A stretch of DNA of 41,395 nt from Caryophanales bacterium UBA3668. Its GTDB lineage: Bacteria > Bacillota_I > Bacilli_A > RFN20 > CAG-826. The position numbers and the translations under genes were made by a program. This document shows, in pieces, positions 1-41,395 of this stretch (position 1 is the stretch's first letter; each line of letters opens with the position of its first letter). Below the pieces are notes generated by a model. That model ran no database searches and had not been told where the DNA came from. It was given only the letters and a program-made list of their open reading frames with translations. The stretch is taken from NCBI GenBank assembly GCA_002373085.1, contig DFJP01000069.1:1-41395 (forward strand), read 5' to 3'.

Positions 1-21
1 TCCCAACTGAGCTATAGACCC
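1..21 (-). tRNA. 5' end of a tRNA gene (isotype not determinable), cut by window edge
   Basis: Read on the minus strand, positions 21 to 1 give GGGTCTATAGCTCAGTTGGG and one more A. This is a 7-nt acceptor strand, then TA, then the D-arm consensus AGCTCAGTTGG. The anticodon lies outside the window, so the amino acid cannot be named. A strong minus-strand promoter sits about 35 bp upstream, which supports a real gene. Confidence 0.8.
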
Positions 22-56
22 ATTTCTAATTTCTTTTCGAGAAACTAGCAATAGTG

Positions 57-85
57 ATTATATACATTTATCGTTTTTATGACAA
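57..85 (-). promoter_or_regulatory. Sigma-A-type promoter for the tRNA
   Basis: On the minus strand TTGTCA (85-80) and a perfect TATAAT (62-57) are separated by 17 bp. Predicted transcription starts near position 50, about 29 nt before the mature tRNA 5' end. The -35 matches consensus at 5 of 6 positions. Confidence 0.7.
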
Positions 86-117
86 TAATTATTTATTTAA
101 TTATAGTTCCTTGATGA

Positions 118-123
118 TATAAT
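118..123 (+). promoter_or_regulatory. -10 box of the SRP RNA promoter
   Basis: A perfect TATAAT lies 6 bp before the predicted SRP RNA 5' end at about 130. The -35 is weak (TTTAAT at 96-101, spacing 16). The distance fits initiation exactly at the base of the RNA helix. Confidence 0.55.
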
Positions 124-129
124 AACTTT

Positions 130-210
130 GCCGTCGCGATGGTTAACTATGAACCAGGTCAGGACAGGGATGTAGCAGCCTTAAATACCTTAATCATGTG
201 CGGCGGTTTT
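130..210 (+). ncRNA. ffs: Signal recognition particle RNA, short bacterial (4.5S-like) type
   Basis: This is the RNA scaffold that binds Ffh in the signal recognition particle. The diagnostic domain IV core is present: GGTCAGG (157-163), a 3-bp stem closing a GGGA (GNRA) tetraloop at 167-170, and AGCAGCC on the other side (174-180). The outer strands 131-145 and 191-206 form a long helix with a single bulged G at 198. A T-rich tail (207-215) follows. The RNA is only about 80 nt and lacks an Alu domain, like mycoplasma SRP RNA and unlike Bacillus scRNA. It lies directly upstream of tadA, a neighbour also seen in Bacillus. Confidence 0.9.
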
Positions 211-215
211 ATTTT

Positions 216-680
216 ATGAAGAAAAATATTCATGAACATTTTATGTCTATTGCCCTCAAGGAAGCTGAGAAAGCATCTTTTAAAGATGAAGTTCCTATTG
301 GCTGTGTCATCGTTAAAGATAACAAAGTTATTTCTAAAGGACATAATAACCGTGAGAATAAAAAAGATGTTTCCTCTCACGCGGAGATGGAAGCAATTAG
401 GAAAGCAAATAAAAAGTTAGATAATTGGAGACTTGTCGATTGTGATTTATATGTCACGATTGAGCCGTGCATCATGTGTATGGGAGCAATATATCAATCT
501 CATATCCGTCATGTCTATTATGGTTCTAAAGACCCTAAAGGTGGAGCGATTGAATCTTCGCTTAACTTCCTAGATATAAAAAATTTGAACCATTATCCAG
601 AAGTCACCGGTGGTGTACTTGAAGATGAGTGTTCAAAAATTATTAAAGATTATTTTAAAAATAAAAGAATGAAGAAATAA
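216..680 (+). CDS. tadA: tRNA-specific adenosine deaminase TadA
   Basis: TadA deaminates the wobble adenosine of tRNA-Arg(ACG) to inosine. The protein (154 aa) has the cytidine/deoxycytidylate deaminase zinc site: HAEMEAI, with the zinc-binding His and catalytic Glu, then EPCIMC with the two zinc-binding Cys. It ends in a typical helical TadA tail. An in-frame GTG at 198 would extend it by six residues, but that codon lies inside the SRP RNA 3' strand, so I chose the ATG at 216; a later ATG at 243 is also possible. No Shine-Dalgarno sequence is visible because the SRP RNA ends just upstream. The stop codon directly abuts the stop of the convergent ATPase gene, with no bases between them. Confidence 0.92.
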   Translation: MKKNIHEHFMSIALKEAEKASFKDEVPIGCVIVKDNKVISKGHNNRENKKDVSSHAEMEAIRKANKKLDNWRLVDCDLYVTIEPCIMCMGAIYQSHIRHVYYGSKDPKGGAIESSLNFLDIKNLNHYPEVTGGVLEDECSKIIKDYFKNKRMKK

Positions 681-3299
681 CTACTCGTCTTTATATTCAC
701 GAGGAGAGAATAAGAGCTTGTCGATTAATAATCCACCAAGCTTTTTATTTGTAATATAAAGTGGATAAGAAATAACTGCGTAACCCAAGATAAATAAACC
801 TTCTTCTAGAGAAATTTTCTTATAGAAGGCAAACTGAGCGTTAGGTCCTAAATGCGCGATTTCATAATTAAAGATACCGGTAATCGCGTTACCATAATGA
901 GAGGCTCCATATTCAATCATTCCAGTACCGTACACTGTAAAGAATTCTGGAATAAGCCATAAGACTAAAATTACTAATCCTAAGGTGCACCCAAATAACA
1001 CTTTTCTAAACTTAGTGAATGGACGACAATTTTCAAAGAAAATTATGAAACCTGATATAGTGATGCATATGCTCATTACTGTGGTCCAACCAAAATTAAC
1101 CATTTCGCCATCAGCGAATTTAGGATTCATATCTAAGATGTTATAAGAACCAAATTTGGTGACTTGAGTAATTAGGAAATATAAGAAAATAAGAACGACA
1201 GGAATAAACATATATAAGCCTGCAGTTAAGGCAGCTTTAACAACATTCTTATAGAAGTCACCTTTAACTCTTGTTTTATCTGGTTCAAGAGCGACAAAGA
1301 CTGAGGCAATACCAGTAACAAAGATATTAACAACAGACATAACTGTTGGTTCGATAATATGAGATACACCTAAGAACATTGGGAGTAATGTGATAAAAAG
1401 CCATAAGAAATCTTTCATCACGAATAATGTGGAAGATCTTTGGATATTATTAACAACACGTCTTCCTTGGAAGACAGCTTCTTTCATATTTGAGAAGTTG
1501 GAATCTAATAAAATTAGATTAGCGACGTTTTTAGTCGCGGCCGCTCCATTAGCTAAAGCGATTGAACAATCAGCTTGTTTGAAAGCAAGTAAGTCATTAA
1601 GTCCATCACCTGTAACTCCAACAGTTCTCCTGTTCTTTTTAAGAACTGCAATAATATCTGCTTTTTGGTCTGGGTTAACTCTACCAAATATAGAGTTGTT
1701 CATCACAATTTCTTCTAAGTCATCTTTATCAGTGACTTTGCTCATATCAATAACTTTATCCCAGTTAGCGATACCAGATTGCTTTGCAATGTAACTAACT
1801 GTGCCAATATTATCACCAGAGATAACTTTAATATCGACATCATTTTCTCTAAACCATTCCATGGTTGGTTTAACTTCTGGTCTAATCGTGTCTCTAATGA
1901 TAAACATTGCAACATTGCTTCTTTTGCCTGGAAGTTTATCTTCGTTTGTGAAGTTCTCACCTATTTTTGCTAATAAGACAACTCTTAAACCATTTTTAGC
2001 GTACTCGTTAACTCTACTAAGAATGGTTTGGTCTCCAGTAATATATTCAGGAGCGCCTAAAACATACCAACCTAATTCTTTAAATTTAACTGCAGAATAT
2101 TTTCTTGCGCTTGAGAATTGAACTGTATCTTCAATTTCATATGACTTGGTTTTGCCAAATCTATTTTCTAACGCGGTTGAAGTTTGGTTTGTGGCCTTAA
2201 AGGCAAATAAATATGAACTGATTAATTTTTCTAAATCTTCATCTTTTATTGATTTATCAATAATTTCAAATGATTCCACTGACATAGTGCCATCAGTTAA
2301 AGTGCCAGTTTTATCTAAACATAAAGTGTCTACTCTAGAGAGTAATTCCACTGAATATAAGTCTTGGGCTAAAGTTTTATTTTGGGCGAGTTTAACAACT
2401 CCCGTAGCCATAGCAACAGAAGCTAAAAGAGCCATTCCACAAGGAATCATATAGGCAACAGTCATGCCACTATATTTAACTGATTCACCGAAAACGGATC
2501 TTTCTCCCCAGTATCCTGGGAAGATATTAGTTTCACCATTAACGTTATGGAGCATTTCATTTAAGAAAACGACTAACGCTAATGGGATAGCAATAAACGC
2601 CATTGTCTTAATGATTTTCTTAATGGCAATCATTAATTTGGATTTTGGTTGTTTTGCTAATTTAGCTTTATTTTCAATAGACTGGATATAAGTATCGTTA
2701 CCAATCTTATCTGCTCTAATGTAATTAGTGCCGCTGACAACAAATGATCCAGCGTATAATATTTCGCCTTTACTTTTTTTAACAGGAACAGATTCTCCTG
2801 TAAGGAGGGATTCATTTACTTCAATGACATCGGTGCCTAAAATAATTCCGTCTACTGGAATTTGATCTCCAGGAGAAAGACAAATCACATCATCTAAAAC
2901 AATTTGAGAAGGAAGGACAGGAACTAGTTCCCCACCTCTTCTAACAATGTTTTTACTATCACTAAGAAGTTTGAGTTTATCAACTGTCTTCTTTGACTTG
3001 ATTTCTTGAATAGTGCCAATAAGTAAATTACAAATAATGATTCCGAGGAACATTAAGTTTGTAACAATTTTTGGTCCTACAACCGCTAATAAGATTGCGG
3101 CAACTGCAAACATTAAAATATTAAAGAATGTAAAAATGTTTCCCAAAATAATCTGGGTATAGCTTTTATTAGTTGGACTTTTAGCGACATTAACTAATCC
3201 GTGTTCAATACGGGAGTTAACTATTTCGTTATCTAATCCAGTTTCTATAGATGGTTCATATCTAACGATATTGGTAACTTCTTTGCTTCTCTTTTTCAT
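681..3299 (-). CDS. P-type cation-transporting ATPase, CtpE/Exp7-like
   Basis: This membrane pump moves a cation at the cost of ATP. The 872-aa protein has the hallmarks in order: the actuator motif LLTGESVPV (about residue 167), the phosphorylated Asp in DKTGTLTDG (about 329) and the hinge GDGLNDLLAF (about 561). Membrane helices lie before and after the catalytic block, including a six-helix C-terminal set. The N-terminal pattern (ENIFTFFN-like stretch, then IQEIKSKKTVDKL) is that of the CtpE/Exp7 branch, whose proposed ions are Ca2+ or K+; I cannot fix the ion. A GTG at 3368 would add 23 residues, but that region overlaps the divergent psuG promoter, so the ATG at 3299 is preferred although it lacks a clear ribosome site. 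It appears monocistronic. Confidence 0.88.
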   Translation of the reverse strand: MKKRSKEVTNIVRYEPSIETGLDNEIVNSRIEHGLVNVAKSPTNKSYTQIILGNIFTFFNILMFAVAAILLAVVGPKIVTNLMFLGIIICNLLIGTIQEIKSKKTVDKLKLLSDSKNIVRRGGELVPVLPSQIVLDDVICLSPGDQIPVDGIILGTDVIEVNESLLTGESVPVKKSKGEILYAGSFVVSGTNYIRADKIGNDTYIQSIENKAKLAKQPKSKLMIAIKKIIKTMAFIAIPLALVVFLNEMLHNVNGETNIFPGYWGERSVFGESVKYSGMTVAYMIPCGMALLASVAMATGVVKLAQNKTLAQDLYSVELLSRVDTLCLDKTGTLTDGTMSVESFEIIDKSIKDEDLEKLISSYLFAFKATNQTSTALENRFGKTKSYEIEDTVQFSSARKYSAVKFKELGWYVLGAPEYITGDQTILSRVNEYAKNGLRVVLLAKIGENFTNEDKLPGKRSNVAMFIIRDTIRPEVKPTMEWFRENDVDIKVISGDNIGTVSYIAKQSGIANWDKVIDMSKVTDKDDLEEIVMNNSIFGRVNPDQKADIIAVLKKNRRTVGVTGDGLNDLLAFKQADCSIALANGAAATKNVANLILLDSNFSNMKEAVFQGRRVVNNIQRSSTLFVMKDFLWLFITLLPMFLGVSHIIEPTVMSVVNIFVTGIASVFVALEPDKTRVKGDFYKNVVKAALTAGLYMFIPVVLIFLYFLITQVTKFGSYNILDMNPKFADGEMVNFGWTTVMSICITISGFIIFFENCRPFTKFRKVLFGCTLGLVILVLWLIPEFFTVYGTGMIEYGASHYGNAITGIFNYEIAHLGPNAQFAFYKKISLEEGLFILGYAVISYPLYITNKKLGGLLIDKLLFSPREYKDE

Positions 3300-3360
3300 T
3301 AATAATAGTTTTACATTTTTGACTAAAAAAGTAAAAACAATAAGGTGATAGATAAGTTTT

Positions 3361-3390
3361 TTGGACACTGACCAAACAAGGTAATATAAT
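3361..3390 (+). promoter_or_regulatory. Promoter of the psuG operon
   Basis: TTGGAC (3361-3366) and TATAAT (3385-3390) are separated by 18 bp. Predicted start is near 3397, leaving a leader of about 39 nt that carries AGGAG seven bases before the psuG ATG. Confidence 0.6.
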
Positions 3391-3404
3391 AGTAATGACT
3401 ATTA
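3387..3404. promoter_or_regulatory. Perfect inverted repeat overlapping the psuG -10 and start site, candidate operator
   Basis: The sequence TAATAGT-AATG-ACTATTA has two perfect 7-bp half-sites and covers the end of the -10 box and the predicted +1. A TetR-type regulator is the second gene of the operon and would be the natural ligand of such a site. Function is inferred from position and symmetry only. Confidence 0.45.
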
Positions 3405-3435
3405 GATAAATAAATATATTTATAGGAGCAAGAAA

Positions 3436-4338
3436 ATGAAGATCAATCCAAAAGTTAGTAAGGCCTTAAAAGAGAATAGACCAGTTGTTGCTCTTGAAAG
3501 CACAATTATTTCTCATGGTATGCCATACCCAAAAAATGTTGAGACTGCTTTAAGAGTGGAGGAAGTTATTAGAAGCCATGGTGCCGTTCCTGCCACCATT
3601 GGAATTATTGATGGAGAACCAATCGTTGGTATGACTCCAGAAGAAATTGAACAATTTGGTAAAAGAAAGGGAGTTCTTAAAGTTTCTAGAAGAGATCTTC
3701 CTGTTGTATATGCAAATAAATTGTGGGGTGCAACCACAGTTGCCACTACAATGATTATTGCTAATCAAGCAGGTATAGAAGTATTCGTTACTGGTGGTAT
3801 TGGTGGAGTTCATAGAGGTGCTCAAGAAACATTTGATATTTCTGCGGACCTTCAAGAATTGGCTAAAACCAATGTTACAGTTGTTTGTGCTGGTGCAAAA
3901 GCAATCTTAGATTTACCTTTAACCCTTGAATATTTAGAAACAATGGGTGTTCCTGTTTTAGGATATAAAACAGAAGAATTACCAGCGTTCTATAATTCAC
4001 ATTCAGGATTAAAAGTTGATTATAAAGTTAATGACGCTTGTGAAATGGCAAAGATCATTAAAGCAAAAAGAGATAACAATCTCGTTGGTGGAATTCTTTT
4101 AACTAACCCAATTCCAACTGAATATGAAATGCCAAAAGATGTCATTGATAATGCGATCAATACCGCTCTTAAAGAGATGGATAAACAAGGCATTAAAGGA
4201 AAAGAATGCACTCCATTCTTACTCAAGACTATTGTTGAACTAACTGGAGGAGACTCCTTAGAAAGTAACATTAGACTTGTATTAAATAACGCTGCTGTAG
4301 GTAGTGAAGTTGCTAAGGAATATTGCAAAATTAAATAA
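3436..4338 (+). CDS. psuG: Pseudouridine-5'-phosphate glycosidase
   Basis: The enzyme reversibly cleaves pseudouridine 5'-phosphate to uracil and ribose 5-phosphate, the second step of pseudouridine salvage. The 300-aa length is normal and the family signatures are clear: VALESTIISHGMP near the N terminus, a glycine-rich VTGGIGGVHRG segment, and the CAGAKAILDLPLTLEYLET segment that contains the active-site lysine in the family. AGGAG seven bases upstream fixes the start. It is the first gene of an operon with a TetR regulator, an iron alcohol dehydrogenase and a membrane protein. The usual partner, pseudouridine kinase PsuK, is not next to it, so the substrate must come from a distant kinase or from outside. 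Confidence 0.93.
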   Translation: MKINPKVSKALKENRPVVALESTIISHGMPYPKNVETALRVEEVIRSHGAVPATIGIIDGEPIVGMTPEEIEQFGKRKGVLKVSRRDLPVVYANKLWGATTVATTMIIANQAGIEVFVTGGIGGVHRGAQETFDISADLQELAKTNVTVVCAGAKAILDLPLTLEYLETMGVPVLGYKTEELPAFYNSHSGLKVDYKVNDACEMAKIIKAKRDNNLVGGILLTNPIPTEYEMPKDVIDNAINTALKEMDKQGIKGKECTPFLLKTIVELTGGDSLESNIRLVLNNAAVGSEVAKEYCKIK

Positions 4339-4340
4339 AT

Positions 4341-4895
4341 ATGAAAACCGAACACGCTTTAGCTTTAGCATTAAAAGACATGATGGCGCATCAACCAATT
4401 GATACCATCTCTGTTTTAGAATTGTCTAAGAAATGTGACATCAGTAGAAAGACCTTTTATTATCATTATCACGACATCTATGACTTGCTTGCTCAAGTGT
4501 TTTTAGAGGAAAAAGTGGTGGGCGCCACTAACGCTGAAAACTATACATCACTAATCGAATGTGTTTTTACCTACTATAAGCAAAATGAAGCATTTATAAA
4601 CGCTACCATTAATAGTGCTGGTAAAGAGCTCTTTTATGAGTTCATCTATAACGTGTTCTATACATCTGGACTTAGATTCATTGCGAAGTTAGATGTTGAT
4701 AAAAAACTCACTTTAACAAATAGAAAATCCATTGCGAGATTTTATGCGTATGGATATGGAAATTCTACAGTGTATTATTTGTCAAATTATAGAAACAAGA
4801 CACTTAATGGATTAATTAACAGTTTTAGCTTTATCGAGCCTAAAAACTTCGAAAAAAATGTCCAAAAGGCAATCAAAAGCGCGGAGAATGTATGA
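4341..4895 (+). CDS. TetR/AcrR-family transcriptional regulator
   Basis: The 184-aa protein starts with a TetR-type helix-turn-helix (about residues 6-52), with the recognition region ISVLELSKKCDISRKTFYYHY followed by the usual LL-x-x-VF helix. The C-terminal helical domain resembles the DhaS-like group that binds a small ligand or partner protein; this part is only weakly diagnostic. It begins 2 bp after psuG and its TGA stop overlaps the next ATG (ATGA). It probably controls its own operon through the inverted repeat at 3387-3404. The inducer is unknown. Confidence 0.85.
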   Translation: MKTEHALALALKDMMAHQPIDTISVLELSKKCDISRKTFYYHYHDIYDLLAQVFLEEKVVGATNAENYTSLIECVFTYYKQNEAFINATINSAGKELFYEFIYNVFYTSGLRFIAKLDVDKKLTLTNRKSIARFYAYGYGNSTVYYLSNYRNKTLNGLINSFSFIEPKNFEKNVQKAIKSAENV

Positions 4896-6067
4896 AAAAT
4901 TTTGAATTTTACACACCTACAAAAATTTTCTTTGGTCAAGGAAGAGAAAATGAAATTGGCCAAATTTTAAGTGAAAGAAATGCGCATAAAGTTCTTATCG
5001 TTATTGGCAAAGGTTCAGTTATTAAAAGTGGATTACTTGAAAGAGTGGTTTGTTCTTTAAATCAAAGCAAAATTGAGTACGTAATTCTTCAAGGAGTAAG
5101 AGCAAATCCAACTTTTGATCTTGTTCGTGAAGGAATTAAACTCGTAAGAGAAAATAGCGTCGATTATATCCTACCAATTGGTGGTGGAAGTGTCATTGAT
5201 ACCGCTAAATGTATCGCGGTTTCTTATGATTATGAAGGCGATATTCGTGACTTTAATGCACGCAAGGTTACACCAACTCATGCTTTACCAATTGGAGTTA
5301 TTTTAACTATCTCAGCTGCAGGTAGTGAAATGTCTAGTTCTTGTGTTGTTCAAGATGATGAAACAATGATGAAGAATGGATTCAATAGTGATTTTAATAG
5401 ACCTGCCTTTGTTATTGAGAATCCAGAACTTACTTATTCAGTTAGTAAAGAACAAACTGCATATGGTATTGTTGATATCGCTATGCATTCACTAGAAAGA
5501 TATTTCTATCAAAGTGAAGAATATGAACTCGCTGATGATATCGCTTTAGCGGTTATTAAAAATGTTTTTGATGTCGGACTATTATGTTTTAATAATCCAA
5601 CCAATTATGAATATCGCGCTAAGATCATGCTTGATAGTAGCTTATCTCATAATGGCATCACTCATATTGGAAAAGGCTTCTCAATGCCTGTTCACCAATT
5701 AGAGCATGCATTAAGTGGTTTATACCCTAATATTGCTCATGGCTTAGGCTTAGCGGTCCTTTGGCCAGCGTGGGCAAAGTATTATTACAAATATGATTTA
5801 GATAAATTCGCTAAATTAGGTGAAGTGGTGTTCTCCATCCATATGGATGATAAAGAAAAAGCCGCTTTAGAAACTATTGAGAGAATTCAAAAATATTTTG
5901 ATGAGTTAGGTATGCCTAGAACCTTAAAGGCCCTTGGCCTAAAGGAAAAGGATATTAACTCACTTGTAGAAATTGCATCAAGAAAGGGCACAAGAGTTAT
6001 CGCACATCATTCAAAAGATATTGATGAAGAAGTGATGAGAATTATATATAATTCCTGTATGTGTTAA
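4892..6067 (+). CDS. Iron-containing alcohol dehydrogenase (BdhA/YugJ-like)
   Basis: This is a group III alcohol dehydrogenase, expected to interconvert an aldehyde and an alcohol with NAD(P)H. The nucleotide-binding loop PIGGGSVIDTAK and the metal site are intact: Asp and His in DIAMHSLERYF (about 194-200), then His in MPVHQLEHALSG (about 267-271), then the histidine of NIAHGLGLAVLWPAW (about 282). The 391-aa length and the W-P-A-W region match the YugJ/BdhA branch (NADH-dependent butanol dehydrogenases). It overlaps the regulator by 4 bp, so the two are translationally coupled. The substrate is not readable from sequence; it could detoxify or ferment an aldehyde. Confidence 0.9.
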   Translation: MKNFEFYTPTKIFFGQGRENEIGQILSERNAHKVLIVIGKGSVIKSGLLERVVCSLNQSKIEYVILQGVRANPTFDLVREGIKLVRENSVDYILPIGGGSVIDTAKCIAVSYDYEGDIRDFNARKVTPTHALPIGVILTISAAGSEMSSSCVVQDDETMMKNGFNSDFNRPAFVIENPELTYSVSKEQTAYGIVDIAMHSLERYFYQSEEYELADDIALAVIKNVFDVGLLCFNNPTNYEYRAKIMLDSSLSHNGITHIGKGFSMPVHQLEHALSGLYPNIAHGLGLAVLWPAWAKYYYKYDLDKFAKLGEVVFSIHMDDKEKAALETIERIQKYFDELGMPRTLKALGLKEKDINSLVEIASRKGTRVIAHHSKDIDEEVMRIIYNSCMC

Positions 6068-6072
6068 TCGTT

Positions 6073-7224
6073 ATGAAAAAAGAAAGTATTGTTAGTATCC
6101 TTATTTATTTATTAGTGTTTGCCGTCGCCATTATTTATGGTTTTACTGTTTTGCAAACACATTTTGCTAATTCTTCATTTAAAGAAGTGTGGATGTACGC
6201 GCTTTATATTGTTGTTTCAGTTATTGCCGGAGTGCTTGCGTCTGGTTTATTAACTGAGATGGGTCACCTTTTGGGTGCTAAAGCAGGTGGATATAAAGTT
6301 GTCTCATTCTGCTTATTCTATTTCACAATCTACGTTGATAAGACTGGAAAAACAAAATTCAAAATGAGTGGTTATGATGGTTTAACTGGTGAAACAAAAA
6401 TTATCCCTAACTATGAAAAGAAAGAGAAACCAAACCCATATCCATTCTTATTGAATGGAACAGTCTTTAATATTGCTTGGATTGTCGCATGCCTTTTCTT
6501 ATTCTTCACATACAAGAATATAGCTGGTATCGAATCTGATGTTGCCTATTTCTTCTTAACATGCGCAGTTATCAATTCTTTAGCGCTTGTTTATAACATC
6601 ATCCCTGCTAAATTTGATTCAATGACAGATGGATATCGCTTATCTCAAATCAAAGGTGATGTAGTTGCGTTTAACGAAAGACTCGCTGCTGAAAATGGTG
6701 GTGTTATTCCTGAAAATAAAAAAGACGATAGTAGTGAAGAAACTATCAAGAAACCCCTTAAATTCATTCCAGAAGTCGCTTTTAATGAAATCTTTGACTT
6801 ATTAGTAAAGAAAGATTATGACGCTGTATTTAATAAGGTTGAAGAAATCAATTCTCATGAAAAAGAATGTTCAAATAAACTCTTATTAGAAGCGAAGAGC
6901 CAATATATCTATGCTTATATCCTTTCTAAAGATCCTAAAGAGGTAGAAGAGTACTACGAAAAAGAAATCCCATTCTCATTAAGAAAAGATTTCTCAAATG
7001 ATAATTCAATGCCAGTCATTAGAACATATTTATTGCTTGCTGGATTATTAGAGAATTCACAAAGCGAAGTTATGCTTTCCTTGGGAAAGGTTGTTAAAGC
7101 TTATAGAAACGTTCCTAATAATAGAAAGCACCAAGAATTAACATTGTTTAATGAAACACTTGATAAGATTATTGAGGCTCATCCTAAATGGGAAGAAATC
7201 AATAACTACAAGTTATATGAATAA
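6073..7224 (+). CDS. Membrane protein related to M50 site-2 proteases, with a degenerate active site
   Basis: This 383-aa protein has an N-terminal membrane helix, a second helix carrying GLLTEMGHLLGAKAGGYKV, two more helices, and a soluble helical C-terminal part of about 170 residues. Layout and context of the TEMGH motif match the HELGH zinc motif of Firmicutes M50-like proteins, and a later IIPAKFDSMTDGYRL matches their second motif with its Asp-Gly. The first zinc-binding His is replaced by Thr, so proteolysis is doubtful. The C-terminal region looks like helical repeats. A GTG at 6061 lies inside the previous gene; the ATG at 6073 is preferred. Last gene of the psuG operon; its stop codon overlaps the terminator stem. 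Confidence 0.72.
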   Translation: MKKESIVSILIYLLVFAVAIIYGFTVLQTHFANSSFKEVWMYALYIVVSVIAGVLASGLLTEMGHLLGAKAGGYKVVSFCLFYFTIYVDKTGKTKFKMSGYDGLTGETKIIPNYEKKEKPNPYPFLLNGTVFNIAWIVACLFLFFTYKNIAGIESDVAYFFLTCAVINSLALVYNIIPAKFDSMTDGYRLSQIKGDVVAFNERLAAENGGVIPENKKDDSSEETIKKPLKFIPEVAFNEIFDLLVKKDYDAVFNKVEEINSHEKECSNKLLLEAKSQYIYAYILSKDPKEVEEYYEKEIPFSLRKDFSNDNSMPVIRTYLLLAGLLENSQSEVMLSLGKVVKAYRNVPNNRKHQELTLFNETLDKIIEAHPKWEEINNYKLYE

Positions 7225-7243
7225 CACCTTCGGGTGTTTTTTT
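7223..7243 (+). terminator. Intrinsic terminator of the psuG operon
   Basis: A 6-bp stem AACACC/GGTGTT (7223-7228, 7233-7238) closes a stable TTCG tetraloop and is followed by a run of T. The stem begins within the stop codon of the membrane protein gene. Confidence 0.9.
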
Positions 7244-7287
7244 CTTACATAGTATCAAAAAATATTTATTAATAAGCGAAACATTTT

Positions 7288-7293
7288 TATAAT
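7288..7293 (+). promoter_or_regulatory. -10 box upstream of the zinc-ribbon protein
   Basis: A perfect TATAAT is placed 21 bp before the ATG, with CGAGG as ribosome site in the leader. I see no convincing -35. Confidence 0.45.
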
Positions 7294-7314
7294 ATCCTAT
7301 GAACGAGGTTATAT

Positions 7315-8640
7315 ATGAAAAAATGTTTAGTTTGTAACAAGGAATTTGACGATGATTCCTTATTTTGTCCTGAGTGTGGAACAAGATTAGTTTCAAATGA
7401 TACTTGTCCTAAATGCGGCAAGGAAGTTAAACCAGGAGAAAAGTACTGTCGTCATTGTGGCAAGAAGATTGAAAGAATAAGAATGTGTCAAGATTGTGGA
7501 ATCGAAGTTGATGATGAAACATTGTATTGCCCAAAATGTGGTTCAAAAATTCCTGATGATGGTTTTATTTTAAATTCATCTAAATCACATTCGAAAAATA
7601 ATAAGGTTGACGAAGCTAGAGAGCAAAAACCAGTTAACAAAGTTGTAACTTATATATTCGTTAGTTTGTTTGCGACAATTTCATTACTTTTTATCATTGG
7701 AATGTTTGGTGACTTTTTAAAAGCAGATGGACTATTTGGCGGTACAAAGAACATCGGCTATTTTTATGGTGAAGGAGCAAGCAATTTAAGCTCTACATAC
7801 AATCAATACACTTATAAAGAACACTTTGCTTTTTCGGTTATCGAATTTGTTATTAGTAACATTGCCTACTTTGGCGGATTAGTTGGACTTTCTATTTCTC
7901 TTATCTTTATGATTAAAAATTTAATTAAGTCCGCCTTCCTCAAGGAAGAAATTAATCGCAAACCAATTATTGGACTTGTCGTTAGCGTTCTTCCTTATTT
8001 ATTAGTAATATCTGCCCAAAACTTTGTATCCGCTAGTGGTGGTGGCACAACCGAAAAAATGACTTATGGTTGGGGAACAACTATGCTAGTTGTTGGAGTA
8101 TTACTAATGCTATGTACTTTACTTGCCCATAACATAGTTATGAGTAAGAAGAGTGTCAAACAAATTATTGTCACTTCTTTAAAGGGAATTACACCTATTT
8201 TTGCTGCAATAATTGTTATGTTTGGCATGAGTCATATTATAGGTGGGAATGAATCAAGTTTATCCGTAAGCATTAATTCTGCCTACAACGTTCGCGATTT
8301 TTTAGTTTCTTTTAGTTCAGGTTCGATCCCAACGTTACCATCTGAATTTTATACAGCTATCTCAGGCTATATTCTAATTCTTGTTTCTGGCATTATGTTT
8401 GTTGTCTCTACTTGTTTAATTGGAAACGAAAAACAACGCGCATCAATAGTTGTCTTATCAGCGTCGTTAGTTATTTATATCGTTGGTTCCATCCTCTCGG
8501 TTTCTTCAGTTGAAACAATATTAGGAATGTTGAAGGCTCATGTTGGTGGTAGTTGTATAGCAACCTATATATTGGGTGTGTTTGCTATTGCAGCGATAAT
8601 CGCCTCCCAAGTATTGGGCAAAAACAAAGAAGCTGAATAA
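7315..8640 (+). CDS. Zinc-ribbon multi-pass membrane protein of unknown function
   Basis: The first 80 residues hold three consecutive double-knuckle zinc ribbons, with Cys pairs CLVC/CPEC, CPKC/CRHC (one ligand pair with His nearby) and CQDC/CPKC. A charged linker follows, then about eight hydrophobic helices from residue 110 to the end. Such zinc-ribbon plus membrane proteins are common in Firmicutes and have no settled role; the ribbons may mediate protein contacts. It has its own promoter and ends before a bidirectional terminator, so it is probably monocistronic. I do not recognise a specific family for the membrane part. Confidence 0.8.
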   Translation: MKKCLVCNKEFDDDSLFCPECGTRLVSNDTCPKCGKEVKPGEKYCRHCGKKIERIRMCQDCGIEVDDETLYCPKCGSKIPDDGFILNSSKSHSKNNKVDEAREQKPVNKVVTYIFVSLFATISLLFIIGMFGDFLKADGLFGGTKNIGYFYGEGASNLSSTYNQYTYKEHFAFSVIEFVISNIAYFGGLVGLSISLIFMIKNLIKSAFLKEEINRKPIIGLVVSVLPYLLVISAQNFVSASGGGTTEKMTYGWGTTMLVVGVLLMLCTLLAHNIVMSKKSVKQIIVTSLKGITPIFAAIIVMFGMSHIIGGNESSLSVSINSAYNVRDFLVSFSSGSIPTLPSEFYTAISGYILILVSGIMFVVSTCLIGNEKQRASIVVLSASLVIYIVGSILSVSSVETILGMLKAHVGGSCIATYILGVFAIAAIIASQVLGKNKEAE

Positions 8641-8661
8641 AGCTATAACCAAGCAAAATGA

Positions 8662-8695
8662 AAAAGCTCTGATGTTGAAATCAGGGCTTTTCTTA
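8662..8695. terminator. Bidirectional terminator between the zinc-ribbon gene and mgtE
   Basis: A 12-bp stem, AAAAGCTCTGAT against ATCAGGGCTTTT with one G-T pair (8662-8673 and 8680-8691), has a 6-nt loop. T-runs follow on both strands, which suits the two convergent genes. Confidence 0.88.
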
Positions 8696-8710
8696 TATGG
8701 TTTTTAATAT

Positions 8711-10147
8711 TTAAAATCCTAATTGTGGACCAATGATTTGTGTCCAGAGTAGGAAGTAAGTAATTAATGAAATAACATCGACCATTGTGGTGGTGATTGG
8801 ACCACACATAACTGCTGGATCAAGTTTAACTAACTTCGCTAAGAATGGGAGGGAACAACCAACCATACGGGAGATAATCATTGTGACAAATAAGGTAGAG
8901 GCCACTAATGCGGCGATCATTGCCATATATGCGTTATAGTTACCACCAGTAACAGCAATTCTTTCTAAGATAGAATCGGTATTAACAATACCAACACCCA
9001 TTTCAAACATTAACCATCCAAAGGCGAACACAGAAACGATGCCACCGATAATTGCAGCAACTCTTAGTTCTTTAAGAACTACTTTGCCATAATCTTTTCC
9101 TGAGAATTCATCAAGAGATAAGGAACGAACAATCATTGTGGTTGTTTGTCCACCAGAGTTACCGCCTGCATCCATAATTAATGGAGTAAAGACCGCTAAG
9201 ATAGCGAATTTGGTAATCTCGTTTTCAAATCCTGAAAGAATCATTGTGGAGAACACTTGGAGAACCATTAATGCTAAAATCCAAGGAACACACTTTAAAA
9301 CTAACTTAAGGATTGGAGTCTTAAGATATGGATCTTCCATGTCGGTAATAGCCGCCATGTGAGCGATATCTTCACTGACTTCTTGTTCCATAATATCGAC
9401 GACGTCATCGATGGTGATGATACCGACAATCTTATTTTCGCTATTAACAACTGCCATAGCAGTTAAGTCGTAACGTTTGAACATCTTAGCAACTTCTTCT
9501 TGGTCTTCGTTTACGTTGCAGCAAACAAAGTCTTTATCCATGATGTCTCTTAAGACGTCATCTTCTTTAGAGAAGATTAAATCTGATAATTGAACTGTAC
9601 CAACAAGGGTTCTACTGTTGTCTCTAACAAAGATGGTGTAGATAGTTTCGGCATCTCTACCATTTTTTCTAATGTTAGCGATTGCTTCTTTAACAGTAAC
9701 TGAATCTTTCATTTCGATATATTCAGTTGTCATAACACTGCCAGCAGTGTTTTCTTTATAGTTTAGAAGACGATTAACATCTCCTCTTAAATCTTTTGGA
9801 CATGCTTTAAGAACTCTACTAACGATGTTAGCAGGCATTTCTTCAATGGTATCAACGATATCGTCAGCGTAAGAATCGGAAATAATTTCCATTAATTCTT
9901 TATCGGAGAAGACATTAATAACAGCTTCTTGTTGTTCGCTTGAAAGTTCTGCAAAGAATTCAGCGGAATATTCACTTCCGACCACACGGAAAATATAGAG
10001 AAGTAGTTTTGGATCATCTACATCACTAATAGCTTCTGCAATATCAATGTTAGGGATAGTTTCAAAGATTTCTCTTAATTCTTTGGCACTTCTATGATTG
10101 ATAGCAGACAATATCCACTGTTTTAATACGCTCTTATTTTCTTCCAT
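8711..10147 (-). CDS. mgtE: Magnesium transporter MgtE
   Basis: MgtE is a homodimeric Mg2+ channel gated by cytoplasmic Mg2+. The 478-aa protein has the expected order: an N-terminal superhelical MgtE_N domain (to about 130), two CBS domains beginning at GSVMTTEYIEM (about 137), and a five-helix membrane domain from about 285. The membrane domain carries MDAGGNSGGQTTTMIVRSL, the counterpart of the pore-lining GGN region. Length and composition are normal. No M-box riboswitch precedes it: the promoter (TTTACG, 16 bp, TATAAT) leaves only a few bases before the ATG and there is no ribosome site. Confidence 0.95.
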   Translation of the reverse strand: MEENKSVLKQWILSAINHRSAKELREIFETIPNIDIAEAISDVDDPKLLLYIFRVVGSEYSAEFFAELSSEQQEAVINVFSDKELMEIISDSYADDIVDTIEEMPANIVSRVLKACPKDLRGDVNRLLNYKENTAGSVMTTEYIEMKDSVTVKEAIANIRKNGRDAETIYTIFVRDNSRTLVGTVQLSDLIFSKEDDVLRDIMDKDFVCCNVNEDQEEVAKMFKRYDLTAMAVVNSENKIVGIITIDDVVDIMEQEVSEDIAHMAAITDMEDPYLKTPILKLVLKCVPWILALMVLQVFSTMILSGFENEITKFAILAVFTPLIMDAGGNSGGQTTTMIVRSLSLDEFSGKDYGKVVLKELRVAAIIGGIVSVFAFGWLMFEMGVGIVNTDSILERIAVTGGNYNAYMAMIAALVASTLFVTMIISRMVGCSLPFLAKLVKLDPAVMCGPITTTMVDVISLITYFLLWTQIIGPQLGF

Positions 10148-10157
10148 AACTATCGTT

Positions 10158-10185
10158 ATTATAAAGCAATTTTTTTATCCGTAAA
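10158..10185 (-). promoter_or_regulatory. mgtE promoter giving a nearly leaderless mRNA
   Basis: On the minus strand TTTACG (10185-10180) and TATAAT (10163-10158) are spaced by 16 bp. The ATG begins 10 bp after the -10 box, so the leader would be about 3 nt. The rest of the 10148-10400 interval is AT-rich, with homopolymeric A stretches around 10187-10230; I see no other gene or RNA in it. Confidence 0.6.
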
Positions 10186-10400
10186 CCCCCAAAAAGAAAA
10201 AAGTCACAAAAAACAAAAAAGAAGTAAAAACGAGTATAACTGGCAAAGCAATTTTAAGACAGCAGAATAATAGCTAATTTAGTAACATTTCGAACAAAAT
10301 AATCACAGTTTTTATGAATTGCGTTTCATTTATTATGCATTTTGTGAGAGTGCCTGTTTTTGGTTTACTTATCAGGTTTTTCGTTGTGTATGATAAAAAT

Positions 10401-13400
10401 ATGAAAACGAAATTTTTGCTGACACTTGGAGTGTTTTTTGTTGCGTCATGTTTTAATTTGCCTAGAGGAGAAGGACTAAATTATTTTGAAAATAATGTAG
10501 ATAATTTTGACCATTCTGTTGTGGAACCAAAGGAGGATATTCGATTGCTCTCCAACAGTTCATCTATCTTACAGTATCAGAACAATAATTTACTAAAAAC
10601 TCCTGCCCAATTTGATTATCCTATCGCTGTGAATTTAACCATTCCGTCGGTGGAATATAACGTTGATAACACAGGTAATACCGATGCTTCGGTCGGAATT
10701 CAAAATGCACTGAATCATGTTAATAGCCTTGGTGGTGGAACATTATACATTTCTAGTGGGGAGTATTTACTTAACAATCAAATAATAATCCCACAGAGAG
10801 TTACGCTCGTTGGTGAATTCAAAGGGGTTGATTCTAACAACGATTATGGAACCGTATTTTTATGCAATAAAACATATACTGGTGTTTCGGTTGAAGATGA
10901 TGCTCAGATTCTTCTTTCAACGAACTCAGGTATTAATGGTTTGACCTTTTATTATCCAAATCAAAGTGTTGATAATGTTGTTAAATATGGATTCACTATA
11001 TATTCCACAAAGAACGATGCTACTAATTTAAGTAACTTATTTTTCATTAACTCATATGATGGCATTTCAATTAACAGTCCTACTGATTCAAGTGGATCCG
11101 GAGAAATTGCCAACATTGAGAATGTTTATGGCACGTTTTTGCATTCTGGAATCAGTGGATTTATTCAAACAGATGTTGGATTTTGGAGCAATATCAATAT
11201 ATCGCCTTCCTATTACGCAAATGCACTGAGCAAATATAGATGTAATGATGCAAATAAATTAACTAGATATACAAAGGATAATTTGGTCGGCATTACTCTA
11301 GGTGATTTAGATGACTACTTATTAAGTAAAATCAATATTGAATATGCAAATATTGGTATTAAATTTAGCAAGGACACTATTAGAATTTATCAAGCGTTTT
11401 GGGGAATGCTCTATGAAGTTAATCTAATTAACTGTCTAACTGGCATTTATGCAGAAAAATTATATAACGCGGCCGGCGCTGTGTTTTCTCATTCGAACTT
11501 AGGAACAATTGTTAATGTTTCTGAATATGGAATGATCAAATTGGCATTTTGTTCGTATGATTTAATACTTGGAAATGGGAATACGATTATAGAAGATGGC
11601 GTGGTTAGTGATTCAACAATGCCTAACTATGATTTGTCACACACATTTATTATTCCAAACAACCTCTACTATATTAATGATTTAGATAGCACGGGAACAT
11701 TTGATTCAAGTGTTGCTTTAAATAGCATTTTAAACACATTAAACGATGGAGGAGTGGTTGTTCTTAAAAATGGTGTTTATAGAATGGATAACACCATTGT
11801 TGTGCCTGATAATGTAATGCTTACATCTTTTGGTAATTGTTTTGCACGTTCCCAAGCACACGAGAATCTAAATTTCTTGGTTAGATTTGTGTTTTATCAA
11901 ACATCAGGAAACTGTATTGAACTTGGCGATTACTCAGGTATAAACGGAATACGGATAGCTTGTCCTAAATTTAATATTCCAGATGCAATATCATTGTTGA
12001 GTAGAAACGACTACGACGCTTCATATGGAGTGAAAGCAAATGGTAATTATTGCTTTGCGCTTAATATGGAGATGGCATATTTGTTTAACGGATTTGATTT
12101 CTCTAATAGCGAAGGACATTATGTTAAATATTGCTTTGGCTGTTGTTACTCAACATTTATCAAAGCAGGAACAAGCGGGAAAATAATCAACTGTTTAACT
12201 AATTTAAGTTTCTTGTCTCGCAGCTCTTTAGCATCTGTTGCAAAAAGTTATGTGGACGAACTACAAGATTACTGGTTCTTTGAAAGGTTCCCAGACAAAT
12301 TAGAGACTGTAAGAGAATTAACAAGAAACCACTCGACCATGATTGAAATCATCTTTTCTCAAAGTGAGTTAGTTGTTAATTGTTTCTCGTACGCCGTTAA
12401 AATGCTTTTATACACTAACAATTCGACAGTTCTTGCTATAAATACATCTCTTGATTATCTAAAAGATAATAAGTGTTGCTATTCCATTTTAAATGGAGAT
12501 GTTACCATCATTAACACATTGAGAGTGTTTGGAAAATCTTTTATGCGATATTTAGGACATCTAAAGATGTATGGACGCATGGACTTTAGAAACAAGAGAG
12601 AACTTCATTACGATTCAGACATCAATACTCAAGACCTGAATGAAGAACTGCCTAATTCTTTAAACGTTTATACTTTAACTAACTGTGAAGGAAATAAGAA
12701 TTTGTTTAGAGCAAGCCGCTATTCAGGAGTAAAACACTCTAGGTTCTATAGTTGGAAGGCAAACGACAAAATAAACCCAGAAATAATATTTACTTTTGGG
12801 AACTTTAATATGTCTTCTATTATGGATTCTGGCTATATACGTTTCTATCTATATTGCAGTGATATTACTAAAAAAGGAGACGTTTCTTATTTTGAATTTA
12901 CATCAAGTGGCATGTGCGATTATGAAGAAATTACATTCGATATCATTTCTCAAATTCAAGTAACTGGTTGGAATGAAATTATTGTGAAAATAGCGACCGA
13001 TAAACAAAGTGGCTCACTTGATTCTTTCGATCCGACAAAATGTAACTATTTCCGCTTTTTTGCTCTTAACGCTAACTGCACATATTGCATCGATGACATT
13101 GAATTTTTGTATGAAACTCCTGTATCAAATACAATTGTGCTTTCAAATTGTGAAGATACTACAAACGCAGAAGGAGTATGTTTATCAGATAATTCTAGCT
13201 TCGATTCACATAGTTGGTCGTCACTGGGAACAACAAACAAAGAATTTGTTTTACACTTTAATCCGCTCAACATTAGTTCTTATTCGAGCGGATCAGTTAG
13301 TTTCGACTTTTATTGCACTGACTTATCTAAGATTGGTGACGTTGTAGTTGTTGAATTGACTTCAAGTGGTGTGTGCGACAACCAGGAAATCTATTGTGAA

Positions 13401-13574
13401 ATCAAAAGCATGATAACAAGAGAAGGTTGGAATAAAGTAACTATTCCATTTAGCGTATTCCAAAGTGGAAGCGCATCGAGCTTCAACTATACACATTGTA
13501 ACTACTTTAGATTATTTACCCTAAATTCGCACACCAATCTGAATGTAGATAATATTAAAATTTGCAGCAATTAA
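10401..13574 (+). CDS. Very large secreted lipoprotein with two pectate-lyase-like beta-helix segments and two C-terminal modules
   Basis: The chosen start (ATG 10401) gives a Lys-containing n-region, a hydrophobic stretch and a lipobox ending VASC (Cys 17), so this 1057-aa protein is probably a surface lipoprotein; in-frame codons back to 10314 would spoil the signal. Two regions look like the N-terminal part of the Pectate_lyase_3 parallel beta-helix fold: near residue 86 (YNVDNTGNTDASVGIQNAL, then GGGTLYI) and near 424 (YYINDLDSTGTFDSSVALN, then GGVVVLKNGVYRM). The last 300 residues are two similar modules (about 759-910 and 913-1057), each starting with L-x-N-C-E and sharing SSG-x-CD and CNYFR-x-F. 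Binding or cleaving a polysaccharide is plausible, but no catalytic site could be assigned. Confidence 0.78.
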   Translation: MKTKFLLTLGVFFVASCFNLPRGEGLNYFENNVDNFDHSVVEPKEDIRLLSNSSSILQYQNNNLLKTPAQFDYPIAVNLTIPSVEYNVDNTGNTDASVGIQNALNHVNSLGGGTLYISSGEYLLNNQIIIPQRVTLVGEFKGVDSNNDYGTVFLCNKTYTGVSVEDDAQILLSTNSGINGLTFYYPNQSVDNVVKYGFTIYSTKNDATNLSNLFFINSYDGISINSPTDSSGSGEIANIENVYGTFLHSGISGFIQTDVGFWSNINISPSYYANALSKYRCNDANKLTRYTKDNLVGITLGDLDDYLLSKINIEYANIGIKFSKDTIRIYQAFWGMLYEVNLINCLTGIYAEKLYNAAGAVFSHSNLGTIVNVSEYGMIKLAFCSYDLILGNGNTIIEDGVVSDSTMPNYDLSHTFIIPNNLYYINDLDSTGTFDSSVALNSILNTLNDGGVVVLKNGVYRMDNTIVVPDNVMLTSFGNCFARSQAHENLNFLVRFVFYQTSGNCIELGDYSGINGIRIACPKFNIPDAISLLSRNDYDASYGVKANGNYCFALNMEMAYLFNGFDFSNSEGHYVKYCFGCCYSTFIKAGTSGKIINCLTNLSFLSRSSLASVAKSYVDELQDYWFFERFPDKLETVRELTRNHSTMIEIIFSQSELVVNCFSYAVKMLLYTNNSTVLAINTSLDYLKDNKCCYSILNGDVTIINTLRVFGKSFMRYLGHLKMYGRMDFRNKRELHYDSDINTQDLNEELPNSLNVYTLTNCEGNKNLFRASRYSGVKHSRFYSWKANDKINPEIIFTFGNFNMSSIMDSGYIRFYLYCSDITKKGDVSYFEFTSSGMCDYEEITFDIISQIQVTGWNEIIVKIATDKQSGSLDSFDPTKCNYFRFFALNANCTYCIDDIEFLYETPVSNTIVLSNCEDTTNAEGVCLSDNSSFDSHSWSSLGTTNKEFVLHFNPLNISSYSSGSVSFDFYCTDLSKIGDVVVVELTSSGVCDNQEIYCEIKSMITREGWNKVTIPFSVFQSGSASSFNYTHCNYFRLFTLNSHTNLNVDNIKICSN
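12676..13570 (+). repeat. Tandem coding repeat: two copies of a C-terminal module of about 145 residues
   Basis: Module 1 (about 12676-13125) and module 2 (about 13138-13570) align over their whole length. Shared landmarks in order are NCE, a D-x-S/T-K-x-GDV segment, FTSSGMCD versus LTSSGVCD, GWNE versus GWNK, TKCNYFRFF versus THCNYFRLF and a final DDIEF versus DNIKI. The DNA copies have diverged, so the duplication is old. Confidence 0.8.
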
Positions 13575-13575
13575 A

Positions 13576-13600
13576 AAAGCAGGTAAACCTGCTTTCTTTT
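13576..13600. terminator. Bidirectional terminator between the lipoprotein gene and tldE
   Basis: A perfect 8-bp stem AAAGCAGG/CCTGCTTT (13576-13583, 13588-13595) with a TAAA loop is followed by T-rich tails on both strands. Confidence 0.88.
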
Positions 13601-13606
13601 AGCATT

Positions 13607-14932
13607 TTATTTACCGGAAACAGCAATCTTTTTTACGATTACTGAAGGACATTTAATCGCAGATGCGAACTCTTTAGAATCACTTCCGACTTCGGTAATT
13701 GAATTAAATAATTCAACTAAGTTTCCAGAAACGGTAATAATATCTAATCCATGAGTGATTTTTCCATTTTCAATCATGAATCCGGTTGATAGAAGTGAGA
13801 AGTTGCCACTTCTTGGGTTTAATCCTGCGTGTAAGCCACTTACTTCAGTAATATAAACTCCATTATCAACTTCTTTGCAGAGTTCATCTAAAGACTTCTT
13901 GCCAGCTTTCATTTCTAAGTACCAAGTAGTGGTACCAACTTTGCTTCCCCCGCCGACAACTCCATGTCCTGTAGATTCAACTTTGTCTTTAGCGGCAGTG
14001 GTTAAGTTATATAAATAGCTTTGGAGTGTACCATTTTTAATGATTGTTAAGTTCTTAGTGGCAACGCCTTCATCATCAAAGCCTTTTGCAAAGATTGTTT
14101 TTGCTAGTGGCTTATCTTCAATGGTTACTTTTCTAGAAGCAACTTTTTGTCCAAGCTTACCAACAAATAATGAAGAGTTCTTTTGGACATCTTCAGCGAC
14201 AGCGCTAGAGATATATGCCGACATAAAGGATTTAACAACGTCTTGAGATAATACTGCTTTGTAGGTTGCTGATGCACATTGATGTCCACCGAGCTTACTT
14301 GTAGATTCTTTAACGACAGATTTTGCTAATTCATCGACGTTAAACTTATTAAAGTCGTTGTCTAAGAATAAATCAAATCCAGTTTTAACTTGTTCGCCCT
14401 CTTTAGCAACTGAAGCGCCATAATAGACGTAGTTATTATTCTTTTGAGTGAGCTTTAATCCGTGGCTATTTAAGATTGTGCTTGTGGAAGAAGATTCTTC
14501 ATATCCGACAGCTTCAACTTCAATGATTCGTGAATCTAATTCTCTAATTTTCTTTTCTAATTCGTAAAGCTTATTGAGCTTAATTTCTGGTGAAATTTTT
14601 CCTAAATCCTTGTTGAAAGTATTAATTTTGCGATATTTTTCACTACCTTTGAAAATAAATACTGGATCATCGTTTTCAATAACTGATGCGTTCTCAATAA
14701 TCTTTTTAACAAATAGTTCAGCGGAGTCTTTGTTATAGACGTCACTAGTGATGGAACCCATTTTTCCTTTATAAATTCCTCTAGCTAAATAACTAGATGA
14801 ACTGTTGGATGAATAATTGTTAATTTCACCATGGAATAAAGAGATTTCTAACGATGTAGAAGTTGTGAAGGAGAGTTCACAATCAGTAATTCCTGCCTCT
14901 TTAGCAAGAGCAAAAAACTTATCGTATTTCAT
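13607..14932 (-). CDS. pmbA: Metalloprotease subunit TldE/PmbA
   Basis: TldE is the non-catalytic partner of the TldD/TldE heterodimeric metalloprotease, which degrades unfolded or modified peptides in the cytoplasm and matures some ribosomal peptides. The 441-aa protein shows the PmbA C-terminal pattern (GLHAGLNPRSGNFSL, then GFMIENGKI, then ITVSGNL) and lacks the HExxxH zinc motif, as expected. Its ATG lies 1 bp after the TldD stop, so the two are co-translated. The shared terminator at 13576 ends the unit. No peptide precursor gene is seen nearby. Confidence 0.93.
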   Translation of the reverse strand: MKYDKFFALAKEAGITDCELSFTTSTSLEISLFHGEINNYSSNSSSSYLARGIYKGKMGSITSDVYNKDSAELFVKKIIENASVIENDDPVFIFKGSEKYRKINTFNKDLGKISPEIKLNKLYELEKKIRELDSRIIEVEAVGYEESSSTSTILNSHGLKLTQKNNNYVYYGASVAKEGEQVKTGFDLFLDNDFNKFNVDELAKSVVKESTSKLGGHQCASATYKAVLSQDVVKSFMSAYISSAVAEDVQKNSSLFVGKLGQKVASRKVTIEDKPLAKTIFAKGFDDEGVATKNLTIIKNGTLQSYLYNLTTAAKDKVESTGHGVVGGGSKVGTTTWYLEMKAGKKSLDELCKEVDNGVYITEVSGLHAGLNPRSGNFSLLSTGFMIENGKITHGLDIITVSGNLVELFNSITEVGSDSKEFASAIKCPSVIVKKIAVSGK

Positions 14933-14933
14933 A

Positions 14934-16334
14934 TTACTTTAATTCTCCTCCTCTACCACCAACAGTAATTTCACTAATTCTTAAAGTAGGTTGACCAACG
15001 TTTGTTCTAATTGAGCCACTTGCTGCGCCACACATTCCTTGTCCAAATGCGAGGTCATTACCAACCATATCGATCTTTTTAAGGATTTCTTCACCCTTTC
15101 CAATTAAGGTTGCGCCTTTAACTGGTTCACAAACTTTGCCATCTCTAATAATGTAAGCTTCTGAACAGCCAAAGTTGAATTCACCTGTGGTTGGATCAAC
15201 GCTTCCGCCATTAAATCCGACTGTGTATAAACCAAGTTTAGTAGCAGCAATAATTTCTTCTGGAGTGGATTTACCATTATCAATATAGGTATTACTCATT
15301 CTACTAGTTGGGCAATATTTATAGTTTTGTCTACGACAAGAACCGTTGCCTTCTCTATTCATTCTTCTACCGTTGAAGTCATCAATCATGAAGTCTTTAA
15401 GAACTCCATCTTTGATGAGGATACGTTTTGTGCCTGGATTACCTTCATCGTCAATATCGATTGATCCCCATTCATTTGGAATAGTGGAATCATCAACTGC
15501 GGTAACGAGTGGAGAAGCAATCATTTGTCCTTCTTTACCTGTTGCGTAGCTTAATCCTTTACTCACTGCACTTGCTTCGAGTGGGTGTCCACATGCTTCA
15601 TGGAATAAAACACCGCCCCAACCATTACCAATAACAACTGGCATTTTTCCAGATGGGCATTCTTTTGCGGTGAGCATTAATAAAGCAGTTTTTGCGGCTT
15701 TTCTAGCAACTTCTCTTGGTTTGGCTTTGTCTTTGAAGAAGCTCATGTCCATTTGGCATCCTGGTCCTTCAAATCCTGTTTCCATTCCGTTTTCATCTGC
15801 AACAACTACGGAATAGACTAAACGAGCGAATTCTGTATCTCTAGAGAACCATTTTCCTTTGGAATTATAAATTGTAACTCCTCTATGGTTATTAGCAAAT
15901 TGACCAATATATCTAACGATATGTGGATCTTTTAATGATTCAATTTCAGATATGCCTTCTCTAACTAAATCAATTTTATCTTCGAGAGGGATATCATCAT
16001 AACTATGAATGATTGGACTTCTATTTTTGCCTCTAATCATTTCTAACTTATTAACAGTAATTAATCTTTCACCATTAAATGACTTATTTAAGGATTTTGC
16101 TAAATCAAGTAGGCCTTTTTTAGTTAAATCAGATGTGAAACCATAAACTGATCTATTCTCTTTCAAGAGTCTAAGGCCTGCACCTGAAGTAATATTGTAA
16201 GAACTTGATGAAACTTTGCCATTTTCAATCGCTACTGAACATGCATGACTATCTTCATAGAAGATTTCAGCGTAATCAGCGCCTGTGGAAAGCATTTCAT
16301 TAAGAACTTCGATAGCTAATTTCTTACTTAACAC
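14934..16334 (-). CDS. tldD: Metalloprotease subunit TldD
   Basis: TldD is the catalytic subunit of the TldD/TldE protease. The zinc motif HExxxH is present as LFHEACGHPLEASAV in the middle of the 466-aa protein, and the C-terminal region ends with GAASGSIRTNVGQPTLRISE, typical of the family. The start is a GTG at 16334 with an excellent GGAGG eight bases upstream. It is transcribed divergently from a glycosyltransferase, from a promoter whose -10 (TATAAT, 16375-16370) lies inside an inverted repeat. Confidence 0.95.
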   Translation of the reverse strand: MLSKKLAIEVLNEMLSTGADYAEIFYEDSHACSVAIENGKVSSSSYNITSGAGLRLLKENRSVYGFTSDLTKKGLLDLAKSLNKSFNGERLITVNKLEMIRGKNRSPIIHSYDDIPLEDKIDLVREGISEIESLKDPHIVRYIGQFANNHRGVTIYNSKGKWFSRDTEFARLVYSVVVADENGMETGFEGPGCQMDMSFFKDKAKPREVARKAAKTALLMLTAKECPSGKMPVVIGNGWGGVLFHEACGHPLEASAVSKGLSYATGKEGQMIASPLVTAVDDSTIPNEWGSIDIDDEGNPGTKRILIKDGVLKDFMIDDFNGRRMNREGNGSCRRQNYKYCPTSRMSNTYIDNGKSTPEEIIAATKLGLYTVGFNGGSVDPTTGEFNFGCSEAYIIRDGKVCEPVKGATLIGKGEEILKKIDMVGNDLAFGQGMCGAASGSIRTNVGQPTLRISEITVGGRGGELK

Positions 16335-16359
16335 TTACTTTTCCTCCTTTATATTCAAA

Positions 16360-16383
16360 AAGTATCTAAATTATAAGATACTT
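16360..16383. promoter_or_regulatory. Inverted repeat around the tldD -10 box, candidate operator
   Basis: AAGTATCT (16360-16367) and AGATACTT (16376-16383) are perfect complements separated by 8 bp. The spacer contains the minus-strand TATAAT of the tldD promoter, so a bound protein would block it. The binding factor is unknown. Confidence 0.4.
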
Positions 16384-16441
16384 GTCTTCATAAATTAAAT
16401 AGTTTCTTTTTTAGAGAAAGACTCTTACAATTATTAATGCT

Positions 16442-17479
16442 ATGAAAATCCGAATAAATATGCTCAGCAAGGCTGAGGTTGCAAAGGGCCAAGGGGTTGC
16501 TAGTGCATATCGTGAACAAGTATCGCTAATTCGAAAGATTAGTGATTTTGATGTTGAGATTAATTCGAGAAAAAGTGATTTTGATATCTATCACATCCAT
16601 AGTGTTCACCCATCTTATAGAATGAGAATGAATAAAAAACATCTTAATGTTGTCTATGTTCATTTCATTCCCTCTAAGAACCATGAGAGTATCAAATTAC
16701 CAAAATTAGCAGAAAAAATCTTCGATAGTTATGTGAATTCTTACTATCGAAAAGCAGATGAACTAGTAGTGGTAAATCCTTGTTTTGAAAAGGACTTAGA
16801 AAGCCTTGGAATACCAAGCGAAAAGATAACCTATATTCCAAATTATGTCTCGCATGAAGAATTTAGGATTCTAGATGAAGAAGAAATCGATAAAATTAAA
16901 GATAAATATAATGTTCCAAAAGATAAATTTGTTGTTTTAGGTTGTGGACAAATCCAAACAAGAAAAGGAATTGATGATTTTGTTAACACAGCGATACAAA
17001 ATCCTGAAATGTTCTTTATTTGGGTTGGAGGATTCTCTTTTGGAAGAATCATGCACGGATATCGAAAATATAAGAAATTATTCGAAAATTTACCTCAAAA
17101 TATGGTGCATATTCCAATTATAGACAGACAATACATGAATGAAGTATTTAATATGTGTGATGTACTTTTTATGCCTTCATACATGGAATTATTCCCAATG
17201 ACAATTTTAGAAATCGCTAATGTTCATAAACCTTTCTTGCTTAGAGATTTAGATCTTTATAAACCAATTCTTTTCTCTAAATACGCAAAAGGAAATAACG
17301 TTGAAGAATTTTCAAAAGAATTACAAAAACTCAAAAATGATGCAACCTACTATAACGAACAAGTTAATAACTCAATATTCGTTTCTGATTTCTATAATGA
17401 AGAGGTGCTGCTTAAGACTTGGAAAGATTATTATCAACGTATTTATTTGAAATGGAAATCGAAAAAAGAGATTAAATAA
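16442..17479 (+). CDS. Family 4 glycosyltransferase, probable glycolipid synthase (LafB/CpoA-like)
   Basis: The 345-aa protein opens with INMLSKAEVAKGQGVASAYREQ, close to the SSADKVKGQGVGSAY start of LafB/CpoA enzymes that add the second hexose to glucosyl-diacylglycerol. The rest is GT-B fold: ELVVVNPCFEKDL and ITYIPNYVSHEEF in the middle, GCGQIQTRKGIDDF at the start of the donor domain, and the EX7E-like MELFPMTILEIAN. It would act at the inner membrane face and make a membrane glycolipid or lipoteichoic acid anchor. The first-step enzyme (LafA type) is not adjacent. No ribosome site is present; a TACAAT box lies 10 bp before the ATG. Guanine deaminase follows after 31 bp. Confidence 0.78.
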   Translation: MKIRINMLSKAEVAKGQGVASAYREQVSLIRKISDFDVEINSRKSDFDIYHIHSVHPSYRMRMNKKHLNVVYVHFIPSKNHESIKLPKLAEKIFDSYVNSYYRKADELVVVNPCFEKDLESLGIPSEKITYIPNYVSHEEFRILDEEEIDKIKDKYNVPKDKFVVLGCGQIQTRKGIDDFVNTAIQNPEMFFIWVGGFSFGRIMHGYRKYKKLFENLPQNMVHIPIIDRQYMNEVFNMCDVLFMPSYMELFPMTILEIANVHKPFLLRDLDLYKPILFSKYAKGNNVEEFSKELQKLKNDATYYNEQVNNSIFVSDFYNEEVLLKTWKDYYQRIYLKWKSKKEIK

Positions 17480-17510
17480 GATAAAATTATTAGGAAAGCA
17501 GGTATATGTA

Positions 17511-17966
17511 ATGAACAAATACATGAGAATGGCTATTAATGAAGCTAGAAAAGGTATTAGAAACCAACATGGTGGACCATTTGGTGCAGTTATTGTTAAA
17601 GATGGAGTTGTTGTCGGAAAAGGACATAACGAAGTATTAAAAAATAATGATCCAACATGCCATGGTGAAATGATGGCTATCCATAAAGCGTGTAAAAAAT
17701 TAAAAACATTTGATTTAACTGGATGTGAATTATATACAACCGGTGAACCTTGCCCAATGTGTATGTCTGCGATTTTATGGGCAAACATTGATAAGGTATA
17801 TTATGGATGTAATATCTTTGATACCGAACAAATCGGATTTAGAGACGCAAAGTTCTATCAAATGCAACAACCAGGTGAAAGAGAAAAACTCGTCATCGAA
17901 TTAGATAGAAAAGCTTGTTTAAAGCTCTATCAAGAATATGAGAGCTTAACTCATAAACTTTATTAG
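17511..17966 (+). CDS. guaD: Guanine deaminase (nucleoside deaminase family)
   Basis: The enzyme is expected to hydrolyse guanine to xanthine and ammonia. The 151-aa protein is of the small bacterial GuaD type: GGPFGAVIVKDG, NDPTCHGEMMAI with zinc His and catalytic Glu, and GEPCPMCMSAI with the two zinc Cys. It ends with a domain-swapped tail region. The GGPFGAVIVKDG and NDPT signatures separate it from TadA. An AGG-rich stretch upstream serves as ribosome site. It fits the purine-degradation operon 12 kb downstream, since it supplies xanthine. Cytosine or another base cannot be fully excluded as substrate. Confidence 0.85.
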   Translation: MNKYMRMAINEARKGIRNQHGGPFGAVIVKDGVVVGKGHNEVLKNNDPTCHGEMMAIHKACKKLKTFDLTGCELYTTGEPCPMCMSAILWANIDKVYYGCNIFDTEQIGFRDAKFYQMQQPGEREKLVIELDRKACLKLYQEYESLTHKLY

Positions 17967-17973
17967 AATAATA

Positions 17974-18010
17974 AAAACCATCAGCGCTTCATAATGAACT
18001 GATGGTTTTA
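17974..18010. terminator. Bidirectional terminator between guaD and the XRE regulator
   Basis: An 11-bp perfect stem AAAACCATCAG/CTGATGGTTTT (17974-17984, 17999-18009) encloses a 14-nt loop, with T-runs on both strands. Confidence 0.88.
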
Positions 18011-18016
18011 TTTTGC

Positions 18017-18736
18017 TTATTTATTATGGTCTTTTTTGTATTTCTCGATTATTTCAGCAATTCCGTAATAGACAGGAATAGTTAAGAATACGACCCACAT
18101 AGGATGCCATAATCCATATAGACATCCAATTGTTAAGAAGACAATTGTAACTAGGACTGGCCACGCAAAGCGTGACATTTTTCTTTTAGCGATAGCGTTA
18201 AAGAAAGATGGGACTAGTGGGATTAATAAGAACATAATCCATAATGGATGCCATAAGTTGAATAATGTTCCTAATACAACGTAGGCTATTACAACCAAGA
18301 ATGTTGTTACTAAAGAAGAGATAAGTTCTCCTAATGATTTAGGTTCTTCTTTTTTGTTTGTGTCTTTGAAGTAATGATTTCCTTTTGTGCAGTCTTCATC
18401 ATCTTCATCATCGTCATCATCGTCATCGTCATCATCTTTTGGCAAGTTGATATCGATATGAAGTTTTTTACCGCTTTCGTTATCTTCAACGGTGGCAGAT
18501 GCAACACCTTTCTTATTTGTTTCAGCTTGCTCTTTATTGAACTCTAATAATTCATCTAATGAAACACCGTATATGCGTGCGAGTTCAATTAAGTTATCTG
18601 TATCTGGTGAAGCTTCCGCTCTTTCCCACTTGCTAACTGCTTGACGTGAGACGCCTAATTTATCAGCAAGTTCTTCTTGTGAGTAACCATGTTCTTTTCT
18701 TAATTCTGTTAATCGATTTGCGAGTTTGATAGTCAT
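18017..18736 (-). CDS. XRE-family regulator with polyaspartate linker and membrane domain
   Basis: Residues 5-62 form a classic XRE helix-turn-helix (YSQEELADKLGVSRQAVSKWE, then the SLDELL end). A linker follows with a run of ten Asp in a row plus further Asp/Glu, then four hydrophobic helices arranged as two similar halves, each with a G-LWHP-x-W motif (NLWHPLWIMFLLIPL and GLWHPMWVVFLTIPV). The protein is probably a membrane-anchored DNA-binding protein; signals could be sensed in the membrane. The start is set by GGAGG seven bases upstream. It is monocistronic. An 11-bp element in its promoter also occurs in the GGDEF-EAL promoter. Its targets are unknown. Confidence 0.82.
   Translation of the reverse strand: MTIKLANRLTELRKEHGYSQEELADKLGVSRQAVSKWERAEASPDTDNLIELARIYGVSLDELLEFNKEQAETNKKGVASATVEDNESGKKLHIDINLPKDDDDDDDDDDEDDEDCTKGNHYFKDTNKKEEPKSLGELISSLVTTFLVVIAYVVLGTLFNLWHPLWIMFLLIPLVPSFFNAIAKRKMSRFAWPVLVTIVFLTIGCLYGLWHPMWVVFLTIPVYYGIAEIIEKYKKDHNK
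18392..18436 (-). repeat. Trinucleotide tract (GAT/GAC/GAA) coding for the polyaspartate linker
   Basis: Fifteen consecutive codons read only Asp or Glu, including ten Asp in a row (18407-18436). The mixed GAT and GAC codons argue against very recent slippage, yet such tracts can vary in length between strains. Confidence 0.85.
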
Positions 18737-18768
18737 ATGTTTTCCTCCAACTACACGATAATAATATT

Positions 18769-18779
18769 ACTAAAATAGT
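18769..18779. promoter_or_regulatory. ACTAAAATAGT element upstream of the XRE gene -10 box
   Basis: An 11-bp element with inverted ACTA/TAGT ends lies 2 bp upstream of the minus-strand TATTAT (18766-18761). The same 11 bases occur at the same offset in the GGDEF-EAL promoter at 21774. Confidence 0.35.
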
Positions 18780-18848
18780 GGACCTTCTACCAATTGTGCT
18801 TTGCAAAAACGCAAATATTGGTTGCGGAAGAGATATAATAATAAAGGT

Positions 18849-19523
18849 ATGTCAACAAGGTCTAGAGGCGACAAAGGCGAGGCTTTTGTTAGGAAAAAAT
18901 TAGCAGGAATTAAGGAATATCATAAGGTTATCAACGATATTACCTTCTTAAACGAGAAAACAGAAATGACTCATCAAGTGGATCATATCTTAGTTCATCC
19001 TTATGGAGTTTTTATTATTGAAACAAAAAACTACTTTGGGAAAATAATTTCTAATACTGGAGAGCCATTTTGGCTAAAAGAAATAAAAGGAGAAAGAGCA
19101 AGAATCTCTAATCCTCTTAAGCAAAATAAGTCTCACGCTTTTGTGGTGAGTAAGATACTGAAACGCAAATACGAAGTTATTCCAGTTGTTGTATTTGTGA
19201 AAAATAACGCTCCATATATCGGAGATGAAAATGTTATCAATCTCAAAGACTTAAAGCTATTCATAGATTCATATCCATATCAAAAAGAATTAACTAAAGA
19301 AGAGATAAATGAAATATATAAAACCATTAAATCTCAAAAGAGCGATATCTCTAAAAAAGAACACATCGAGAATATTGGATATCTAAAGCAAATAAATGAA
19401 GAGATAAAAAAAGAAATCGCCTATGCGATTGAAAGTGGTACTTGTCCTAGATGTGACCACAAGATGGTTTCTAGTGGATTTGAGTACCACTGCAGTAATT
19501 GCAATTTCAAATTTAAGCTATAG
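18849..19523 (+). CDS. NERD-domain protein with C-terminal zinc ribbon
   Basis: The 224-aa protein has a NERD (nuclease-related) domain: RGDKGEAFVRKKL near the N terminus, then VDHILVHPYGVFIIETKNYFG, which gives the D and E-x-K residues of a PD-(D/E)XK-like core. After a helical linker, the last 35 residues contain a four-Cys zinc ribbon (CPRC then CSNC), as in topoisomerase-type fingers. The role of NERD proteins is not settled; DNA binding or processing is likely. I chose the ATG at 18849 over a TTG at 18801; a TATAAT lies 9 bp upstream, so the mRNA may be leaderless. Its stop is 1 bp from the stop of the convergent GGDEF-EAL gene. Confidence 0.85.
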   Translation: MSTRSRGDKGEAFVRKKLAGIKEYHKVINDITFLNEKTEMTHQVDHILVHPYGVFIIETKNYFGKIISNTGEPFWLKEIKGERARISNPLKQNKSHAFVVSKILKRKYEVIPVVVFVKNNAPYIGDENVINLKDLKLFIDSYPYQKELTKEEINEIYKTIKSQKSDISKKEHIENIGYLKQINEEIKKEIAYAIESGTCPRCDHKMVSSGFEYHCSNCNFKFKL

Positions 19524-19524
19524 A

Positions 19525-21756
19525 TTATCTTTCAAACTTTTTCGCGATAGTGAATTCACCAATATCGACTTTGTGTTTGATTTCATCTAAAGGCATTGGT
19601 TTACCAAATAAATAACCTTGAAGTTTTCCACAAGAAATTTCTTTTAAGAAGTTTGCTTGTTCTTCGTTTTCAACACCTTCGGATAATGTTTTCATTCCAA
19701 TTTCTTCCGCCATTGAGATAACGGATTTAATTAGTGATTTTGCTTTCTTGTTTTCAGAGAAACCAACCAAGAATTGCATATCGAGTTTTAAGACATCGAA
19801 ATCAAAGTCCTTTAATGCATTAAAGGAAGAATAGCCAGAACCAAAGTCATCTAGCCATAAGGAGAATCCTTTTGCCTTTAATTCTTTCATTGCATCTTTC
19901 AAAGCGCTACCTTCGCTTAAAAGAGCACTTTCAGTAACTTCGATATGGAGTAATTCTTTTGGAATTTTATATTCATTTACTACTGATTCGATTACTTCTG
20001 GAACATTAATGATTGTAAAGTCTGCTCTTGAGAAGTTGATTGAAACAGGAACGACTGGTCTTTTTCTATCTAAGCAATATCTTAAGTCGCGGCAAATGTT
20101 TCTTAACATTGCAACATCAAGTTTATGAATGAGTTGCGCATCTTCAAGTGCACCAACAAATAAACCAGGATTCATAAATCCATATCGAGGGTCAATCCAT
20201 CTCGCTAAAGCTTCTGTACCACACAACTCTTTTGTGTTAGACCAGACAACTGGTTGATAGTAGGCTTGAATATATCCGTTTTCAATTGCTTCATCGATAT
20301 GTTTAACGACATATTGAACTAAACGATAGTTATCATGCATTTTTTGGTCATAGATTAAGTAATTATCGTGGCCGTGTGTTTTGTTCGCAGTACATGCGTA
20401 ACGCGCCTTCTCGACCGCTCTATGTGGGTCTTCTTCTTTATCTTTTAAGATATATCCACCGACTTTAAGACCTAAACGAATGTCTAAATCAATATTTTCA
20501 GCTTTCTTATCAGCTTCATTAATCTTTTCTTGGATTTCTTCGTTCTTACAGAAGATGACGTAGTGGTCATCACTTTGACGAGATACTAATGCTTCTGGGA
20601 ATTCTTCTTTTAACAAAGAACCAACTCTTTTTAAGCATTCATTACCAGCGGTAAATCCTCTTTGATCGTTATAAATCTTAAAGGAAGTAACATCGACAAA
20701 TAGATATACCCATTCATTCACTAATACTTCTTTTTCTTCGCATTTCTTATTCACTAAAGAAGTGAAATATTCAAAAGCATATAAACCAGTTAATGTATCA
20801 GTGGTCGCGAGTAATTCAAGTTCTTCATCTTTCTTTGCTTCAGTGGTACGTTGACTATAAATTGAAATACATAACATTGATAAAGAAATGAAGAAAGTTA
20901 TGTAATTAACTGTATCTCCATCTTGTACTTCTCTATCAATACCTGGAAGGTGAACTAATATCATGTGGAAGCCTAAGAAAATAACTCCCAAAATGCTTAT
21001 AGAGATATATGGTTTCCAAATAAGTAAGCAACCAACATAAAGCGACATCATTAAGAAGCAAATGATTTGTTTATATGCTGGAATTTTAACTCCATCGATT
21101 TCTAATGTTTGACCAGTGACTGGGTCTTTGGCATATCCAAAGAAGTCACTATAGGAAACCATCATACCGAAAACCAAACAAGTTAACGCGAATAAGGAAA
21201 TAATAACCACCGAAGTTAATAATGGTGATTTACCTCCACGATATTGATAGATCGATGAAATGATTATAAAGATTTGGAATAACGCAATTGCGATATAGAA
21301 AGTTAATAACAAACTTGCGGACACTAAATTCTTAGTGGAGGCAGTTGCACTTCCTAAATGTTTTAAAACAGTTGGATAATCGATAAATGCAAATAAGAGT
21401 AATCCGATAGCAGCGCTAACAATAACAACAATAGTTTTAGTGATGTTAATGCGTTTATCAGTGGTATATAAGCAATAAATAAGCATTGATAAGCTTAAGA
21501 AAAGCATCAACCAGAAGTTAGATGTTTGGCTATAAAACACATTAAATAAATTGCCGCCGCTAGTTTCTATTATTGGGACAACTCTTTCAATGGTCTGACG
21601 GATTATCATCCATATCTCAACTACAAAAATAACCGCAGCCATGTATACGCCAGAGCGCATGTTTGCGGAGTTTAGATAGTTATTTACGTAAGTCGTGTTC
21701 TTGTGGAACCCAAAAAGGTTAACAAACCACTGTCCAAACTTCTTTATGATCTTCAT
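19525..21756 (-). CDS. Membrane GGDEF-EAL protein, probable cyclic-di-GMP phosphodiesterase
   Basis: The first 300 residues of this 743-aa protein contain about eight membrane helices. A GGDEF-like domain follows (LTGLYAFEYF near 320), but its signature reads RQSDDH near residue 395, so diguanylate cyclase activity is unlikely. The EAL domain is intact: TEALARW (about 517), SINFSR, HIEVTES, WLDDFGSGYSSF (about 638), LKLDMQFL and SEGVENEEQ (about 695) provide the metal-binding and catalytic residues. It should hydrolyse c-di-GMP to pGpG at the membrane, perhaps with the degenerate domain as a GTP sensor. A TATAAA box lies 9 bp before the ATG, without a ribosome site. Confidence 0.9.
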   Translation of the reverse strand: MKIIKKFGQWFVNLFGFHKNTTYVNNYLNSANMRSGVYMAAVIFVVEIWMIIRQTIERVVPIIETSGGNLFNVFYSQTSNFWLMLFLSLSMLIYCLYTTDKRINITKTIVVIVSAAIGLLLFAFIDYPTVLKHLGSATASTKNLVSASLLLTFYIAIALFQIFIIISSIYQYRGGKSPLLTSVVIISLFALTCLVFGMMVSYSDFFGYAKDPVTGQTLEIDGVKIPAYKQIICFLMMSLYVGCLLIWKPYISISILGVIFLGFHMILVHLPGIDREVQDGDTVNYITFFISLSMLCISIYSQRTTEAKKDEELELLATTDTLTGLYAFEYFTSLVNKKCEEKEVLVNEWVYLFVDVTSFKIYNDQRGFTAGNECLKRVGSLLKEEFPEALVSRQSDDHYVIFCKNEEIQEKINEADKKAENIDLDIRLGLKVGGYILKDKEEDPHRAVEKARYACTANKTHGHDNYLIYDQKMHDNYRLVQYVVKHIDEAIENGYIQAYYQPVVWSNTKELCGTEALARWIDPRYGFMNPGLFVGALEDAQLIHKLDVAMLRNICRDLRYCLDRKRPVVPVSINFSRADFTIINVPEVIESVVNEYKIPKELLHIEVTESALLSEGSALKDAMKELKAKGFSLWLDDFGSGYSSFNALKDFDFDVLKLDMQFLVGFSENKKAKSLIKSVISMAEEIGMKTLSEGVENEEQANFLKEISCGKLQGYLFGKPMPLDEIKHKVDIGEFTIAKKFER

Positions 21757-22005
21757 TGCTTTTATTTTATATCACTAAAATAGTTTGATAAAAGAGCAAT
21801 TTATTTAACCCTAGCAAAGTAAGTAATGGTGATTGTACTGATATAGATATCAGAAGTGTGAATGATTATCGCTACAAATTCATTGAATGTATCTTGAAAA
21901 ATACATCTTTAATTTCTCTTTTTTCTATTTCTATGCTTTATTAAAATAAAAATCAAAAAAGAAATTATAAATAGTGGTAGAATTAAATCACTAAAGGAGT
22001 GCTAT
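21757..22005. other. Divergent intergenic region with promoter elements and hairpins
   Basis: This 249-bp gap separates the GGDEF-EAL gene from the DUF2130 gene. It holds the GGDEF-EAL promoter (TATAAA at 21771-21766 on the minus strand), a perfect CTGATAT-AG-ATATCAG palindrome at 21838-21853, a weak ATGTAT/ATACAT hairpin near 21888-21907, and an AAAGGAG ribosome site just before 22006. I find no open reading frame or known RNA in it. Confidence 0.5.
21774..21784. promoter_or_regulatory. ACTAAAATAGT element upstream of the GGDEF-EAL -10 box
   Basis: This is the second copy of the 11-bp element found at 18769, again 2 bp upstream of the minus-strand -10 (TATAAA, 21771-21766). Both copies lie where a repressor or activator could contact the promoter. 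Confidence 0.35.
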
Positions 22006-23262
22006 ATGAAAAAAGAACTTAAATGCCCACATTGTGGCCAAGTATTTACTATCGATGAAGGAGAATACGCGGAATTATTATCTCAAGTAAGGAATGATAG
22101 TTTTGAAAAAGAACTTCATGAAAGAATTAAGAAAGAAAACGAACTCCTTGAAGCAAAGCTTAACGCCGCTAACAAGGAATCTTTAAACGCACTCCAACAA
22201 GAAGTTAATAAATTAAAGGGAGAACTTTCTAACTCCAGACTAGAAAAAGAAATGGCGGTCAAAGACGCTGTCGCTAAGAAAAATGAAGAGATTAGTCTAT
22301 TAAATAACAAGCTTAATATGGCTAAATCTCAAACCGAAAGCGAAGTCAATAAAGCAATCAATGAAAAAGATAAGGAAATCCTTTCTTTGAAAGGAAATAT
22401 TCAACTTAAAGAAAAAGAATCAGCGTTAGAACTCCAATCTTTAAAAGATCAATATGAAGGCAAACTCAAAGATAAAGAAAACGAAGTTGCTTATTATAAA
22501 GACCTCAAAACAAAGATGTCCACCAAACTCGTTGGTGAAACTTTAGAGCAACACTGCATGATTGAGTTTAACAAACTCAGAATGACCGCTTTCCCAAAAG
22601 CGTATTTTGAAAAAGATAATGACGCGAGTGGTGGATCTAAAGGAGACTTCATCTATCGTGAAACTGATGAAAATGGAACCGAAATCATTTCTATCATGTT
22701 TGAAATGAAAAATGAAAATGATACAACAGCGACCAAGCATAAAAACGAAGACTTCTTAAAAGAACTTGATAAAGATAGAAGAGAAAAGAACTGTGAATAC
22801 GCAGTACTAGTCTCAATGCTTGAAGCAGATAACGAATATTATAACGCTGGTATCGTTGATGTATCTTATAGATACGAAAAGATGTATGTTGTTAGACCTC
22901 AATGTTTCATTCCAATCATCACTTTGCTTAGAAACGCCGCGTTTAACGCTGCTCAATATAAACAAGAGCTTGCTCTAGTTAGAACTCAAAATGTTGATGT
23001 CACTAATTTCGAAGATAAGTTACTCGACTTCCAAGAGAAGTTTGGCAAAAACTACGCTTTAGCAAATGAACGTTTTAATAAAGCAATTGAAGAAATTGAT
23101 AAGACAATTGATTATCTTAACAAAGTCAAAAACGATCTCCTTGGTGCAGACCGTAACTTAAGACTTGCTAACGATAAAGCACAAGACTTAACAATAAAAA
23201 AACTCACTCATAATAACCCAACAATGAAGGCGTTATTTGAGGAGTCAAAAAAGCAAAAATAA
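22006..23262 (+). CDS. DUF2130 protein with zinc knuckle, coiled coil and nuclease-like core
   Basis: The 418-aa protein begins with a CPHCG zinc knuckle, continues with a long coiled coil (about 30-180, rich in K/E heptads), and then has the DUF2130 domain: [24 protein letters not shown] and [10 protein letters not shown]. The spacing of GDF (about 213) and FEMK (about 231) resembles the D and E-x-K of PD-(D/E)XK nucleases. The C-terminal part contains the conserved [13 protein letters not shown] segment and another coiled coil. The family has no firm function. AAAGGAG precedes the ATG. The gene converges on the ABC exporter with an 8-bp gap and no terminator. Confidence 0.85.
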
Positions 23263-23270
23263 GCGGTTTC

Positions 23271-24998
23271 TTACTTATATTGCGATGAATACAGGGTGTA
23301 ATAAAAGCCCTGTTTTTTCATTAAGTCTTTATGGTTTCCAGTCTCAACAATGCCACCATCTTTCATAACAATAATGGTGTCAGCTTGTTCGATAGTGGAT
23401 AGTCTATGAGCAATAACGATTGATGTTTTTTCTTTCATCATATTGTCAAAAGCGTCAGTGATTAATTTTTCACTTCTCGTATCGATGTTACTTGTTGCCT
23501 CATCTAAGATAACCATATTTGGATTGAGTAACATAACTCTAGCGATTGCGATCATTTGCTTTTGTCCTTCTGATAGACCGTTTTTCGCATTTATATATGT
23601 GTCATAGCTATCAGGGAGAGTTTCAATAAAGATATCGGCGTGAGCTTTTCTACAAGCTTCTTTTACTTCTTCTAAAGAAGCATCTTGTTTTAGATAACGA
23701 ACATTATCAAAAATAGTGCCAGAGAAAATCCAGGTATCTTGAAGGACCATTCCAATATTCTTTCTAAGAGATTCTTTGGAGATATCTCTACAAGAGATGT
23801 TATTGATTTTAATATCTCCATCTTTTGGATCGTAGAATCTCATTAATAAATTAATCATTGTTGTTTTTCCAGCGCCTGTAGGTCCGACAATCGCAACCTT
23901 TTCGCCTTTATTAATAACCAAGTTGAAGTCTTCAATTAACTTTTGATTTTCGTTATAAGAGAAATAAGTATGAGAGAATTCGATTTTATCGATATTCTCA
24001 ATTTCTTCTTTTCCTTCATTAATATCAAAATCTAAATTCATAAAGTCGTTAACACGTTTAAATGACGCTTTCGCATTTTCATATTCATTAGCGACTCCTG
24101 ATACTTCGTTAAATGGTTTGCTATATTGAGTGGTGTACGATAAGAAACTTGATAATTTACCAACGCTCATAACCGCTAAAACGAGAGCGAGTTCAACACT
24201 ATACGGAATCATAATGATTCCAGCAATACCAATAATCACATAGATTGTGTTATTCACTAATCTGGTGGATGGGTTGACCCACGAGGCTGAGAATTGAGAA
24301 ACTATTCCTTCTTTATGTAACTCTTCGTTTTTAACTTTGAATAAATCAATAGATTTATCTTCATGATTAAGAGATTGAATTACATCTATGTTATTAAGAG
24401 TTTCTAAAGAGATAGATGAAATGTTAGCTTGTAATTCACTTTGCTTTTTAAAGTGCTTATGTGAGAACTTAGATACAAAGCGAGACATTAAGATACTAAG
24501 AGGAGTTAAGATAATTACTCCTAAGGCCAAAATCCAGTTCACCATTAACATCATTACAATAGTAATAGTGATAGTGAATATTCCTTGAATAAGGGTTTTG
24601 AAAACCGCAAATAAGCCGCTTGCGAAGTTCTCCATATCTCTTATTTCTAATTGAACCATGTCTCCATGAGCTTTTTTATCAAAATCTCTAATAGAGATAG
24701 AGTTAATTTTGCTATAGATGTCATCTCTTGCATTCTTAATAACTCTTTGAGAAACATTCATAACGATTACTTCAAATAAGTAATCAAAGACAGTGCCAAG
24801 GACCGCTAAAACAAGAGCGACAATAAGATAAATATTAAAAATATTTTCAGCGTTTTCTTTTGAAGCATCTAAAGATCTACCAAGTAAGAATGGCTGAGCA
24901 AGTTGAGAAGCGACAAATAAAAGAGCAAAGACAAAAGCGAAAATCAGAGATTTTCTCATTGGTTTAAGATAGTGAATTAGCCTTTCTTTTGTGCTCAT
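23271..24998 (-). CDS. ABC exporter half-transporter, second subunit (consensus ATPase site residues)
   Basis: The 575-aa protein has six membrane helices (to about 310) and an ATPase domain with Walker A GPTGAGKTT (about 374), signature LSEGQ (about 476), Walker B VILDEATS with the catalytic Glu (about 496) and H-loop IAHRLSTI. It is the downstream partner of the 600-aa half-transporter, with 1 bp between them, so the pair should form a heterodimeric exporter of the BmrCD/TM287-288 type. Exported compounds could be drugs, lipids or peptides; sequence alone does not tell. Confidence 0.92.
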   Translation of the reverse strand: MSTKERLIHYLKPMRKSLIFAFVFALLFVASQLAQPFLLGRSLDASKENAENIFNIYLIVALVLAVLGTVFDYLFEVIVMNVSQRVIKNARDDIYSKINSISIRDFDKKAHGDMVQLEIRDMENFASGLFAVFKTLIQGIFTITITIVMMLMVNWILALGVIILTPLSILMSRFVSKFSHKHFKKQSELQANISSISLETLNNIDVIQSLNHEDKSIDLFKVKNEELHKEGIVSQFSASWVNPSTRLVNNTIYVIIGIAGIIMIPYSVELALVLAVMSVGKLSSFLSYTTQYSKPFNEVSGVANEYENAKASFKRVNDFMNLDFDINEGKEEIENIDKIEFSHTYFSYNENQKLIEDFNLVINKGEKVAIVGPTGAGKTTMINLLMRFYDPKDGDIKINNISCRDISKESLRKNIGMVLQDTWIFSGTIFDNVRYLKQDASLEEVKEACRKAHADIFIETLPDSYDTYINAKNGLSEGQKQMIAIARVMLLNPNMVILDEATSNIDTRSEKLITDAFDNMMKEKTSIVIAHRLSTIEQADTIIVMKDGGIVETGNHKDLMKKQGFYYTLYSSQYK

Positions 24999-24999
24999 A

Positions 25000-26802
25000 C
25001 TATTCCTTCTTAATTTGTGTCTCGTAGGTCTCTTTATAAATTGGACAATTTTTCATAAGGTCTTTATGTTTTCCTTGTCCAACAACCTTTCCACCTTCTA
25101 ACACTAAAATGAAATCAGCGTTTTGAATGGTGGCGACTCTTTGAGAAACAATGACTTTAGTCATATCTTTAAAACCTTTAACAGTTTCTCTAATCTTTTT
25201 ATCAGTTAATAAATCTAAAGCTGAGGTGCTGTCATCTAAGATTAAAATTTCTGGGTGTTTAAGTAATGCTCTGCCAATACAAAGTCTTTGCTTTTGTCCA
25301 CCAGAAAAATTAGTGCCACTTTCATTCACTTCATGATTTATTTTGTCTTCATATTTATTCACAAACTCGTAAGCTTCGGCCTCTTTTAGTGATTTTATGA
25401 TTTCTTCATCACTTGCATCAGGGTTTGCCATTAAGTAGTTTGACTTAATTGTTCCTTTGAATAATGATGACTTTTGATTTACTAGTCCGATGTCGTTTCT
25501 TAATGACTTCAAGTCGTATTCTTTTAAAGGAATTCCTTTATAAAAAATAGTGCCATCACTTACATCGTAGAATCTTTCAATTAAATTAATAACTGTGGAT
25601 TTACCAGAACCAGTACCCCCAATAATTCCAAATGTTTCACCTTTTCGAATTTGGAAGTTTAGGTCATTCAAGAACATCTTCTTCTCATCAAATGAGAAAG
25701 AGACATGATCGAATTTAATCAATTCCTCTCCAATATTTACCTCTCCAGTTTTCGGAGAATCACAAGTAGTGATTTGAGGAGTTATCATTAAAACTTCATT
25801 AATTCTTTTTGCGGACACAGTTCCTTTAACAATATCAATAACTGCTTGAGTGATTTGTACAGTGACAAAGAAAATCTGCGCTAAATAGGCCATCTCAGCA
25901 ATAATAGTGGATGCCATTAAAAGATTATCTTCAGAGTTAAATAAAGATTCCTTTAAAAGGAAAACAATAACAATTAAAACAATAGATGTAATTGCAAATG
26001 TTAATGGATTGATTAGGGCGTTAATTCTATTAACAGCAATGCTTTTATCTTGATAATCAGTAGTTTTACTACTGAATTTAGTGTTTTCTAATTCTTGGTT
26101 ATTGCTCGCTCTAATTACTCTAGCGCCTTCTGTCATTTCAGAAGCACTATTAGAAAGTGAGTCTAAATCCTTTTGGATTTCGATATACCCTTTTGATGAT
26201 TTTCTTAACACCAAAATGTTAACAAGAATGATAAGAGGCACAATTGCTAAAAACGCAAAACCTATTCTCCAATCTAAAATGAAGGAGATAATTAATGATC
26301 CAGTCAATATGAATGGCGCTCTAACGATTAATCGAACAAAAAGAAGCAATCCTTGTTGAACTTGATAAGTATCACTATTGATAAGAGTGAGAATCTTACT
26401 ATTTCCAATACTATTTCTCTCTTTCTTTGAAAGAGTAAGCATTTTGTTGTATAAAGAATTACGAATTTCTGTTCCGACATTAACCGAACTTCTAGCAGCT
26501 AGATATTGGGCAACCATCGTGATAGCGTAGCCAACTATACCCATAACAAGGATGATGCCTCCACCTGTAAGAGCGTCTGCTAAAAATGAATCACCAAAAT
26601 TAAATGCACGAATAAAAGACGCGATATTTTTAGAGACCACATTAGGGATGTTGTCTGGAGTATTAAATTGGCTTAAATCCAATACCGCCTTCATGATAAG
26701 AGGGATAAGCAAATCAAAAATAGCCTCAATAATTTTTAGTAGTGGTCCTAGTGAGATACTGAGGATGTTATGCTTAATTGAATCGCTAACTTTTCTTATC
26801 AT
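25000..26802 (-). CDS. ABC exporter half-transporter, first subunit (degenerate catalytic residues)
   Basis: The 600-aa protein has six membrane helices with a large extracytoplasmic segment near residues 45-65, and an ATPase domain with Walker A GGTGSGKST (about 399) and signature FSGGQKQ (about 500). Two catalytic residues differ from consensus: Walker B reads ILDDSTS, with Asp for the catalytic Glu, and the H-loop reads VSQRVATI, with Gln for His. This is the usual asymmetry of the first subunit in heterodimeric exporters, where only one ATP site hydrolyses well. No clear ribosome site precedes the ATG; a TATCAT lies 9 bp upstream. Confidence 0.92.
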   Translation of the reverse strand: MIRKVSDSIKHNILSISLGPLLKIIEAIFDLLIPLIMKAVLDLSQFNTPDNIPNVVSKNIASFIRAFNFGDSFLADALTGGGIILVMGIVGYAITMVAQYLAARSSVNVGTEIRNSLYNKMLTLSKKERNSIGNSKILTLINSDTYQVQQGLLLFVRLIVRAPFILTGSLIISFILDWRIGFAFLAIVPLIILVNILVLRKSSKGYIEIQKDLDSLSNSASEMTEGARVIRASNNQELENTKFSSKTTDYQDKSIAVNRINALINPLTFAITSIVLIVIVFLLKESLFNSEDNLLMASTIIAEMAYLAQIFFVTVQITQAVIDIVKGTVSAKRINEVLMITPQITTCDSPKTGEVNIGEELIKFDHVSFSFDEKKMFLNDLNFQIRKGETFGIIGGTGSGKSTVINLIERFYDVSDGTIFYKGIPLKEYDLKSLRNDIGLVNQKSSLFKGTIKSNYLMANPDASDEEIIKSLKEAEAYEFVNKYEDKINHEVNESGTNFSGGQKQRLCIGRALLKHPEILILDDSTSALDLLTDKKIRETVKGFKDMTKVIVSQRVATIQNADFILVLEGGKVVGQGKHKDLMKNCPIYKETYETQIKKE

Positions 26803-26870
26803 AGCGAATCTATGATACCAACTTTTGTTTATAATTCCTATTTGGGAAAAAGTAACTCTTTGAGTTAAGA

Positions 26871-26901
26871 AAAAGAACCAGATATTAAATCCGGTTCTTT
26901 T
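26871..26901 (-). terminator. Terminator of the carbamate kinase gene
   Basis: AAAAGAACC (26871-26879) pairs with GGTTCTTTT (26893-26901). On the minus strand a T-run follows the stem. It separates carbamate kinase from the ABC genes on the same strand. Confidence 0.85.
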
Positions 26902-26913
26902 AATGAATAATAT

Positions 26914-27828
26914 TTATCGAATAATTGTTCCGCTTTTCTCTTCAAATGCTTTTTCAGCGTTTTCTAGAGCAGCAATAATTGCAGTCTTATTTGGACAGTT
27001 TGTTAAGAACTTAACACAGGCATTAACTTTTGGATACATGCTACCTTTAGCGAAGTAGTCACCTTTTAGATATTCCTTAATTTCATTAAGTGAAACATTA
27101 GTGAGTTTCTTTTCGTTTGGTTGTTTGTAGTTAATACAAACATTATCGATAGCAGTTAAAATTACTAAGTAATCTGCATCCACTAATTCTGCTACTAATG
27201 CGGAAGCATAATCTTTATCAATAACAGCAGCGACGCCTACTAATTTATTGCCTTCTTTAATGACAGGGATGCCACCTCCACCAGCGCAGATGATGACATT
27301 TCCACTTTTTACTAAAGTAGAAATAACTTCTTTTTCTTCAATATCGATTGGAAGTGGTGAAGGAACTACTCTTCTATATCCTCTTCCAGCATCTTCTTTC
27401 ATTGTCCATCCCTTTTCTTTAGCAACTACTTCTGCTTCTTCTTTTGAATAGAATGTTCCAACTGGTTTAGAAGGATTTTGAAATAATGGGTCATTTTTGT
27501 CTACGACAACTTGAGTAACAACAGTGGCAACATTTCTCTTAACGCCTTGCGCCTTTAATTCGTTTTGTAAAGCGTTTTGGAGATGGAAACCAATATATCC
27601 TTGTGACATTGCTCCACATTCTGGGAAAGGCATGTCTGGGACGCTTTTAGCTTCGTTAAAAGCATTGTTGATCATTCCTACTTGTGGTCCATTACCATGG
27701 ACAATGACAACTTCATGACCATCTTTCATGAGCTTAACAATATATTTAGCGACATTACTCACTAAAAGTTTTTGTTCTTCAGCGTTATTGCCTAAAGCAT
27801 TACCGCCTAAACTGACGACATATCTCAT
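26914..27828 (-). CDS. arcC: Carbamate kinase
   Basis: The enzyme converts carbamoyl phosphate and ADP to ATP, CO2 and ammonia, and so yields ATP in fermentative nitrogen catabolism. The 304-aa protein has the family start VSLGGNALG, the phosphate-binding VIVHGNGPQVG, the GAMSQGYIGF segment and CAGGGGIPV. No arginine deiminase or ornithine carbamoyltransferase genes adjoin it. The purine-type operon 1.7 kb away suggests a role like E. coli YqeA, which sits in the equivalent cluster. A promoter (TTGTTT, 16 bp, TATAGT) and GAGG ribosome site are visible. Confidence 0.95.
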   Translation of the reverse strand: MRYVVSLGGNALGNNAEEQKLLVSNVAKYIVKLMKDGHEVVIVHGNGPQVGMINNAFNEAKSVPDMPFPECGAMSQGYIGFHLQNALQNELKAQGVKRNVATVVTQVVVDKNDPLFQNPSKPVGTFYSKEEAEVVAKEKGWTMKEDAGRGYRRVVPSPLPIDIEEKEVISTLVKSGNVIICAGGGGIPVIKEGNKLVGVAAVIDKDYASALVAELVDADYLVILTAIDNVCINYKQPNEKKLTNVSLNEIKEYLKGDYFAKGSMYPKVNACVKFLTNCPNKTAIIAALENAEKAFEEKSGTIIR

Positions 27829-27852
27829 TTCTTATACCTCGTTAACATTTTT

Positions 27853-27880
27853 ACTATATCACTTTTATTGACCCAAACAA
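27853..27880 (-). promoter_or_regulatory. Carbamate kinase promoter
   Basis: On the minus strand TTGTTT (27880-27875) and TATAGT (27858-27853) are spaced by 16 bp. GAGG follows eight bases before the ATG. Confidence 0.55.
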
Positions 27881-27895
27881 TTAAATATTTGTTTG
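27874..27895. promoter_or_regulatory. Inverted repeat between the carbamate kinase and lgt promoters
   Basis: CAAACAA and TTGTTTG are perfect 7-bp arms separated by 8 bp. The left arm covers the -35 of the carbamate kinase promoter, and the right arm ends just before the candidate lgt -35 (TTTATA, 27899-27904). Confidence 0.35.
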
Positions 27896-27936
27896 TCTTT
27901 TATAAACCCATTAAAAGGGAGTAAAATAGTTATACT

Positions 27937-28710
27937 ATGTATCCTAATTTATTTGGTATCGATGGCTTCTCAATGACTTTCATGATTATCGTTGGGGTTA
28001 TTGCGGCCGCAGCGCTTTTATTTGTCTATTTGCACAAGAATGGAGTTCACTCAAATTCATTTCTTGATTTAGGCGTTGTTGTTATCGTTACAGTAATAGT
28101 AGGAATCATCTTTGCAATCTTGTTTGAGAATGTTTATGAAGCGATTAAACACTCAGTAAATGGAGAGCAACCTCATTGGACTTGGGGTATGACTTTCTAT
28201 GGTGGATTAGCCGGTGGAGTTCCTACATTCTTATTAACCTATAAATTCTATTATTTAAGACATAACAAACCAATTTTAGATAGGATTGTAATTATCGCTC
28301 CTGCGTGCATTACTTTAGGCCATGCGTTTGGTAGAATTGGCTGTTTCTTATCTGGATGCTGCTATGGAATTGAGACCGACGCCGCAAATGGAATTCTTTT
28401 CCCGGGAATGGATCATCCAGTTGTTCCAACTCAAATAATTGAATCAATCTTTTTATTCACTTTAACTGTCGTTTTAGCTTTATTTGCGTTCAAATATTCG
28501 TTTAAGTATAATTTTACAATTTATATGGTATTTTATGGAGTTTTTAGATTTATTATCGAATTTTTCAGGGGAGATGAGAGAGGACAACTCGCTGGATTAT
28601 CGCCATCACAATACTGGTGCATACTCCTTGTACTTCTTGCTTTCCCAGTCTATTTACTCTTAAAGAAAAAGATGCCAGTGTATAACGAGGACAAAGCAGA
28701 TGAGATTTAG
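27937..28710 (+). CDS. lgt: Prolipoprotein diacylglyceryl transferase (Lgt family)
   Basis: Lgt attaches diacylglycerol to the lipobox Cys of prelipoproteins in the membrane. The 257-aa protein has about seven membrane helices, the short YPNLF start, TWGMTFYGGLAGG (family YGGL region) and the signature HAFGRIGCFLSGCCYG, a variant of the H-GRIGNF-NGE motif. The loop with Cys-Cys-Tyr-Gly is typical of clostridial-type family members rather than of E. coli Lgt, so a related acyltransferase role is possible. The large lipoprotein at 10401 would be a substrate. No ribosome site: a TAAAAT box lies 9 bp before the ATG. It overlaps the next gene by 11 bp. Confidence 0.8.
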   Translation: MYPNLFGIDGFSMTFMIIVGVIAAAALLFVYLHKNGVHSNSFLDLGVVVIVTVIVGIIFAILFENVYEAIKHSVNGEQPHWTWGMTFYGGLAGGVPTFLLTYKFYYLRHNKPILDRIVIIAPACITLGHAFGRIGCFLSGCCYGIETDAANGILFPGMDHPVVPTQIIESIFLFTLTVVLALFAFKYSFKYNFTIYMVFYGVFRFIIEFFRGDERGQLAGLSPSQYWCILLVLLAFPVYLLLKKKMPVYNEDKADEI

Positions 28711-29455
28711 ATTTATTGATATAGCGTTATTTGCTTTAACATTCATTTTTGTTAATGCTTTCCCAGTTGATCTTCTTCCACTTGATATCGTTGGTCAATT
28801 AGCGGTTAGAATTGGATTAAGAGTTATCCTACTCGCATATTATATTTATACATTGTGGAGAAGAAGAATTAACATCTTCAGATTTGCTAATTATCGAAGA
28901 GTTTTATTGTTTGTTCCTTTCCTATTAGTGTGCTTCTCTAACATTATTGCTGCGGGTATTGCTGGTTTACCATTTACCGCAGTTACAGTTGATCCACTTT
29001 ATCTCTCGCTAATCATTGTTTACCATCTTGTTGGAGTTACTATTGAGGAATTCTTATTTAGACTTTTTATCCAAAACAGTCTTATCTATGCTTCCTCGAT
29101 AAAAAGAATCTTGGCTAGTGGCGCAATCTTTGCGTTATTCCACTTGATTAACATTGTTAACGTTAGCTCAATCGACGCTTTAATTGCTGTTGCAGTTCAA
29201 GTCGTATATGCCTTTGGCATTGGTCTATTGCTCGCAATGATTTATGAATATACATATTCCATCCCTGCATGTATTTGTTTCCACTTTATATTTAACTTAT
29301 TAAATATGGTCTTGGTAGAGAACGTATTTATGTTTAATATCCCAATGCTTACGTATTACTTAACTGCAGTGGGATGTGGATTAGTTGTAGGAATTTACGC
29401 AGTCCTAATTTACTTACTGATACTTCAAAAAAACGAAAGATATTTTAGAGAATAA
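28700..29455 (+). CDS. CPBP family intramembrane metalloprotease
   Basis: The 251-aa membrane protein has the three CPBP (Rce1/Abi-like) motifs: EEFLFR (EExxxR), FALFHLIN (FxxxH) and HFIFNLLN (HxxxN), within about seven or eight helices. These residues coordinate the zinc-activated water in the family. Bacterial members act in peptide processing, bacteriocin immunity or surface protein maturation; the target here is unknown. It starts inside the end of lgt and ends at a terminator, so the two form an operon, perhaps both handling membrane-anchored proteins. Confidence 0.85.
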   Translation: MRFRFIDIALFALTFIFVNAFPVDLLPLDIVGQLAVRIGLRVILLAYYIYTLWRRRINIFRFANYRRVLLFVPFLLVCFSNIIAAGIAGLPFTAVTVDPLYLSLIIVYHLVGVTIEEFLFRLFIQNSLIYASSIKRILASGAIFALFHLINIVNVSSIDALIAVAVQVVYAFGIGLLLAMIYEYTYSIPACICFHFIFNLLNMVLVENVFMFNIPMLTYYLTAVGCGLVVGIYAVLIYLLILQKNERYFRE

Positions 29456-29477
29456 GCCGTTTGTTCGGCTTTTCTTT
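29454..29477 (+). terminator. Terminator of the lgt-CPBP operon
   Basis: AAGCCG/CGGCTT (29454-29459, 29466-29471) forms a 6-bp stem with a 6-nt loop, followed by a T-rich tract. It separates this operon from the molybdenum hydroxylase operon. Confidence 0.85.
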
Positions 29478-29498
29478 TACTCTCACCTATTGATGATT

Positions 29499-29514
29499 TG
29501 TTGATAAATCAACA
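29499..29514. promoter_or_regulatory. Perfect palindrome over the -35 of the molybdenum hydroxylase operon, candidate operator
   Basis: TGTTGAT-AA-ATCAACA has two perfect 7-bp arms around a 2-bp centre and fully contains the -35 box (29501-29506). It is the clearest operator-like site in the window. No regulator gene is visible within the operon portion seen here. Confidence 0.5.
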
Positions 29515-29529
29515 TCTACAAAATATAAT
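29501..29529 (+). promoter_or_regulatory. Promoter of the molybdenum hydroxylase operon
   Basis: TTGATA (29501-29506) and a perfect TATAAT (29524-29529) are spaced by the ideal 17 bp. Predicted initiation is at 29536-29537, on or next to the A of the first ATG, so the first gene should be read from a leaderless mRNA. Confidence 0.75.
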
Positions 29530-29536
29530 TATAGTA

Positions 29537-30100
29537 ATGGTAGATGGAATAATTCTCGCTGGTGGAAAATCCACCAGAATGAAAACTAACAAGATGCTTT
29601 TAACTATTAATGAGCATCCAATTATTTGGCATACTCTTAAAAGCATTGAACCATTCGTTAACAAAGTGATTATTGTCACTGGTTTATATGACAAAGAGAT
29701 TAGAGAAGCATTAAAAGGAGAGAATGTTACTTTTGTTCATAACTTAAATTATGAAAAGGGAATGTTTTCTAGTGTTCAAAAAGGAATTAGAGAAACCACA
29801 AATGATTTCTTTATCATTCCTGGAGATTGCCCGTTTGTCAAACCCGACACCTTTAAAGCTTTATTAGCAGGAAAAGGCGAAGTAAGAGTGCCTAGATATT
29901 TAAACGAAGACGGACACCCAATTTATATCTCAAAGAAATATAAAAACGAAATATTATCAATGCCATTAGATAGTAATCTAAAAATATTTCGTGATAGCAA
30001 AAACTATGAGATAATTAATGTCGAAGACAAAAACATAGTAATTAATCTAAATGAATTTTTAGATTACCAAAATATAAAGATAACTGAGGAAGGAAGATAG
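29537..30100 (+). CDS. mocA: Molybdenum cofactor cytidylyltransferase (MocA/YgfJ-like NTP transferase)
   Basis: MocA attaches CMP to molybdopterin to form the MCD cofactor that some molybdenum hydroxylases need. The 187-aa protein shows the MobA-type nucleotidyltransferase fold: GIILAGGKSTRMKTNKMLL at the N terminus, then ITGLYD-like (IVTGLYD), then FIIPGDCPFVKP with the metal-binding Asp. The start at ATG 29537 places the protein immediately before the nucleotide-binding loop, as in the family; the TTG at 29498 is rejected because the promoter lies between. It is the first gene of the operon, 1 bp before the FAD subunit, which supports MCD-type enzymes downstream. A MobA role on guanylated cofactor is less likely in this context. 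Confidence 0.82.
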   Translation: MVDGIILAGGKSTRMKTNKMLLTINEHPIIWHTLKSIEPFVNKVIIVTGLYDKEIREALKGENVTFVHNLNYEKGMFSSVQKGIRETTNDFFIIPGDCPFVKPDTFKALLAGKGEVRVPRYLNEDGHPIYISKKYKNEILSMPLDSNLKIFRDSKNYEIINVEDKNIVINLNEFLDYQNIKITEEGR

Positions 30101-30101
30101 T

Positions 30102-30896
30102 ATGAAAGTAAATGAGTACTACCGTGCATCTTCATTAGAAGATGCCTATCGCAAGTTACAAGAAGATCCAAGAAACGTAATTCTCGCTGGCGGACTTTGG
30201 ATTAAGAAAATAGGGCAAGATGTTAATACATTGCTCGATTTATCTACCCTTGGCTTAAATCAAATTAGCGAAACTAAGTCAGAAGTTATTGTCGGAAGCA
30301 TGGTTACTCAAAGAGATTTTGAGAATTCTCCAATCGTTCGTAGCCTTTTCAATGATTCAATTGCTTTTGCCACTAGAGAAGTCATGGGAGTGAACTTCCG
30401 TAATATCGCCACCATAGGTGGATCTATTATGGGAAGATATCCTTTCTCTGATGTTATATGTGGATTATTACCATATGATGTCACTTTGGAATTCTATCCG
30501 GCTCAATCAATGAGTCTAGAAGACTACCTAAACTATAAGGGAAAAATTAACGCTATCTTAGTAGCGATTCATATCAAAAAAGGAAACGGAAAAGGCTTCT
30601 ACAAAAAGGTAAAAACAACGGCCTTAGATTTTCCTATTATCAATTTCGCGATTGCAAAAGCTGATGGCAATTATCGTATTGCAGTAGGCGCTAGACCAAT
30701 GGTTGCATCCTTGGCTCATAAAGCGATGGATTACCTCAATAAAGAAGCAAAAGTTGGTCCAGAACAATATAAGAAAGCCGCTGAAATGACAGTTGAAGAG
30801 CTTTCTTACTTAGATAATAAAGACTCAAGTGCGGAGTACCGTACTGATTTAACAAAAGTCTATGTTAGACGTGGACTTGAGGAGGTTAGCAAATAA
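30102..30896 (+). CDS. Molybdenum hydroxylase FAD-binding subunit, atypical (YgfM-like)
   Basis: This 264-aa protein has the FAD_binding_5/CO dehydrogenase flavoprotein layout and would pass electrons from the iron-sulfur subunit to an acceptor. Motifs deviate from the canonical ones: ILAGGLWIKK replaces the AGGTDL loop, and RNIATIGGSIMGRYPFSD replaces the usual IGGN-A-SPAGD. The canonical version is present in the second FAD subunit at 39929. The position next to an XdhD-like Mo subunit matches E. coli ygfM beside xdhD. It follows mocA by 1 bp and its stop overlaps the next ATG. FAD binding is likely; the acceptor is unknown. Confidence 0.82.
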   Translation: MKVNEYYRASSLEDAYRKLQEDPRNVILAGGLWIKKIGQDVNTLLDLSTLGLNQISETKSEVIVGSMVTQRDFENSPIVRSLFNDSIAFATREVMGVNFRNIATIGGSIMGRYPFSDVICGLLPYDVTLEFYPAQSMSLEDYLNYKGKINAILVAIHIKKGNGKGFYKKVKTTALDFPIINFAIAKADGNYRIAVGARPMVASLAHKAMDYLNKEAKVGPEQYKKAAEMTVEELSYLDNKDSSAEYRTDLTKVYVRRGLEEVSK

Positions 30897-31345
30897 TGTT
30901 AGTTACTTTCTTTTTGAACAATACCGAAGTCTCATATTCTGTTAACCCAGGCGAATATCTCGCTGATACTTTAAGAAAACATGGACTTAAATCTATTAAG
31001 GTTGGTTGTAATGAATCAAGTTGTGGTAGTTGTACCCTTTTAGTGGACAACAAACCAATGATGAGCTGTTCATTATTAACTGCCTCAGTTGAAGGCAAAC
31101 ACATCACCACAATTGAAGGTATCCAAGAAGAGGCAGCAAAAATTTCACGTTGTTTCTCTGAAGAAGGAGCGGATCAATGTGGCTTCTGTAATGTTGGTTA
31201 TGCTTTAGTTATTTATTCTCTTAAAAGAGAATATAAGAACCCAACCGATGAAGAAATTAAAAATTATATCGTCGGCAATCTCTGCCGTTGCTCTGGCTTA
31301 CATTCTCAAATGAATGCCATTAAAGCCTACTTAAAGGAGGAATAG
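30896..31345 (+). CDS. Molybdenum hydroxylase [2Fe-2S] subunit, atypical
   Basis: The 149-aa protein carries two [2Fe-2S] clusters. The ferredoxin-like domain has GCNESSCGSC plus a downstream Cys (SC at about residue 62), and the helical domain has CGFC and CRC. All eight ligands are present, although CNESSCGSC differs from the usual CGEGxCGAC and QCGFCNVGY from CGFCTPGM. It links the FAD and Mo subunits of the first hydroxylase. E. coli XdhD carries the corresponding domain fused to its Mo subunit; here it is a separate gene, 3 bp ahead of the Mo subunit. Confidence 0.88.
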   Translation: MLVTFFLNNTEVSYSVNPGEYLADTLRKHGLKSIKVGCNESSCGSCTLLVDNKPMMSCSLLTASVEGKHITTIEGIQEEAAKISRCFSEEGADQCGFCNVGYALVIYSLKREYKNPTDEEIKNYIVGNLCRCSGLHSQMNAIKAYLKEE

Positions 31346-31348
31346 AAG

Positions 31349-33676
31349 ATGACTGTCGATAAAAAGAAAATGCGTGTTGTTAATAATAAAACATATTCAG
31401 TTGATGGCAAAGCCTTAATGCAAGGCAGAAGCTATTACACTGATGATTTAGCAGCACAAAATAGTCTAACTATTAAAATCTTACGTTCTCCACACGCTTT
31501 TGCTCATATCAAAAATATTGATGTTAGCGAAGCTAAGAAACTCAACGGTGTTGAATTAGTCTTAACTTATAAAGACGTTCCACATGTCTCTTTCTCTAGA
31601 GCAGGCCAAGGCTATCCAGAACCTTCACCACACGATAAGTTCATCTTGGATGAATATGTCCGTTATGTTGGAGATGAAGTGGCAATGGTTGCCGCTATTA
31701 CTCCTGAGATTGCAGAAGAAGCACTTAAATTAATTAAAGTTGAATACGAAGTATTAGAACCGGTATTAGATTTTGAAAAAGCTTTTGAAAACAAATCAGT
31801 TATCCACCCTGAAGATGGCATTTGTGAAATGTTCCCAATTGGTTTTGAACCAAAGAAGAATGTTGCCGCTGCATATGAGATGGAAGTTGGTAATGTCGAA
31901 GAAGAACTTAAAAAGTCTGATGTCGTAGTGGAAGAAGTGTTCTATACACAAGCACAAGCTCATGCGATGCTTGAAACACATAGCAGCAATTCTCGTTTAG
32001 ATGAACACAATAGATTAGTTATTTATTCCTCTACCCAAACCCCATTCCATATGAGAAGAATTATGGCAACGACACTTGGCATTCCAGTAAGTCAAATTCG
32101 TGTAATTAAACCAAGAGTTGGTGGTGGTTTTGGTGGAAAACAAGCTTTCCACGGTGAATTTTTCTGTGCTTTAACAACTTTACGAACAGGCAAACCTGCA
32201 AGATGCGTTTACACTCGTGAAGAAGTATTTGAAAGCAGTTATACACGTCACCCAATGAGAATCACAATGAAAATTGGTGCGATGAAAGACGGAAGAATCA
32301 ACGCGATTGATTGTCGTTCATTAAGTGACACTGGTGCGTATGGTGAACACTCGTTAACAGTCTTTATGATTGTTGGTAGTAAAGTCTTACCACTTTATAA
32401 CAAAGTCGACGCTGTCCGTTTTGGTGGACAAGTTGTATACACAAACCATGTCTCAGCCGGAGCCTTCCGTGGATATGGTGCTATTCAAGGTAACTATGCT
32501 CTAGAAGCAACTATTGACGTCTTAGCAGAAAAGCTAAAGATGGATCCAAAAGTTATTAGAGAAATGAATTCCATGAGAGAAAAGGAAACTTCACCAATCT
32601 TTGAGATTATGGGTGAAGGTACCAAAGGTACAGCAATGATAATGGAATCATGTAAGCTTCCATATTGCATTAAACGTGGTGCTGAATTAATTGATTGGGA
32701 AAAGAACTATCCATGCAAGAAAGTTAGTGATACCAAAGTTAGAGGATATGGCATGGCTATAGCTATGCAAGGTAGCGGTATTCCATTCATGGATATGGGT
32801 AGCTGTTCTATTAAACTCAATGATGGTGGTTCATACATGGTTACTGTTGGAGCAACTGATATTGGTCAAGGTAGTGACACTGTCATTTCTCAAATCGTTG
32901 CTGAAGAATTAGGAACAACAGTGGACAAAGTATTAATTTACTCATCTGATACTGACCTCACTCCATTTGACTGCGGAGCTTACGCAAGTAGTACAACTTA
33001 CATCTCTGGAAATGCTGCTTGGAAAGCTGCACAAAAGATGAGAAAACGTTTAACTAAGGAAGCTGCAGTATTCCTTGAAACTAAAGAAGAAAATGTTGAA
33101 TTTGATGGCAAAACCTTCACTTCTGGCGATAAATCCATCACTTTGAACGATATGTCAGTAAAGATGCTTTATAACAAGAACTTACAACAAGTTCAAGTTG
33201 TAGAAAGCTATTATGGACACGTTTCTCCGCCTCCATTTATGGCGGCTTACGCTGAAGTAGAAGTTGATATTGAAACTGGTGAATATGAAGTTCTTAATTA
33301 TGTCACTGTTACCGATTGTGGAACAACTATCAACCCAATGCTTGCTAGAGGACAAGTTGAAGGCGGTGTTGTCCAAGGTTTAGGTATGGCGTGCTTTGAA
33401 GATGTTAAATATGACAAGAAAGGAAAGCTTATTTCTAATAACTTCCTTAACTATCACATCCCAACACACAAAGAAATTCATAAACTCACCACTGAATTTG
33501 CTGATTCTTATGAACCAACAGGCCCATTTGGTGCTAAATCAGTTGGTGAAATTGGTATTGATACTCCACCAGCGGTTATTTGTAATGCAATTTATAACGC
33601 GACAGGTGTAAGAATCCATAGATTACCAATTACTCCTGAAAAGATCCTTAAAGGAATGAAAGAGTTGAAAAAATAA
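31349..33676 (+). CDS. Molybdenum hydroxylase large subunit, XdhD-like
   Basis: This 775-aa protein holds the molybdopterin site of a xanthine oxidase-family enzyme. It has the N-terminal a/b hammerhead domain (RSYYTDDL), RVGGGFGGKQAF (about 256), GAFRGYGAIQGN, GATDIGQGSDT and the catalytic Glu in GAKSVGEIGI (about 733). Stretches such as GSGIPFMDMG and FDCGAYASSTTYISGNAA resemble E. coli XdhD (putative hypoxanthine oxidase) rather than XdhA. A purine or purine-derived N-heterocycle is the likely substrate; the precise one is inferred. Gene order FAD-FeS-Mo is the mirror of the second trio at 37382-40780. No in-frame TGA (selenocysteine) is seen. A hydantoinase follows after 2 bp. Confidence 0.87.
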   Translation: MTVDKKKMRVVNNKTYSVDGKALMQGRSYYTDDLAAQNSLTIKILRSPHAFAHIKNIDVSEAKKLNGVELVLTYKDVPHVSFSRAGQGYPEPSPHDKFILDEYVRYVGDEVAMVAAITPEIAEEALKLIKVEYEVLEPVLDFEKAFENKSVIHPEDGICEMFPIGFEPKKNVAAAYEMEVGNVEEELKKSDVVVEEVFYTQAQAHAMLETHSSNSRLDEHNRLVIYSSTQTPFHMRRIMATTLGIPVSQIRVIKPRVGGGFGGKQAFHGEFFCALTTLRTGKPARCVYTREEVFESSYTRHPMRITMKIGAMKDGRINAIDCRSLSDTGAYGEHSLTVFMIVGSKVLPLYNKVDAVRFGGQVVYTNHVSAGAFRGYGAIQGNYALEATIDVLAEKLKMDPKVIREMNSMREKETSPIFEIMGEGTKGTAMIMESCKLPYCIKRGAELIDWEKNYPCKKVSDTKVRGYGMAIAMQGSGIPFMDMGSCSIKLNDGGSYMVTVGATDIGQGSDTVISQIVAEELGTTVDKVLIYSSDTDLTPFDCGAYASSTTYISGNAAWKAAQKMRKRLTKEAAVFLETKEENVEFDGKTFTSGDKSITLNDMSVKMLYNKNLQQVQVVESYYGHVSPPPFMAAYAEVEVDIETGEYEVLNYVTVTDCGTTINPMLARGQVEGGVVQGLGMACFEDVKYDKKGKLISNNFLNYHIPTHKEIHKLTTEFADSYEPTGPFGAKSVGEIGIDTPPAVICNAIYNATGVRIHRLPITPEKILKGMKELKK

Positions 33677-33678
33677 AT

Positions 33679-34992
33679 ATGTACGATTTATTACTCAAGA
33701 ATGGTTTCGTGTACCTCAATGGTCGTTTCGTAAAGAAAAACATTGGGGTTACTGACGGAAAGATTGCCTATATAGGTAATGAAGAGGTCAAGGCCGAAAA
33801 GGTTGTTGATGTATATCAAAGAAAAGTGTTGCCAGGATTAATTGATCCACATGTTCACTTTGATTTATTCTGTGGCACAATTCCTAGCCGCGACGACTTT
33901 TACTATGGAAGCAAATCTGCAGCTTATGGTGGTGTAACCACAATTGTGGATTTCCTTGATCCAAGTAGAAACGCTAAAGAATTAAAAGAATCATATTATG
34001 AAAGATTAAAAAAAGCTGAAAAGTGTAATGTAGATTATCACTTCCATGCTTGCATTAGAGAACCTAACGGAAATCTTGAAGAATATATTCTTATGATGAA
34101 AACCTTAGGCATTAACACCGTTAAATTATTCACAACCTATTCCGAAACACATAGACGTACATATGATAGAGATATCAAAAAGTTATTAGCTTTATCTAGA
34201 AAGCATAGATTCCTCGTTTTAGCGCATATTGAAAACGATGAAATGATTAACCGCGATGAATCATTAACATATCAAGACTTAGCGGAGGCTAGACCATCTG
34301 AAGCAGAGACTTCTGAAGCCTTAAAGTTATGCAAATTTGCTAAACAAACTAAGGGATATTTATACATGGTCCACTGTTCTAGTGGAAACACCCTTCAAAA
34401 GATTTGTGAGAAATACTATAGCATCCTTGGAAAGAACATTTTCATCGAATCTTGCCCTCAATATTTTGTGTTCAATAAAGATAAATTGAAGGGTAAACAA
34501 GGATACTTATATACTTTTGCTCCACCTCTTAGAAGTGAAGAGGAAAGAAAATTATTAATTAAGAACATTGAATACGTAAATACAATAGGAACAGATCACT
34601 GCGCTTTTAACATTGAAGATAAAGAAACTCATACCTATCTTAAGGGCATGCCTCTAGGAGTCGGTGGCATTGAATCTAGCTTCCAAATTATGTACGAAAT
34701 GTTTGGAGATCAAATAATTAACAAGATGAGTAAAAATATTGCGAAAATTGAGCGATTTGCTGGAAAAGGTGAAATAAAAGTCGGAAATTTCGCGGATTTT
34801 GTCATCCTTTCTGGAGCAACACATGAAGTTGGAAAACCACATGGTGCAGTCGATTATTCGATTTACGAGCACATCAAAGTCAATACCACAATTGAATCCA
34901 CAATGATTAGAGGAGAGTTTGTTCTCTATAAAGGAAAATTCATCTCTCACAAAGGTCAAATTATCAACTGTGGGAAAGGAGTTTCCAAATGA
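33679..34992 (+). CDS. hyuA: Hydantoinase/dihydropyrimidinase-family amidohydrolase
   Basis: The enzyme is expected to open a cyclic ureide ring (hydantoin- or dihydropyrimidine-like) hydrolytically. The binuclear metal site is visible: HVHF (about 58-60), the carbamylated Lys in NTVKLFTTYS (about 149), His in LAHIEN (about 182), His in MVHCSSG (about 231) and the catalytic Asp in GTDHCAF (about 306). The 437-aa length is normal. E. coli HyuA/YgeZ sits in the equivalent xdh-yge cluster. It lies between the first hydroxylase and SsnA with a 4-bp ATGA overlap downstream, so its substrate is probably a purine breakdown product. Allantoinase or dihydroorotase activity cannot be ruled out. Confidence 0.88.
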   Translation: MYDLLLKNGFVYLNGRFVKKNIGVTDGKIAYIGNEEVKAEKVVDVYQRKVLPGLIDPHVHFDLFCGTIPSRDDFYYGSKSAAYGGVTTIVDFLDPSRNAKELKESYYERLKKAEKCNVDYHFHACIREPNGNLEEYILMMKTLGINTVKLFTTYSETHRRTYDRDIKKLLALSRKHRFLVLAHIENDEMINRDESLTYQDLAEARPSEAETSEALKLCKFAKQTKGYLYMVHCSSGNTLQKICEKYYSILGKNIFIESCPQYFVFNKDKLKGKQGYLYTFAPPLRSEEERKLLIKNIEYVNTIGTDHCAFNIEDKETHTYLKGMPLGVGGIESSFQIMYEMFGDQIINKMSKNIAKIERFAGKGEIKVGNFADFVILSGATHEVGKPHGAVDYSIYEHIKVNTTIESTMIRGEFVLYKGKFISHKGQIINCGKGVSK

Positions 34993-36287
34993 AAGCAATA
35001 ATCAACGCTCGAATATACGATTACGATAAATACATCGAAAATGGCTACGTTGTTTTTGATAAAAAAATCGTAAAAGTAGGTGAAATGAAGTCATTTAAAA
35101 ACGATGGCTATCAACTTATAGATGCTAAGGGTCAAATGTTGCTTCCAAATTTCGTTTGTGCCCACTCTCATATCTATTCAATTTTCGCTAGAGGTCTAGC
35201 TTTACCATTTAATCCAAAAAACTTCCAAGACATTCTTGATCAAATGTGGTGGAAACTTGATTCTCAAATTGATAATGAGATTACTTATTATTCTGGAATC
35301 GCTGCTGGAAGTGAATTTTTACTTAATGGTGTCACCACAATAATTGATCACCATGCTAGTGGAACTGAAATTATCGGTTCACTTACCTCTTTAAAGAAAG
35401 CACTAAATAACACATTACACATGAGATCAATCTTGTGTTTTGAAAGTAGTGATCGTTATCCAATCAGAGATTGCATTAAAGAGAATATGAGTTTTGCAAA
35501 CAAGAACCACACTGAATTTGTAAGTGGATTATTTGGAATGCACGCTTCTATGTCTTTAAGTGATAGTAGCCTTAAATTAATTTCTAAGAAATTAAATAAC
35601 ACTCCTATTCATATTCATGTCGCAGAAAGTGATATGGATGAAAATGATTGTTTAGAAAAATATGGAACAAACATCATTTCTAGATTGGATAAATATAATT
35701 TAATTAATAAAGATTCTCTTATTGTTCACGGGGTTTTCATGAACGATGAAGAACTTGATATCATCAAAAATAGAGGCGCATATATTGTTGTAAATACAAC
35801 AAGTAATTTAAATAACGCGGTTGGAATTCCTGATATTAAGAAATATATGGAACATAACATTCCAGTTATGATTGGTAATGATGGCCTATCTAGTTCAATG
35901 GCAACTGAGTATTTAAATGCGATGTATCTTACACATTTAAAGAACAGTAATCCTACTGCTATGAATATTGGTCATATCTTTGATATAATCAATAATGCAT
36001 ATAGTTATGTTGGACGCCGATTAGGCATTAATATTGGCAAAATTAGAGAAGGCTATGTCTCTGATTTTATGCTTATCCCATACACTCCATTTACAGAGAT
36101 GAACTCCAATAACGCTTTTGGTCATGTGTTTTATGGTTTATTCCCTAACTTTAGACCAAACGATGTCTTTGTAGATGGAAGTAGATTAGTTAAAAATGGT
36201 GAACTAACATCTAAAAAAGCAAAAGCAGAACTAATTGAGTCAAGAAAATATAGTGAAAAACTTTGGAAGAAAGTGAAGGAAATCTAG
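34989..36287 (+). CDS. ssnA: SsnA-like aminohydrolase (amidohydrolase family)
   Basis: This is a mononuclear metal deaminase/hydrolase of the TRZ/ATZ-guanine deaminase type. The metal ligands are intact: AHSHIYS (about 59-61), His in HIHVAESD, His in VHGVFMN and Asp in GNDGLSS. The segment FARGLALPFNPKNFQDIL resembles SsnA, which in E. coli lies beside ygfK and xdhD. The 432-aa length matches. Its natural substrate is not established; within this operon it could remove an amino or imino group from a purine-derived ring. Its ATG overlaps the hydantoinase stop (ATGA), so the two are translationally coupled. Confidence 0.87.
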   Translation: MKAIINARIYDYDKYIENGYVVFDKKIVKVGEMKSFKNDGYQLIDAKGQMLLPNFVCAHSHIYSIFARGLALPFNPKNFQDILDQMWWKLDSQIDNEITYYSGIAAGSEFLLNGVTTIIDHHASGTEIIGSLTSLKKALNNTLHMRSILCFESSDRYPIRDCIKENMSFANKNHTEFVSGLFGMHASMSLSDSSLKLISKKLNNTPIHIHVAESDMDENDCLEKYGTNIISRLDKYNLINKDSLIVHGVFMNDEELDIIKNRGAYIVVNTTSNLNNAVGIPDIKKYMEHNIPVMIGNDGLSSSMATEYLNAMYLTHLKNSNPTAMNIGHIFDIINNAYSYVGRRLGINIGKIREGYVSDFMLIPYTPFTEMNSNNAFGHVFYGLFPNFRPNDVFVDGSRLVKNGELTSKKAKAELIESRKYSEKLWKKVKEI

Positions 36288-36289
36288 CT

Positions 36290-37375
36290 ATGGATTTAAC
36301 AACCAAATTTGATGGATTAACCCTAAAGAACCCACTTATGCCAGCAGCAGGACCACTTGTTGGAGATGCTGAAAAATTATTATGGCTTAAAGATCAAGGA
36401 CTTGGTGCTTTAGTAGCGAAAACCATTTCCACTAAAGATGCTCATATTCCTCATCCATGTATTGTTGGAGAGGGTAATAGTGCAATCTTTAACTGTGAAT
36501 TATGGACAGAATATCCAAAAGAAAAGTGGATTAATGAATTCCTTCCAGAATTAAAGGCTAAAAAAGGAGATACACCTCTTATTATATCCGTAGGATATAC
36601 AAAAGAAGATATGGAAGAATTAATTCCTCTTCTTGATGAATTTGCAGATGCCTTTGAAGTGAGCTGTCACTATGTCGGAACTGACCACGAGAAGATGGCA
36701 GAAACTGTTAGAACAATTAGAAAGCACACGAATAAACCTTTCTATATGAAAATATCACCACATATTCCTGATCCAGCAGGATTTGCTCATACCATTAAGG
36801 CAAATGGCGCTAATGGTGTTGTGGCAATTAATTCCTTAGGGCCAAGTATGGTTATTGATGTTGAGAACCGTCAAATGGCGTGTTCTAACGATAAAGGGTT
36901 TGTGTGGATGAGTGGACCAGTAATTAAGCCACTTGCTTTAGCAACCGTTTACACAATTAAACAAGCCGAACCATCTTTAACTGTTATTGGTGTTGGTGGA
37001 GTAGCTTCTGCTAAAGATGTCATCGAATTCTTATTAGCAGGTGCTTCTGCTGTTGGAATGCTTTCAGCACCAATGCTTAGAGGAAAAGAATTATACGCAA
37101 AGATTATTAATGACCTTCCAAAAGAATTAGAGAAATATGGTTTCTCTTCTATTCAAGAAGTCATTGATACAAAACTTACAAATAAAGTTACTTATGAACA
37201 CGAAATGCCAAGTGTGGATTCTAGTAAATGTTCACACTGTGGAATGTGTTCAAGAAACTGCCCATATTTTGCAATTGATATGGACGAAAACAAAGTACCA
37301 GCATTTAATCCAAACAAATGTTTCAAATGCGGATTATGTGCATCCAAATGCCCAACAAAAGCTATTAAATTTTAA
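36290..37375 (+). CDS. PreA/dihydroorotate dehydrogenase-like flavoprotein with two 4Fe-4S motifs
   Basis: The 361-aa protein has a class 1 dihydroorotate dehydrogenase-type TIM barrel that binds FMN (FDGLTLKNPLMPAAGP at the start, VVAINSLGP, VIGVGGVASAKDVIEFLLAGA near the end), then a ferredoxin domain with CSHCGMCSRNCP (about 313) and CFKCGLCASKCP (about 344). This is the layout of PreA, the catalytic subunit of bacterial dihydropyrimidine dehydrogenase. Its NAD-binding partner PreT is absent here. In E. coli the cluster has the large oxidoreductase YgfK at this position. It may reduce or oxidise a ring intermediate before the hydantoinase step; this is inference. GAAGGA nine bases before ATG 36290 sets the start. 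Confidence 0.85.
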   Translation: MDLTTKFDGLTLKNPLMPAAGPLVGDAEKLLWLKDQGLGALVAKTISTKDAHIPHPCIVGEGNSAIFNCELWTEYPKEKWINEFLPELKAKKGDTPLIISVGYTKEDMEELIPLLDEFADAFEVSCHYVGTDHEKMAETVRTIRKHTNKPFYMKISPHIPDPAGFAHTIKANGANGVVAINSLGPSMVIDVENRQMACSNDKGFVWMSGPVIKPLALATVYTIKQAEPSLTVIGVGGVASAKDVIEFLLAGASAVGMLSAPMLRGKELYAKIINDLPKELEKYGFSSIQEVIDTKLTNKVTYEHEMPSVDSSKCSHCGMCSRNCPYFAIDMDENKVPAFNPNKCFKCGLCASKCPTKAIKF

Positions 37376-37381
37376 TCATTT

Positions 37382-39475
37382 ATGATTAACGAATACAAAA
37401 CATCAGTCAAAAAAGTCGATAATGAAGAAAAGATGTCAGGAATGGCAATCTTTACTGGCGATATCCGTATGGATAACGTCCTTTTTGCAATTCCTGTTAG
37501 AAGTACAGTATCTCACGGAAAAATCTTAAAGATTAATGTTCCAAGTTTACCAAGAGGATATTACTTCATCTCTGCAAAAGATATTGTTAAAGAAAATGTT
37601 TGTAACATTATCGCTTCTGACTGGCCTGTATTCGCTGATAAAGAAGTTAATTATAAAGGTGAGACCATAGGTCTTATTGTTGGTCGTAAAAAATTAACAT
37701 GTTTAAGCCTTGCTAAAGATGTCCATGTTGAATACGAAGAACTTGAACCAGTGTATGAAATGAAAAATTCATATGTTCATAAAGAGTTCAACAAAGGCAA
37801 CATAGAAGTCTTTAAAAATGCGAAAAAAGTATTTTCTGAAAGCTTTGAAACTGGATATCAAGAACATATCTATTTAGAACCACAAGGAATGCTTATGTGG
37901 TTAGATGGTAATAAAATTACCATTAAGGCATCAATGCAATGTCCTTTCTATATCAAAAAAGCGGTTGAAAGAACATTAGGATGTGACTCTAGTAGAGTTA
38001 GAGTGATTCAACCTGCTGTCGGTGGTGCTTTCGGCGGTAAAGAACATTATCCATCTTTGATGGCGGCGCAACTAGCGACTGCAATTGTTAAGATTAAAAA
38101 ACCAATTAAGATGATCTTTGACCGTAAGGAAGATATTACCTTCACCACAAAAAGACATCCAAGTAAAACTGATATCTCAGCTTATCTGGATGATAAAGAC
38201 AATATTTTAGGTGTCAAAATTCATGTTGGAATTGATGGAGGAGCATATATTGGCTGTTCAATGGTTGTTCTTTCCCGTGCCTTGATTGCATGTACTAACA
38301 CATATACCTTTGATAATGTCGCAGTTAGTGGAGATGCCTATTGCACTAACAAGGTTCCAAGCGCTGCATATCGTGGATTTGGCTCACCTCAATCAATCTT
38401 TGCAATGGAGTTATTTATTAACCATTTAGCGGACTTCTTGCACGTTAATCGACTTGAGTTAAGAAATAAATACTTAGTTAAAACCGGTGATATAAGTGTC
38501 ACAAACGGTAAATTCAGAGACCCAATTATTTTAAAAGAACTCATGGATAAAGCTATGGAGATGAGTGACTACAAAAAGAAAGTAGTCGAATATTCTAAAC
38601 CAGGTTCTTTTAAAGGAATTGGAATGTCAACTTTCTTACATGGATGTGGTTTTACTGGAAGCGGTGAAAGCACAATCATCAAAGCTAAAGTTAGAATTAG
38701 AAAAGACAAAAATGGTGTCGTCACCTTCTATACTTCCCAAGTAGATTTTGGACAAGGTAATAGAACGACATTAAAACGCATTGTAGTTGATACTTTGGGT
38801 ATTCCAGAAGACCAAGTAATATATGACGCACCTGATACAGATAAGACATTATCAACAGGACCTACTGCCGCTAGTAGAACAATTATTATTGTTGGTGGAC
38901 TAGTTGGTAAAGCTGCTCAACACTTAAAAGAAATCTGGCAAGATGGTGTAGAACAAGAAATTGTTGAACCATATGTTGCTCCATCCTTTATTAAATGGGA
39001 TGAACCAACTATGCAAGGTGATGCATATCCTGGATATGCTTGGGGAGTCAACATTGTTGAAGTAAGTGTTGATCCAATTACATATCAAGTGAATATCGAT
39101 GGATGCTGGTCAACATATGATGTTGGTCACGCGATTGATGAAAGAATAATGATTGGACAAGCTGATGGTGGATTAGCCCAGGCTTTAGGTTGGGCCTATT
39201 TAGAAAAAGAAGAAATCGAAAATGGTGTTTTCAAACAAAAGACACTTAGTGACTATGTCATCCCAACAATGATGGATTTACCAAAGATGGAAACTGCCTT
39301 TATTGATAATCCATTCCCTTATGGCGCTTTCGGGGCTAAAGGGGCTGGAGAATTAACGTTTGTAGGAGGCGCTCCTGCATTCTGTCTTGCTCTTGAGCAA
39401 GCAATCAATAGAAAAGTACATAAGATCCCAGCGACACCTGAATACATTATGGAGTTAATCGAACATGGAAATTAG
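37382..39475 (+). CDS. xdhA: Xanthine dehydrogenase-type molybdenum subunit
   Basis: This 697-aa protein is the Mo-binding subunit of the second hydroxylase, of the xanthine dehydrogenase XdhA type. Motifs are canonical: KMSGMAIFTGDI (hammerhead start), AVGGAFGGKEHYPS, AAYRGFGSPQ with the substrate-side Arg, VDFGQGNRTT and the catalytic Glu in GAKGAGELTF (about 656). It forms a heterotrimer with the next two genes, which overlap it and each other. With guanine deaminase in the window, xanthine or hypoxanthine is the natural candidate substrate. The first set has only distant similarity to this one, so the two sets did not arise by recent duplication. Confidence 0.87.
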   Translation: MINEYKTSVKKVDNEEKMSGMAIFTGDIRMDNVLFAIPVRSTVSHGKILKINVPSLPRGYYFISAKDIVKENVCNIIASDWPVFADKEVNYKGETIGLIVGRKKLTCLSLAKDVHVEYEELEPVYEMKNSYVHKEFNKGNIEVFKNAKKVFSESFETGYQEHIYLEPQGMLMWLDGNKITIKASMQCPFYIKKAVERTLGCDSSRVRVIQPAVGGAFGGKEHYPSLMAAQLATAIVKIKKPIKMIFDRKEDITFTTKRHPSKTDISAYLDDKDNILGVKIHVGIDGGAYIGCSMVVLSRALIACTNTYTFDNVAVSGDAYCTNKVPSAAYRGFGSPQSIFAMELFINHLADFLHVNRLELRNKYLVKTGDISVTNGKFRDPIILKELMDKAMEMSDYKKKVVEYSKPGSFKGIGMSTFLHGCGFTGSGESTIIKAKVRIRKDKNGVVTFYTSQVDFGQGNRTTLKRIVVDTLGIPEDQVIYDAPDTDKTLSTGPTAASRTIIIVGGLVGKAAQHLKEIWQDGVEQEIVEPYVAPSFIKWDEPTMQGDAYPGYAWGVNIVEVSVDPITYQVNIDGCWSTYDVGHAIDERIMIGQADGGLAQALGWAYLEKEEIENGVFKQKTLSDYVIPTMMDLPKMETAFIDNPFPYGAFGAKGAGELTFVGGAPAFCLALEQAINRKVHKIPATPEYIMELIEHGN

Positions 39476-39932
39476 TTTTATTTTGAACAATAAAAAAGTA
39501 ACAATTGATGTCACTCCATCAATGCGTCTTTTAGATGTCATTCGTGAAGAATTACATTTAACAGGAACTAAAGAAGGGTGTGGAGAAGGCGAATGTGGAG
39601 CATGCACTGTTTTAGTTAATGGCGAACCATATAATTCATGTCTTACTCCTGCCGCTAATGTGATTGGTAAAGAAGTAATGACTATTGAAGGATTTAGAGA
39701 AACAAAAGCGTATCGAGTTATCGCTGATGCATTCGCTAATCAAGGTGGTAGCCAATGTGGCTTCTGTACACCTGGCATGATTTTAGCGAGTTATGCTGTT
39801 CTTAAGAAGAACCCTCATCCAACCGAAGAAGAAATTAGAGAAGCTTTATCAGGCAACTTATGCCGCTGTACTGGATATAACTCCATAGTTAACGCAGTAA
39901 TGCTAGCTAGCAAGAAAGGAATAGAATTATGA
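39465..39932 (+). CDS. xdhC: Xanthine dehydrogenase-type [2Fe-2S] subunit
   Basis: The 155-aa protein has all canonical cluster ligands: CGEGECGACTVLVNG and a following Cys for the ferredoxin-like cluster, then CGFCTPGM and CRCTGY for the second one. It conducts electrons from molybdenum to FAD. It starts 11 bp inside the Mo subunit gene and ends 4 bp inside the FAD subunit gene. Order Mo-FeS-FAD differs from the Mo-FAD-FeS order of E. coli xdhABC. Confidence 0.93.
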   Translation: MEISFILNNKKVTIDVTPSMRLLDVIREELHLTGTKEGCGEGECGACTVLVNGEPYNSCLTPAANVIGKEVMTIEGFRETKAYRVIADAFANQGGSQCGFCTPGMILASYAVLKKNPHPTEEEIREALSGNLCRCTGYNSIVNAVMLASKKGIEL

Positions 39933-40780
39933 TCCAACATTTCATTCCTTCTAATCTAAATGAAGCTTTAGAAATTCTTTCTAAGCACAACTGTTTTATT
40001 TTTGCTGGTGGCACTGATTTAATGGTCCAAAAACATATTAGTACTGGAGTACTCCCTCATTTTGAAAAAGACATTCTCTACGTGATGGATTTAAAAGAAC
40101 TAGATTATATTAATCTAGATAGTGATAAAAATATCCACATTGGTGCCTCTACTAGATTTATTGAAATTGAAGAGTCTCCTCTTGTTCCAGAAATCTACAA
40201 AAAAGTTATTAGAGAAATTGCTTCTCCTAATATCCGTAATATGGCCACCATGACTGGTAATATCGCTAACGCTTCCCCTGCTGGAGATAGTATTGTCCCA
40301 TTAGTGCTTAATGATGCAGATGTAGTTTTAGCCTCAGTTAATGGAGAAAGAGCTATCTCAGTTAATGACTTCATCTTAGGCGTTAGAAAGATAGATAGAA
40401 AACCAGATGAAATGATTAAAGAAATCGTCTTAAAACCTCAAGAACTCAACTATTTTTATAAGAAAGTTGGTTCTAGAAAGGCTGAATCAATTACTAAAGT
40501 TTCTTTCTTAGGAGCATATAGAGTTGAAGGTGGAATTATCAAAGATTTTAGAGTGGCCTTTGGTAGTGTCGCTATTAAAGTTGTTCGTAATACAAAAGTT
40601 GAAAAGAAATATATCGGTAAATCAATTAATGAATTAAAAGTTAATCAAGTGGTGCAAGATTACGCAAAACTCATTGCCCCAATTACTGATCAAAGAAGCA
40701 ACAAAGAATACCGCCACAAAGTGGCAATGAACTTATTAAAGAAATTCCTAATAGATTTAAAAGGAGAAACCGATGAATAA
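39929..40780 (+). CDS. xdhB: Xanthine dehydrogenase-type FAD-binding subunit
   Basis: The 283-aa FAD subunit has the canonical loops FIFAGGTDLMVQ and RNMATMTGNIANASPAGDS, both involved in FAD binding, followed by the CO dehydrogenase flavoprotein C-terminal domain (about 175-280, FYKKVGSRKAESI). It receives electrons from the iron-sulfur subunit and passes them to NAD or another acceptor. Its end overlaps the next ATG by 8 bp, which couples it to the PLP enzyme. Confidence 0.92.
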   Translation: MIQHFIPSNLNEALEILSKHNCFIFAGGTDLMVQKHISTGVLPHFEKDILYVMDLKELDYINLDSDKNIHIGASTRFIEIEESPLVPEIYKKVIREIASPNIRNMATMTGNIANASPAGDSIVPLVLNDADVVLASVNGERAISVNDFILGVRKIDRKPDEMIKEIVLKPQELNYFYKKVGSRKAESITKVSFLGAYRVEGGIIKDFRVAFGSVAIKVVRNTKVEKKYIGKSINELKVNQVVQDYAKLIAPITDQRSNKEYRHKVAMNLLKKFLIDLKGETDE

Positions 40781-41395
40781 ATATATTCGTGGATACCGTT
40801 GCACAGTCTGTGGAGAATTTTTTGAAACAAAAGAGGCGATGATGACTTGCCCTCACTGCGGAGAAAAAGGAATCCTAGACGTCGAATATGATTATGATGC
40901 TTTAAAACAAGTTTTAACCAAAGACTATTTTAAAAACAATCGTGATTATTCAATGTGGAGATATTTCCCGCTAATGGGAATTGAAGAAGAAAATATCCAT
41001 AAGATGCTTAGAATCGGATGGACCCCACTTGTGAAGTCCTATAATTTATCAAAAGAATTAGGATTAAAAGAACTCTATATTAAAGATGATGGTCTTAATC
41101 CTAGTGGAAGTAGTAAAGATAGGGCTAGTGGAGTTGCTGTATTAAAAGCTATTGAGGCAGGAGCAAAAGTTATTTCATGTTCCTCTACTGGTAACGCTGC
41201 TAGTAGCTGTGCATGTCACGCTGCTCATATGGGAATTCCAGCAGTTATCTTTGTTCCAAAAAGAGCCCCTATTGGTAAATTAACTCAAATCTCATTATAT
41301 GGAGCTACTTTAGTAGTGGTTGATGGCGATTATAAAGCCGCCTTCCGCTTATCTAAAGAAGCAATTAATAAATATGGTTGGTATAACCGTAACGC
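40773..41395 (+). CDS. Threonine synthase-like PLP enzyme (truncated by window edge)
   Basis: The first 207 residues are visible. An N-terminal zinc ribbon (CTVCGEFF, then CPHCGEKG) precedes a fold-type II PLP domain with the cofactor Lys in PSGSSKDRAS and the phosphate loop SSTGNAASSCACHAA. This is threonine synthase ThrC by overall pattern. In the operon it occupies the place of E. coli YgeX, a fold-type II diaminopropionate ammonia-lyase, so a lyase acting on a purine-derived amino acid is an alternative; the missing C-terminal half would help decide. AAAGGAG seven bases upstream sets the start, and it overlaps xdhB by 8 bp. The gene continues beyond the right edge. Confidence 0.8.
   Translation, partial: MNKYIRGYRCTVCGEFFETKEAMMTCPHCGEKGILDVEYDYDALKQVLTKDYFKNNRDYSMWRYFPLMGIEEENIHKMLRIGWTPLVKSYNLSKELGLKELYIKDDGLNPSGSSKDRASGVAVLKAIEAGAKVISCSSTGNAASSCACHAAHMGIPAVIFVPKRAPIGKLTQISLYGATLVVVDGDYKAAFRLSKEAINKYGWYNRN

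Follow-up and report, generated by a model that had tools for sequence, protein, structure and literature searches.

A putative reductive urate operon with two molybdenum hydroxylases in rumen and gut Bacilli, and a candidate importer of the molybdenum cofactor

The window, i.e. the whole stretch of 41,395 nucleotides analysed here, contains eleven tightly packed genes, all on the plus strand, between positions 29537 and 41395. The series opens with a MocA-like molybdenum cofactor cytidylyltransferase (29537..30100; PF12804, 125 bits with TIGR03310, under the cut-off of 186, and 26% identity to E. coli MocA), followed by FAD1, the FAD subunit of an XdhD-type enzyme (30102..30896; PF00941, PF03450), the 2Fe-2S subunit FeS1 (30896..31345; PF00111, PF01799) and the XdhD-type molybdenum subunit Mo1 (31349..33676). 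Next come a HyuA-like hydantoinase (33679..34992; 228 bits with TIGR02033, under the cut-off of 393) in which the HxH, Lys, His and Asp residues of E. coli HyuA are conserved, and an SsnA-like aminohydrolase (34989..36287) whose best family is NF005540 (354 bits, under the cut-off of 444) and which keeps the HxH, HIHxAE and Asp positions. A UacX/PydAc-like flavoprotein with two 4Fe-4S motifs (36290..37375; PF01180 and Fer4, with no match to an FAD/NAD domain) precedes the xanthine-dehydrogenase-type molybdenum subunit Mo2 (37382..39475), the 2Fe-2S subunit FeS2 (39465..39932; PF00111, PF01799), the FAD subunit FAD2 (39929..40780; PF00941, PF03450) and PLP1, a threonine-synthase-like fold-type-II PLP enzyme (40773..41393; PF00291) whose 3' end lies past the window.

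The original prediction, made from this DNA alone, described ten genes on a single strand with small gaps or overlaps behind a single promoter. We count eleven, and the close packing stands, neighbouring genes being separated by 1-6 bp or overlapping by 1-11 bp, provided that the uacX-like gene starts at the ATG at 36290. Directly before mocA lie a terminator-like hairpin (29454-29471) and a sigma-70-like site (29501-29529, 11/12 match). Sites of these kinds are, however, not enriched over shuffled sequences (promoter-like sites, 10 observed against a shuffle mean of 11.4; terminator-like sites, 1 against 1.4), and the single promoter is left without this support. An Rfam search of 11 sources returned no riboswitch, the sole match being SRP RNA. 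The carbamate kinase gene arcC (26914..27828; 396.6 bits with TIGR00746, cut-off 358.25; 52% identity to E. coli YqeA) is 1.7 kb from mocA, as predicted, but on the minus strand and divergent from the operon; the genes in between are Lgt-like and CPBP-protease-like. In public genome records, 25 loci show the same gene order over whatever part of it they cover, which argues that the arrangement is more than chance, and the divergent arcC adjoins the operon in many relatives. The locus is indeed related to the urate cluster of E. coli, in rearranged form; the "Mollicutes-like" lineage assigned to it found no support, the titles of the relatives' records naming Erysipelotrichaceae, Bacillales or Bacilli.

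The two molybdenum subunits are of different types, in line with the prediction. Mo1 is closer to E. coli XdhD (36% identity, 485 bits) than to XdhA (34%, 395 bits) and shares with XdhD the insertion that carries Glu606; the equivalent motif, MGEG, occurs in 39 out of 39 Mo1 sequences of at least 600 aa, three shorter rows being left out. Mo2, which has homologues in 25 genome loci, is without this insertion and scores higher with XdhA (218 bits) than with XdhD (155 bits). The label of a selenium-dependent xanthine dehydrogenase (TIGR03311) was tried and dropped, as it was over cut-off in 0/12 genomes.

In the rumen and gut Bacilli related to the window, PLP1 is followed by a CysK-like second PLP enzyme (PLP2), YgeY and a YgeW-like carbamoyltransferase, so that both the ygeW- and the ygeY-like genes expected to the right are indeed there. 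In one such locus, L001, PLP1 has a full length of 415 aa, and YgeY, which lies outside the window, reaches 691 bits with TIGR03526 (cut-off 321.5) and is 69% identical to E. coli YgeY. The L001 carbamoyltransferase matches the OTC family with 258 bits and YgeW with 182-193 bits, all under the cut-offs, and has the STRTR and LPAD motifs in common with E. coli YgeW. The diaminopropionate ammonia-lyase YgeX was over cut-off in none of 12 genomes; the best matches to its profile score 38-54 bits (cut-off 276) and are PLP1 itself, to judge from their position. The two non-YgeX PLP enzymes appear to stand where YgeX is expected. UacX probably stands for YgfK, which the operon lacks. A purine permease, also expected on the right, was not found between arcC and the carbamoyltransferase. 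One gene past the carbamoyltransferase was scanned, in L001, and gave no hit to Pfam, and among 12 relative genomes just 2 have an NCS2 permease (PF00860) over cut-off.

With high confidence, we assign the operon to the reductive ("yanthine") route of urate breakdown described recently, of which it is a variant. Mo2, FeS2 and FAD2 would oxidize hypoxanthine and xanthine to urate, Mo1, FeS1 and FAD1 would reduce urate to yanthine, and UacX would reduce yanthine further. SsnA and HyuA would open both rings, the YgeW-like carbamoyltransferase and ArcC would convert one ureido group to carbamoyl phosphate with formation of ATP, YgeY would remove the other, and PLP1 and/or PLP2 may convert diaminopropionate to pyruvate and ammonia. 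Starting from hypoxanthine, two oxidations and two reductions would balance the electrons. We infer every reaction of this scheme, as well as the electron carriers. Of the complete fermentative purine pathway originally proposed, most of the gene set lies in the window, and its right end is visible in relatives; YgeX was not found in the 12 genomes searched, nor a purine permease in the operon.

The absence of molybdenum cofactor (Moco) biosynthesis genes had been named as grounds for abandoning that proposal. Among 279 relatives, a molybdenum hydroxylase is over cut-off in 45 and MoaC in 5; moaC is present in 4 of these 45 genomes (G007, G012, G023 and G137) and absent from the other 41. In smaller sets MoaC was found in 3/23 relatives and MoaA in 2/12, recA being over cut-off in 22/23, and a tblastn search of G004, a genome in 9 contigs, found no Moco biosynthesis genes. 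The argument for a missing pathway rests on MoaA, MoaC and this tblastn search. MoeA_N (PF03453), found in 0/23, was not used alone as evidence, because the MoaC-positive genomes carry a short MoeA-like gene adjoining moaA and moaC (loci L030, L031, L032 and L190), whose product in G007 has only the MoCF domain in our scan; moaD or moaE were not noticed in these four stretches. Thus Moco genes are indeed missing from most relatives, but the molybdenum enzymes stay conserved, and we therefore take the result to point to cofactor import, not to a refutation of the pathway. The window's own organism presumably resembles its nearest relatives in gene loss and import.

A candidate for such an importer is S, as we call a membrane protein roughly 220 aa long that is predicted to fold like the S-component of an ECF transporter. 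S and moaC are anti-correlated: S is present in 39/41 relatives that have molybdenum hydroxylases and no moaC, in 0/4 of those with moaC, and in 4/234 relatives without molybdenum hydroxylases, and the exchange falls on four separate tips of the Mo1 tree. The S gene often adjoins xdhC, Mo1 or mocA (xdhC in 14/17 loci) and in deep relatives lies within the operon; the neighbourhood of S was viewed in 36 of the 43 S-positive genomes (all but G124, G126, G127, G134, G139, G140 and G223). Pfam and NCBIfam searches with S gave no family above the chance level. The genome counts for S refer to the order; a protein database search reaching beyond it gave 357 matches, and among the best 120 listed only one is named, as a "hypothetical protein". 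An S-component for Moco was not found in the literature and database listings searched. Genes for EcfA-EcfA-EcfT (EcfA1A2T), with names assigned by reading, were seen in G004, the one genome examined.

A lipoprotein gene adjoins S in 10 of the 17 xdhC loci; its product is a beta-sandwich in the predicted model and has no Foldseek match under 0.001. In deep relatives, the gene of a THEP1-type NTPase (PF03266) separates S from HyuA; no kinship between this NTPase and the lipoprotein was found. A 195-aa reading frame before mocA in the MoaC-positive G137 was considered as S and rejected, as it resembles a lipoprotein and gave no match with the profile of S.

We infer the substrate of S: it would import a molybdopterin-type cofactor with the shared ECF motor, and MocA and XdhC would complete and insert it. 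That most of these bacteria import the cofactor and finish it in this way is an idea towards which we lean slightly, and the explanation as a whole, a fermentative purine operon in a lineage that mostly imports Moco via S, has a somewhat better than even chance. The fuller reading, in which a rumen and gut Bacilli lineage ferments purines with two molybdenum hydroxylases, is auxotrophic for Moco, takes it up through an unnamed ECF-type S-component, and, by the Mo1 tree, has exchanged a Moa/Mod operon and the importer on four or more occasions, is only just favoured.

The main rival, which we regard as rather unlikely, accepts the urate operon but makes S an importer of xanthine, hypoxanthine or urate, Moco being obtained by an unrecognised route. 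The position of S in deep relatives within the operon, which encodes no permease, would fit, as would the scarcity of NCS2 permeases, and G007 has NCS2 and MoaC without S, so that the permease could replace S there; new Moco components are also one option named for orphan molybdoproteins in an earlier study (PMC6147048). However, S is absent from exactly the four moaC-positive genomes with molybdenum hydroxylases, on four separate tips, of the two MoaC-positive genomes tested, G007 and G012, the second has no NCS2, and S adjoins xdhC, a cofactor-insertion gene, in 14/17 loci.

It is improbable that the missing Moco genes are an artefact of metagenome assembly in cells that make Moco normally. 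Most records are titled as metagenome-assembled genomes with no completeness stated, but MoaC in 5/279 relatives contrasts with hydroxylases in 45, recA is nearly always recovered, G004 lacks the genes in 9 contigs, and random gaps would not coincide with S in 39/41 genomes. Least probable of all is that both hydroxylases act on other N-heterocycles (e.g. nicotinate-like) and not on purines. Even though the nearest PDB sequence match of both Mo1 and Mo2 is 4-hydroxybenzoyl-CoA reductase and neither reached a curated xanthine dehydrogenase cut-off in profile searches, Mo1 has the Glu606 equivalent, and the neighbours are SsnA-, HyuA-, UacX-, YgeY- and YgeW-like genes and arcC.

Importing Moco via S, as we prefer to read these data, would make the cofactor a shared good in gut communities and S a bacterial Moco importer, with cross-feeding at the level of the finished cofactor. 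The use of dietary Moco reported for C. elegans (PMC9793310) offers a parallel. What surprised us is that nearly all examined relatives with this gene set are seemingly unable to make Moco and have, in its place, a candidate for a new type of importer. Several hundred organisms have a partial molybdenum trait, mainly molybdoproteins without a complete Moco pathway, and the available text of that survey leaves the origin of their cofactor open (PMC6147048); a named candidate makes the question directly testable. The anaerobic urate pathway is extended to small rumen and gut Bacilli genomes, where one operon would combine the oxidation of purines with the reduction of urate and could keep itself in redox balance.

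It is useful to compare the operon with known systems. The E. coli reductive uric acid cluster comprises xdhD, ygfM, ygfK, ssnA, hyuA, ygeW, yqeA, ygeY and ygeX (PMC12507026). Both have an enzyme of the XdhD type that carries the Glu606 motif, hydrolases that are SsnA- and HyuA-like, a YgeW-like carbamoyltransferase, carbamate kinase and YgeY. The present genes differ in forming one operon of another order, with the FeS and FAD parts of the Mo1 enzyme on subunits of their own, UacX apparently replacing YgfK, two other PLP enzymes and no YgeX, and a complete xanthine dehydrogenase in the same operon, which has no purine permease, yqeB or yqeC. With the C. difficile variant (UacX, UacY), compared by description only, the operon shares the UacX-type DHO_dh/4Fe-4S reductase without an FAD domain, whereas it has the carbamoyltransferase and carbamate kinase route in place of UacY, and FAD subunits for both molybdenum enzymes where C. 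difficile XdhD is described without one (PMC12507026). The predicted fold of S would place it with the ECF S-components RibU, ThiT, PanT and 5edl (YkoE), but S differs from known S-components in having no Pfam or NCBIfam match and in its linkage to molybdenum hydroxylase genes. Finally, as in the orphan molybdoprotein organisms, molybdoenzymes occur here without a complete Moco pathway (PMC6147048), with the difference that a candidate replacement gene can now be named from its presence and absence and from its location.

The gene set of the original prediction was found at its place on the plus strand, but it comprises eleven genes, from mocA at 29537 to a PLP enzyme truncated by the window end, and not ten. 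The genes are spaced by 1-6 bp or else overlap by 1-11 bp, and ATG at 36290 is the best choice for the UacX start. The carbamate kinase gene arcC is indeed located 1.7 kb upstream, but it is divergent, and an Lgt-like and a CPBP-protease-like gene (27937-29455) lie between it and mocA. The Lgt-like protein scores under the lgt cut-offs, and both intervening genes are absent at four loci of relatives in which arcC is in view (L014, L015, L021, L024). A hairpin (29454-29471) and a sigma-70-like site (29501-29529) are found just 5' of mocA; such terminator- and promoter-like sites are not enriched there compared to shuffled sequence. Elsewhere the window contains a small bacterial SRP RNA (128-212; RF00169, 56.6 bits), a TldD/PmbA-type gene pair (13607-16334, minus strand) and, after an iron alcohol dehydrogenase gene, a 387-aa ORF without Pfam match (6061-7224).

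A single scan of genome contigs with the alignment of Mo2, the xanthine-dehydrogenase-type molybdenum subunit, gave 25 loci of relatives, with record titles naming Erysipelotrichaceae, Bacillales or Bacilli and, in several cases, rumen or other gut samples. The order mocA-FAD1-FeS1-Mo1-HyuA-SsnA-UacX-Mo2-FeS2-FAD2-PLP1 is conserved as far as each locus extends (Mo1, the XdhD-type molybdenum subunit, is split in L004), and arcC is upstream and divergent in many of them. Three more ORFs of about 455, 404 and 336 aa, recognised by size, follow PLP1 in 18 of the 25 loci. In L001 they encode a CysK-like PLP enzyme (PLP2; L001:14641-16008), which is highly conserved (84-92% identity between the L001 protein and those of 7 relatives), YgeY (TIGR03526, 691 bits; cut-off 321.5) and a carbamoyltransferase scoring between OTC and YgeW; the ygeW/ygeY-like genes expected further rightwards are thus present in relatives.

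Genes for the molybdenum cofactor (Moco), the absence of which had been named as evidence against the purine pathway, are indeed missing from most relatives: a MoaA match above the cut-off occurs in 2 of 12 operon genomes and a MoaC match in 3 of 23, while the control recA exceeds its cut-off in 22 of 23 and is in two pieces in the remaining one. MoeA_N was found in 0 of 23, which in itself is no proof, because genomes with moaC use a short MoeA-like protein. Their compact Moco operon consists of moaA, this short gene, moaC, a MOSC-Mog fusion and modABC (L030:3289-9291, L031:4167-10216, L190); no moaD or moaE was noticed near it at these loci. The complete contig set of G004, a relative lacking MoaC (9 contigs, 1,301,575 bases; 43 tRNA genes, none for His), was searched by tblastn at 1e-3 with the Moco and Mod proteins of E. 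coli and G007. No MoaB, C, D, E, MoeA, short MoeA, Mog/MOSC or ModA was found; E. coli MoaA gave 27% over 131 aa, ModB 27% over about 100 aa and MoeB at most 32% over 198 aa, and the control uvrB was recovered with 53% over 673 aa. The ModC matches resemble general ABC ATPases.

The XdhC-like gene of G004 is adjoined by a lipoprotein gene and by S, a 224-aa membrane protein with a predicted ECF S-component-like fold; the pair, outside the window, is exemplified by L106:98-772 (S) and L106:807-1346 (lipoprotein), both minus strand. XdhC was matched in 17 of 23 genomes and S adjoins it in 14; the other three (G007, G012, G023) are those with moaC, and exactly these lack S in a profile search that found it in the remaining 20. 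Among 279 genomes of the order, a Mo hydroxylase exceeds the cut-off in 45 (47 at E 0.001), S in 43 and MoaC in 5. The 45 divide into 39 with S only (in G219 on the strength of a fragment of 33 positions where the contig ends), 4 with MoaC only (the above three and G137), 2 with neither (G125, G133) and 0 with both. In the other 234, S occurs in 4 (G122, G141, G151, G220) and MoaC in 1 (G279). S thus tracks Mo hydroxylases without moaC (Fisher p 1e-4 and 1e-36, kinship ignored).

The neighbourhood tallies cover all but 7 of the 43 S-bearing genomes (the exceptions are G124, G126, G127, G134, G139, G140 and G223). S is beside xdhC in 19 genomes (the 14 and G122, G138, G151, G220, G263), within the operon directly 3' of Mo1 in G108, G109, G152, G218 and G263 (with xdhC as the next gene in G263), after Mo1 in G219 as judged by coordinates, and directly before mocA in G129. 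In 11 S-bearing genomes (G005, G009, G014, G015, G016, G021, G121, G131, G141, G142, G144) the stretch around S, in some cases ending at a contig end, has neither xdhC nor an operon gene. An mnmA-like gene is beside S in G005, G009, G015 and G016, and near xdhC and S in G004. In deep relatives the operon also carries a THEP1-like NTPase gene (PF03266), placed between S and HyuA (L181:6913-7392, L184:4525-5001, L185:11685-12176).

On the Mo1 tree (39 rows) the genomes with moaC are four separate tips, well supported branches force four changes, and a single clade is rejected (p-AU 3e-67). The RecA tree, which covers 20 of these genomes, has 3 changes, 2 of them forced, and its three genomes with moaC are not one clade (p-AU 0.005). 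Both trees pair G023, which has MoaC, with G020, which has S, as sisters. G001, the nearest relative of the window on the Mo1 tree, has S and lacks MoaC.

Orphan molybdoproteins have been recorded before, and excerpts of that study offer new biosynthesis or Mo-independent forms as explanations and list Tenericutes/Mollicutes among clades without the Mo trait (PMC6147048). The new part here is the proposed import of Moco, with S as candidate importer, to which comparative genomics points. Among the literature matches listed for Moco uptake, Moco auxotrophy or a Moco S-component (titles and abstract starts), there was C. elegans diet work and no bacterial importer, which may still be in print; a term search of an S-component paper (PMC11109136) did not return 'molybd'.

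The operon proteins were compared with the E. coli K-12 urate cluster. Mo1, the proposed urate-to-yanthine reductase, best matches XdhD (36%, 485 bits; XdhA 395 bits) and shares with it the insertion carrying Glu606, which is absent from XdhA and Mo2; the MGEG motif is present in all 39 Mo1 sequences that reach 600 aa, three shorter rows being left out. Mo2 has the Glu/Arg/Phe/Glu set of the purine-binding positions of bovine XDH (802, 880, 914, 1261). By simple motifs these are conserved in 27, 29, 30 and 25 of 31 rows, residues being missing in deep relatives, G129, G137, G010 and one fragment. HyuA and SsnA retain their metal ligands, and the YgeW-like carbamoyltransferase its STRTR and LPAD motifs. 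Oxidation of hypoxanthine to urate would release four electrons and two reductions would consume four, so that the operon could balance its redox by itself. YgeX exceeds the cut-off in 0 of 12 genomes, the top matches being PLP1 as judged by position. As outlined by Li et al. 2025 (PMC12507026) and in a commentary (PMC12990295), the reductive route leads from urate via yanthine, dihydro-yanthine, ureidomethyl-hydantoin, diureidopropionate and diaminopropionate to pyruvate, with XdhD-YgfM, YgfK or UacX, SsnA, HyuA, YgeW or UacY, YgeY and YgeX as enzymes. Since the survey in PMC12507026 scores YgeX by PF00291, PLP1 or PLP2 could pass for it there. Compared with these systems, the operon represents a known pathway in a new form.
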